Positions 1 to 64,000 of a DNA stretch of 64,000 nucleotides are shown here, one piece after another; positions within the stretch are counted from its first letter, which is position 1; each line of letters starts with the position of its first letter. The stretch is from NCBI GenBank assembly GCA_030386875.1, contig CM059567.1, positions 80,345,130-80,409,129 of the forward strand, in the 5' to 3' direction. This stretch comes from Morinoia aosen. Lineage: Eukaryota; Arthropoda; Malacostraca; Amphipoda; Talitridae. Below the pieces are notes generated by a model. The model had not been told where the DNA came from, made no database searches, and saw only the letters and a program-made list of their open reading frames with translations. The translations under genes were made by a program, and so were the position numbers.

Positions 1-103
1 TTCCTTGCTTGCCTGCATTCGCGTACCCGCAGGTTGGAACCAAGCTCCTATTTTGATATTTGCACAGTCCAAAGGTCACCATTCAATGGTCGCCTTTTCT
101 TCG

Positions 104-583
104 TCACGTTCTGGAAAATCTTAGGCATCTAGATGGAATGAACCCGATGATGTTCATCGGTTGATCGCCCTTTCCGGAAGCACATCTGTCTAGTGAGTGA
201 ATATCTTTGGCAATGATTGCGCAGGTTATCTCAGCTTGCGCCCTATGATGAGATCTTGGTGTTGGGCGCATCTTTTCCATGCGAGTGTACTCCGCTGAGT
301 ACATTCGGTGCTGATATTTTTCGATGAACGATTCACGTCGAGCCTCGGAAATTAGCTCTTCGACTGTTATGATGCGCATGCAAGAGTGACATCTGTTAGC
401 AGCTGCCTGCTGTTCAATGGTCTCAAGATTTTGGAAACTATAGCCCTCCGAAAGTGTTGTCATTTGCGGCTGTGAACGTTCTTTTTGTTCACGGGAGTAG
501 CGTGAGGCTGGGAGTTGAAGCTCAGTTGTAGGTAACAGTTTTCCGAGCAAATCGATCGTGATCCTGAATTTCGATGAATGCAT
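104..583 (-). other. Spacer open reading frame, 159 codons, probably not a gene
   Basis: A minus-strand frame starts with MHSSKF and ends with RFSRT just before a TGA. It is found at the same place in 51 of the 59 spacers in the window. I recognise no domain, signal peptide or membrane segment; it is polar and has an HSCHSCM cluster near residues 64-70. Differences between copies mostly change amino acids: R/T at residue 7, Q/H/L/Y near 24, Y/F, Y/C, S/F, D/N, P/S and F/L. Only a few are silent. That is what an unselected spacer would show. Eight copies are frameshifted. Conservation is better explained by homogenisation of the array. Confidence 0.15.
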
Positions 584-646
584 CGCACACTAATGGAATG
601 AATCATCGTGAGCTGGTGTGCAGGCTCCTGCTCAAAGTGAGCATTT

Positions 647-656
647 GTTCCAATCC
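647..656 (+). other. Box-B-like element in spacer
   Basis: GTTCCAATCC matches the type 2 Pol III box B core GTTCGANTCC except at one normally invariant G. A small inverted repeat (630-642) precedes it and a T10 run (702-711) follows. No convincing box A lies at the right distance, so I do not call an RNA gene. The element recurs in every spacer. Confidence 0.2.
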
Positions 657-701
657 TGAGCTGTTTGATGACGTTCCCTGCAATTGAAAGGTGTGACTTT
701 G

Positions 702-711
702 TTTTTTTTTT
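702..711 (+). repeat. Length-variable T-run in spacer
   Basis: A pure T-run follows ACTTTG and precedes CGCGC about 147 bases before each 5S gene. It is T10 here and ranges from T8 (for example in the spacer before the 5210 gene) to T11 (before the 60706 gene). It accounts for much of the length variation between units. Such a run would stop any Pol III transcript entering from the left. Confidence 0.8.
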
Positions 712-817
712 CGCGCAATTTAGGACGTGGACTACAATCGATAATACTGTTAGTTGAGCGTCGAGCATAGTGAAGCGGCGACATCATCGAGTATTGTTTT
801 ACTTGAAGATAAGTTGG

Positions 818-857
818 TCAAATACGAATTCGTTCGTTCGACATGGCAATCTTCCTC
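818..857 (+). promoter_or_regulatory. Conserved 5S upstream block (representative copy)
   Basis: The 40 bases before the gene are nearly invariant across the array. AAATA lies at about -38 to -34, in the range where some animal 5S genes carry a TATA-like element, and a GAATTC and a TTCG triplet repeat follow. The class G units (before 23709 and 33499) change three bases here, in cgatcgacatgacaatcttcgtc-type positions -24, -17 and -2 or close to them. A promoter role is inferred from position and conservation only. Confidence 0.4.
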
Positions 858-976
858 GCCAACGGCCATACCACGTTGAATGCACCGCTTCTCGTCCGAT
901 CAGCGAAGTTAAGCAACGTTGGGTCTGGTTAGTACTTGGATGGGTGACCGCCTGGGAACACCAGATGCTGTTGGCT
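858..976 (+). rRNA. 5S ribosomal RNA (unit 1, reference copy)
   Basis: 5S rRNA is a structural RNA of the large ribosomal subunit, made by RNA polymerase III. The gene runs from GCCAACGGCC to CTGTTGGCT. Bases 1-8 pair with 111-118 to form helix I (G1-C118 to G8-C111). Helix III pairs CGCT (29-32) with AGCG (45-48), then an AA bulge (49-50) and C28-G51, A27-U52. The internal promoter is visible: box A near 50-64 (GTTAAGCAACG), intermediate element near 67-72, and box C near 80-97 (GGATGGGTGACC). T5 follows at 976-980. The length of 119 nt is normal for an animal 5S. Start and end were set by helix I pairing. Class A: its flank has the rare tgttccgtgag, shared only with unit 33. Confidence 0.98.
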
Positions 977-980
977 TTTT
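976..980 (+). terminator. Pol III T5 terminator of 5S (representative)
   Basis: TTTTT directly follows GGC at the end of helix I, and a second run, TTTT, lies 8 bases further on (984-987). The arrangement ggctttttaccttttcc is repeated after nearly all copies. The exceptions are units 21, 22, 30 and 31. Confidence 0.85.
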
Positions 981-1945
981 ACCTTTTCCGTGTCTTCTTC
1001 GATGACAGGAATTTGGGTCAAATCTTCCGAGTGAATTCGATTTTTTCCGCGGGATTGTTCCGTGAGGTCATTTTTTTCAACACTTTGAATTCCTTGCTTG
1101 CCTGCATTCGCGTACCCGCAGGTTGGAACCAAGCTCCTATTTTGATATTTGCGCAGTCCAAAGGTCACCATTCAATGGTCGCCTTTTCGTCGTCACGTTC
1201 TGGAAAATCTTAGGCATTTAGATGGAATGAGCCCAATGATGTTCATCGATTGATCGCCCTTTCCGGAAGCACATCTGTCTAGTGAATGAATATTTTTGGC
1301 AATGATTGCGCAGGTTATCTCAGCTTGCGCCCTATGATGAGATCTTGGTGTTGGGCGCATCTTTTCCATGCGAGTGTACTCCGCTGAATACATTCGGTGC
1401 TGATATTTTTCGATGGACGATTCACGTCGAGCCTCGGAAATGAGCTCTTCGACTGTTATGATGCGCATGCAAGAGTGACAGCTGTGAGCAGCTGCCTGCT
1501 GTTCAATGGTCTCAAGATTTTGGAAACTACAGCCCTCCGAAAGTGTAGTCATTTGCGGCTGTGAACGTTCTTTTTGTTTACGGGAGTAGCGTGAGGCTGG
1601 GAGATGAAGCTCAGTTGTAGGTAACAGTTTTCCGAGCAAATCGATCGTGATCGTGAATTTCGATGAATGCATCGCACACTGATTGAATGAATCATCGTGA
1701 GCTGGTGTGCAGGCTCCTGCTCAAAGTGAGCATTTGTTCCAATCCTGAGCTGTTTGACGACGTTCCCTGCAATTGAAAGGTGTGACTTTGTTTTTTTTTC
1801 GCGCAATTTAGGACGTGGACTACAATCGATAATACTGTTAGTTGAGCGTCGAGCATAGTGAAGCGGCGACATCATCGAGTATTGTTTTACTTGAAGATAA
1901 GTTGGTCAAATACGAATTCGTTCGTTCGACATGGCAATCTTCCTC
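977..1945. repeat. 5S intergenic spacer (representative of the array)
   Basis: In order, the spacer holds a 3' flank with an inverted repeat ATTTG-ggt-CAAAT; a T6/T7 run; a region common to all units that includes the minus-strand 159-codon frame (1193-1672); small inverted repeats near GCTCA-aag-TGAGC; a box-B-like motif; a T8-T11 run; and the conserved block before the next gene. GAATTC occurs on both sides of each gene (826-831 and 1033-1038 for unit 1); the downstream site is lost in classes G and I. I see no second RNA or protein gene. Other spacers hold the same elements with class-specific substitutions. Confidence 0.85.
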
Positions 1946-2064
1946 GCCAACGGCCATACCACGTTGAATGCACCGCTTCTCGTCCGATCAGCGAAGTTAA
2001 GCAACGTTGGGTCTGGTTAGTACTTGGATGGGTGACCGCCTGGGAACACCAGATGCTGTTGGCT
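1946..2064 (+). rRNA. 5S ribosomal RNA (unit 2, class B)
   Basis: Same sequence as unit 1 by eye; begins 1088 bases after it. The flank has ctcccgag and T7. The unit matches 25886 and 36764. Confidence 0.97.
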
Positions 2065-3034
2065 TTTTACCTTTTCCGTGTCTTCTTCGATGACAGGAAT
2101 TTGGGTCAAATCTCCCGAGTGAATTCGATTTTTTCCGCGGGATTGTCCCGTGAGGTCATTTTTTTCAACACTTTAAATTCCTTGCTTGCCTGCATTCGCG
2201 TACCCGCAGGTTGGAACCAAGCTCCTATTTTGATATTTGCGCAGTCCAAAGGTCACCATTCAATGGTCGCCTTTTCGTCGTCACGTTCTGGAAAATCTTA
2301 GGCATTTAGATGGAATGAGCCCAATGATGTTCATCGATTGATCGCCCTTTTCGGAAGCACATCTGTCTAGTGAATGAATATTTTTGGCAATGATTGCGCA
2401 GGTTATCTCAGCTTGCGCCCTATGATGAGATCTTGGTGTTGGGCGCATCTTTTCCATGCGAGTGTACTCCGCTGAATACATTCGGTGCTGATATTTTTCG
2501 ATGGACGATTCACGTCGAGCCTCGGAAATGAGCTCTTCGACTGTTATGATGCGCATGCAAGAGTGACAGCTGTGAGCAGCTGCCTGCTGTTCAATGGTCT
2601 CAAGATTTTGGAAACTACAGCCCTCCGAAAGTGTAGTCATTTGCGGCTGTGAACGTTCTTTTTGTTTACGGGAGTAGCGTGAGGCTGGGAGATGAAGCTC
2701 AGTTGTAGGTAACAGTTTTCCGAGCAAATCGATCGTGATCGTGAATTTCGATGAATGCATCGCACACTGATTGAATGAATCATCGTGAGCTGGTGTGCAG
2801 GCTCCTGCTCAAAGTGAGCATTTGTTCCAATCCTGAGCTGTTTGACGACGTTCCCTGCAATTGAAAGGTGTGACTTTGTTTTTTTTTTCGCGCAATTTAG
2901 GAGGTGGACTACAATCGATAATACTGTTAGTTGAGCGTCGAGCATAGTGAAGCGGCGACATCATCGAGTATTGTTTTACTTGAAGATAAGTTGGTCAAAT
3001 ACGAATTCGTTCGTTCGACATGGCAATCTTCCTC

Positions 3035-3153
3035 GCCAACGGCCATACCACGTTGAATGCACCGCTTCTCGTCCGATCAGCGAAGTTAAGCAACGTTGGG
3101 TCTGGTTAGTACTTGGATGGGTGACCGCCTGGGAACACCAGATGCTGTTGGCT
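3035..3153 (+). rRNA. 5S ribosomal RNA (unit 3, class B)
   Basis: Consensus gene. The upstream spacer has aggaggtgg instead of aggacgtgg. Same arrangement as unit 35; the 5441-bp periodicity begins just after this gene, at about 3323. Confidence 0.97.
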
Positions 3154-4123
3154 TTTTACCTTTTCCGTGTCTTCTTCGATGACAGGAATTTGGGTCAAAT
3201 CTCCCGAGTGAATTCGATTTTTTCCGCGGGATTGTCCCGTGAGGTCATTTTTTTCAACACTTTAAATTCCTTGCTTGCCTGCATTCGCGTACCCGCAGGT
3301 TGGAACCAAGCTCCTATTTTGATATTTGCGCAGTCCAAAGGTCACCATTCAATGGTCGCCTTTTCGTCGTCACGTTCTGGAAAATCTTAGGCATTTAGAT
3401 GGAATGAGCCCAATGATGTTCATCGATTGATCGCCCTTTTCGGAAGCACATCTGTCTAGTGAATGAATATTTTTGGCAATGATTGCGCAGGTTATCTCAG
3501 CTTGCGCCCTATGATGAGATCTTGGTGTTGGGCGCATCTTTTCCATGCGAGTGTACTCCGCTGAATACATTCGGTGCTGATATTTTTCGATGGACGATTC
3601 ACGTCGAGCCTCGGAAATGAGCTCTTCGACTGTTATGATGCGCATGCAAGAGTGACAGCTGTGAGCAGCTGCCTGCTGTTCAATGGTCTCAAGATTTTGG
3701 AAACTACAGCCCTCCGAAAGTGTAGTCATTTGCGGCTGTGAACGTTCTTTTTGTTTACGGGAGTAGCGTGAGGCTGGGAGATGAAGCTCAGTTGTAGGTA
3801 ACAGTTTTCCGAGCAAATCGATCGTGATCGTGAATTTCGATGAATGCATCGCACACTGATTGAATGAATCATCGTGAGCTGGTGTGCAGGCTCCTGCTCA
3901 AAGTGAGCATTTGTTCCAATCCTGAGCTGTTTGACGACGTTCCCTGCAATTGAAAGGTGTGACTTTGTTTTTTTTTTCGCGCAATTTAGGAGGTGGACTA
4001 CAATCGATAATACTGTTAGTTGAGCGTCGAGCATAGTGAAGCGGCGACATCATCGAGTATTGTTTTACTTGAAGATAAGTTGGTCAAATACGAATTCGTT
4101 CGTTCGACATGGCAATCTTCCTC

Positions 4124-4242
4124 GCCAACGGCCATACCACGTTGAATGCACCGCTTCTCGTCCGATCAGCGAAGTTAAGCAACGTTGGGTCTGGTTAGTA
4201 CTTGGATGGGTGACCGCCTGGGAACACCAGATGCTGTTGGCT
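4124..4242 (+). rRNA. 5S ribosomal RNA (unit 4, class C)
   Basis: Consensus gene. The flank has cttccgag and T6 with ctttagattcc. First C member of the 5441-bp repeat. Confidence 0.97.
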
Positions 4243-5209
4243 TTTTACCTTTTCCGTGTCTTCTTCGATGACAGGAATTTGGGTCAAATCTTCCGAGTGA
4301 ATTCGATTTTTTCCGCGGGATTGTCCCGTGAGGTCATTTTTTCAACACTTTAGATTCCTTGCTTGCCTGCATTCGCGTACCCGCAGGTTGGAACCAAGCT
4401 CCTATTTTGATATTTGCACAGTCCAAAGGTCACCATTCAATGGTCGCCTTTTCTTCGTCACGTTCTGGAAAATCTTAGGCATCTAGATGGAATGAACCCG
4501 ATGATGTTCATCGGTTGATCGCCCTTTCCGGAAGCACATCTGTCTAGTGAGTGAATATCTTTGGCAATGATTGCGCAGGTTATCTCAGCTTGCGCCCTAT
4601 GATGAGATCTTGGTGTTGGGCGCATCTTTTCCATGCGAGTGTACTCCGCTGAGTACATTCGGTGCTGATATTTTTCGATGAACGATTCACGTCGAGCCTC
4701 GGAAATTAGCTCTTCGACTGTTATGATGCGCATGCAAGAGTGACATCTGTGAGCAGCTGCCTGCTGTTCAATGGTCTCAAGATTTTGGAAACTATAGCCC
4801 TCCGAAAGTGTTGTCATTTGCGGCTGTGAACGTTCTTTTTGTTCACGGGAGTAGCGTGAGGCTGGGAGTTGAAGCTCAGTTGTAGGTAACAGTTTTCCGA
4901 GCAAATCGATCGTGATCCTGAATTTCGATGAATGCATCGCACACTAATGGAATGAATCATCGTGAGCTGGTGTGCAGGCTCCTGCTCAAAGTGAGCATTT
5001 GTTCCAATCCTGAGCTGTTTGACGACGTTCCCTGCAATTGAAAGGTGTGACTTTGTTTTTTTTCGCGCAATTTAGGACGTGGACTACAATCGATAATACT
5101 GTTAGTTGAGCGTCGAGCATAGTGAAGCGGCGACATCATCGAGTATTGTTTTACTTGAAGATAAGTTGGTCAAATACGAATTCGTTCGTTCGACATGGCA
5201 ATCTTCCTC

Positions 5210-5328
5210 GCCAACGGCCATACCACGTTGAATGCACCGCTTCTCGTCCGATCAGCGAAGTTAAGCAACGTTGGGTCTGGTTAGTACTTGGATGGGTGAC
5301 CGCCTGGGAACACCAGATGCTGTTGGCT
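5210..5328 (+). rRNA. 5S ribosomal RNA (unit 5, class D)
   Basis: Consensus gene with a short T8 run upstream (unit spacing 1086). The spacer after it carries the frameshifted reading frame. Confidence 0.97.
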
Positions 5329-5544
5329 TTTTACCTTTTCCGTGTCTTCTTCGATGACAGGAATTTGGGTCAAATCTTCCGAGTGAATTCGATTTTTTCC
5401 GCGGGATTGTCCCGTGAGGTCATTTTTTTCAACACTTTAAATTCCTTGCTTGCCTGCATTCGCGTACCCGCAGGTTGGAACCAAGCTCCTATTTTGATAT
5501 TTGCGCAGTCCAAAGGTCACCATTCAATGGTCGCCTTTTCGTCG

Positions 5545-5904
5545 TCACGTTCTGGAAAATCTTAGGCATTTAGATGGAATGAGCCCAATGATGTTCATCG
5601 ATTGATCGCCCTTTCCGGAAGCACATCTGTCTAGTGAATGAATATTTTTGGCAATGATTGCGCAGGTTATCTCAGTTTGCGCCCTATGATGAGATCTTGG
5701 TGTTGGGCGCATCTTTTCCATGCGAGTGTACTCCGCTGAGTACATTCGTTGGTGATATTTTTCGATGGACGATTCACGTCGAGCCTCGGAAATTAGCTCT
5801 TCGACTGTTATGATGCGCATGCAAGAGTGACATCTGTGAGCAGCTGCCTGCTGTTCAATGGTCTCAAGATTTTGGAAACTACAGCCCTCCGAAAGTGTTG
5901 TCAT
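5545..5904 (-). other. Frameshifted version of the spacer reading frame
   Basis: The 5' end of the 159-codon frame is broken by loss of two bases (gttttattgttc in place of gttctttttgttc, near 5920), leaving 119 codons from an internal ATG. The same deletion is seen in the spacers before units 6, 11, 16, 32, 38, 43, 56 and 58. This argues against a required protein. Confidence 0.3.
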
Positions 5905-6299
5905 TTGCGGGTGTGAACGTTTTATTGTTCACGGGAGTAGCGTGAGGCTGAGAGATGAAGCTCGGTTGTAGGTAACAGTTTTCCGAGCAAATCGATCGTG
6001 ATCGTGAATTTCGATGAATGCATCGCACACTGATTGATTGAATGAACCATCGTGAGCTGGTGCGCAGGCTCCTGCTCAAAGTGAGCATTTGTTCCAATCC
6101 TGAGCTGTTTGACGACGTTCCCTGCAATTGGAAGGTGTGACTTTGTTTTTTTTCGCGCAATTTAGGACGTGGACTACAATCGATAATACTGTTAGTTGAG
6201 CGTCGAGCATAGTGAAGCGGCGACATCATCGAGTATTGTTTTACTTGAAGATAAGTTGGTCAAATACGAATTCGTTCGTTCGACATGGCAATCTTCCTC

Positions 6300-6418
6300 G
6301 CCAACGGCCATACCACGTTGAATGCACCGCTTCTCGTCCGATCAGCGAAGTTAAGCAACGTTGGGTCTGGTTAGTACTTGGATGGGTGACCGCCTGGGAA
6401 CACCAGATGCTGTTGGCT
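6300..6418 (+). rRNA. 5S ribosomal RNA (unit 6, class E)
   Basis: Consensus gene. The spacing of 1090 reflects an extra GATT in the upstream spacer (gattgattgaatg). The flank has ccgcgtc, ctcccgag and T6. Confidence 0.97.
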
Positions 6419-7387
6419 TTTTACCTTTTCCGCGTCTTCTTCGATGACAGGAATTTGGGTCAAATCTCCCGAGTGAATTCGATTTTTTCCGCGGGATTGT
6501 CCCGTGAGGTCATTTTTTCAACACTTTAGATTCCTTGCTTGCCTGCATTCGCGTACCCGCAGGTTGGAACCAAGCTCCTATTTTGATATTTGCACAGTCC
6601 AAAGGTCACCATTCAATGGTCGCCTTTTCTTCGTCACGTTCTGGAAAATCTTAGGCATCTAGATGGAATGAACCCGATGATGTTCATCGGTTGATCGCCC
6701 TTTCCGGAAGCACATCTGTCTAGTGAGTGAATATCTTTGGCAATGATTGCGCAGGTTATCTCAGCTTGCGCCCTATGATGAGATCTTGGTGTTGGGCGCA
6801 TCTTTTCCATGCGAGTGTACTCCGCTGAGTACATTCGGTGCTGATATTTTTCGATGAACGATTCACGTCGAGCCTCGGAAATTAGCTCTTCGACTGTTAT
6901 GATGCGCATGCAAGAGTGACATCTGTTAGCAGCTGCCTGCTGTTCAATGGTCTCAAGATTTTGGAAACTATAGCCCTCCGAAAGTGTTGTCATTTGCGGC
7001 TGTGAACGTTCTTTTTGTTCACGGGAGTAGCGTGAGGCTGGGAGTTGAAGCTCAGTTGTAGGTAACAGTTTTCCGAGCAAATCGATCGTGATCCTGAATT
7101 TCGATGAATGCATCGCACACTAATGGAATGAATCATCGTGAGCTGGTGTGCAGGCTCCTGCTCAAAGTGAGCATTTGTTCCAATCCTGAGCTGTTTGATG
7201 ACGTTCCCTGCAATTGAAAGGTGTGACTTTGTTTTTTTTTTCGCGCAATTTAGGACGTGGACTACAATCGATAATACTGTTAGTTGAGCGTCGAGCATAG
7301 TGAAGCGGCGACATCATCGAGTATTGTTTTACTTGAAGATAAGTTGGTCAAATACGAATTCGTTCGTTCGACATGGCAATCTTCCTC

Positions 7388-7506
7388 GCCAACGGCCATA
7401 CCACGTTGAATGCGCCGCTTCTCGTCCGATCAGCGAAGTTAAGCAACGTTGGGTCTGGTTAGTACTTGGATGGGTGACCGCCTGGGAACACCAGATGCTG
7501 TTGGCT
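7388..7506 (+). rRNA. 5S ribosomal RNA (unit 7, class A*, A27G)
   Basis: Base 27 is G instead of A. In the helix III extension this turns A27-U52 into a G-U wobble, so folding should hold. The same change marks units 12, 17, 39 and 44. Confidence 0.96.
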
Positions 7507-8475
7507 TTTTACCTTTTCCGTGTCTTCTTCGATGACAGGAATTTGGGTCAAATCTTCCGAGTGAATTCGATTTTTTCCGCGGGATTGTCCCGTGAGGTCA
7601 TTTTTTTCAACACTTTAAATTCCTTGCTTGCCTGCATTCGCGTACCCGCAGGTTGGAACCAAGCTCCTATTTTGATATTTGCGCAGTCCAAAGGTCACCA
7701 TTCAATGGTCGCCTTTTCGTCGTCACGTTCTGGAAAATCTTAGGCATTTAGATGGAATGAGCCCAATGATGTTCATCGATTGATCGCCCTTTCCGGAAGC
7801 ACATCTGTCTAGTGAATGAATATTTTTGGCAATGATTGCGCAGGTTATCTCAGCTTGCGCCCTATGATGAGATCTTGGTGTTGGGCGCATCTTTTCCATG
7901 CGAGTGTACTCCGCTGAATACATTCGGTGCTGATATTTTTCGATGGACGATTCACGTCGAGCCTCGGAAATGAGCTCTTCGACTGTTATGATGCGCATGC
8001 AAGAGTGACAGCTGTGAGCAGCTGCCTGCTGTTCAATGGTCTCAAGATTTTGGAAACTACAGCCCTCCGAAAGTGTAGTCATTTGCGGCTGTGAACGTTC
8101 TTTTTGTTTACGGGAATAGCGTGAGGCTGGGAGAAGAAGCTCAGTTGTAGGTAACAGTTTTCCGAGCAAATCGATCGTGATCGTGAATTTCGATGAATGC
8201 ATCGCACACTGATTGAATGAATCATCGTGAGCTGGTGTGCAGGCTCCTGCTCAAAGTGAGCATTTGTTCCAATCCTGAGCTGTTTGACGACGTTCCCTGC
8301 AATTGAGAGGTGTGACTTTGTTTTTTTTTCGCGCAATTTAGGACGTGGACTACAATCGATAATACTGTTAGTTGAGCGTCGAGCATAGTGAAGCGGCGAC
8401 ATCATCGAGTATTGTTTTACTTGAAGATAAGTTGGTCAAATACGAATTCGTTCGTTCGACATGGCAATCTTCCTC

Positions 8476-8594
8476 GCCAACGGCCATACCACGTTGAATG
8501 CACCGCTTCTCGTCCGATCAGCGAAGTTAAGCAACGTTGGGTCTGGTTAGTACTTGGATGGGTGACCGCCTGGGAACACCAGATGCTGTTGGCT
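8476..8594 (+). rRNA. 5S ribosomal RNA (unit 8, class B*)
   Basis: Consensus gene. Marked by ttggtattt in the flank and by gggaatagcg and gagaagaag in the spacer before it. Confidence 0.97.
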
Positions 8595-9564
8595 TTTTAC
8601 CTTTTCCGTGTCTTCTTCGATGACAGGAATTTGGGTCAAATCTCCCGAGTGAATTCGATTTTTTCCGCGGGATTGTCCCGTGAGGTCATTTTTTTCAACA
8701 CTTTAAATTCCTTGCTTGCCTGCATTCGCGTACCCGCAGGTTGGAACCAAGCTCCTATTTTGGTATTTGCGCAGTCCAAAGGTCACCATTCAATGGTCGC
8801 CTTTTCGTCGTCACGTTCTGGAAAATCTTAGGCATTTAGATGGAATGAGCCCAATGATGTTCATCGATTGATCGCCCTTTTCGGAAGCACATCTGTCTAG
8901 TGAATGAATATTTTTGGCAATGATTGCGCAGGTTATCTCAGCTTGCGCCCTATGATGAGATCTTGGTGTTGGGCGCATCTTTTCCATGCGAGTGTACTCC
9001 GCTGAATACATTCGGTGCTGATATTTTTCGATGGACGATTCACGTCGAGCCTCGGAAATGAGCTCTTCGACTGTTATGATGCGCATGCAAGAGTGACAGC
9101 TGTGAGCAGCTGCCTGCTGTTCAATGGTCTCAAGATTTTGGAAACTACAGCCCTCCGAAAGTGTAGTCATTTGCGGCTGTGAACGTTCTTTTTGTTTACG
9201 GGAGTAGCGTGAGGCTGGGAGATGAAGCTCAGTTGTAGGTAACAGTTTTCCGAGCAAATCGATCGTGATCGTGAATTTCGATGAATGCATCGCACACTGA
9301 TTGAATGAATCATCGTGAGCTGGTGTGCAGGCTCCTGCTCAAAGTGAGCATTTGTTCCAATCCTGAGCTGTTTGACGACGTTCCCTGCAATTGAAAGGTG
9401 TGACTTTGTTTTTTTTTTCGCGCAATTTAGGAGGTGGACTACAATCGATAATACTGTTAGTTGAGCGTCGAGCATAGTGAAGCGGCGACATCATCGAGTA
9501 TTGTTTTACTTGAAGATAAGTTGGTCAAATACGAATTCGTTCGTTCGACATGGCAATCTTCCTC

Positions 9565-9683
9565 GCCAACGGCCATACCACGTTGAATGCACCGCTTCTC
9601 GTCCGATCAGCGAAGTTAAGCAACGTTGGGTCTGGTTAGTACTTGGATGGGTGACCGCCTGGGAACACCAGATGCTGTTGGCT
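9565..9683 (+). rRNA. 5S ribosomal RNA (unit 9, class C)
   Basis: Consensus gene, exactly 5441 bases after unit 4. Confidence 0.97.
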
Positions 9684-10650
9684 TTTTACCTTTTCCGTGT
9701 CTTCTTCGATGACAGGAATTTGGGTCAAATCTTCCGAGTGAATTCGATTTTTTCCGCGGGATTGTCCCGTGAGGTCATTTTTTCAACACTTTAGATTCCT
9801 TGCTTGCCTGCATTCGCGTACCCGCAGGTTGGAACCAAGCTCCTATTTTGATATTTGCACAGTCCAAAGGTCACCATTCAATGGTCGCCTTTTCTTCGTC
9901 ACGTTCTGGAAAATCTTAGGCATCTAGATGGAATGAACCCGATGATGTTCATCGGTTGATCGCCCTTTCCGGAAGCACATCTGTCTAGTGAGTGAATATC
10001 TTTGGCAATGATTGCGCAGGTTATCTCAGCTTGCGCCCTATGATGAGATCTTGGTGTTGGGCGCATCTTTTCCATGCGAGTGTACTCCGCTGAGTACATT
10101 CGGTGCTGATATTTTTCGATGAACGATTCACGTCGAGCCTCGGAAATTAGCTCTTCGACTGTTATGATGCGCATGCAAGAGTGACATCTGTGAGCAGCTG
10201 CCTGCTGTTCAATGGTCTCAAGATTTTGGAAACTATAGCCCTCCGAAAGTGTTGTCATTTGCGGCTGTGAACGTTCTTTTTGTTCACGGGAGTAGCGTGA
10301 GGCTGGGAGTTGAAGCTCAGTTGTAGGTAACAGTTTTCCGAGCAAATCGATCGTGATCCTGAATTTCGATGAATGCATCGCACACTAATGGAATGAATCA
10401 TCGTGAGCTGGTGTGCAGGCTCCTGCTCAAAGTGAGCATTTGTTCCAATCCTGAGCTGTTTGACGACGTTCCCTGCAATTGAAAGGTGTGACTTTGTTTT
10501 TTTTCGCGCAATTTAGGACGTGGACTACAATCGATAATACTGTTAGTTGAGCGTCGAGCATAGTGAAGCGGCGACATCATCGAGTATTGTTTTACTTGAA
10601 GATAAGTTGGTCAAATACGAATTCGTTCGTTCGACATGGCAATCTTCCTC

Positions 10651-10769
10651 GCCAACGGCCATACCACGTTGAATGCACCGCTTCTCGTCCGATCAGCGAA
10701 GTTAAGCAACGTTGGGTCTGGTTAGTACTTGGATGGGTGACCGCCTGGGAACACCAGATGCTGTTGGCT
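10651..10769 (+). rRNA. 5S ribosomal RNA (unit 10, class D)
   Basis: Consensus gene, 5441 bases after unit 5. Confidence 0.97.
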
Positions 10770-11740
10770 TTTTACCTTTTCCGTGTCTTCTTCGATGACA
10801 GGAATTTGGGTCAAATCTTCCGAGTGAATTCGATTTTTTCCGCGGGATTGTCCCGTGAGGTCATTTTTTTCAACACTTTAAATTCCTTGCTTGCCTGCAT
10901 TCGCGTACCCGCAGGTTGGAACCAAGCTCCTATTTTGATATTTGCGCAGTCCAAAGGTCACCATTCAATGGTCGCCTTTTCGTCGTCACGTTCTGGAAAA
11001 TCTTAGGCATTTAGATGGAATGAGCCCAATGATGTTCATCGATTGATCGCCCTTTCCGGAAGCACATCTGTCTAGTGAATGAATATTTTTGGCAATGATT
11101 GCGCAGGTTATCTCAGTTTGCGCCCTATGATGAGATCTTGGTGTTGGGCGCATCTTTTCCATGCGAGTGTACTCCGCTGAGTACATTCGTTGGTGATATT
11201 TTTCGATGGACGATTCACGTCGAGCCTCGGAAATTAGCTCTTCGACTGTTATGATGCGCATGCAAGAGTGACATCTGTGAGCAGCTGCCTGCTGTTCAAT
11301 GGTCTCAAGATTTTGGAAACTACAGCCCTCCGAAAGTGTTGTCATATGCGGGTGTGAACGTTTTATTGTTCACGGGAGTAGCGTGAGGCTGAGAGATGAA
11401 GCTCGGTTGTAGGTAACAGTTTTCCGAGCAAATCGATCGTGATCGTGAATTTCGATGAATGCATCGCACACTGATTGATTGAATGAACCATCGTGAGCTG
11501 GTGCGCAGGCTCCTGCTCAAAGTGAGCATTTGTTCCAATCCTGAGCTGTTTGACGACGTTCCCTGCAATTGGAAGGTGTGACTTTGTTTTTTTTCGCGCA
11601 ATTTAGGACGTGGACTACAATCGATAATACTGTTAGTTGAGCGTCGAGCATAGTGAAGCGGCGACATCATCGAGTATTGTTTTACTTGAAGATAAGTTGG
11701 TCAAATACGAATTCGTTCGTTCGACATGGCAATCTTCCTC

Positions 11741-11859
11741 GCCAACGGCCATACCACGTTGAATGCACCGCTTCTCGTCCGATCAGCGAAGTTAAGCAAC
11801 GTTGGGTCTGGTTAGTACTTGGATGGGTGACCGCCTGGGAACACCAGATGCTGTTGGCT
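11741..11859 (+). rRNA. 5S ribosomal RNA (unit 11, class E)
   Basis: Consensus gene, 5441 bases after unit 6. The spacer before it has catatgcgg where unit 6 has catttgcgg, a marker shared with units 16 and 43. Confidence 0.97.
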
Positions 11860-12828
11860 TTTTACCTTTTCCGCGTCTTCTTCGATGACAGGAATTTGGG
11901 TCAAATCTCCCGAGTGAATTCGATTTTTTCCGCGGGATTGTCCCGTGAGGTCATTTTTTCAACACTTTAGATTCCTTGCTTGCCTGCATTCGCGTACCCG
12001 CAGGTTGGAACCAAGCTCCTATTTTGATATTTGCACAGTCCAAAGGTCACCATTCAATGGTCGCCTTTTCTTCGTCACGTTCTGGAAAATCTTAGGCATC
12101 TAGATGGAATGAACCCGATGATGTTCATCGGTTGATCGCCCTTTCCGGAAGCACATCTGTCTAGTGAGTGAATATCTTTGGCAATGATTGCGCAGGTTAT
12201 CTCAGCTTGCGCCCTATGATGAGATCTTGGTGTTGGGCGCATCTTTTCCATGCGAGTGTACTCCGCTGAGTACATTCGGTGCTGATATTTTTCGATGAAC
12301 GATTCACGTCGAGCCTCGGAAATTAGCTCTTCGACTGTTATGATGCGCATGCAAGAGTGACATCTGTTAGCAGCTGCCTGCTGTTCAATGGTCTCAAGAT
12401 TTTGGAAACTATAGCCCTCCGAAAGTGTTGTCATTTGCGGCTGTGAACGTTCTTTTTGTTCACGGGAGTAGCGTGAGGCTGGGAGTTGAAGCTCAGTTGT
12501 AGGTAACAGTTTTCCGAGCAAATCGATCGTGATCCTGAATTTCGATGAATGCATCGCACACTAATGGAATGAATCATCGTGAGCTGGTGTGCAGGCTCCT
12601 GCTCAAAGTGAGCATTTGTTCCAATCCTGAGCTGTTTGATGACGTTCCCTGCAATTGAAAGGTGTGACTTTGTTTTTTTTTTCGCGCAATTTAGGACGTG
12701 GACTACAATCGATAATACTGTTAGTTGAGCGTCGAGCATAGTGAAGCGGCGACATCATCGAGTATTGTTTTACTTGAAGATAAGTTGGTCAAATACGAAT
12801 TCGTTCGTTCGACATGGCAATCTTCCTC

Positions 12829-12947
12829 GCCAACGGCCATACCACGTTGAATGCGCCGCTTCTCGTCCGATCAGCGAAGTTAAGCAACGTTGGGTCTGGT
12901 TAGTACTTGGATGGGTGACCGCCTGGGAACACCAGATGCTGTTGGCT
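12829..12947 (+). rRNA. 5S ribosomal RNA (unit 12, class A*, A27G)
   Basis: Carries A27G like unit 7, 5441 bases upstream. Confidence 0.96.
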
Positions 12948-13916
12948 TTTTACCTTTTCCGTGTCTTCTTCGATGACAGGAATTTGGGTCAAATCTTCCG
13001 AGTGAATTCGATTTTTTCCGCGGGATTGTCCCGTGAGGTCATTTTTTTCAACACTTTAAATTCCTTGCTTGCCTGCATTCGCGTACCCGCAGGTTGGAAC
13101 CAAGCTCCTATTTTGATATTTGCGCAGTCCAAAGGTCACCATTCAATGGTCGCCTTTTCGTCGTCACGTTCTGGAAAATCTTAGGCATTTAGATGGAATG
13201 AGCCCAATGATGTTCATCGATTGATCGCCCTTTCCGGAAGCACATCTGTCTAGTGAATGAATATTTTTGGCAATGATTGCGCAGGTTATCTCAGCTTGCG
13301 CCCTATGATGAGATCTTGGTGTTGGGCGCATCTTTTCCATGCGAGTGTACTCCGCTGAATACATTCGGTGCTGATATTTTTCGATGGACGATTCACGTCG
13401 AGCCTCGGAAATGAGCTCTTCGACTGTTATGATGCGCATGCAAGAGTGACAGCTGTGAGCAGCTGCCTGCTGTTCAATGGTCTCAAGATTTTGGAAACTA
13501 CAGCCCTCCGAAAGTGTAGTCATTTGCGGCTGTGAACGTTCTTTTTGTTTACGGGAATAGCGTGAGGCTGGGAGAAGAAGCTCAGTTGTAGGTAACAGTT
13601 TTCCGAGCAAATCGATCGTGATCGTGAATTTCGATGAATGCATCGCACACTGATTGAATGAATCATCGTGAGCTGGTGTGCAGGCTCCTGCTCAAAGTGA
13701 GCATTTGTTCCAATCCTGAGCTGTTTGACGACGTTCCCTGCAATTGAGAGGTGTGACTTTGTTTTTTTTTCGCGCAATTTAGGACGTGGACTACAATCGA
13801 TAATACTGTTAGTTGAGCGTCGAGCATAGTGAAGCGGCGACATCATCGAGTATTGTTTTACTTGAAGATAAGTTGGTCAAATACGAATTCGTTCGTTCGA
13901 CATGGCAATCTTCCTC

Positions 13917-14035
13917 GCCAACGGCCATACCACGTTGAATGCACCGCTTCTCGTCCGATCAGCGAAGTTAAGCAACGTTGGGTCTGGTTAGTACTTGGAT
14001 GGGTGACCGCCTGGGAACACCAGATGCTGTTGGCT
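13917..14035 (+). rRNA. 5S ribosomal RNA (unit 13, class B*)
   Basis: Consensus gene, 5441 bases after unit 8, with the same ttggtattt marker. Confidence 0.97.
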
Positions 14036-15005
14036 TTTTACCTTTTCCGTGTCTTCTTCGATGACAGGAATTTGGGTCAAATCTCCCGAGTGAATTCGAT
14101 TTTTTCCGCGGGATTGTCCCGTGAGGTCATTTTTTTCAACACTTTAAATTCCTTGCTTGCCTGCATTCGCGTACCCGCAGGTTGGAACCAAGCTCCTATT
14201 TTGGTATTTGCGCAGTCCAAAGGTCACCATTCAATGGTCGCCTTTTCGTCGTCACGTTCTGGAAAATCTTAGGCATTTAGATGGAATGAGCCCAATGATG
14301 TTCATCGATTGATCGCCCTTTTCGGAAGCACATCTGTCTAGTGAATGAATATTTTTGGCAATGATTGCGCAGGTTATCTCAGCTTGCGCCCTATGATGAG
14401 ATCTTGGTGTTGGGCGCATCTTTTCCATGCGAGTGTACTCCGCTGAATACATTCGGTGCTGATATTTTTCGATGGACGATTCACGTCGAGCCTCGGAAAT
14501 GAGCTCTTCGACTGTTATGATGCGCATGCAAGAGTGACAGCTGTGAGCAGCTGCCTGCTGTTCAATGGTCTCAAGATTTTGGAAACTACAGCCCTCCGAA
14601 AGTGTAGTCATTTGCGGCTGTGAACGTTCTTTTTGTTTACGGGAGTAGCGTGAGGCTGGGAGATGAAGCTCAGTTGTAGGTAACAGTTTTCCGAGCAAAT
14701 CGATCGTGATCGTGAATTTCGATGAATGCATCGCACACTGATTGAATGAATCATCGTGAGCTGGTGTGCAGGCTCCTGCTCAAAGTGAGCATTTGTTCCA
14801 ATCCTGAGCTGTTTGACGACGTTCCCTGCAATTGAAAGGTGTGACTTTGTTTTTTTTTTCGCGCAATTTAGGAGGTGGACTACAATCGATAATACTGTTA
14901 GTTGAGCGTCGAGCATAGTGAAGCGGCGACATCATCGAGTATTGTTTTACTTGAAGATAAGTTGGTCAAATACGAATTCGTTCGTTCGACATGGCAATCT
15001 TCCTC

Positions 15006-15124
15006 GCCAACGGCCATACCACGTTGAATGCACCGCTTCTCGTCCGATCAGCGAAGTTAAGCAACGTTGGGTCTGGTTAGTACTTGGATGGGTGACCGCC
15101 TGGGAACACCAGATGCTGTTGGCT
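15006..15124 (+). rRNA. 5S ribosomal RNA (unit 14, class C)
   Basis: Consensus gene, third C member of the 5441-bp repeat. Confidence 0.97.
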
Positions 15125-16091
15125 TTTTACCTTTTCCGTGTCTTCTTCGATGACAGGAATTTGGGTCAAATCTTCCGAGTGAATTCGATTTTTTCCGCGG
15201 GATTGTCCCGTGAGGTCATTTTTTCAACACTTTAGATTCCTTGCTTGCCTGCATTCGCGTACCCGCAGGTTGGAACCAAGCTCCTATTTTGATATTTGCA
15301 CAGTCCAAAGGTCACCATTCAATGGTCGCCTTTTCTTCGTCACGTTCTGGAAAATCTTAGGCATCTAGATGGAATGAACCCGATGATGTTCATCGGTTGA
15401 TCGCCCTTTCCGGAAGCACATCTGTCTAGTGAGTGAATATCTTTGGCAATGATTGCGCAGGTTATCTCAGCTTGCGCCCTATGATGAGATCTTGGTGTTG
15501 GGCGCATCTTTTCCATGCGAGTGTACTCCGCTGAGTACATTCGGTGCTGATATTTTTCGATGAACGATTCACGTCGAGCCTCGGAAATTAGCTCTTCGAC
15601 TGTTATGATGCGCATGCAAGAGTGACATCTGTGAGCAGCTGCCTGCTGTTCAATGGTCTCAAGATTTTGGAAACTATAGCCCTCCGAAAGTGTTGTCATT
15701 TGCGGCTGTGAACGTTCTTTTTGTTCACGGGAGTAGCGTGAGGCTGGGAGTTGAAGCTCAGTTGTAGGTAACAGTTTTCCGAGCAAATCGATCGTGATCC
15801 TGAATTTCGATGAATGCATCGCACACTAATGGAATGAATCATCGTGAGCTGGTGTGCAGGCTCCTGCTCAAAGTGAGCATTTGTTCCAATCCTGAGCTGT
15901 TTGACGACGTTCCCTGCAATTGAAAGGTGTGACTTTGTTTTTTTTCGCGCAATTTAGGACGTGGACTACAATCGATAATACTGTTAGTTGAGCGTCGAGC
16001 ATAGTGAAGCGGCGACATCATCGAGTATTGTTTTACTTGAAGATAAGTTGGTCAAATACGAATTCGTTCGTTCGACATGGCAATCTTCCTC

Positions 16092-16210
16092 GCCAACGGC
16101 CATACCACGTTGAATGCACCGCTTCTCGTCCGATCAGCGAAGTTAAGCAACGTTGGGTCTGGTTAGTACTTGGATGGGTGACCGCCTGGGAACACCAGAT
16201 GCTGTTGGCT
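16092..16210 (+). rRNA. 5S ribosomal RNA (unit 15, class D)
   Basis: Consensus gene, third D member of the 5441-bp repeat. Confidence 0.97.
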
Positions 16211-17181
16211 TTTTACCTTTTCCGTGTCTTCTTCGATGACAGGAATTTGGGTCAAATCTTCCGAGTGAATTCGATTTTTTCCGCGGGATTGTCCCGTGAG
16301 GTCATTTTTTTCAACACTTTAAATTCCTTGCTTGCCTGCATTCGCGTACCCGCAGGTTGGAACCAAGCTCCTATTTTGATATTTGCGCAGTCCAAAGGTC
16401 ACCATTCAATGGTCGCCTTTTCGTCGTCACGTTCTGGAAAATCTTAGGCATTTAGATGGAATGAGCCCAATGATGTTCATCGATTGATCGCCCTTTCCGG
16501 AAGCACATCTGTCTAGTGAATGAATATTTTTGGCAATGATTGCGCAGGTTATCTCAGTTTGCGCCCTATGATGAGATCTTGGTGTTGGGCGCATCTTTTC
16601 CATGCGAGTGTACTCCGCTGAGTACATTCGTTGGTGATATTTTTCGATGGACGATTCACGTCGAGCCTCGGAAATTAGCTCTTCGACTGTTATGATGCGC
16701 ATGCAAGAGTGACATCTGTGAGCAGCTGCCTGCTGTTCAATGGTCTCAAGATTTTGGAAACTACAGCCCTCCGAAAGTGTTGTCATATGCGGGTGTGAAC
16801 GTTTTATTGTTCACGGGAGTAGCGTGAGGCTGAGAGATGAAGCTCGGTTGTAGGTAACAGTTTTCCGAGCAAATCGATCGTGATCGTGAATTTCGATGAA
16901 TGCATCGCACACTGATTGATTGAATGAACCATCGTGAGCTGGTGCGCAGGCTCCTGCTCAAAGTGAGCATTTGTTCCAATCCTGAGCTGTTTGACGACGT
17001 TCCCTGCAATTGGAAGGTGTGACTTTGTTTTTTTTCGCGCAATTTAGGACGTGGACTACAATCGATAATACTGTTAGTTGAGCGTCGAGCATAGTGAAGC
17101 GGCGACATCATCGAGTATTGTTTTACTTGAAGATAAGTTGGTCAAATACGAATTCGTTCGTTCGACATGGCAATCTTCCTC

Positions 17182-17300
17182 GCCAACGGCCATACCACGT
17201 TGAATGCACCGCTTCTCGTCCGATCAGCGAAGTTAAGCAACGTTGGGTCTGGTTAGTACTTGGATGGGTGACCGCCTGGGAACACCAGATGCTGTTGGCT
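17182..17300 (+). rRNA. 5S ribosomal RNA (unit 16, class E)
   Basis: Consensus gene. The flank at 17331-17342 reads ggatttgggg where all other units have ggaatttggg, a private difference that could be a consensus error. Confidence 0.97.
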
Positions 17301-18272
17301 TTTTACCTTTTCCGCGTCTTCTTCGATGACAGGATTTGGGGTCAAATCTCCCGAGTGAATTCGATTTTTTCCGCGGGATTGTCCCGTGAGGTCATTTTTT
17401 CAACACTTTAGATTCCTTGCTTGCCTGCATTCGCGTACCCGCAGGTTGGAACCAAGCTCCTATTTTGATATTTGCACAGTCCAAAGGTCACCATTCAATG
17501 GTCGCCTTTTCTTCGTCACGTTCTGGAAAATCTTAGGCATCTAGATGGAATGAACCCGATGATGTTCATCGGTTGATCGCCCTTTCCGGAAGCACATCTG
17601 TCTAGTGAGTGAATATCTTTGGCAATGATTGCGCAGGTTATCTCAGCTTGCGCCCTATGATGAGATCTTGGTGTTGGGCGCATCTTTTCCATGCGAGTGT
17701 ACTCCGCTGAGTACATTCGGTGCTGATATTTTTCGATGAACGATTCACGTCGAGCCTCGGAAATTAGCTCTTCGACTGTTATGATGCGCATGCAAGAGTG
17801 ACATCTGTTAGCAGCTGCCTGCTGTTCAATGGTCTCAAGATTTTGGAAACTATAGCCCTCCGAAAGTGTTGTCATTTGCGGCTGTGAACGTTCTTTTTGT
17901 TCACGGGAGTAGCGTGAGGCTGGGAGTTGAAGCTCAGTTGTAGGTAACAGTTTTCCGAGCAAATCGATCGTGATCCTGAATTTCGATGAATGCATCGCAC
18001 ACTAATGGAATGAATCATCGTGAGCTGGTGTGCAGGCTCCTGCTCAAAGTGAGCATTTGTTCCAATCCTGAGCTGTTTGATGACGTTCCCTGCAATTGAA
18101 AGGTGTGACTTTGTTTTTTTTTTTCGCGCAATTTAGGACGTGGACTACAATCGATAATACTGTTAGTTGAGCGTCGAGCATAGTGAAGCGGCGACGATCA
18201 TCGAGTATTGTTTTTACTTGAAGATAAGTTGGTCAAATACGAATTCGTTCGTTCGACATGGCAATCTTCCTC

Positions 18273-18391
18273 GCCAACGGCCATACCACGTTGAATGCGC
18301 CGCTTCTCGTCCGATCAGCGAAGTTAAGCAACGTTGGGTCTGGTTAGTACTTGGATGGGTGACCGCCTGGGAACACCAGATGCTGTTGGCT
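18273..18391 (+). rRNA. 5S ribosomal RNA (unit 17, class A*, A27G)
   Basis: Carries A27G. The spacing of 1091 is the longest in the window. Single extra bases occur upstream in the T-run (18114-18124), at gacgatcatc (about 18195) and in ttttt (18211-18215). Confidence 0.96.
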
Positions 18392-19360
18392 TTTTACCTT
18401 TTCCGTGTCTTCTTCGATGACAGGAATTTGGGTCAAATCTTCCGAGTGAATTCGATTTTTTCCGCGGGATTGTCCCGTGAGGTCATTTTTTTCAACACTT
18501 TAAATTCCTTGCTTGCCTGCATTCGCGTACCCGCAGGTTGGAACCAAGCTCCTATTTTGATATTTGCGCAGTCCAAAGGTCACCATTCAATGGTCGCCTT
18601 TTCGTCGTCACGTTCTGGAAAATCTTAGGCATTTAGATGGAATGAGCCCAATGATGTTCATCGATTGATCGCCCTTTCCGGAAGCACATCTGTCTAGTGA
18701 ATGAATATTTTTGGCAATGATTGCGCAGGTTATCTCAGCTTGCGCCCTATGATGAGATCTTGGTGTTGGGCGCATCTTTTCCATGCGAGTGTACTCCGCT
18801 GAATACATTCGGTGCTGATATTTTTCGATGGACGATTCACGTCGAGCCTCGGAAATGAGCTCTTCGACTGTTATGATGCGCATGCAAGAGTGACAGCTGT
18901 GAGCAGCTGCCTGCTGTTCAATGGTCTCAAGATTTTGGAAACTACAGCCCTCCGAAAGTGTAGTCATTTGCGGCTGTGAACGTTCTTTTTGTTTACGGGA
19001 ATAGCGTGAGGCTGGGAGAAGAAGCTCAGTTGTAGGTAACAGTTTTCCGAGCAAATCGATCGTGATCGTGAATTTCGATGAATGCATCGCACACTGATTG
19101 AATGAATCATCGTGAGCTGGTGTGCAGGCTCCTGCTCAAAGTGAGCATTTGTTCCAATCCTGAGCTGTTTGACGACGTTCCCTGCAATTGAAAGGTGTGA
19201 CTTTGTTTTTTTTTCGCGCAATTTAGGACGTGGACTACAATCGATAATACTGTTAGTTGAGCGTCGAGCATAGTGAAGCGGCGACATCATCGAGTATTGT
19301 TTTACTTGAAGATAAGTTGGTCAAATACGAATTCGTTCGTTCGACATGGCAATCTTCCTC

Positions 19361-19479
19361 GCCAACGGCCATACCACGTTGAATGCACCGCTTCTCGTCC
19401 GATCAGCGAAGTTAAGCAACGTTGGGTCTGGTTAGTACTTGGATGGGTGACCGCCTGGGAACACCAGATGCTGTTGGCT
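19361..19479 (+). rRNA. 5S ribosomal RNA (unit 18, class B*)
   Basis: Consensus gene with ttggtattt. The spacer before it has gaaagg where units 8, 13, 40 and 45 have gagagg. Confidence 0.97.
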
Positions 19480-20449
19480 TTTTACCTTTTCCGTGTCTTC
19501 TTCGATGACAGGAATTTGGGTCAAATCTCCCGAGTGAATTCGATTTTTTCCGCGGGATTGTCCCGTGAGGTCATTTTTTTCAACACTTTAAATTCCTTGC
19601 TTGCCTGCATTCGCGTACCCGCAGGTTGGAACCAAGCTCCTATTTTGGTATTTGCGCAGTCCAAAGGTCACCATTCAATGGTCGCCTTTTCGTCGTCACG
19701 TTCTGGAAAATCTTAGGCATTTAGATGGAATGAGCCCAATGATGTTCATCGATTGATCGCCCTTTTCGGAAGCACATCTGTCTAGTGAATGAATATTTTT
19801 GGCAATGATTGCGCAGGTTATCTCAGCTTGCGCCCTATGATGAGATCTTGGTGTTGGGCGCATCTTTTCCATGCGAGTGTACTCCGCTGAATACATTCGG
19901 TGCTGATATTTTTCGATGGACGATTCACGTCGAGCCTCGGAAATGAGCTCTTCGACTGTTATGATGCGCATGCAAGAGTGACAGCTGTGAGCAGCTGCCT
20001 GCTGTTCAATGGTCTCAAGATTTTGGAAACTACAGCCCTCCGAAAGTGTAGTCATTTGCGGCTGTGAACGTTCTTTTTGTTTACGGGAGTAGCGTGAGGC
20101 TGGGAGATGAAGCTCAGTTGTAGGTAACAGTTTTCCGAGCAAATCGATCGTGATCGTGAATTTCGATGAATGCATCGCACACTGATTGAATGAATCATCG
20201 TGAGCTGGTGTGCAGGCTCCTGCTCAAAGTGAGCATTTGTTCCAATCCTGAGCTGTTTGACGACGTTCCCTGCAATTGAAAGGTGTGACTTTGTTTTTTT
20301 TTTCGCGCAATTTAGGAGGTGGACTACAATCGATAATACTGTTAGTTGAGCGTCGAGCATAGTGAAGCGGCGACATCATCGAGTATTGTTTTACTTGAAG
20401 ATAAGTTGGTCAAATACGAATTCGTTCGTTCGACATGGCAATCTTCCTC

Positions 20450-20568
20450 GCCAACGGCCATACCACGTTGAATGCACCGCTTCTCGTCCGATCAGCGAAG
20501 TTAAGCAACGTTGGGTCTGGTTAGTACTTGGATGGGTGACCGCCTGGGAACACCAGATGCTGTTGGCT
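20450..20568 (+). rRNA. 5S ribosomal RNA (unit 19, class X)
   Basis: Consensus gene. The upstream side is C-like (aggaggtgg) and the downstream side E-like (ccgcgtc), so the unit is a mosaic. Unit 46 has the same structure. Confidence 0.97.
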
Positions 20569-21535
20569 TTTTACCTTTTCCGCGTCTTCTTCGATGACAG
20601 GAATTTGGGTCAAATCTCCCGAGTGAATTCGATTTTTTCCGCGGGATTGTCCCGTGAGGTCATTTTTTCAACACTTTAGATTCCTTGCTTGCCTGCATTC
20701 GCGTACCCGCAGGTTGGAACCAAGCTCCTATTTTGATATTTGCACAGTCCAAAGGTCACCATTCAATGGTCGCCTTTTCTTCGTCACGTTCTGGAAAATC
20801 TTAGGCATCTAGATGGAATGAACCCGATGATGTTCATCGGTTGATCGCCCTTTCCGGAAGCACATCTGTCTAGTGAGTGAATATCTTTGGCAATGATTGC
20901 GCAGGTTATCTCAGCTTGCGCCCTATGATGAGATCTTGGTGTTGGGCGCATCTTTTCCATGCGAGTGTACTCCGCTGAATACATTCGGTGCTGATATTTT
21001 TCGATGGACGATTCACGTCGAGCCTCGGAAATGAGCTCTTCGACTGTTATGATGCGCATGCAAGAGTGACATCTGTGAGCAGCTGCCTGCTGTTCAATGG
21101 TCTCAAGATTTTGGAAACTATAGCCCTCCGAAAGTGTTGTCATTTGCGGCTGTGAACGTTCTTTTTGTTCACGGGAGTAGCGTGAGGCTGGGAGTTGAAG
21201 CTCAGTTGTAGGTAACAGTTTTCCGAGCAAATCGATCGTGATCCTGAATTTCGATGAATGCATCGCACACTAATGGAATGAATCATCGTGAGCTGGTGTG
21301 CAGGCTCCTGCTCAAAGTGAGCATTTGTTCCAATCCTGAGCTGTTTGACGACGTTCCCTGCAATTGGAAGGTGTGACTTTGTTTTTTTTCGCGCAATTTA
21401 GGACGTGGACTACAATCGATAATACTGTTAGTTGAGCGTCGAGCATAGTGAAGCGGCGACATCATCGAGTATTGTTTTACTTGAAGATAAGTTGGTCAAA
21501 TACGAATTCGTTCGTTCGACATGGCAATCTTCCTC

Positions 21536-21654
21536 GCCAACGGCCATACCACGTTGAATGCACCGCTTCTCGTCCGATCAGCGAAGTTAAGCAACGTTGG
21601 GTCTGGTTAGTACTTGGATGGGTGACCGCCTGGGAACACCAGATGCTGTTGGCT
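21536..21654 (+). rRNA. 5S ribosomal RNA (unit 20, class X)
   Basis: Consensus gene. The flank has ccgcgtc and a private cttcggtgac. The upstream spacer is a patchwork of A/C/D and B markers; it matches the spacer before unit 47 up to about 21366. Confidence 0.97.
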
Positions 21655-22622
21655 TTTTACCTTTTCCGCGTCTTCTTCGGTGACAGGAATTTGGGTCAAA
21701 TCTCCCGAGTGAATTCGATTTTTTCCGCGGGATTGTCCCGTGAGGTCATTTTTTCAACACTTTAGATTCCTTGCTTGCCTGCATTCGCGTACCCGCAGGT
21801 TGGAACCAAGCTCCTATTTTGATATTTGCACAGTCCAAAGGTCACCATTCAATGGTCGCCTTTTCTTCGTCACGTTCTGGAAAATCTTAGGCATCTAGAT
21901 GGAATGAACCCGATGATGTTCATCGGTTGATCGCCCTTTCCGGAAGCACATCTGTCTAGTGAGTGAATATCTTTGGCAATGATTGCGCAGGTTATCTCAG
22001 CTTGCGCCCTATGATGAGATCTTGGTGTTGGGCGCATCTTTTCCATGCGAGTGTACTCCGCTAAATACATTCGGTGCTGATATTTTTCGATGGACGATTC
22101 ACGTCGAGCCTCGGAAATGAGCTCTTCGACTGTTATGATGCGCATGCAAGAGTGACAGCTGTGAGCAGCTGCCTGCTGTTCAATGGTCTCAAGATTTTGA
22201 AAACTACAGCCCTCCGAAAGTGTAGTCATTTGCGGCTGTGAACGTTCTTTTTGTTTACGGGAGAAGCGTGAGGCTGGGAGATAAAGCTCAGTTGTAGGTA
22301 ACAGTTTTCCGAGCAAATCGATCGTGATCGTGAATTTCGATGAATGCATCGCACACTGATTGAATGAATCATCGTGAGCTGGTGTGCAGGCTCCTGCTCA
22401 AAGTGAGCATTTGTTCCAATCCTGAGCTGTTTGACGACGTTCCCTGCAATTGAAAGGTGTGACTTTGTTTTTTTTTCGCGCAATTTAGGACGTGGACTAC
22501 AATCGATAATACTGTTAGTTGAGCGTCGAGCATAGTGAAGCGGCGACATCATCGAGTATTGTTTTACTTGAAGATACGTTGGTCAAATACGAATTCGTTC
22601 GTTCGACATGGCAATCTTCCTC

Positions 22623-22741
22623 GCCAACGGCCATACCACGTTGAATGCACCGCTTCTCGTCCGATCAGCGAAGTTAAGCAACGTTGGGTCTGGTTAGTAC
22701 TTGGATGGGTGACCGCCTGGGAACACCAGATGCTGTTGGCT
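22623..22741 (+). rRNA. 5S ribosomal RNA (unit 21, class F)
   Basis: The gene body is consensus. The upstream spacer has aagatacgttgg in place of aagataagttgg. The terminator T-run is interrupted. Confidence 0.95.
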
Positions 22742-22752
22742 TCTTACCTTTT
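22741..22752 (+). terminator. Interrupted 5S terminator (unit 21)
   Basis: The usual T5 is TTCTT here. The next usable run is TTTT at 22749-22752, so the primary transcript may end a few bases later and need 3' trimming. Unit 30 has the same change. Confidence 0.6.
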
Positions 22753-23708
22753 CCGTGTCTTCTTCGATGACAGGAATTTGGGTCAAATCTCCCGAGTGAA
22801 TTCGATTTTTTCCGCGGGATTGTCCCGTGAGGTCATTTTTTCAACACTTTAGATTCCTTGCTTGCCTGCATTCGCGTACCCGCAGGTTGGAACCAAGCTC
22901 CTATTTTGATATTTGCACAGTCCAAAGGTCACCATTCAATGGTCGCCTTTTCTTCGTCACGTTCTGGAAAATCTTAAGCATCTAGATGGAATGAACCCGA
23001 TGATGTTCATCGGTTGATCGCCCTTTCCGGAAGCACATCTGTCTAGTGAATGAATATCTTTGGCAATGATTGCGCAGGTTATCTCAGCTTGCGCCCTATG
23101 ATGAGATCTTGGTGTTGGGCGCATCTTTTCCATGCGAGTGTACTCCGCTGAATACATTCGGTGCTGATATTTTTCGATGGACGATTCACGTCGAGCCTCG
23201 GAAATGAGCTCTTCGACTGTTATGATGCGCATGCAAGAGTGACAGCTGTGAGCAGCTGCCTGCTGTTCAATGGTCTCAAGATTTTGGAAACTACAGCCCT
23301 CCGAAAGTGTAGTCATTTGCGGCTGTGAACGTTCTTTTTGTTTACAGGAGAAGCGTGAGGCTGGGAGATGAAGCTCAGTTGTAGGTAACAGTTTTCCGAG
23401 CAAATCGATCGTGATCGTGAATTTCGATGAATGCATCGCACACTGATTGAATGAATCATCGTGAGCTGGTGTGCAGGCTCCTGCTCAAAGTGAGCATTTG
23501 TTCCAATCCAGATCTGTTGGACGACGTTCCCTCCAATTGGAAGGTGTGACTTTGTTTTTTTTCGCGCGATTTAGGACGTGGACTACAATCGATAATACTG
23601 TTAGTTGAGCGTCGAGCATAGTGAAGCGGCGACATCATCGAGTATTGTTTTACATGAAGATAAGTTGGTCAAATACGAATTCGTTCGATCGACATGACAA
23701 TCTTCGTC

Positions 23709-23827
23709 GCCAACGGCCATACCACGTTGAATGCACCGCTTCTCGTCCGATCAGCTAAGTTAAGCAACGTTGGGTCTGGTTAGTACTTGGATGGGTGACC
23801 GCCTGGGAACACCAGATGCTGTTGGCT
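23709..23827 (+). rRNA. 5S ribosomal RNA, divergent (unit 22, class G, G48T)
   Basis: Base 48 is T, which removes the C29-G48 pair next to the AA bulge of helix III. The change travels with several substitutions in the upstream block (cgatcgacatgac, cttcgtc), a T4 terminator followed by C (23827-23831), and many flank changes (gaatttgtttttatcgcg). It could be an ageing copy or a distinct 5S variant. Unit 31 is its near-identical partner. Confidence 0.9.
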
Positions 23828-23830
23828 TTT
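23827..23830 (+). terminator. Shortened T4 terminator (unit 22)
   Basis: TTTT replaces T5 because the fifth T is C. A second TTTT lies at 23835-23838. Confidence 0.6.
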
Positions 23831-24797
23831 CACCTTTTCCGTGTCTTCGTCGATGACGGGAATTTGGGTCAAATCTCCCGAGTGAATTTGTTTTTATCGC
23901 GGGATTGTCGCGTGAGGTCATTTTTTTCAATACTTTTGATTCCTTGCTTGCCTGCATTCGCGTACCCGCAGGTTGGAACCAAGCTCCTATTTTGATATTT
24001 GCGCAGTCCAAAGGTCACCATTCAATGGTCGCCTTTTCTTCGTCACGTTCTGGAAAATCTTAGGCATCTAGATGGAATGAACCCGATGATGTTCATCGGT
24101 TGATCGCCCTTTCCGGAAGCACATCTGTCTAGTGAGTGAATATCTTTGGCAATGATTGCGCAGGTTATCTCAGCTTGCGCCCTATGATGAGATCTTGGTG
24201 TTGGGCGCATCTTTTCCATGCGAGTGTACTCCGCTGAGTACATTCGGTGCTGATATTTTTCGATGAACGATTCACGTCGAGCCTCGGAAATTAGCTCTTC
24301 GACTGTTATGATGCGCATGCAAGAGTGACATCTGTTAGCAGCTGCCTGCTGTTCAATGGTCTCAAGATTTTGGAAACTATAGCCCTCCGAAAGTGTTGTC
24401 ATTTGCGGCTGTGAACGTTCTTTTTGTTCACGGGAGTAGCGTGAGGCTGGGAGTTGAAGCTCAGTTGTAGGTAACAGTTTTCCGAGCAAATCGATCGTGA
24501 TCCTGAATTTCGATGAATGCATCGCACACTAATGGAATGAATCATCGTGAGCTGGTGTGCAGGCTCCTGCTCAAAGTGAGCATTTGTTCCAATCCTGAGC
24601 TGTTTGATGACGTTCCCTGCAATTGAAAGGTGTGACTTTGTTTTTTTTTTTCGCGCAATTTAGGACGTGGACTACAATCGATAATACTGTTAGTTGAGCG
24701 TCGAGCATAGTGAAGCGGCGACATCATCGAGTATTGTTTTACTTGAAGATAAGTTGGTCAAATACGAATTCGTTCGTTCGACATGGCAATCTTCCTC

Positions 24798-24916
24798 GCC
24801 AACGGCCATACCACGTTGAATGCACCGCTTCTCGTCCGATCAGCGAAGTTAAGCAACGTTGGGTCTGGTTAGTACTTGGATGGGTGACCGCCTGGGAACA
24901 CCAGATGCTGTTGGCT
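24798..24916 (+). rRNA. 5S ribosomal RNA (unit 23, class A)
   Basis: Consensus gene. T11 run upstream. Matches unit 1 apart from tgtcccgtgag in the flank. Confidence 0.97.
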
Positions 24917-25885
24917 TTTTACCTTTTCCGTGTCTTCTTCGATGACAGGAATTTGGGTCAAATCTTCCGAGTGAATTCGATTTTTTCCGCGGGATTGTCC
25001 CGTGAGGTCATTTTTTTCAACACTTTAAATTCCTTGCTTGCCTGCATTCGCGTACCCGCAGGTTGGAACCAAGCTCCTATTTTGATATTTGCGCAGTCCA
25101 AAGGTCACCATTCAATGGTCGCCTTTTCGTCGTCACGTTCTGGAAAATCTTAGGCATTTAGATGGAATGAGCCCAATGATGTTCATCGATTGATCGCCCT
25201 TTCCGGAAGCACATCTGTCTAGTGAATGAATATTTTTGGCAATGATTGCGCAGGTTATCTCAGCTTGCGCCCTATGATGAGATCTTGGTGTTGGGCGCAT
25301 CTTTTCCATGCGAGTGTACTCCGCTGAATACATTCGGTGCTGATATTTTTCGATGGACGATTCACGTCGAGCCTCGGAAATGAGCTCTTCGACTGTTATG
25401 ATGCGCATGCAAGAGTGACAGCTGTGAGCAGCTGCCTGCTGTTCAATGGTCTCAAGATTTTGGAAACTACAGCCCTCCGAAAGTGTAGTCATTTGCGGCT
25501 GTGAACGTTCTTTTTGTTTACGGGAGTAGCGTGAGGCTGGGAGATGAAGCTCAGTTGTAGGTAACAGTTTTCCGAGCAAATCGATCGTGATCGTGAATTT
25601 CGATGAATGCATCGCACACTGATTGAATGAATCATCGTGAGCTGGTGTGCAGGCTCCTGCTCAAAGTGAGCATTTGTTCCAATCCTGAGCTGTTTGACGA
25701 CGTTCCCTGCAATTGAAAGGTGTGACTTTGTTTTTTTTTCGCGCAATTTAGGACGTGGACTACAATCGATAATACTGTTAGTTGAGCGTCGAGCATAGTG
25801 AAGCGGCGACATCATCGAGTATTGTTTTACTTGAAGATAAGTTGGTCAAATACGAATTCGTTCGTTCGACATGGCAATCTTCCTC

Positions 25886-26004
25886 GCCAACGGCCATACC
25901 ACGTTGAATGCACCGCTTCTCGTCCGATCAGCGAAGTTAAGCAACGTTGGGTCTGGTTAGTACTTGGATGGGTGACCGCCTGGGAACACCAGATGCTGTT
26001 GGCT
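25886..26004 (+). rRNA. 5S ribosomal RNA (unit 24, class B)
   Basis: Consensus gene, equivalent to units 2 and 34. Confidence 0.97.
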
Positions 26005-26974
26005 TTTTACCTTTTCCGTGTCTTCTTCGATGACAGGAATTTGGGTCAAATCTCCCGAGTGAATTCGATTTTTTCCGCGGGATTGTCCCGTGAGGTCATT
26101 TTTTTCAACACTTTAAATTCCTTGCTTGCCTGCATTCGCGTACCCGCAGGTTGGAACCAAGCTCCTATTTTGATATTTGCGCAGTCCAAAGGTCACCATT
26201 CAATGGTCGCCTTTTCGTCGTCACGTTCTGGAAAATCTTAGGCATTTAGATGGAATGAGCCCAATGATGTTCATCGATTGATCGCCCTTTTCGGAAGCAC
26301 ATCTGTCTAGTGAATGAATATTTTTGGCAATGATTGCGCAGGTTATCTCAGCTTGCGCCCTATGATGAGATCTTGGTGTTGGGCGCATCTTTTCCATGCG
26401 AGTGTACTCCGCTGAATACATTCGGTGCTGATATTTTTCGATGGACGATTCACGTCGAGCCTCGGAAATGAGCTCTTCGACTGTTATGATGCGCATGCAA
26501 GAGTGACAGCTGTGAGCAGCTGCCTGCTGTTCAATGGTCTCGAGATTTTGGAAACTACAGCCCTCCGAAAGTGTAGTCATTTGCGGCTGTGAACGTTCTT
26601 TTTGTTTACGGGAGTAGCGTGAGGCTGGGAGATGAAGCTCAGTTGTAGGTAACAGTTTTCCGAGCAAATCGATCGTGATCGTGAATTTCGATGAATGCAT
26701 CGCACACTGATTGAATGAATCATCGTGAGCTGGTGTGCAGGCTCCTGCTCAAAGTGAGCATTTGTTCCAATCCTGAGCTGTTTGACGACGTTCCCTGCAA
26801 TTGAAAGGTGTGACTTTGTTTTTTTTTTCGCGCAATTTAGGAGGTGGACTACAATCGATAATACTGTTAGTTGAGCGTCGAGCATAGTGAAGCGGCGACA
26901 TCATCGAGTATTGTTTTACTTGAAGATAAGTTGGTCAAATACGAATTCGTTCGTTCGACATGGCAATCTTCCTC

Positions 26975-27093
26975 GCCAACGGCCATACCACGTTGAATGC
27001 ACCGCTTCTCGTCCGATCAGCGAAGTTAAGCAACGTTGGGTCTGGTTAGTACTTAGATGGGTGACCGCCTGGGAACACCAGATGCTGTTGGCT
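26975..27093 (+). rRNA. 5S ribosomal RNA (unit 25, class H, G81A)
   Basis: Base 81 is A (TACTTAGATGG), at the start of internal box C. As I recall it, the Drosophila 5S gene also has A here, so the change is probably tolerated. Confidence 0.94.
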
Positions 27094-28062
27094 TTTTACC
27101 TTTTCCGTGTCTTCTTCGATGACAGGAATTTGGGTCAAATCTCCCGAGTGAATTCGATTTTTTCCGCGGGATTGTCCCGTGAGGTCATTTTTTTCAACAC
27201 TTTAAATTCCTTGCTTGCCTGCAATCGCGTACCCGCAGGTTGGAACCAAGCTCCTATTTTGATATTTGCGCAGTCCAAAGGTCACCATTCAATGGTCGCC
27301 TTTTCTTCGTCACGTTCTGGAAAATCTTAGGCATTTAGATGGAATGAGCCCAATGATGTTCATCGATTGATCGTTCTTTCCGGAAGCACATCTGTCTAGT
27401 GAATGAATATCTTTGGCAATGATTGCGCAGGTTATCTCAGCTTGCGCCCTATGATGAGATCTTGGTGTTGGGCGCATCTTTTCCATGCGAGTGTACTCCG
27501 CTGAATACATTCGGTGCTGATATTTTTCGATGGACGATTCACGTCGAGCCTCGGAAATGAGCTTTTCGACTGTTATGATGCGCATGCAAGAGTGACAGCT
27601 GTGAGCCGCTGCCTGCTGTTCAATGGTCTCAAGATTTTGGAAACTACAGCCCTCCGAAAGTGTAGTCATTTGCGGCTGTGAACGTTCTTTTTGTTTACGG
27701 GAGAAGCGTGAGGCTGGGAGATGAAGCTCAGTTGTTGGTAACAGTTTTCCGAGCAAATCGATCGTGATCGTGAATTTCGATGAATGCATCGCACACTGAT
27801 TGAATGAATCATCGTGAGCTGGTGTGCAGGCTCCTGCTCAAAGTGAGCATTTGTTCCAATCCTGAGCTGTTTGACGACGTTCCATGCAATTGAAAGGTGT
27901 GACTTTGTTTTTTTTGCGCGCAATTTAGGACGTGGACTACAATCGATAATACTGTTAGTTGAGCGTCGAGCATAGTGAAGCGGCGACATCATCGAGTATT
28001 GTTTTACTTGAAGATAAGTTGGTCAAATACGAATTCGTTCGTTCGACATGGCAATATTCCTC

Positions 28063-28181
28063 GCCAACGGCCATACCACGTTGAATGCACCGCTTCTCGT
28101 CGGATCAGCGAAGTTAAGCAACGTTGGGTCTGGTTAGTACTTGGATGGGTGACCGCCTGGGAACACCAGATGCTGTTGGCT
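28063..28181 (+). rRNA. 5S ribosomal RNA (unit 26, class I, C40G)
   Basis: Base 40 is G, inside the conserved loop C (CGTCGGATC instead of CGTCCGATC). The -1 region is also altered (caatattcctc) and the 3' flank is diverged (gaatttgatttatatcgcg). Confidence 0.92.
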
Positions 28182-29150
28182 TTTTACCTTTTCCGTGTCT
28201 TCTTCGATGACAGGAATTTGGGTCAAATCTCCCGAGTGAATTTGATTTATATCGCGGGATTTTCCCGTGAGGTCATTTTTTCAATACTTTTGATTCCTTG
28301 CTTGCCTGCATTCGCGTACCCGCAGGTTGAAACCAAGCTCCTATTTTGATATTTGCGCAGTCCAAAGGTCACCATTCAATGGTCGCCTTTTCTTCGTCAC
28401 GTTCTGGAAAATCTTAGGCATCTAGATGGAATGAACCCGATGATGTTCATCGATTGATCGCCCTTTCCGGAAGCACATCTGTCTAGTGAATGAATATCTT
28501 TGGCAATGATTGCGCAGGTTATCTCAGCTTGCGCCCTATGATGAGATCTTGGTGTTGGGCGCATCTTTTCCATGCGAGTGTACTCCGCTGAATACATTCG
28601 GTGCTGATATTTTTCGATGGACGATTCACGTCGAGCCTCGGAAATGAGCTCTTCGACTGTTATGATGCGCATGCAAGAGTGACAGCTGTGAGCAGCTGCC
28701 TGCTGTTCAATGGTCTCGAGATTTTGGAAACTACAGCCCTCCGAAAGTGTAGTCATTTGCGGCTGTGAACGTTCTTTTTGTTTACGGGAGTAGCGTGAGG
28801 CTGGGAGATGAAGCTCAGTTGTAGGTAACAGTTTTCCGAGCAAATCGATCGTGATCGTGAATTTCGATGAATGCATCGCACACTGATTGAATGAATCATC
28901 GTGAGCTGGTGTGCAGGCTCCTGCTCAAAGTGAGCATTTGTTCCAATCCTGAGCTGTTTGACGACGTTCCCTGCAATTGAAAGGTGTGACTTTGTTTTTT
29001 TTTTCGCGCAATTTAGGAGGTGGACTACAATCGATAATACTGTTAGTTGAGCGTCGAGCATAGTGAAGCGGCGACATCATCGAGTATTGTTTTACTTGAA
29101 GATAAGTTGGTCAAATACGAATTCGTTCGTTCGACATGGCAATCTTCCTC

Positions 29151-29269
29151 GCCAACGGCCATACCACGTTGAATGCACCGCTTCTCGTCCGATCAGCGAA
29201 GTTAAGCAACGTTGGGTCTGGTTAGTACTTAGATGGGTGACCGCCTGGGAACACCAGATGCTGTTGGCT
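29151..29269 (+). rRNA. 5S ribosomal RNA (unit 27, class H, G81A)
   Basis: Duplicate of unit 25, 2176 bases downstream, with the same G81A. Confidence 0.94.
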
Positions 29270-30238
29270 TTTTACCTTTTCCGTGTCTTCTTCGATGACA
29301 GGAATTTGGGTCAAATCTCCCGAGTGAATTCGATTTTTTCCGCGGGATTGTCCCGTGAGGTCATTTTTTTCAACACTTTAAATTCCTTGCTTGCCTGCAA
29401 TCGCGTACCCGCAGGTTGGAACCAAGCTCCTATTTTGATATTTGCGCAGTCCAAAGGTCACCATTCAATGGTCGCCTTTTCTTCGTCACGTTCTGGAAAA
29501 TCTTAGGCATTTAGATGGAATGAGCCCAATGATGTTCATCGATTGATCGTTCTTTCCGGAAGCACATCTGTCTAGTGAATGAATATCTTTGGCAATGATT
29601 GCGCAGGTTATCTCAGCTTGCGCCCTATGATGAGATCTTGGTGTTGGGCGCATCTTTTCCATGCGAGTGTACTCCGCTGAATACATTCGGTGCTGATATT
29701 TTTCGATGGACGATTCACGTCGAGCCTCGGAAATGAGCTTTTCGACTGTTATGATGCGCATGCAAGAGTGACAGCTGTGAGCCGCTGCCTGCTGTTCAAT
29801 GGTCTCAAGATTTTGGAAACTACAGCCCTCCGAAAGTGTAGTCATTTGCGGCTGTGAACGTTCTTTTTGTTTACGGGAGAAGCGTGAGGCTGGGAGATGA
29901 AGCTCAGTTGTTGGTAACAGTTTTCCGAGCAAATCGATCGTGATCGTGAATTTCGATGAATGCATCGCACACTGATTGAATGAATCATCGTGAGCTGGTG
30001 TGCAGGCTCCTGCTCAAAGTGAGCATTTGTTCCAATCCTGAGCTGTTTGACGACGTTCCATGCAATTGAAAGGTGTGACTTTGTTTTTTTTGCGCGCAAT
30101 TTAGGACGTGGACTACAATCGATAATACTGTTAGTTGAGCGTCGAGCATAGTGAAGCGGCGACATCATCGAGTATTGTTTTACTTGAAGATAAGTTGGTC
30201 AAATACGAATTCGTTCGTTCGACATGGCAATATTCCTC

Positions 30239-30357
30239 GCCAACGGCCATACCACGTTGAATGCACCGCTTCTCGTCGGATCAGCGAAGTTAAGCAACGT
30301 TGGGTCTGGTTAGTACTTGGATGGGTGACCGCCTGGGAACACCAGATGCTGTTGGCT
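30239..30357 (+). rRNA. 5S ribosomal RNA (unit 28, class I, C40G)
   Basis: Duplicate of unit 26, 2176 bases downstream, with the same C40G. Confidence 0.92.
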
Positions 30358-31324
30358 TTTTACCTTTTCCGTGTCTTCTTCGATGACAGGAATTTGGGTC
30401 AAATCTCCCGAGTGAATTTGATTTATATCGCGGGATTTTCCCGTGAGGTCATTTTTTCAATACTTTTGATTCCTTGCTTGCCTGCATTCGCGTACCCGCA
30501 GGTTGAAACCAAGCTCCTATTTTGATATTTGCGCAGTCCAAAGGTCACCATTCAATGGTCGCCTTTTCTTCGTCACGTTCTGGAAAATCTTAGGCATCTA
30601 GATGGAATGAACCCGATGATGTTCATCGATTGATCGCCCTTTCCGGAAGCACATCTGTCTAGTGAATGAATATCTTTGGCAATGATTGCGCAGGTTATCT
30701 CAGCTTGCGCCCTATGATGAGATCTTGGTGTTGGGCGCATCTTTTCCATGCGAGTGTACTCCGCTGAATACATTCGGTGCTGATATTTTTCGATGGACGA
30801 TTCACGTCGAGCCTCGGAAATGAGCTCTTCGACTGTTATGATGCGCATGCAAGAGTGACAGCTGTGAGCAGCTGCCTGCTGTTCAATGGTCTCAAGATTT
30901 TGGAAACTACAGCCCTCCGAAAGTGTAGTCATTTGCGGCTGTGAACGTTCTTTTTGTTTACGGGAGAAGCGTGAGGATGGGAGATGAAGCTCAGTTTTAG
31001 GTAACAGTTTTCCGAGCAAATCGATCGTGATCGTGAATTTCGATGAATGCATCGCACACTGATTGAATGAATCATCGTGAGCTGGTGTGCAGGCTCCTGC
31101 TCAAAGTGAGCATTTGTTCCAATCCAGAGCTGTTTGACGACGTTCCCTCCAATTGGAAGGTGTGACTCTGTTTTTTTTCGAGCAATTTAGGACGTGGACT
31201 ACAATCGATAATACTGTTAGTTGAGCGTCGAGCATAGTGAAGCGGCGACATCATCGAGTATTGTTCTACTTGAAGATAAGTTGGTCAAATACGAATTCGT
31301 TCGTTCGACATGGCAATCTTCCTC

Positions 31325-31443
31325 GCCAACGGCCATACCACGTTGAATGCACCGCTTCTCGTCCGATCAGCGAAGTTAAGCAACGTTGGGTCTGGTTAGT
31401 ACTTGGATGGGTGACCGCCTGGGAACACCAGATGCTGTTGGCT
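31325..31443 (+). rRNA. 5S ribosomal RNA (unit 29, class J)
   Basis: The gene body is consensus. The upstream spacer is diverged (ccagagctg, cctccaattgg, gactctg, tcgagcaattt) and shares some markers with class G. The flank has tttttttccgcggg and tgtccggtgag. Confidence 0.96.
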
Positions 31444-32412
31444 TTTTACCTTTTCCGTGTCTTCTTCGATGACAGGAATTTGGGTCAAATCTCCCGAGTG
31501 AATTCGATTTTTTTCCGCGGGATTGTCCGGTGAGGTCATTTTTTCAACACTTTAGATTCCTTGCTTGCCTGCATTCGCGTACCCGCAGGTTGGAACCAAG
31601 CTCCTATTTTGATATTTGCACAGTCCAAAGGTCACCATTCAATGGTCGCCTTTTCTTCGTCACGTTCTGGAAAATCTTAAGCATCTAGATGGAATGAACC
31701 CGATGATGTTCATCGGTTGATCGCCCTTTCCGGAAGCACATCTGTCTAGTGAATGAATATCTTTAGCAATGATTGCGCAGGTTATCTCAGCTTGCGCCCT
31801 ATGATGAGATCTTGGTGTTGGGCGCATCTTTTCCATGCGAGTGTACTCCGCTAAATACATTCGGTGCTGATATTTTTCGATGGACGATTCACGTCGAGCC
31901 TCGGAAATGAGCTCTTCGACTGTTATGATGCGCATGCAAGAGTGACAGCTGTGAGCAGCTGCCTGCTGTTCAATGGTCTCAAGATTTTGAAAACTACAGC
32001 CCTCCGAAAGTGTAGTCATTTGCGGCTGTGAACGTTCTTTTTGTTTACGGGAGAAGCGTGAGGCTGGGAGATAAAGCTCAGTTGTAGGTAACAGTTTTCC
32101 GAGCAAATCGATCGTGATCGTGAATTTCGATGAATGCATCGCACACTGATTGAATGAATCATCGTGAGCTGGTGTGCAGGCTCCTGCTCAAAGTGAGCAT
32201 TTGTTCCAATCCTGAGCTGTTTGACGACGTTCCCTGCAATTGAAAGGTGTGACTTTGTTTTTTTTTCGCGCAATTTAGGACGTGGACTACAATCGATAAT
32301 ACTGTTAGTTGAGCGTCGAGCATAGTGAAGCGGCGACATCATCGAGTATTGTTTTACTTGAAGATACGTTGGTCAAATACGAATTCGTTCGTTCGACATG
32401 GCAATCTTCCTC

Positions 32413-32531
32413 GCCAACGGCCATACCACGTTGAATGCACCGCTTCTCGTCCGATCAGCGAAGTTAAGCAACGTTGGGTCTGGTTAGTACTTGGATGGGT
32501 GACCGCCTGGGAACACCAGATGTTGTTGGCT
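32413..32531 (+). rRNA. 5S ribosomal RNA (unit 30, class F, C111T)
   Basis: Base 111 is T, turning the last helix I pair G8-C111 into G-U. The terminator is interrupted (TTCTT at 32531-32535). Otherwise a copy of unit 21, 9790 bases upstream. Confidence 0.93.
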
Positions 32532-32542
32532 TCTTACCTTTT
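32531..32542 (+). terminator. Interrupted 5S terminator (unit 30)
   Basis: TTCTT replaces T5; the fallback TTTT is at 32539-32542. Confidence 0.6.
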
Positions 32543-33498
32543 CCGTGTCTTCTTCGATGACAGGAATTTGGGTCAAATCTCCCGAGTGAATTCGATTTTT
32601 TCCGCGGGATTGTCCCGTGAGGTCATTTTTTCAACACTTTAGATTCCTTGCTTGCCTGCATTCGCGTACCCGCAGGTTGGAACCAAGCTCCTATTTTGAT
32701 ATTTGCACAGTCCAAAGGTCACCATTCAATGGTCGCCTTTTCTTCGTCACGTTCTGGAAAATCTTAAGCATCTAGATGGAATGAACCCGATGATGTTCAT
32801 CGGTTGATCGCCCTTTCCGGAAGCACATCTGTCTAGTGAATGAATATCTTTGGCAATGATTGCGCAGGTTATCTCAGCTTGCGCCCTATGATGAGATCTT
32901 GGTGTTGGGCGCATCTTTTCCATGCGAGTGTACTCCGCTGAATACATTCGGTGCTGATATTTTTCGATGGACGATTCACGTCGAGCCTCGGAAATGAGCT
33001 CTTCGACTGTTATGATGCGCATGCAAGAGTGACAGCTGTGAGCAGCTGCCTGCTGTTCAATGGTCTCAAGATTTTGGAAACTACAGCCCTCCGAAAGTGT
33101 AGTCATTTGCGGCTGTGAACATTCTTTTTGTTTACAGGAGAAGCGTGAGGCTGGGAGATGAAGCTCAGTTGTAGGTAACAGTTTTCCGAGCAAATCGATC
33201 GTGATCGTGAATTTCGATGAATGCATCGCACACTGATTGAATGAATCATCGTGAGCTGGTGTGCAGGCTCCTGCTCAAAGTGAGCATTTGTTCCAATCCA
33301 GATCTGTTTGACGACGTTCCCTCCAATTGGAAGGTGTGACTTTGTTTTTTTTCGCGCGATTTAGGACGTGGACTACAATCGATAATACTGTTAGTTGAGC
33401 GTCGAGCATAGTGAAGCGGCGACATCATCGAGTATTGTTTTACATGAAGATAAGTTGGTCAAATACGAATTCGTTCGATCGACATGACAATCTTCGTC

Positions 33499-33617
33499 GC
33501 CAACGGCCATACCACGTTGAATGCACCGCTTCTCGTCCGATCAGCTAAGTTAAGCAACGTTGGGTCTGGTTAGTACTTGGATGGGTGACCGCCTGGGAAC
33601 ACCAGATGCTGTTGGCT
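33499..33617 (+). rRNA. 5S ribosomal RNA, divergent (unit 31, class G, G48T)
   Basis: Carries G48T, the altered upstream block and the T4 terminator (33617-33620), as in unit 22, 9790 bases upstream. The F-G pair thus exists twice. Confidence 0.9.
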
Positions 33618-33620
33618 TTT
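33617..33620 (+). terminator. Shortened T4 terminator (unit 31)
   Basis: Same T-to-C change as in unit 22. Confidence 0.6.
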
Positions 33621-34587
33621 CACCTTTTCCGTGTCTTCGTCGATGACGGGAATTTGGGTCAAATCTCCCGAGTGAATTTGTTTTTATCGCGGGATTGTCG
33701 CGTGAGGTCATTTTTTTCAATACTTTTGATTCCTTGCTTGCCTGCATTCGCGTACCCGCAGGTTGGAACCAAGCTCCTATTTTGATATTTGCGCAGTCCA
33801 AAGGTCACCATTCAATGGTCGCCTTTTCTTCGTCACGTTCTGGAAAATCTTAGTCATCTAGATGGAATGAACCCGATGATGTTCATCGATTGATCGCCCT
33901 TTCCGGAAGCACATCTGTCTAGTGAATGAATATCTTTGGCAATGATTGCGCAGGTTATCTCAGCTCGCGCCCTATGATGAGATCTTGGTGTTGGGCGCAT
34001 CTTTTCCATGCGAGTGTACTCCGCTGAGTACATTCGGTGGTGATATTTTTCGATGGACGATTCACGTCGAGCCTCGGAAATTAGCTCTTCGACTGTTATG
34101 ATGCGCATGCAAGAGTGACATCTGTGAGCAGCTGCCTGCTGTTCAATGGTCTCAAGATTTTGGAAACTACAGCCCTCCGAAAGTGTTGTCATTTGCGGGT
34201 GTGAACGTTTTATTGTTCACGGGAGTAGCGTGAGGCTGAGAGATGAAGCTCGGTTGTAGGTAACAGTTTTCCGAGCAAATCGATCGTGATCGTGAATTTC
34301 GATGAATGCATCGCACACTGATTGATTGAATGAACCATCGTGAGCTGGTGCGCAGGCTCCTGCTCAAAGTGAGCATTTGTTCCAATCCTGAGCTGTTTGA
34401 CGACGTTCCCTGCAATTGGAAGGTGTGACTTTGTTTTTTTTCGCGCAATTTAGGACGTGGACTACAATCGATAATACTGTTAGTTGAGCGTCGAGCATAG
34501 TGAAGCGGCGACATCATCGAGTATTGTTTTACTTGAAGATAAGTTGGTCAAATACGAATTCGTTCGTTCGACATGGCAATCTTCCTC

Positions 34588-34706
34588 GCCAACGGCCATA
34601 CCACGTTGAATGCACCGCTTCTCGTCCGATCAGCGAAGTTAAGCAACGTTGGGTCTGGTTAGTACTTGGATGGGTGACCGCCTGGGAACACCAGATGCTG
34701 TTGGCT
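34588..34706 (+). rRNA. 5S ribosomal RNA (unit 32, class E)
   Basis: Consensus gene. The spacer before it changes from G-like to E-like within about 33.8-34.2 kb. Confidence 0.97.
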
Positions 34707-35675
34707 TTTTACCTTTTCCGCGTCTTCTTCGATGACAGGAATTTGGGTCAAATCTCCCGAGTGAATTCGATTTTTTCCGCGGGATTGTCCCGTGAGGTCA
34801 TTTTTTCAACACTTTAGATTCCTTGCTTGCCTGCATTCGCGTACCCGCAGGTTGGAACCAAGCTCCTATTTTGATATTTGCACAGTCCAAAGGTCACCAT
34901 TCAATGGTCGCCTTTTCTTCGTCACGTTCTGGAAAATCTTAGGCATCTAGATGGAATGAACCCGATGATGTTCATCGGTTGATCGCCCTTTCCGGAAGCA
35001 CATCTGTCTAGTGAGTGAATATCTTTGGCAATGATTGCGCAGGTTATCTCAGCTTGCGCCCTATGATGAGATCTTGGTGTTGGGCGCATCTTTTCCATGC
35101 GAGTGTACTCCGCTGAGTACATTCGGTGCTGATATTTTTCGATGAACGATTCACGTCGAGCCTCGGAAATTAGCTCTTCGACTGTTATGATGCGCATGCA
35201 AGAGTGACATCTGTTAGCAGCTGCCTGCTGTTCAATGGTCTCAAGATTTTGGAAACTATAGCCCTCCGAAAGTGTTGTCATTTGCGGCTGTGAACGTTCT
35301 TTTTGTTCACGGGAGTAGCGTGAGGCTGGGAGTTGAAGCTCAGTTGTAGGTAACAGTTTTCCGAGCAAATCGATCGTGATCCTGAATTTCGATGAATGCA
35401 TCGCACACTAATGGAATGAATCATCGTGAGCTGGTGTGCAGGCTCCTGCTCAAAGTGAGCATTTGTTCCAATCCTGAGCTGTTTGATGACGTTCCCTGCA
35501 ATTGAAAGGTGTGACTTTGTTTTTTTTTTCGCGCAATTTAGGACGTGGACTACAATCGATAATACTGTTAGTTGAGCGTCGAGCATAGTGAAGCGGCGAC
35601 ATCATCGAGTATTGTTTTACTTGAAGATAAGTTGGTCAAATACGAATTCGTTCGTTCGACATGGCAATCTTCCTC

Positions 35676-35794
35676 GCCAACGGCCATACCACGTTGAATG
35701 CACCGCTTCTCGTCCGATCAGCGAAGTTAAGCAACGTTGGGTCTGGTTAGTACTTGGATGGGTGACCGCCTGGGAACACCAGATGCTGTTGGCT
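35676..35794 (+). rRNA. 5S ribosomal RNA (unit 33, class A)
   Basis: Consensus gene, partner of unit 1 with the shared tgttccgtgag and ctttgaattcc markers. Confidence 0.97.
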
Positions 35795-36763
35795 TTTTAC
35801 CTTTTCCGTGTCTTCTTCGATGACAGGAATTTGGGTCAAATCTTCCGAGTGAATTCGATTTTTTCCGCGGGATTGTTCCGTGAGGTCATTTTTTTCAACA
35901 CTTTGAATTCCTTGCTTGCCTGCATTCGCGTACCCGCAGGTTGGAACCAAGCTCCTATTTTGATATTTGCGCAGTCCAAAGGTCACCATTCAATGGTCGC
36001 CTTTTCGTCGTCACGTTCTGGAAAATCTTAGGCATTTAGATGGAATGAGCCCAATGATGTTCATCGATTGATCGCCCTTTCCGGAAGCACATCTGTCTAG
36101 TGAATGAATATTTTTGGCAATGATTGCGCAGGTTATCTCAGCTTGCGCCCTATGATGAGATCTTGGTGTTGGGCGCATCTTTTCCATGCGAGTGTACTCC
36201 GCTGAATACATTCGGTGCTGATATTTTTCGATGGACGATTCACGTCGAGCCTCGGAAATGAGCTCTTCGACTGTTATGATGCGCATGCAAGAGTGACAGC
36301 TGTGAGCAGCTGCCTGCTGTTCAATGGTCTCAAGATTTTGGAAACTACAGCCCTCCGAAAGTGTAGTCATTTGCGGCTGTGAACGTTCTTTTTGTTTACG
36401 GGAGTAGCGTGAGGCTGGGAGATGAAGCTCAGTTGTAGGTAACAGTTTTCCGAGCAAATCGATCGTGATCGTGAATTTCGATGAATGCATCGCACACTGA
36501 TTGAATGAATCATCGTGAGCTGGTGTGCAGGCTCCTGCTCAAAGTGAGCATTTGTTCCAATCCTGAGCTGTTTGACGACGTTCCCTGCAATTGAAAGGTG
36601 TGACTTTGTTTTTTTTTCGCGCAATTTAGGACGTGGACTACAATCGATAATACTGTTAGTTGAGCGTCGAGCATAGTGAAGCGGCGACATCATCGAGTAT
36701 TGTTTTACTTGAAGATAAGTTGGTCAAATACGAATTCGTTCGTTCGACATGGCAATCTTCCTC

Positions 36764-36882
36764 GCCAACGGCCATACCACGTTGAATGCACCGCTTCTCG
36801 TCCGATCAGCGAAGTTAAGCAACGTTGGGTCTGGTTAGTACTTGGATGGGTGACCGCCTGGGAACACCAGATGCTGTTGGCT
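36764..36882 (+). rRNA. 5S ribosomal RNA (unit 34, class B)
   Basis: Consensus gene, partner of unit 2. Confidence 0.97.
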
Positions 36883-37852
36883 TTTTACCTTTTCCGTGTC
36901 TTCTTCGATGACAGGAATTTGGGTCAAATCTCCCGAGTGAATTCGATTTTTTCCGCGGGATTGTCCCGTGAGGTCATTTTTTTCAACACTTTAAATTCCT
37001 TGCTTGCCTGCATTCGCGTACCCGCAGGTTGGAACCAAGCTCCTATTTTGATATTTGCGCAGTCCAAAGGTCACCATTCAATGGTCGCCTTTTCGTCGTC
37101 ACGTTCTGGAAAATCTTAGGCATTTAGATGGAATGAGCCCAATGATGTTCATCGATTGATCGCCCTTTTCGGAAGCACATCTGTCTAGTGAATGAATATT
37201 TTTGGCAATGATTGCGCAGGTTATCTCAGCTTGCGCCCTATGATGAGATCTTGGTGTTGGGCGCATCTTTTCCATGCGAGTGTACTCCGCTGAATACATT
37301 CGGTGCTGATATTTTTCGATGGACGATTCACGTCGAGCCTCGGAAATGAGCTCTTCGACTGTTATGATGCGCATGCAAGAGTGACAGCTGTGAGCAGCTG
37401 CCTGCTGTTCAATGGTCTCAAGATTTTGGAAACTACAGCCCTCCGAAAGTGTAGTCATTTGCGGCTGTGAACGTTCTTTTTGTTTACGGGAGTAGCGTGA
37501 GGCTGGGAGATGAAGCTCAGTTGTAGGTAACAGTTTTCCGAGCAAATCGATCGTGATCGTGAATTTCGATGAATGCATCGCACACTGATTGAATGAATCA
37601 TCGTGAGCTGGTGTGCAGGCTCCTGCTCAAAGTGAGCATTTGTTCCAATCCTGAGCTGTTTGACGACGTTCCCTGCAATTGAAAGGTGTGACTTTGTTTT
37701 TTTTTTCGCGCAATTTAGGAGGTGGACTACAATCGATAATACTGTTAGTTGAGCGTCGAGCATAGTGAAGCGGCGACATCATCGAGTATTGTTTTACTTG
37801 AAGATAAGTTGGTCAAATACGAATTCGTTCGTTCGACATGGCAATCTTCCTC

Positions 37853-37971
37853 GCCAACGGCCATACCACGTTGAATGCACCGCTTCTCGTCCGATCAGCG
37901 AAGTTAAGCAACGTTGGGTCTGGTTAGTACTTGGATGGGTGACCGCCTGGGAACACCAGATGCTGTTGGCT
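37853..37971 (+). rRNA. 5S ribosomal RNA (unit 35, class B)
   Basis: Consensus gene, partner of unit 3, with aggaggtgg upstream. Confidence 0.97.
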
Positions 37972-38941
37972 TTTTACCTTTTCCGTGTCTTCTTCGATGA
38001 CAGGAATTTGGGTCAAATCTCCCGAGTGAATTCGATTTTTTCCGCGGGATTGTCCCGTGAGGTCATTTTTTTCAACACTTTAAATTCCTTGCTTGCCTGC
38101 ATTCGCGTACCCGCAGGTTGGAACCAAGCTCCTATTTTGATATTTGCGCAGTCCAAAGGTCACCATTCAATGGTCGCCTTTTCGTCGTCACGTTCTGGAA
38201 AATCTTAGGCATTTAGATGGAATGAGCCCAATGATGTTCATCGATTGATCGCCCTTTTCGGAAGCACATCTGTCTAGTGAATGAATATTTTTGGCAATGA
38301 TTGCGCAGGTTATCTCAGCTTGCGCCCTATGATGAGATCTTGGTGTTGGGCGCATCTTTTCCATGCGAGTGTACTCCGCTGAATACATTCGGTGCTGATA
38401 TTTTTCGATGGACGATTCACGTCGAGCCTCGGAAATGAGCTCTTCGACTGTTATGATGCGCATGCAAGAGTGACAGCTGTGAGCAGCTGCCTGCTGTTCA
38501 ATGGTCTCAAGATTTTGGAAACTACAGCCCTCCGAAAGTGTAGTCATTTGCGGCTGTGAACGTTCTTTTTGTTTACGGGAGTAGCGTGAGGCTGGGAGAT
38601 GAAGCTCAGTTGTAGGTAACAGTTTTCCGAGCAAATCGATCGTGATCGTGAATTTCGATGAATGCATCGCACACTGATTGAATGAATCATCGTGAGCTGG
38701 TGTGCAGGCTCCTGCTCAAAGTGAGCATTTGTTCCAATCCTGAGCTGTTTGACGACGTTCCCTGCAATTGAAAGGTGTGACTTTGTTTTTTTTTTCGCGC
38801 AATTTAGGAGGTGGACTACAATCGATAATACTGTTAGTTGAGCGTCGAGCATAGTGAAGCGGCGACATCATCGAGTATTGTTTTACTTGAAGATAAGTTG
38901 GTCAAATACGAATTCGTTCGTTCGACATGGCAATCTTCCTC

Positions 38942-39060
38942 GCCAACGGCCATACCACGTTGAATGCACCGCTTCTCGTCCGATCAGCGAAGTTAAGCAA
39001 CGTTGGGTCTGGTTAGTACTTGGATGGGTGACCGCCTGGGAACACCAGATGCTGTTGGCT
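38942..39060 (+). rRNA. 5S ribosomal RNA (unit 36, class C)
   Basis: Consensus gene, partner of unit 4. Confidence 0.97.
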
Positions 39061-40027
39061 TTTTACCTTTTCCGTGTCTTCTTCGATGACAGGAATTTGG
39101 GTCAAATCTTCCGAGTGAATTCGATTTTTTCCGCGGGATTGTCCCGTGAGGTCATTTTTTCAACACTTTAGATTCCTTGCTTGCCTGCATTCGCGTACCC
39201 GCAGGTTGGAACCAAGCTCCTATTTTGATATTTGCACAGTCCAAAGGTCACCATTCAATGGTCGCCTTTTCTTCGTCACGTTCTGGAAAATCTTAGGCAT
39301 CTAGATGGAATGAACCCGATGATGTTCATCGGTTGATCGCCCTTTCCGGAAGCACATCTGTCTAGTGAGTGAATATCTTTGGCAATGATTGCGCAGGTTA
39401 TCTCAGCTTGCGCCCTATGATGAGATCTTGGTGTTGGGCGCATCTTTTCCATGCGAGTGTACTCCGCTGAGTACATTCGGTGCTGATATTTTTCGATGAA
39501 CGATTCACGTCGAGCCTCGGAAATTAGCTCTTCGACTGTTATGATGCGCATGCAAGAGTGACATCTGTGAGCAGCTGCCTGCTGTTCAATGGTCTCAAGA
39601 TTTTGGAAACTATAGCCCTCCGAAAGTGTTGTCATTTGCGGCTGTGAACGTTCTTTTTGTTCACGGGAGTAGCGTGAGGCTGGGAGTTGAAGCTCAGTTG
39701 TAGGTAACAGTTTTCCGAGCAAATCGATCGTGATCCTGAATTTCGATGAATGCATCGCACACTAATGGAATGAATCATCGTGAGCTGGTGTGCAGGCTCC
39801 TGCTCAAAGTGAGCATTTGTTCCAATCCTGAGCTGTTTGACGACGTTCCCTGCAATTGAAAGGTGTGACTTTGTTTTTTTTCGCGCAATTTAGGACGTGG
39901 ACTACAATCGATAATACTGTTAGTTGAGCGTCGAGCATAGTGAAGCGGCGACATCATCGAGTATTGTTTTACTTGAAGATAAGTTGGTCAAATACGAATT
40001 CGTTCGTTCGACATGGCAATCTTCCTC

Positions 40028-40146
40028 GCCAACGGCCATACCACGTTGAATGCACCGCTTCTCGTCCGATCAGCGAAGTTAAGCAACGTTGGGTCTGGTT
40101 AGTACTTGGATGGGTGACCGCCTGGGAACACCAGATGCTGTTGGCT
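40028..40146 (+). rRNA. 5S ribosomal RNA (unit 37, class D)
   Basis: Consensus gene, partner of unit 5. Confidence 0.97.
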
Positions 40147-41117
40147 TTTTACCTTTTCCGTGTCTTCTTCGATGACAGGAATTTGGGTCAAATCTTCCGA
40201 GTGAATTCGATTTTTTCCGCGGGATTGTCCCGTGAGGTCATTTTTTTCAACACTTTAAATTCCTTGCTTGCCTGCATTCGCGTACCCGCAGGTTGGAACC
40301 AAGCTCCTATTTTGATATTTGCGCAGTCCAAAGGTCACCATTCAATGGTCGCCTTTTCGTCGTCACGTTCTGGAAAATCTTAGGCATTTAGATGGAATGA
40401 GCCCAATGATGTTCATCGATTGATCGCCCTTTCCGGAAGCACATCTGTCTAGTGAATGAATATTTTTGGCAATGATTGCGCAGGTTATCTCAGTTTGCGC
40501 CCTATGATGAGATCTTGGTGTTGGGCGCATCTTTTCCATGCGAGTGTACTCCGCTGAGTACATTCGTTGGTGATATTTTTCGATGGACGATTCACGTCGA
40601 GCCTCGGAAATTAGCTCTTCGACTGTTATGATGCGCATGCAAGAGTGACATCTGTGAGCAGCTGCCTGCTGTTCAATGGTCTCAAGATTTTGGAAACTAC
40701 AGCCCTCCGAAAGTGTTGTCATTTGCGGGTGTGAACGTTTTATTGTTCACGGGAGTAGCGTGAGGCTGAGAGATGAAGCTCGGTTGTAGGTAACAGTTTT
40801 CCGAGCAAATCGATCGTGATCGTGAATTTCGATGAATGCATCGCACACTGATTGATTGAATGAACCATCGTGAGCTGGTGCGCAGGCTCCTGCTCAAAGT
40901 GAGCATTTGTTCCAATCCTGAGCTGTTTGACGACGTTCCCTGCAATTGGAAGGTGTGACTTTGTTTTTTTTCGCGCAATTTAGGACGTGGACTACAATCG
41001 ATAATACTGTTAGTTGAGCGTCGAGCATAGTGAAGCGGCGACATCATCGAGTATTGTTTTACTTGAAGATAAGTTGGTCAAATACGAATTCGTTCGTTCG
41101 ACATGGCAATCTTCCTC

Positions 41118-41236
41118 GCCAACGGCCATACCACGTTGAATGCACCGCTTCTCGTCCGATCAGCGAAGTTAAGCAACGTTGGGTCTGGTTAGTACTTGGA
41201 TGGGTGACCGCCTGGGAACACCAGATGCTGTTGGCT
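41118..41236 (+). rRNA. 5S ribosomal RNA (unit 38, class E)
   Basis: Consensus gene, partner of unit 6 (catttgcgg form). Confidence 0.97.
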
Positions 41237-42205
41237 TTTTACCTTTTCCGCGTCTTCTTCGATGACAGGAATTTGGGTCAAATCTCCCGAGTGAATTCGA
41301 TTTTTTCCGCGGGATTGTCCCGTGAGGTCATTTTTTCAACACTTTAGATTCCTTGCTTGCCTGCATTCGCGTACCCGCAGGTTGGAACCAAGCTCCTATT
41401 TTGATATTTGCACAGTCCAAAGGTCACCATTCAATGGTCGCCTTTTCTTCGTCACGTTCTGGAAAATCTTAGGCATCTAGATGGAATGAACCCGATGATG
41501 TTCATCGGTTGATCGCCCTTTCCGGAAGCACATCTGTCTAGTGAGTGAATATCTTTGGCAATGATTGCGCAGGTTATCTCAGCTTGCGCCCTATGATGAG
41601 ATCTTGGTGTTGGGCGCATCTTTTCCATGCGAGTGTACTCCGCTGAGTACATTCGGTGCTGATATTTTTCGATGAACGATTCACGTCGAGCCTCGGAAAT
41701 TAGCTCTTCGACTGTTATGATGCGCATGCAAGAGTGACATCTGTTAGCAGCTGCCTGCTGTTCAATGGTCTCAAGATTTTGGAAACTATAGCCCTCCGAA
41801 AGTGTTGTCATTTGCGGCTGTGAACGTTCTTTTTGTTCACGGGAGTAGCGTGAGGCTGGGAGTTGAAGCTCAGTTGTAGGTAACAGTTTTCCGAGCAAAT
41901 CGATCGTGATCCTGAATTTCGATGAATGCATCGCACACTAATGGAATGAATCATCGTGAGCTGGTGTGCAGGCTCCTGCTCAAAGTGAGCATTTGTTCCA
42001 ATCCTGAGCTGTTTGATGACGTTCCCTGCAATTGAAAGGTGTGACTTTGTTTTTTTTTTCGCGCAATTTAGGACGTGGACTACAATCGATAATACTGTTA
42101 GTTGAGCGTCGAGCATAGTGAAGCGGCGACATCATCGAGTATTGTTTTACTTGAAGATAAGTTGGTCAAATACGAATTCGTTCGTTCGACATGGCAATCT
42201 TCCTC

Positions 42206-42324
42206 GCCAACGGCCATACCACGTTGAATGCGCCGCTTCTCGTCCGATCAGCGAAGTTAAGCAACGTTGGGTCTGGTTAGTACTTGGATGGGTGACCGCC
42301 TGGGAACACCAGATGCTGTTGGCT
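42206..42324 (+). rRNA. 5S ribosomal RNA (unit 39, class A*, A27G)
   Basis: Carries A27G; partner of unit 7. Confidence 0.96.
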
Positions 42325-43293
42325 TTTTACCTTTTCCGTGTCTTCTTCGATGACAGGAATTTGGGTCAAATCTTCCGAGTGAATTCGATTTTTTCCGCGG
42401 GATTGTCCCGTGAGGTCATTTTTTTCAACACTTTAAATTCCTTGCTTGCCTGCATTCGCGTACCCGCAGGTTGGAACCAAGCTCCTATTTTGATATTTGC
42501 GCAGTCCAAAGGTCACCATTCAATGGTCGCCTTTTCGTCGTCACGTTCTGGAAAATCTTAGGCATTTAGATGGAATGAGCCCAATGATGTTCATCGATTG
42601 ATCGCCCTTTCCGGAAGCACATCTGTCTAGTGAATGAATATTTTTGGCAATGATTGCGCAGGTTATCTCAGCTTGCGCCCTATGATGAGATCTTGGTGTT
42701 GGGCGCATCTTTTCCATGCGAGTGTACTCCGCTGAATACATTCGGTGCTGATATTTTTCGATGGACGATTCACGTCGAGCCTCGGAAATGAGCTCTTCGA
42801 CTGTTATGATGCGCATGCAAGAGTGACAGCTGTGAGCAGCTGCCTGCTGTTCAATGGTCTCAAGATTTTGGAAACTACAGCCCTCCGAAAGTGTAGTCAT
42901 TTGCGGCTGTGAACGTTCTTTTTGTTTACGGGAATAGCGTGAGGCTGGGAGAAGAAGCTCAGTTGTAGGTAACAGTTTTCCGAGCAAATCGATCGTGATC
43001 GTGAATTTCGATGAATGCATCGCACACTGATTGAATGAATCATCGTGAGCTGGTGTGCAGGCTCCTGCTCAAAGTGAGCATTTGTTCCAATCCTGAGCTG
43101 TTTGACGACGTTCCCTGCAATTGAGAGGTGTGACTTTGTTTTTTTTTCGCGCAATTTAGGACGTGGACTACAATCGATAATACTGTTAGTTGAGCGTCGA
43201 GCATAGTGAAGCGGCGACATCATCGAGTATTGTTTTACTTGAAGATAAGTTGGTCAAATACGAATTCGTTCGTTCGACATGGCAATCTTCCTC

Positions 43294-43412
43294 GCCAACG
43301 GCCATACCACGTTGAATGCACCGCTTCTCGTCCGATCAGCGAAGTTAAGCAACGTTGGGTCTGGTTAGTACTTGGATGGGTGACCGCCTGGGAACACCAG
43401 ATGCTGTTGGCT
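43294..43412 (+). rRNA. 5S ribosomal RNA (unit 40, class B*)
   Basis: Consensus gene, partner of unit 8, with ttggtattt. Confidence 0.97.
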
Positions 43413-44382
43413 TTTTACCTTTTCCGTGTCTTCTTCGATGACAGGAATTTGGGTCAAATCTCCCGAGTGAATTCGATTTTTTCCGCGGGATTGTCCCGTG
43501 AGGTCATTTTTTTCAACACTTTAAATTCCTTGCTTGCCTGCATTCGCGTACCCGCAGGTTGGAACCAAGCTCCTATTTTGGTATTTGCGCAGTCCAAAGG
43601 TCACCATTCAATGGTCGCCTTTTCGTCGTCACGTTCTGGAAAATCTTAGGCATTTAGATGGAATGAGCCCAATGATGTTCATCGATTGATCGCCCTTTTC
43701 GGAAGCACATCTGTCTAGTGAATGAATATTTTTGGCAATGATTGCGCAGGTTATCTCAGCTTGCGCCCTATGATGAGATCTTGGTGTTGGGCGCATCTTT
43801 TCCATGCGAGTGTACTCCGCTGAATACATTCGGTGCTGATATTTTTCGATGGACGATTCACGTCGAGCCTCGGAAATGAGCTCTTCGACTGTTATGATGC
43901 GCATGCAAGAGTGACAGCTGTGAGCAGCTGCCTGCTGTTCAATGGTCTCAAGATTTTGGAAACTACAGCCCTCCGAAAGTGTAGTCATTTGCGGCTGTGA
44001 ACGTTCTTTTTGTTTACGGGAGTAGCGTGAGGCTGGGAGATGAAGCTCAGTTGTAGGTAACAGTTTTCCGAGCAAATCGATCGTGATCGTGAATTTCGAT
44101 GAATGCATCGCACACTGATTGAATGAATCATCGTGAGCTGGTGTGCAGGCTCCTGCTCAAAGTGAGCATTTGTTCCAATCCTGAGCTGTTTGACGACGTT
44201 CCCTGCAATTGAAAGGTGTGACTTTGTTTTTTTTTTCGCGCAATTTAGGAGGTGGACTACAATCGATAATACTGTTAGTTGAGCGTCGAGCATAGTGAAG
44301 CGGCGACATCATCGAGTATTGTTTTACTTGAAGATAAGTTGGTCAAATACGAATTCGTTCGTTCGACATGGCAATCTTCCTC

Positions 44383-44501
44383 GCCAACGGCCATACCACG
44401 TTGAATGCACCGCTTCTCGTCCGATCAGCGAAGTTAAGCAACGTTGGGTCTGGTTAGTACTTGGATGGGTGACCGCCTGGGAACACCAGATGCTGTTGGC
44501 T
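44383..44501 (+). rRNA. 5S ribosomal RNA (unit 41, class C)
   Basis: Consensus gene, partner of unit 9. Confidence 0.97.
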
Positions 44502-45468
44502 TTTTACCTTTTCCGTGTCTTCTTCGATGACAGGAATTTGGGTCAAATCTTCCGAGTGAATTCGATTTTTTCCGCGGGATTGTCCCGTGAGGTCATTTTT
44601 TCAACACTTTAGATTCCTTGCTTGCCTGCATTCGCGTACCCGCAGGTTGGAACCAAGCTCCTATTTTGATATTTGCACAGTCCAAAGGTCACCATTCAAT
44701 GGTCGCCTTTTCTTCGTCACGTTCTGGAAAATCTTAGGCATCTAGATGGAATGAACCCGATGATGTTCATCGGTTGATCGCCCTTTCCGGAAGCACATCT
44801 GTCTAGTGAGTGAATATCTTTGGCAATGATTGCGCAGGTTATCTCAGCTTGCGCCCTATGATGAGATCTTGGTGTTGGGCGCATCTTTTCCATGCGAGTG
44901 TACTCCGCTGAGTACATTCGGTGCTGATATTTTTCGATGAACGATTCACGTCGAGCCTCGGAAATTAGCTCTTCGACTGTTATGATGCGCATGCAAGAGT
45001 GACATCTGTGAGCAGCTGCCTGCTGTTCAATGGTCTCAAGATTTTGGAAACTATAGCCCTCCGAAAGTGTTGTCATTTGCGGCTGTGAACGTTCTTTTTG
45101 TTCACGGGAGTAGCGTGAGGCTGGGAGTTGAAGCTCAGTTGTAGGTAACAGTTTTCCGAGCAAATCGATCGTGATCCTGAATTTCGATGAATGCATCGCA
45201 CACTAATGGAATGAATCATCGTGAGCTGGTGTGCAGGCTCCTGCTCAAAGTGAGCATTTGTTCCAATCCTGAGCTGTTTGACGACGTTCCCTGCAATTGA
45301 AAGGTGTGACTTTGTTTTTTTTCGCGCAATTTAGGACGTGGACTACAATCGATAATACTGTTAGTTGAGCGTCGAGCATAGTGAAGCGGCGACATCATCG
45401 AGTATTGTTTTACTTGAAGATAAGTTGGTCAAATACGAATTCGTTCGTTCGACATGGCAATCTTCCTC

Positions 45469-45587
45469 GCCAACGGCCATACCACGTTGAATGCACCGCT
45501 TCTCGTCCGATCAGCGAAGTTAAGCAACGTTGGGTCTGGTTAGTACTTGGATGGGTGACCGCCTGGGAACACCAGATGCTGTTGGCT
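45469..45587 (+). rRNA. 5S ribosomal RNA (unit 42, class D)
   Basis: Consensus gene, partner of unit 10. Confidence 0.97.
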
Positions 45588-46558
45588 TTTTACCTTTTCC
45601 GTGTCTTCTTCGATGACAGGAATTTGGGTCAAATCTTCCGAGTGAATTCGATTTTTTCCGCGGGATTGTCCCGTGAGGTCATTTTTTTCAACACTTTAAA
45701 TTCCTTGCTTGCCTGCATTCGCGTACCCGCAGGTTGGAACCAAGCTCCTATTTTGATATTTGCGCAGTCCAAAGGTCACCATTCAATGGTCGCCTTTTCG
45801 TCGTCACGTTCTGGAAAATCTTAGGCATTTAGATGGAATGAGCCCAATGATGTTCATCGATTGATCGCCCTTTCCGGAAGCACATCTGTCTAGTGAATGA
45901 ATATTTTTGGCAATGATTGCGCAGGTTATCTCAGTTTGCGCCCTATGATGAGATCTTGGTGTTGGGCGCATCTTTTCCATGCGAGTGTACTCCGCTGAGT
46001 ACATTCGTTGGTGATATTTTTCGATGGACGATTCACGTCGAGCCTCGGAAATTAGCTCTTCGACTGTTATGATGCGCATGCAAGAGTGACATCTGTGAGC
46101 AGCTGCCTGCTGTTCAATGGTCTCAAGATTTTGGAAACTACAGCCCTCCGAAAGTGTTGTCATATGCGGGTGTGAACGTTTTATTGTTCACGGGAGTAGC
46201 GTGAGGCTGAGAGATGAAGCTCGGTTGTAGGTAACAGTTTTCCGAGCAAATCGATCGTGATCGTGAATTTCGATGAATGCATCGCACACTGATTGATTGA
46301 ATGAACCATCGTGAGCTGGTGCGCAGGCTCCTGCTCAAAGTGAGCATTTGTTCCAATCCTGAGCTGTTTGACGACGTTCCCTGCAATTGGAAGGTGTGAC
46401 TTTGTTTTTTTTCGCGCAATTTAGGACGTGGACTACAATCGATAATACTGTTAGTTGAGCGTCGAGCATAGTGAAGCGGCGACATCATCGAGTATTGTTT
46501 TACTTGAAGATAAGTTGGTCAAATACGAATTCGTTCGTTCGACATGGCAATCTTCCTC

Positions 46559-46677
46559 GCCAACGGCCATACCACGTTGAATGCACCGCTTCTCGTCCGA
46601 TCAGCGAAGTTAAGCAACGTTGGGTCTGGTTAGTACTTGGATGGGTGACCGCCTGGGAACACCAGATGCTGTTGGCT
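46559..46677 (+). rRNA. 5S ribosomal RNA (unit 43, class E)
   Basis: Consensus gene, partner of unit 11 (catatgcgg form). Confidence 0.97.
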
Positions 46678-47646
46678 TTTTACCTTTTCCGCGTCTTCTT
46701 CGATGACAGGAATTTGGGTCAAATCTCCCGAGTGAATTCGATTTTTTCCGCGGGATTGTCCCGTGAGGTCATTTTTTCAACACTTTAGATTCCTTGCTTG
46801 CCTGCATTCGCGTACCCGCAGGTTGGAACCAAGCTCCTATTTTGATATTTGCACAGTCCAAAGGTCACCATTCAATGGTCGCCTTTTCTTCGTCACGTTC
46901 TGGAAAATCTTAGGCATCTAGATGGAATGAACCCGATGATGTTCATCGGTTGATCGCCCTTTCCGGAAGCACATCTGTCTAGTGAGTGAATATCTTTGGC
47001 AATGATTGCGCAGGTTATCTCAGCTTGCGCCCTATGATGAGATCTTGGTGTTGGGCGCATCTTTTCCATGCGAGTGTACTCCGCTGAGTACATTCGGTGC
47101 TGATATTTTTCGATGAACGATTCACGTCGAGCCTCGGAAATTAGCTCTTCGACTGTTATGATGCGCATGCAAGAGTGACATCTGTTAGCAGCTGCCTGCT
47201 GTTCAATGGTCTCAAGATTTTGGAAACTATAGCCCTCCGAAAGTGTTGTCATTTGCGGCTGTGAACGTTCTTTTTGTTCACGGGAGTAGCGTGAGGCTGG
47301 GAGTTGAAGCTCAGTTGTAGGTAACAGTTTTCCGAGCAAATCGATCGTGATCCTGAATTTCGATGAATGCATCGCACACTAATGGAATGAATCATCGTGA
47401 GCTGGTGTGCAGGCTCCTGCTCAAAGTGAGCATTTGTTCCAATCCTGAGCTGTTTGATGACGTTCCCTGCAATTGAAAGGTGTGACTTTGTTTTTTTTTT
47501 CGCGCAATTTAGGACGTGGACTACAATCGATAATACTGTTAGTTGAGCGTCGAGCATAGTGAAGCGGCGACATCATCGAGTATTGTTTTACTTGAAGATA
47601 AGTTGGTCAAATACGAATTCGTTCGTTCGACATGGCAATCTTCCTC

Positions 47647-47765
47647 GCCAACGGCCATACCACGTTGAATGCGCCGCTTCTCGTCCGATCAGCGAAGTTA
47701 AGCAACGTTGGGTCTGGTTAGTACTTGGATGGGTGACCGCCTGGGAACACCAGATGCTGTTGGCT
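47647..47765 (+). rRNA. 5S ribosomal RNA (unit 44, class A*, A27G)
   Basis: Carries A27G. It lacks the single-base insertions of unit 17, so its closest match is unit 12. Confidence 0.96.
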
Positions 47766-48734
47766 TTTTACCTTTTCCGTGTCTTCTTCGATGACAGGAA
47801 TTTGGGTCAAATCTTCCGAGTGAATTCGATTTTTTCCGCGGGATTGTCCCGTGAGGTCATTTTTTTCAACACTTTAAATTCCTTGCTTGCCTGCATTCGC
47901 GTACCCGCAGGTTGGAACCAAGCTCCTATTTTGATATTTGCGCAGTCCAAAGGTCACCATTCAATGGTCGCCTTTTCGTCGTCACGTTCTGGAAAATCTT
48001 AGGCATTTAGATGGAATGAGCCCAATGATGTTCATCGATTGATCGCCCTTTCCGGAAGCACATCTGTCTAGTGAATGAATATTTTTGGCAATGATTGCGC
48101 AGGTTATCTCAGCTTGCGCCCTATGATGAGATCTTGGTGTTGGGCGCATCTTTTCCATGCGAGTGTACTCCGCTGAATACATTCGGTGCTGATATTTTTC
48201 GATGGACGATTCACGTCGAGCCTCGGAAATGAGCTCTTCGACTGTTATGATGCGCATGCAAGAGTGACAGCTGTGAGCAGCTGCCTGCTGTTCAATGGTC
48301 TCAAGATTTTGGAAACTACAGCCCTCCGAAAGTGTAGTCATTTGCGGCTGTGAACGTTCTTTTTGTTTACGGGAATAGCGTGAGGCTGGGAGAAGAAGCT
48401 CAGTTGTAGGTAACAGTTTTCCGAGCAAATCGATCGTGATCGTGAATTTCGATGAATGCATCGCACACTGATTGAATGAATCATCGTGAGCTGGTGTGCA
48501 GGCTCCTGCTCAAAGTGAGCATTTGTTCCAATCCTGAGCTGTTTGACGACGTTCCCTGCAATTGAGAGGTGTGACTTTGTTTTTTTTTCGCGCAATTTAG
48601 GACGTGGACTACAATCGATAATACTGTTAGTTGAGCGTCGAGCATAGTGAAGCGGCGACATCATCGAGTATTGTTTTACTTGAAGATAAGTTGGTCAAAT
48701 ACGAATTCGTTCGTTCGACATGGCAATCTTCCTC

Positions 48735-48853
48735 GCCAACGGCCATACCACGTTGAATGCACCGCTTCTCGTCCGATCAGCGAAGTTAAGCAACGTTGGG
48801 TCTGGTTAGTACTTGGATGGGTGACCGCCTGGGAACACCAGATGCTGTTGGCT
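48735..48853 (+). rRNA. 5S ribosomal RNA (unit 45, class B*)
   Basis: Consensus gene with ttggtattt and gagagg, as in units 8, 13 and 40. Confidence 0.97.
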
Positions 48854-49823
48854 TTTTACCTTTTCCGTGTCTTCTTCGATGACAGGAATTTGGGTCAAAT
48901 CTCCCGAGTGAATTCGATTTTTTCCGCGGGATTGTCCCGTGAGGTCATTTTTTTCAACACTTTAAATTCCTTGCTTGCCTGCATTCGCGTACCCGCAGGT
49001 TGGAACCAAGCTCCTATTTTGGTATTTGCGCAGTCCAAAGGTCACCATTCAATGGTCGCCTTTTCGTCGTCACGTTCTGGAAAATCTTAGGCATTTAGAT
49101 GGAATGAGCCCAATGATGTTCATCGATTGATCGCCCTTTTCGGAAGCACATCTGTCTAGTGAATGAATATTTTTGGCAATGATTGCGCAGGTTATCTCAG
49201 CTTGCGCCCTATGATGAGATCTTGGTGTTGGGCGCATCTTTTCCATGCGAGTGTACTCCGCTGAATACATTCGGTGCTGATATTTTTCGATGGACGATTC
49301 ACGTCGAGCCTCGGAAATGAGCTCTTCGACTGTTATGATGCGCATGCAAGAGTGACAGCTGTGAGCAGCTGCCTGCTGTTCAATGGTCTCAAGATTTTGG
49401 AAACTACAGCCCTCCGAAAGTGTAGTCATTTGCGGCTGTGAACGTTCTTTTTGTTTACGGGAGTAGCGTGAGGCTGGGAGATGAAGCTCAGTTGTAGGTA
49501 ACAGTTTTCCGAGCAAATCGATCGTGATCGTGAATTTCGATGAATGCATCGCACACTGATTGAATGAATCATCGTGAGCTGGTGTGCAGGCTCCTGCTCA
49601 AAGTGAGCATTTGTTCCAATCCTGAGCTGTTTGACGACGTTCCCTGCAATTGAAAGGTGTGACTTTGTTTTTTTTTTCGCGCAATTTAGGAGGTGGACTA
49701 CAATCGATAATACTGTTAGTTGAGCGTCGAGCATAGTGAAGCGGCGACATCATCGAGTATTGTTTTACTTGAAGATAAGTTGGTCAAATACGAATTCGTT
49801 CGTTCGACATGGCAATCTTCCTC

Positions 49824-49942
49824 GCCAACGGCCATACCACGTTGAATGCACCGCTTCTCGTCCGATCAGCGAAGTTAAGCAACGTTGGGTCTGGTTAGTA
49901 CTTGGATGGGTGACCGCCTGGGAACACCAGATGCTGTTGGCT
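49824..49942 (+). rRNA. 5S ribosomal RNA (unit 46, class X)
   Basis: Consensus gene with the C-like upstream and E-like downstream mosaic seen in unit 19. Confidence 0.97.
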
Positions 49943-50910
49943 TTTTACCTTTTCCGCGTCTTCTTCGATGACAGGAATTTGGGTCAAATCTCCCGAGTGA
50001 ATTCGATTTTTTCCGCGGGATTGTCCCGTGAGGTCATTTTTTCAACACTTTAGATTCCTTGCTTGCCTGCATTCGCGTACCCGCAGGTTGGAACCAAGCT
50101 CCTATTTTGATATTTGCACAGTCCAAAGGTCACCATTCAATGGTCGCCTTTTCTTCGTCACGTTCTGGAAAATTTTAGGCATCTAGATGGAATGAACCCG
50201 ATGATGTTCATCGGTTGATCGCCCGTTCCGGAAGCACATCTGTCTAGTGAGTGAATATCTTTGGCAATGATTGCGCAGGTTATCTCAGCTTGCGCCCTAT
50301 GATGAGATCTTGGTGTTGGGCGCATCTTTTCCATGCGAGTGTACTCCGCTGAATACATTCGGTGCTGATATTTTTCGATGGACGATTCACGTCGAGCCTC
50401 GGAAATGAGCTCTTCGACTGTTATGATGCGCATGCAAGAGTGACATCTGTGAGCAGCTGCCTGCTGTTCAATGGTCTCAAGATTTTGGAAACTATAGCCC
50501 TCCGAAAGTGTTGTCATTTGCGGCTGTGAACGTTCTTTTTGTTCACGGGAGTAGCGTGAGGCTGGGAGTTGAAGCTCAGTTGTAGGTAACAGTTTTCCGA
50601 GCAAATCGATCGTGATCCTGAATTTCGATGAATGCATCGCACACTAATGGAATGAATCATCGTGAGCTGGTGTGCAGGCTCCTGCTCAAAGTGAGCATTT
50701 GTTCCAATCCTGAGCTGTTTGACGACGTTCCCTGCAATTGAAAGGTGTGACTTTGTTTTTTTTTCGCGCAATTTAGGACGTGGACTACAATCGATAATAC
50801 TGTTAGTTGAGCGTCGAGCATAGTGAAGCGGCGACATCATCGAGTATTGTTTTACTTGAAGATAAGTTGGTCAAATACGAATTCGTTCGTTCGACATGGC
50901 AATCTTCCTC

Positions 50911-51029
50911 GCCAACGGCCATACCACGTTGAATGCACCGCTTCTCGTCCGATCAGCGAAGTTAAGCAACGTTGGGTCTGGTTAGTACTTGGATGGGTGA
51001 CCGCCTGGGAACACCAGATGCTGTTGGCT
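50911..51029 (+). rRNA. 5S ribosomal RNA (unit 47, class X)
   Basis: Consensus gene with a D-like flank. The upstream spacer has private cccgttccgg and aattttagg changes. Confidence 0.97.
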
Positions 51030-51999
51030 TTTTACCTTTTCCGTGTCTTCTTCGATGACAGGAATTTGGGTCAAATCTTCCGAGTGAATTCGATTTTTTC
51101 CGCGGGATTGTCCCGTGAGGTCATTTTTTTCAACACTTTAAATTCCTTGCTTGCCTGCATTCGCGTACCCGCAGGTTGGAACCAAGCTCCTATTTTGATA
51201 TTTGCGCAGTCCAAAGGTCACCATTCAATGGTCGCCTTTTCGTCGTCACGTTCTGGAAAATCTTAGGCATTTAGATGGAATGAGCCCAATGATGTTCATC
51301 GATTGATCGCCCTTTCCGGAAGCACATCTGTCTAGTGAATGAATATTTTTGGCAATGATTGCGCAGGTTATCTCAGTTTGCGCCCTATGATGAGATCTTG
51401 GTGTTGGGCGCATCTTTTCCATGCGAGTGTACTCCGCTGAATACATTCGGTGCTGATATTTTTCGATGGACGATTCACGTCGAGCCTCGGAAATGAGCTC
51501 TTCGACTGTTATGATGCGCATGCAAGAGTGACAGCTGTGAGCAGCTGCCTGCTGTTCAATGGTCTCAAGATTTTGGAAACTACAGCCCTCCGAAAGTGTA
51601 GTCATTTGCGGCTGTGAACGTTCTTTTTGTTTACGGGAGAAGCGTGAGGCTGGGAGATGAAGCTCAGTTGTAGGTAACAGTTTTCCGAGCAAATCGATCG
51701 TGATCGTGAATTTCGATGAATGCATCGCACACTGATTGAATGAATCATCGTGAGCTGGTGTGCAGGCTCCTGCTCAAAGTGAGCATTTGTTCCAATCCTG
51801 AGCTGTTTGACGACGTTCCCTGCAATTGAAAGGTGTGACTTTGTTTTTTTTTTCGCGCAATTTAGGACGTGGACTACAATCGATAATACTGTTAGTTGAG
51901 CGTCGAGCATAGTGAAGCGGCGACATCATCGAGTATTGTTTTACTTGAAAATAAGTTGGTCAAATACGAATTCGTTCGTTCGACATGGCAATCTTCCTC

Positions 52000-52118
52000 G
52001 CCAACGGCCATACCACGTTGAATGCACCGCTTCTCGTCCGATCAGCGAAGTTAAGCAACGTTGGGTCTGGTTAGTACTTGGATGGGTGACCGCCTGGGAA
52101 CACCAGATGCTGTTGGCT
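52000..52118 (+). rRNA. 5S ribosomal RNA (unit 48, class K)
   Basis: Consensus gene. The flank has cttcaatgac and a private ttttttcgcggg; upstream has cttgaaaataag. Confidence 0.97.
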
Positions 52119-53087
52119 TTTTACCTTTTCCGTGTCTTCTTCAATGACAGGAATTTGGGTCAAATCTCCCGAGTGAATTCGATTTTTTTCGCGGGATTGT
52201 CCCGTGAGGTCATTTTTTTCAACACTTTAAATTCCTTGCTTGCCTGCATTCGCGTACCCGCAGGTTGGAACCAAGCTCCTATTTTGATATTTGCGCAGTC
52301 CAAAGGTCACCATTCAATGGTCGCCTTTTCGTCGTCACGTTCTGGAAAATCTTAGGCATTTAGATGGAATGAGCCCAATGATGTTCATCGATTGATCGCC
52401 CTTTCCGGAAGCACATCTGTCTAGTGAATGAATATCTTTGGCAATGATTGCGCAGGTTATCTCAGCTTGCGCCCTATGATGAGATCTTGGTGTTGGGCGC
52501 ATCTTTTCCATGCGAGTGTACTCCGCTGAGTACATTCGGTGCTGATATTTTTCGATGAACGATTCACGTCGAGCCTCGGAAATTAGCTCTTCGACTGTTA
52601 TGATGCGCATGCAAGAGTGACATCTGTGAGCAGCTGCCTGCTGTTCAATGGTCTCAAGATTTTGGAAACTATAGCCCTCCGAAAGTGTTGTCATTTGCGG
52701 CTGTGAACGTTCTTTTTGTTCACGGGAGTAGCGTGAGGCTGGGAGTTGAAGCTCAGTTGTAGGTAACAGTTTTCCGAGCAAATCGATCGTGATCCTGAAT
52801 TTCGATGAATGCATCGCACACTAATGGAATGAATCATCGTGAGCTGGTGTGCAGGCTCCTGCTCAAAGTGAGCATTTGTTCCAATCCTGAGCTGTTTGAC
52901 GACGTTCCCTGCAATTGAAAGGTGTGACTTTGTTTTTTTTTCGCGCAATTTAGGACGTGGACTACAATCGATAATACTGTTAGTTGAGCGTCGAGCATAG
53001 TGAAGCGGCGACATCATCGAGTATTGTTTTACTTGAAGATAAGTTGGTCAAATACGAATTCGTTCGTTCGACATGGCAATCTTCCTC

Positions 53088-53206
53088 GCCAACGGCCATA
53101 CCACGTTGAATGCACCGCTTCTCGTCCGATCAGCGAAGTTAAGCAACGTTGGGTCTGGTTAGTACTTGGATGGGTGACCGCCTGGGAACACCAGATGCTG
53201 TTGGCT
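53088..53206 (+). rRNA. 5S ribosomal RNA (unit 49, class X)
   Basis: Consensus gene, D-like, with a private cttgatcgcctg in the flank. Confidence 0.97.
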
Positions 53207-54175
53207 TTTTACCTTTTCCGTGTCTTCTTCGATGACAGGAATTTGGGTCAAATCTTCCGAGTGAATTCGATTTTTTCCGCGGGATTGTCCCGTGAGGTCA
53301 TTTTTTTCAACACTTTAAATTCCTTGATCGCCTGCATTCGCGTACCCGCAGGTTGGAACCAAGCTCCTATTTTGATATTTGCGCAGTCCAAAGGTCACCA
53401 TTCAATGGTCGCCTTTTCGTCGTCACGTTCTGGAAAATCTTAGGCATTTAGATGGAATGAGCCCAATGATGTTCATCGATTGATCGCCCTTTCCGGAAGC
53501 ACATCTGTCTAGTGAATGAATATTTTTGGCAATGATTGCGCAGGTTATCTCAGTTTGCGCCCTATGATGAGATCTTGGTGTTGGGCGCATCTTTTCCATG
53601 CGAGTGTACTCCGCTGAATACATTCGGTGCTGATATTTTTCGATGAACGATTCACGTCGAGCCTCGGAAATGAGCTCTTCGACTGTTATGATGCGCATGC
53701 AAGAGTGACAGCTGTGAGCAGCTGCCTGCTGTTCAATGGTCTCAAGATTTTGGAAACTACAGCCCTCCGAAAGTGTAGTCATTTGCGGCTGTGAACGTTC
53801 TTTTTGTTTACGGGAGTAGCGTGAGGCTGGGAGATGAAGCTCAGTTGTAGGTAACAGTTTTCCGAGCAAATCGATCGTGATCGTGAATTTCGATGAATGC
53901 ATCGCACACTGATTGAATGAATCATCGTGAGCTGGTGTGCAGGCTCCTGCTCAAAGTGAGCATTTGTTCCAATCCTGAGCTGTTTGACGACGTTCCCTGC
54001 AATTGAAAGGTGTGACTTTGTTTTTTTTTCGCGCAATTTAGGACGTGGACTACAATCGATAATACTGTTAGTTGAGCGTCGAGCATAGTGAAGCGGCGAC
54101 ATCATCGAGTATTGTTTTACTTGAAGATAAGTTGGTCAAATACGAATTCGTTCGTTCGACATGGCAATCTTCCTC

Positions 54176-54294
54176 GCCAACGGCCATACCACGTTGAATG
54201 CACCGCTTCTCGTCCGATCAGGGAAGTTAAGCAACGTTGGGTCTGGTTAGTACTTGGATGGGTGACCGCCTGGGAACACCAGATGCTGTTGGCT
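54176..54294 (+). rRNA. 5S ribosomal RNA (unit 50, class L, C47G)
   Basis: Base 47 is G, which replaces the G30-C47 pair of helix III with a G-G mismatch. The T5 terminator and upstream block are intact. The only copy with this change. Confidence 0.93.
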
Positions 54295-55263
54295 TTTTAC
54301 CTTTTCCGTGTCTTCTTCGATGACAGGAATTTGGGTCAAATCTTCCGAGTGAATTCGATTTTTTCCGCGGGATTGTCCGGTGAGGTCATTTTTTTCAACA
54401 CTTTAGATTCCTTGCTTGCCTGCATTCGCGTACCCGCAGGTTGGAACCAAGCTCCTATTTTGATATTTGCACAGTCCAAAGGTCACCATTCAATGGTCGC
54501 CTTTTCTTCGTCACGTTCTGGAAAATCTTAAGCATCTAGATGGAATGAACCCGATGATGTTCATCGGTTGATCGCCCTTTCCGGAAGCACATCTGTCTAG
54601 TGAATGAATATCTTCAGCAATGATTGCGCAGGTTATCTCAGCTTGCGCCCTATGATGAGATCTTGGTGTTGGGCGCATCTTTTCCATGCGAGTGTACTCC
54701 GCTGAATACATTCGGTGCTGATATTTTTCGATGGACGATTCACGTCGAGCCTCGGAAATGAGCTCTTCGACTGTTATGATGCGCATGCAAGAGTGACAGC
54801 TGTGAGCAGCTGCCTGCTGTTCAATGGTCTCAAGATTTTGGAAACTACAGCCCTCCGAAAGTGTAGTCATTTGCGGCTGTGAACGTTCTTTTTGTTTACG
54901 GGAGAAGCCTGAGGCTGGGAGATGAAGCTCAGTTGTAGGTAACAGTTTTCCGAGCAAATCGATCGTGATCGTGAATTTCGATGAATGCATCGCACACTGA
55001 TTGAATGAATCATCGTGAGCTGGTGTGCAGGCTCCTGCTCAAAGTGAGCATTTGTTCCAATCCTGAGCTGTTTGACGACGTTCCCTGCAATTGAAAGGTG
55101 TGACTTTGTTTTTTTTTCGCGCAATTTAGGACGTGGACTACAATCGATAATACTGTTAGTTGAGCGTCGAGCATAGTGAAGCGGCGACATCATCGAGTAT
55201 TGTTTTACTTGAAAATAAGTTGGTCAAATACGAATTCGTTCGTTCGACATGGCAATCTTCCTC

Positions 55264-55382
55264 GCCAACGGCCATACCACGTTGAATGCACCGCTTCTCG
55301 TCCGATCAGCGAAGTTAAGCAACGTTGGGTCTGGTTAGTACTTGGATGGGTGACCGCCTGGGAACACCAGATGCTGTTGGCT
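55264..55382 (+). rRNA. 5S ribosomal RNA (unit 51, class K)
   Basis: Consensus gene with cttcaatgac in the flank. Confidence 0.97.
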
Positions 55383-56351
55383 TTTTACCTTTTCCGTGTC
55401 TTCTTCAATGACAGGAATTTGGGTCAAATCTCCCGAGTGAATTCGATTTTTTCCGCGGGATTGTCCCGTGAGGTCATTTTTTTCAACACTTTAAATTCCT
55501 TGCTTGCCTGCATTCGCGTACCCGCAGGTTGGAACCAAGCTCCTATTTTGATATTTGCGCAGTCCAAAGGTCACCATTCAATGGTCGCCTTTTCGTCGTC
55601 ACGTTCTGGAAAATCTTAGGCATTTAGATGGAATGAGCCCAATGATGTTCATCGATTGATCGCCCTTTCCGGAAGCACATCTGTCTAGTGAATGAATATT
55701 TTTGGCAATGATTGCGCAGGTTATCTCAGCTTGCGCCCTATGATGAGATCTTGGTGTTGGGCGCATCTTTTCCATGCGAGTGTACTCCGCTGAATACATT
55801 CGGTGCTGATATTTTTCGATGGACGATTCACGTCGAGCCTCGGAAATGAGCTCTTCGACTGTTATGATGCGCATGCAAGAGTGACAGCTGTGAGCAGCTG
55901 CCTGCTGTTCAATGGTCTCAAGATTTTGGAAACTACAGCCCTCCGAAAGTGTAGTCATTTGCGGCTGTGAACGTTCTTTTTGTTTACGGGAGTAGCGTGA
56001 GGCTGGGAGATGAAGCTCAGTTGTAGGTAACAGTTTTCCGAGCAAATCGATCGTGATCGTGAATTTCGATGAATGCATCGCACACTGATTGAATGAATCA
56101 TCGTGAGCTGGTGTGCAGGCTCCTGCTCAAAGTGAGCATTTGTTCCAATCCTGAGCTGTTTGACGACGTTCCCTGCAATTGAAAGGTGTGACTTTGTTTT
56201 TTTTTCGCGCAATTTAGGACGTGGACTACAATCGATAATACTGTTAGTTGAGCGTCGAGCATAGTGAAGCGGCGACATCATCGAGTATTGTTTTACTTGA
56301 AGATAAGTTGGTCAAGTACGAATTCGTTCGTTCGACATGGCAATCTTCCTC

Positions 56352-56470
56352 GCCAACGGCCATACCACGTTGAATGCACCGCTTCTCGTCCGATCAGCGA
56401 AGTTAAGCAACGTTGGGTCTGGTTAGTACTTGGATGGGTGACCGCCTGGGAACACCAGATGCTGTTGGCT
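56352..56470 (+). rRNA. 5S ribosomal RNA (unit 52, class L)
   Basis: Consensus gene. The upstream block has a private tcaagtacg in place of tcaaatacg. Confidence 0.97.
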
Positions 56471-57440
56471 TTTTACCTTTTCCGTGTCTTCTTCGATGAC
56501 AGGAATTTGGGTCAAATCTTCCGAGTGAATTCGATTTTTTCCGCGGGATTGTCCGGTGAGGTCATTTTTTTCAACACTTTAGATTCCTTGCTTGCCTGCA
56601 TTCGCGTACCCGCAGGTTGGAACCAAGCTCCTATTTTGATATTTGCACAGTCCAAAGGTCACCATTCAATGGTCGCCTTTTCTTCGTCACGTTCTGGAAA
56701 ATCTTAAGCATCTAGATGGAATGAACCCGATGATGTTCATCGGTTGATCGCCCTTTCCGGAAGCACATCTGTCTAGTGAATGAATATCTTCAGCAATGAT
56801 TGCGCAGGTTATCTCAGCTTGCGCCCTATGATGAGATCTTGGTGTTGGGCGCATCTTTTCCATGCGAGTGTACTCCGCTGAATACATTCGGTGCTGATAT
56901 TTTTCGATGGACGATTCACGTCGAGCCTCGGAAATGAGCTCTTCGACTGTTATGATGCGCATGCAAGAGTGACAGCTGTGAGCAGCTGCCTGCTGTTCAA
57001 TGGTCTCAAGATTTTGGAAACTACAGCCCTCCGAAAGTGTAGTCATTTGCGGCTGTGAACGTTCTTTTTGTTTACGGGAGAAGCGTGAGGCTGGGAGATG
57101 AAGCTCAGTTGTAGGTAACAGTTTTCCGAGCAAATCGATCGTGATCGTGAATTTCGATGAATGCATCGCACACTGATTGAATGAATCATCGTGAGCTGGT
57201 GTGCAGGCTCCTGCTCAAAATGAGCATTTGTTCCAATCCTGAGCTGTTTGACGACGTTCCCTGCAATTGAAAGGTGTGACTTTGTTTTTTTTTTCGCGCA
57301 ATTTAGGACGTGGACTACAATCGATAATACTGTTAGTTGAGCGTCGAGCATAGTGAAGCGGCGACATCATCGAGTATTGTTTTACTTGAAAATAAGTTGG
57401 TCAAATACGAATTCGTTCGTTCGACATGGCAATCTTCCTC

Positions 57441-57559
57441 GCCAACGGCCATACCACGTTGAATGCACCGCTTCTCGTCCGATCAGCGAAGTTAAGCAAC
57501 GTTGGGTCTGGTTAGTACTTGGATGGGTGACCGCCTGGGAACACCAGATGCTGTTGGCT
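57441..57559 (+). rRNA. 5S ribosomal RNA (unit 53, class K)
   Basis: Consensus gene, 2177 bases after unit 51. The spacer before it has gctcaaaatgagc. Confidence 0.97.
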
Positions 57560-58528
57560 TTTTACCTTTTCCGTGTCTTCTTCAATGACAGGAATTTGGG
57601 TCAAATCTCCCGAGTGAATTCGATTTTTTCCGCGGGATTGTCCCGTGAGGTCATTTTTTTCAACACTTTAAATTCCTTGCTTGCCTGCATTCGCGTACCC
57701 GCAGGTTGGAACCAAGCTCCTATTTTGATATTTGCGCAGTCCAAAGGTCACCATTCAATGGTCGCCTTTTCGTCGTCACGTTCTGGAAAATCTTAGGCAT
57801 TTAGATGGAATGAGCCCAATGATGTTCATCGATTGATCGCCCTTTCCGGAAGCACATCTGTCTAGTGAATGAATATTTTTGGCAATGATTGCGCAGGTTA
57901 TCTCAGCTTGCGCCCTATGATGAGATCTTGGTGTTGGGCGCATCTTTTCCATGCGAGTGTACTCCGCTGAATACATTCGGTGCTGATATTTTTCGATGGA
58001 CGATTCACGTCGAGCCTCGGAAATGAGCTCTTCGACTGTTATGATGCGCATGCAAGAGTGACAGCTGTGAGCAGCTGCCTGCTGTTCAATGGTCTCAAGA
58101 TTTTGGAAACTACAGCCCTCCGAAAGTGTAGTCATTTGCGGCTGTGAACGTTCTTTTTGTTTACGGGAGTAGCGTGAGGCTGGGAGATGAAGCTCAGTTG
58201 TAGGTAACAGTTTTCCGAGCAAATCGATCAAGATCGTGAATTTCGATGAATGCATCGCACACTGATTGAATGAATCATCGTGAGCTGGTGTGCAGGCTCC
58301 TGCTCAAAGTGAACATTTGTTCCAATCCTGAGCTATTTGACGACGTTCCCTGCAATTGAAAGGTGTGACTTAGTTTTTTTTGCGCGCAATTTAGGACGTG
58401 GACTACAATCGATAATACTGTTAGTTGAGCGTCGAGCATAGTGAAGCGGCGACATCATCGAGTATTGTTTTACTTGAAGATAAGTTGGTCAAATACGAAT
58501 TCGTTCGTTCGACATGGCAATCTTCCTC

Positions 58529-58647
58529 GCCAACGGCCATACCACGTTGAATGCACCGCTTCTCGTCCGATCAGCGAAGTTAAGCAACGTTGGGTCTGGT
58601 TAGTACTTGGATGGGTGACCGCCTGGGAACACCAGATGCTGTTGGCT
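58529..58647 (+). rRNA. 5S ribosomal RNA (unit 54, class L)
   Basis: Consensus gene. The spacer before it (about 58.2-58.4 kb) has a cluster of private changes: gatcaagatc, gtgaacattt, gagctattt, gacttag and tttgcgcgc. Confidence 0.97.
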
Positions 58648-59616
58648 TTTTACCTTTTCCGTGTCTTCTTCGATGACAGGAATTTGGGTCAAATCTTCCG
58701 AGTGAATTCGATTTTTTCCGCGGGATTGTCCGGTGAGGTCATTTTTTTCAACACTTTAGATTCCTTGCTTGCCTGCATTCGCGTACCCGCAGGTTGGAAC
58801 CAAGCTCCTATTTTGATATTTGCACAGTCCAAAGGTCACCATTCAATGGTCGCCTTTTCTTCGTCACGTTCTGGAAAATCTTAAGCATCTAGATGGAATG
58901 AACCCAATGATGTTCATCGATTGATCGCCCTTTCCGGAAGCACATCTGTCTAGTGAATGAATATTTTTGGCAATGATTGCGCAGGTTATCTCAGCTTGCG
59001 CCCTATGATGAGATCTTGGTGTTGGGCGCATCTTTTCCATGCGAGTGTACTCCGCTGAATACATTCGGTGCTGATATTTTTCGATGGACGATTCACGTCG
59101 AGCCTCGGAAATGAGCTCTTCGACTGTTATGATGCGCATGCAAGAGTGACATCTGTGAGCAGCTGCCTGCTGTTCAATGGTCTCAAGATTTTGGAAACTA
59201 TAGCCCTCCGAAAGTGTTGTCATTTGCGGCTGTGAACGTTCTTTTTGTTCACGGGAGTAGCGTGAGGCTGGGAGTTGAAGCTCAGTTGTAGGTAACAGTT
59301 TTCCGAGCAAATCGATCGTGATCCTGAATTTCGATGAATGCATCGCACACTAATGGAATGAATCATCGTGAGCTGGTGTGCAGGCTCCTGCTCAATGTGA
59401 GCATTTGTTCCAATCCTGAGCTGTTTGACGACGTTCCCTGCAATTGAAAGGTGTGACTTTGTTTTTTTTTCGCGCAATTTAGGACGTGGACTACAATCGA
59501 TAATACTGTTAGTTGAGCGTCGAGCATAGTGAAGCGGCGACATCATCGAGTATTGTTTTACTTGAAGATAAGTTGGTCAAATACGAATTCGTTCGTTCGA
59601 CATGGCAATCTTCCTC

Positions 59617-59735
59617 GCCAACGGCCATACCACGTTGAATGCACCGCTTCTCGTCCGATCAGCGAAGTTAAGCAACGTTGGGTCTGGTTAGTACTTGGAT
59701 GGGTGACCGCCTGGGAACACCAGATGCTGTTGGCT
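59617..59735 (+). rRNA. 5S ribosomal RNA (unit 55, class L)
   Basis: Consensus gene with tgtccggtgag in the flank. Confidence 0.97.
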
Positions 59736-60705
59736 TTTTACCTTTTCCGTGTCTTCTTCGATGACAGGAATTTGGGTCAAATCTTCCGAGTGAATTCGAT
59801 TTTTTCCGCGGGATTGTCCGGTGAGGTCATTTTTTTCAACACTTTAGATTCCTTGCTTGCCTGCATTCGCGTACCCGCAGGTTGGAACCAAGCTCCTATT
59901 TTGATATTTGCACAGTCCAAAGGTCACCATTCAATGGTCGCCTTTTCTTCGTCACGTTCTGGAAAATCTTAAGCATCTAGATGGAATGAACCCGATGATG
60001 TTCATCGGCTGATCGCCCTTTCCGGAAGCACATCTGTCTAGTGAATGAATATCTTCAGCAATGATTGCGCAGGTTATCTCAGCTTGCGCCCTATGATGAG
60101 ATCTTGGTGTTGGGCGCATCTTTTCCATGCGAGTGTACTCCGCTGAGTACATTCGGTGGTGATATTTTTCGATGGACGATTCACGTCGAGCCTCGGAAAT
60201 TAGCTCTTCGACTGTTATGATGCGCATGCAAGAGTGACATCTGTGAGCAGCTGCCTGCTGTTCAATGGTCTCAAGATTTTGGAAACTACAGCCCTCCGAA
60301 AGTGTTGTCATTTGCGGGTGTGAACGTTTTATTGTTCACGGGAGTAGCGTGAGGCTGAGAGATGAAGCTCGGTTGTAGGTAACAGTTTTCCGAGCAAATC
60401 GATCGTGATCGTGAATTTCGATGAATGCATCGCACACTGATTGAATGAATCATCGTGAGCTGGTGTGCAGGCTCCTGCTCAAAGTGAGCATTTGTTCCAA
60501 TCCTGAGCTGTTTGACGACGTTCCCTGCAATTGAAAGGTGTGACTTTGTTTTTTTTTTTCGCGCAATTTAGGAGGTGGACTACAATCGATAATACTGTTA
60601 GTTGAGCGTCGAGCATAGTGAAGCGGCGACATCATCGAGTATTGTTTTACTTGAAGATAAGTTGGTCAAATACGAATTCGTTCGTTCGACATGGCAATCT
60701 TCCTC

Positions 60706-60824
60706 GCCAACGGCCATACCACGTTGAATGCACCGCTTCTCGTCCGATCAGCGAAGTTAAGCAACGTTGGGTCTGGTTAGTACTTGGATGGGTGACCGCC
60801 TGGGAACACCAGATGCTGTTGGCT
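60706..60824 (+). rRNA. 5S ribosomal RNA (unit 56, class X)
   Basis: Consensus gene with a C-like flank. The upstream spacer joins an E-like left part (frameshifted frame, no GATT duplication) to a T11/aggaggtgg right part. Confidence 0.97.
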
Positions 60825-61792
60825 TTTTACCTTTTCCGTGTCTTCTTCGATGACAGGAATTTGGGTCAAATCTTCCGAGTGAATTCGATTTTTTCCGCGG
60901 GATTGTCCCGTGAGGTCATTTTTTCAACACTTTAGATTCCTTGCTTGCCTGCATTCGCGTACCCGCAGGTTGGAACCAAGCTCCTATTTTGATATTTGCA
61001 CAGTCCAAAGGTCACCATTCAATGGTCGCCTTTTCTTCGTCACGTTCTGGAAAATCTTAGGCATCTAGATGGAATGAACCCGATGATGTTCATCGGTTGA
61101 TCGCCCTTTCCGGAAGCACACCTGTCTAGTGAGTGAATATCTTTGGCAATGATTGCGCAGGTTATCTCAGCTTGCGCCCTATGATGAGATCTTGGTGTTG
61201 GGCGTATCTTTTCCATGCGAGTGTACTCCGCTGAGTACATTCGGTGCTGATATTTTTCGATGAACGATTCACGTCGAGCCTCGGAAATTAGCTCTTCGAC
61301 TGTTATGATGCGCATGCAAGAGTGACATCTGTGAGCAGCTGCCTGCTGTTCAATGGTCTCAAGATTTTGGAAACTATAGCCCTCCGAAAGTGTTGTCATT
61401 TGCGGCTGTGAACGTTCTTTTTGTTCACGGGAGTAGCGTGAGGCTGGGAGTTGAAGCTCAGTTGTAGGTAACAGTTTTCCGAGCAAATCGATCGTGATCC
61501 TGAATTTCGATGAATGCATCGCACACTAATGGAATGAATCATCGTGAGCTGGTGTGCAGGCTCCTGCTCAATGTGAGCATTTGTTCCAATCCTGAGCTGT
61601 TTGACGACGTTCCCTGCAATTGAAAGGTGTGACTTTGTTTTTTTTTCGCGCAATTTAGGACGTGGACTACAATCGATAATACTGTTAGTTGAGCGTCGAG
61701 CATAGTGAAGCGGCGACATCATCGAGTATTGTTTTACTTGAAGATAAGTTGGTCAAATACGAATTCGTTCGTTCGACATGGCAATCTTCCTC

Positions 61793-61911
61793 GCCAACGG
61801 CCATACCACGTTGAATGCACCGCTTCTCGTCCGATCAGCGAAGTTAAGCAACGTTGGGTCTGGTTAGTACTTGGATGGGTGACCGCCTGGGAACACCAGA
61901 TGCTGTTGGCT
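61793..61911 (+). rRNA. 5S ribosomal RNA (unit 57, class L)
   Basis: Consensus gene, duplicate of unit 55. Confidence 0.97.
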
Positions 61912-62881
61912 TTTTACCTTTTCCGTGTCTTCTTCGATGACAGGAATTTGGGTCAAATCTTCCGAGTGAATTCGATTTTTTCCGCGGGATTGTCCGGTGA
62001 GGTCATTTTTTTCAACACTTTAGATTCCTTGCTTGCCTGCATTCGCGTACCCGCAGGTTGGAACCAAGCTCCTATTTTGATATTTGCACAGTCCAAAGGT
62101 CACCATTCAATGGTCGCCTTTTCTTCGTCACGTTCTGGAAAATCTTAAGCATCTAGATGGAATGAACCCGATGATGTTCATCGGTTGATCGCCCTTTCCG
62201 GAAGCACATCTGTCTAGTGAATGAATATCTTCAGCAATGATTGCGCAGGTTATCTCAGCTTGCGCCCTATGATGAGATCTTGGTGTTGGGCGCATCTTTT
62301 CCATGCGAGTGTACTCCGCTGAGTACATTCGGTGGTGATATTTTTCGATGGACGATTCACGTCGAGCCTCGGAAATTAGCTCTTCGACTGTTATGATGCG
62401 CATGCAAGAGTGACATCTGTGAGCAGCTGCCTGCTGTTCAATGGTCTCAAGATTTTGGAAACTACAGCCCTCCGAAAGTGTTGTCATTTGCGGGTGTGAA
62501 CGTTTTATTGTTCACGGGAGTAGCGTGAGGCTGAGAGATGAAGCTCGGTTGTAGGTAACAGTTTTCCGAGCAAATCGATCGTGATCGTGAATTTCGATGA
62601 ATGCATCGCACACTGATTGAATGAATCATCGTGAGCTGGTGTGCAGGCTCCTGCTCAAAGTGAGCATTTGTTCCAATCCTGAGCTGTTTGACGACGTTCC
62701 CTGCAATTGAAAGGTGTGACTTTGTTTTTTTTTTTCGCGCAATTTAGGAGGTGGACTACAATCGATAATACTGTTAGTTGAGCGTCGAGCATAGTGAAGC
62801 GGCGACATCATCGAGTATTGTTTTACTTGAAGATAAGTTGGTCAAATACGAATTCGTTCGTTCGACATGGCAATCTTCCTC

Positions 62882-63000
62882 GCCAACGGCCATACCACGT
62901 TGAATGCACCGCTTCTCGTCCGATCAGCGAAGTTAAGCAACGTTGGGTCTGGTTAGTACTTGGATGGGTGACCGCCTGGGAACACCAGATGCTGTTGGCT
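62882..63000 (+). rRNA. 5S ribosomal RNA (unit 58, class X)
   Basis: Consensus gene, duplicate of unit 56. Confidence 0.97.
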
Positions 63001-63968
63001 TTTTACCTTTTCCGTGTCTTCTTCGATGACAGGAATTTGGGTCAAATCTTCCGAGTGAATTCGATTTTTTCCGCGGGATTGTCCCGTGAGGTCATTTTTT
63101 CAACACTTTAGATTCCTTGCTTGCCTGCATTCGCGTACCCGCAGGTTGGAACCAAGCTCCTATTTTGATATTTGCACAGTCCAAAGGTCACCATTCAATG
63201 GTCGCCTTTTCTTCGTCACGTTCTGGAAAATCTTAGGCATCTAGATGGAATGAACCCGATGATGTTCATCGGTTGATCGCCCTTTCCGGAAGCACACCTG
63301 TCTAGTGAGTGAATATCTTTGGCAATGATTGCGCAGGTTATCTCAGCTTGCGCCCTATGATGAGATCTTGGTGTTGGGCGTATCTTTTCCATGCGAGTGT
63401 ACTCCGCTGAGTACATTCGGTGCTGATATTTTTCGATGAACGATTCACGTCGAGCCTCGGAAATTAGCTCTTCGACTGTTATGATGCGCATGCAAGAGTG
63501 ACATCTGTGAGCAGCTGCCTGCTGTTCAATGGTCTCAAGATTTTGGAAACTATAGCCCTCCGAAAGTGTTGTCATTTGCGGCTGTGAACGTTCTTTTTGT
63601 TCACGGGAGTAGCGTGAGGCTGGGAGTTGAAGCTCAGTTGTAGGTAACAGTTTTCCGAGCAAATCGATCGTGATCCTGAATTTCGATGAATGCATCGCAC
63701 ACTAATGGAATGAATCATCGTGAGCTGGTGTGCAGGCTCCTGCTCAAAGTGAGCATTTGTTCCAATCCTGAGCTGTTTGACGACGTTCCCTGCAATTGAA
63801 AGGTGTGACTTTGTTTTTTTTTCGCGCAATTTAGGACGTGGACTACAATCGATAATACTGTTAGTTGAGCGTCGAGCATAGTGAAGCGGCGACATCATCG
63901 AGTATTGTTTTACTTGAAGATAAGTTGGTCAAATACGAATTCGTTCGTTCGACATGGCAATCTTCCTC

Positions 63969-64000
63969 GCCAACGGCCATACCACGTTGAATGCACCGCT
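63969..64000 (+). rRNA. 5S ribosomal RNA (unit 59, cut by window edge)
   Basis: Only the first 32 bases are present and they match the consensus. The gene is cut by the window, not by a mutation. Confidence 0.95.

Follow-up and report, generated by a model that had tools for sequence, protein, structure and literature searches.

The 64,000-nucleotide stretch of Morinoia aosen DNA analysed here (the window) is a single 5S rDNA array, within which units u4–u8, u9–u13 and u14–u18 (4124–20449) are three tandem copies of one five-unit block. These form a small, young higher-order repeat (HOR) inside rDNA, a kind of change that is already known. There are 58 complete Rfam 5S matches, as many as the units previously counted, all on the forward strand and all above the Rfam cut-off; the window end cuts the last of 59 unit starts. 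Genes and spacers alternate head-to-tail, as in tandem 5S rDNA, with a unit length of 1086–1091 bp. Diversity is 0.0036 in the 5S gene versus 0.0203 in the spacer, and 45 of the 58 units have identical 5S genes. Adding upstream and downstream units brought the part of the array covered to 147 units, to which all array-wide counts below refer; they comprise 91 haplotypes. Scored 5S matches continue beyond them as far as C12:80,678,786.

In the one two-unit stretch scanned for other RNA families, 5S alone was found at E up to 1; the window contains no tRNA and none of the spliced-leader strings sought in it. Fifteen open reading frames (102–159 aa, 5300–10800) were rejected as genes, being unsupported, recurring with the unit and in some cases crossing the 5S gene. 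The 5S gene looks animal-like, and a prokaryotic, plasmid, phage or viral source was rejected: an exact 54-base 5S pattern had 0 matches in genome and viral contig collections, and one unit had no blastn match among plasmids or phages, our own or near records possibly having been excluded from both searches.

HOR copies 1 (4124–9564, u4–u8, order C D E A B) and 2 (9565–15005, u9–u13, C D' E A B) are each 5441 bp long, and copy 3 (15006–20449, u14–u18, C D' E' A' B) is 5444 bp, all on the forward strand; to their left lies a B-type unit, u3 (3035–4123, forward), 1 difference from u8. Copies 1 and 2 differ at 1 column, 2 and 3 at 6, and 1 and 3 at 7 (counted in the frame of the earlier note, 3323–8763, 8764–14204 and 14205–19648), with E' (u16) holding five of the six columns that separate copy 3 from copy 2. 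Units inside one block are 6–37 of 1097 columns apart (0.5–3.4%), such that block copies (1–7 columns per 5441–5444 bp) are closer than their inner monomers, the relationship expected of an HOR. Identity at lag 5441 begins at 3323, a lone mismatch at 3322 being preceded by 418 further matching bases, and its right-hand copy reaches 20582, the lag having moved by 3 bp to 5444, in agreement with the extent given earlier for the repeat (3323–20582). The copies stand in register and keep their private substitutions, bearing out the recurrence in order that had been described. Operationally, TRASH defines an HOR as at least 3 consecutive monomers with at most 5 variants (PMC10199239, in the portion covered here); u3–u10 versus u8–u15 is an eight-unit run with 1, 0, 1, 0, 0, 0, 0 and 0 differences and falls within this definition, the default values being applied directly to the unit differences. 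TRF, whose longest period is 500, found nothing in the window.

Across u4–u18, units five apart differ on average at 0.7 columns and units ten apart at 1.4, whereas the remaining lags within 1–12 have means of 20.7–28.0. Over the whole window the lag-5 mean is 16.5 (11 of 53 pairs identical) versus 22.7 over all pairs, a value attained at lag 5 in 0 of 2000 order shuffles. Lag 10 is weaker (mean 20.1, attained in 56 of 2000 shuffles) and the dip is gone at lag 15 (24.7), as expected of three HOR copies. When all lags are allowed the mean-by-lag statistic loses force, since long lags average few pairs: in 142 of 2000 shuffles one or more of the lags 1–45 attained 16.5, and in 103 of 500 some lag attained the u1–u32 value. 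We therefore dropped it as the decisive test and used run length: the longest run is 8 units for lag 5 and 13 units for lag 32, compared with a maximum of 4 in 500 shuffles. For u4–u18 alone, the observed mean was attained in 0 of 500 best-of-lags shuffles. The smooth fall of identity with distance that would have spoken against a five-unit repeat is not seen, with Spearman coefficients of lag against difference of 0.07 (u1–u32), 0.21 (u46–u58, p 0.07) and −0.05 (all 58 units). The lag-5 dip is absent from u19–u32 (mean 30.1) and u46–u58 (21.1), and the upstream units, with a lag-5 mean of 25.5, give no sign of a many-copy homogenised HOR over the array. Other periodicities were rejected: lag 2 in u46–u58 (attained in 6 of 20000 shuffles, but 29 of 500 best-of-lags), lag 9 in u19–u32 (333 of 20000; 41 of 500) and lag 2 in u19–u32 (1426 of 20000; 391 of 500).

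A second HOR instance of two copies, u36–u45 (38942–49823, forward), had been offered as further support for the five-unit order. The stretch does match, but it is a verbatim copy of u4–u13 within a larger duplication, every unit being identical to the one 32 positions before it. The right copy of this exact repeat spans 18212–49956 (forward) at an offset of 34,818 bp, or 32 units, and the in-window part of the left copy is 1–15138 (forward). Before upstream DNA was added we had informally expected the window repeat to be where a longer tandem duplication ends on its right; in agreement, the added DNA lengthened the exact repeat from 15,138 to 31,745 bp (from −16606 to 15138 in window coordinates), whereas a full duplication would measure 34,818 bp. 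The shortfall is its leftmost 3,073 bp, which do not match: u14–u16 differ from u−18 to u−16 at 24, 15 and 5 columns, which rules out a plain one-step 32-unit duplication.

Across the array, blocks are duplicated at offsets of 2, 5 (twice), 9, 19–20 and 27/32 units, the 32-unit duplication being the largest seen among the 147 units. One single unit is also doubled (u2 = u3). Two-unit tandem duplications occupy 26323–30893 (26323–28717 repeated as 28499–30893, lag 2176) and 59617–63968 (u55–u56 and u57–u58, 1 difference each), both forward. Units u47–u56 (50911–61792, forward) are the left copy of a block that recurs beyond the window as u67–u76 (lag 20, 0–2 differences per unit); this duplication halts after u56 and restarts at lag 18 for two units only, and u63–u66 match u82–u85 at lag 19. 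Upstream lie a second, older five-unit pair (u−46 to u−42 versus u−41 to u−37; 2, 2, 2, 6 and 3 differences) and a four-unit run at lag 9 (u−33 to u−30; 1, 5, 3 and 4 differences). Overall, 103 of the 147 units sit in collinear duplicates of at least three units with at most 3 differences each. Five is a recurring block size, yet one among several, and the array does not change in steps of five as such. Recent amplification in blocks of five genes, as proposed in the earlier note, thus describes the HOR itself, recent by its low divergence, but is not supported as a rule for the array in general, which also duplicated 1, 2, 9, 19–20 and 27/32 units.

These tandem block duplications, the HOR among them, were probably produced by unequal exchange several units apart. 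The blocks, their offsets, the exact repeat of 31.7 kb and the private substitutions that block copies have in common are observed; from them we infer both the exchange and an order of events. Near-identical units on sister chromatids or homologues would pair while misaligned by several positions, duplicating whole units in tandem with an in-register join, the pattern found here except for the 3,073 of 34,818 bp left unmatched. A first exchange, between the B units u3 and u8, which are near-identical and lie five positions from each other, would have duplicated C D E A B; a second, pairing a u11-type E unit with the identical E unit u−16 at a distance of 27 units, would have duplicated a 27-unit block; and another five-unit exchange, again between E units, would have added copy 3, making the offset 32. 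As such a tandem join requires, u−16 has the haplotype of E (u6, u11), u−15 that of A' (u17), u−14 that of B and u−13 that of u19; lag-27 differences at u−16, u−15 and u−14 are 0, 1 and 0. The 27 + 5 history was built post hoc, with the leftmost mismatch already known, and a 32-unit exchange between homologues differing in HOR copy number would also do. Under the 27 + 5 history, the period of five would be set by the spacing of already near-identical units and not by a five-gene machine. Identical units are weak proof of such seeding, because exchange events themselves also create identical units. The interruption of the lag-20 duplication after u56 likewise counts against the exchange account.

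Neighbouring units are no more alike than average, at 24.5 columns (lag 1) versus 22.7 over all pairs in the window. The observed lag-1/mean ratio of 1.05–1.08 (window), or 1.03 over 147 units (24.62/24.02), favours multi-unit over single-unit exchange when set beside simulations of 30 runs per model, made without gene conversion or homology dependence and with array size and offset ranges of our choosing. Single-unit exchange gave 0.15–0.27, exchange of 1–3 units 0.30–0.77, of 1–10 units 0.64–1.27, of 1–40 units 0.87–1.24 and of a fixed five units 1.12–1.22.

Assembly artefact, through a repeat walked twice or haplotypes joined, is an unlikely source of the 32-unit duplication and perhaps of the HOR; it is compatible with unequal exchange and could apply to the large block alone. 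Accurate long reads are usually shorter than 31,745 bp, a length over which the large copies show zero differences, and the number and order of these copies may depend on graph resolution. Precedent exists, in that long-read assemblies of one accession are reported to hold ~3,962 versus ~1,111 5S copies (PMC9757041, in the portion covered here). Against it, the large copies diverge from each other beyond both ends of the exact repeat, the upstream 200 kb lacks any N and unit spacing is regular over the downstream 30 kb. The HOR copies, moreover, are told apart by 1, 6 and 7 columns, span ~16 kb and have different end flanks, and poly-T lengths across u4–u18 follow the block order (8, 8, 10, 9, 10) with the exception of u16 (11). 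We give equally little credence to excision and reintegration, or rolling-circle copying, of a five-unit extrachromosomal circle. In-register tandem copies would result, and circles of tandem repeats in exact multiples have been reported in a paper whose title includes 5S rDNA (PMC3225859); a single ring copied once should nevertheless leave equal copies, whereas copy 3 is more different (6–7 columns) than copies 1 and 2 are (1), and each unrelated offset requires its own ring. Later mutation could blur this equality. Homogenisation of every fifth unit by short-tract gene conversion is highly improbable: units are mosaics, with 11 inferred switches in 28 representative units and a short internal tract in u55, but short tracts leave unexplained a fixed-order, whole-unit identity over 5.4–31.7 kb.

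Gene conversion is likely as a secondary process within units. Columns 430–545 contain 8 of the 11 inferred switches (P 0.007 versus simulated recombinants), but when each distinct interval is counted once the figure is 6 of 9 (P 0.05), the width having been picked after inspection; a breakpoint hot spot here is a lead, and the same stretch includes an inverted repeat with 11-nt arms (4636–4661). Returning to unequal exchange, we speculate that homology picks the offset: twin units (types B and E) may pair, the spacing of rare twins fixing the period of the next block, while breaks inside units may favour spacer columns 430–545 beside the short hairpin. The array would then be a legible record of single exchanges.

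Among the closest systems is the 5S cluster of Caenorhabditis elegans N2, which likewise has ~1-kb units, many variant types and a reproducible order; strains are told apart there by a fragment of several units, containing units 1.1, 1.7 and 1.24 once each, and the authors discuss both unequal recombination between sisters and the reintegration of circles (PMC8961926). Unlike for M. aosen, no tandem five-unit block is described in the portion covered here; the C. elegans cluster also carries SL1, a family that the two-unit stretch scanned here does not match at E up to 1. Long reads of pike (Esox) addressed the same question and revealed variant-rich 5S arrays with some inverted blocks, although 'higher-order' there denotes block-arrangement classes on single reads, the portion covered here giving no multi-unit period with private substitutions (PMC5437419). 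The complete 5S array of maize Mo17 has 346 unit genotypes, ordered from a younger uniform end to an older diverse one, with higher-order analysis given, in the portion covered, for satellites and not for 5S (PMC10335936). The Drosophila histone cluster, with other genes and another unit size, shares a two-unit tandem duplication, its variation being interpreted as unequal sister chromatid exchange (PMC12400953, in part). Satellite HORs share the block principle, in which ordered distinct monomers repeat as a block whose copies are closer than the monomers (PMC10199239). The likeness to centromeric satellites suggested earlier is otherwise limited, with only three copies here, plus two in the duplicate, among 147 units, and with monomers 0.5–3.4% apart that are each a 1.09-kb 5S gene unit. 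Monomers of centromeric alpha-satellite HORs diverge by tens of percent.

Discussions of rDNA homogenisation often centre on local conversion, through which neighbours come to resemble each other. Human 45S arrays, likewise studied by long reads, are an example, contiguous copies there being reported as more alike than random ones (PMC8559705, in the portion covered here); in M. aosen, neighbours are not. Several block duplications of different sizes suggest that this array changed many genes at a time, and the order in which its marked units recur suggests that blocks of between 2 and about 32 units were exchanged. With 91 haplotypes among 147 units, it would be a natural place for measuring pairing distance in exchange, given pedigree or population long reads.

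The window consists of 5S rDNA units arrayed head to tail. An Rfam search identified 58 complete 5S genes in it, every one on the plus strand, with scores of 111.9–117.3 bits that lie far above the cut-off of 38; no family besides 5S reached its gathering score in this search of the window. Units are 1,086–1,091 bp long and diversity is 0.0036 in the gene versus 0.0203 in the spacer, with 45 of the 58 genes identical. Upstream, the array starts at window coordinate −66585, and the 200 kb of DNA on that side is free of N bases. A genome search (1.99 Gb assembly, 29 contigs) located the window at 80,345,130–80,409,129 of contig C12 and placed further 5S matches around it, reaching at least 80,678,786; with 47 of 52,933 candidates scored, the 5S loci listed are a lower bound. 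C12 also carries a second 5S cluster at 20.29–21.03 Mb, so this contig holds 5S arrays of two types. Units recur every 395–397 bp in the eight short loci taken from the second cluster (L001–L008, 3,119 bp each), and one of its 5S genes (L001) is almost identical to that of the window.

Numbering units from the first 5S start in the window (u1, 858; u0 and negative numbers lie upstream), we find three copies of a five-unit block of types C D E A B: u4–u8, u9–u13 and u14–u18. Compared in the frame of the earlier note (3323–8763, 8764–14204 and 14205–19648), copies 1 and 2 differ in one alignment column, 2 and 3 in six, and 1 and 3 in seven, bearing out the five-unit higher-order repeat (HOR) claimed there; units within copy 1 differ mutually by 6–37 of 1,097 columns. 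Across u4–u18, the mean difference is 0.7 between units five positions apart (lag 5), 1.4 at lag 10 and 20.7–28.0 at every other lag up to 12. Identity at lag 5 continues to 20582 after a 3-bp shift due to u16. The latter unit (17182–18272) carries five private changes, two sitting 3 bp apart and three being single-base insertions toward the 3′ end. The HOR is a small higher-order repeat within rDNA, of a known kind. The nearest known cases, as far as the sources were covered, are the Caenorhabditis elegans 5S cluster, pike 5S, the Drosophila histone cluster and maize 5S. Judged by title and opening of abstract, the pike paper (PMC5437419) is the one among 19 papers containing both '5S rDNA' and 'higher-order repeat' that treats 5S higher-order structure; no five-unit tandem 5S block was found in the literature text covered.

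The lag-5 mean was matched at lag 5 by 0 of 2,000 order shuffles of the 58 units and at some lag by 142 of 2,000, so the mean-by-lag test is inconclusive alone. The longest collinear runs with at most two differences per unit are 13 units (lag 32) and 8 units (lag 5), with at most 4 in 500 shuffles; extended to 147 units, flanking DNA included, the comparison gives a maximum run of 29, whereas none of 300 shuffles exceeds 4.

Positions 1–15138 are exactly identical to 34819–49956. This repeat resembled the right-hand end of a 34,818-bp tandem duplication, whose left part was therefore expected upstream. Adding 200 kb of upstream DNA lengthened the exact identity to 31,745 bp (−16606 to 15138 versus 18212 to 49956), and the leftmost 3,073 bp of the expected duplication failed to match. 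The HOR at 38–50 kb, which the earlier note had counted as second support for a five-unit rule, sits inside this large repeat and shows 0 differences from the first; being part of it, it is not independent support. An identity of 31.7 kb is long relative to accurate reads, so the count and arrangement of the large copies are provisional. The HOR copies are safer against assembly error, because they carry differences and span only about 16 kb.

Exchange of one unit at a time leaves adjacent units similar. In this array the mean difference between adjacent units is slightly above the overall average (24.5 versus 22.7; 957 of 20,000 shuffles equal or higher), with a lag-1/mean ratio of 1.08 for 58 units, 1.06 for u1–u32 and 1.05 for u14–u58. 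In simple simulations (30 runs per model, in models lacking conversion or homology dependence), this ratio was 0.15–0.27 for single units, 0.30–0.77 for 1–3 units, 0.64–1.27 for 1–10, 0.87–1.24 for 1–40 and 1.12–1.22 for exactly five. Under these models, the data favour broad multi-unit offsets rather than single-unit steps; the preference over a fixed offset of five is weaker.

The HOR was most likely made by multi-unit exchange, with which some rival explanations are compatible, not all being exclusive of it. An exchange between the B units u3 and u8 (1 difference) could account for the first five-unit duplication. Pairs at least this close number 7 of 231 in 22 units (u1–u8 and u19–u32) that had been taken, without the upstream sequence, to represent the pre-event array, a rough figure because u19–u32 turned out to be copies of u−13 to u0. 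Upstream haplotypes match in order: u−16 is E (u6, u11), u−15 is A′ (the u17 form of A), u−14 is B and u−13 equals u19; at lag 27, u−16, u−15 and u−14 differ by 0, 1 and 0. A plain 32-unit duplication step was rejected (u−18 to u−16 differ from u14–u16 by 24, 15 and 5). Instead, identical E units 27 positions apart may have exchanged first, followed by a five-unit exchange adding the third HOR copy (27 + 5 = 32), with u16 as the proposed junction unit. This history, devised after these data, is the simplest account we found, and its steps are inferred.

Further block duplications occur among the 147 units. Counting all blocks, 103 units belong to collinear duplicates three or more units long, with no more than three differences per unit. 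A lag-20 block copies u47–u56 to u67–u76 (differences 2, 0, 0, 0, 1, 0, 0, 0, 1, 1) and continues at lag 18 in u57 and u58 (0, 0); a lag-19 block links u63–u66 to u82–u85 (1, 0, 2, 2) and a lag-9 block covers u−33 to u−30 (1, 5, 3, 4). An older five-unit pair joins u−46 to u−42 with u−41 to u−37 (2, 2, 2, 6, 3), two-unit repeats lie at 26323–30893 and in u55–u58, and u2 and u3 form an identical one-unit pair. Five-unit blocks therefore arose on two occasions, an older and a younger one, yet five is only one of several sizes. The proposal that amplification acted on blocks of five genes is partly supported: such a block is real and recurs, but offsets of 1, 2, 9, 19–20 and 27/32 units also occur. 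Within units, 8 of the 11 switch points inferred in mosaic units lie in columns 430–545 (4551–4666 in u4), beside an inverted repeat with 11-nt arms (4636–4661); with shared switch intervals merged, 6 of 9 fall there (P 0.05) and clustering is weak.

The two lowest-scoring 5S genes, u22 and u31 (23709 and 33499; 111.9 bits), both carry G48T, which disrupts a consensus pair of the Rfam alignment; these are possibly weaker genes. A G at gene position 27 occurs in u7, u12, u17, u39 and u44 (7388, 12829, 18273, 42206 and 47647), and these genes score slightly lower (115.2 versus 117.3 bits). Block duplication has multiplied this 5S gene variant.
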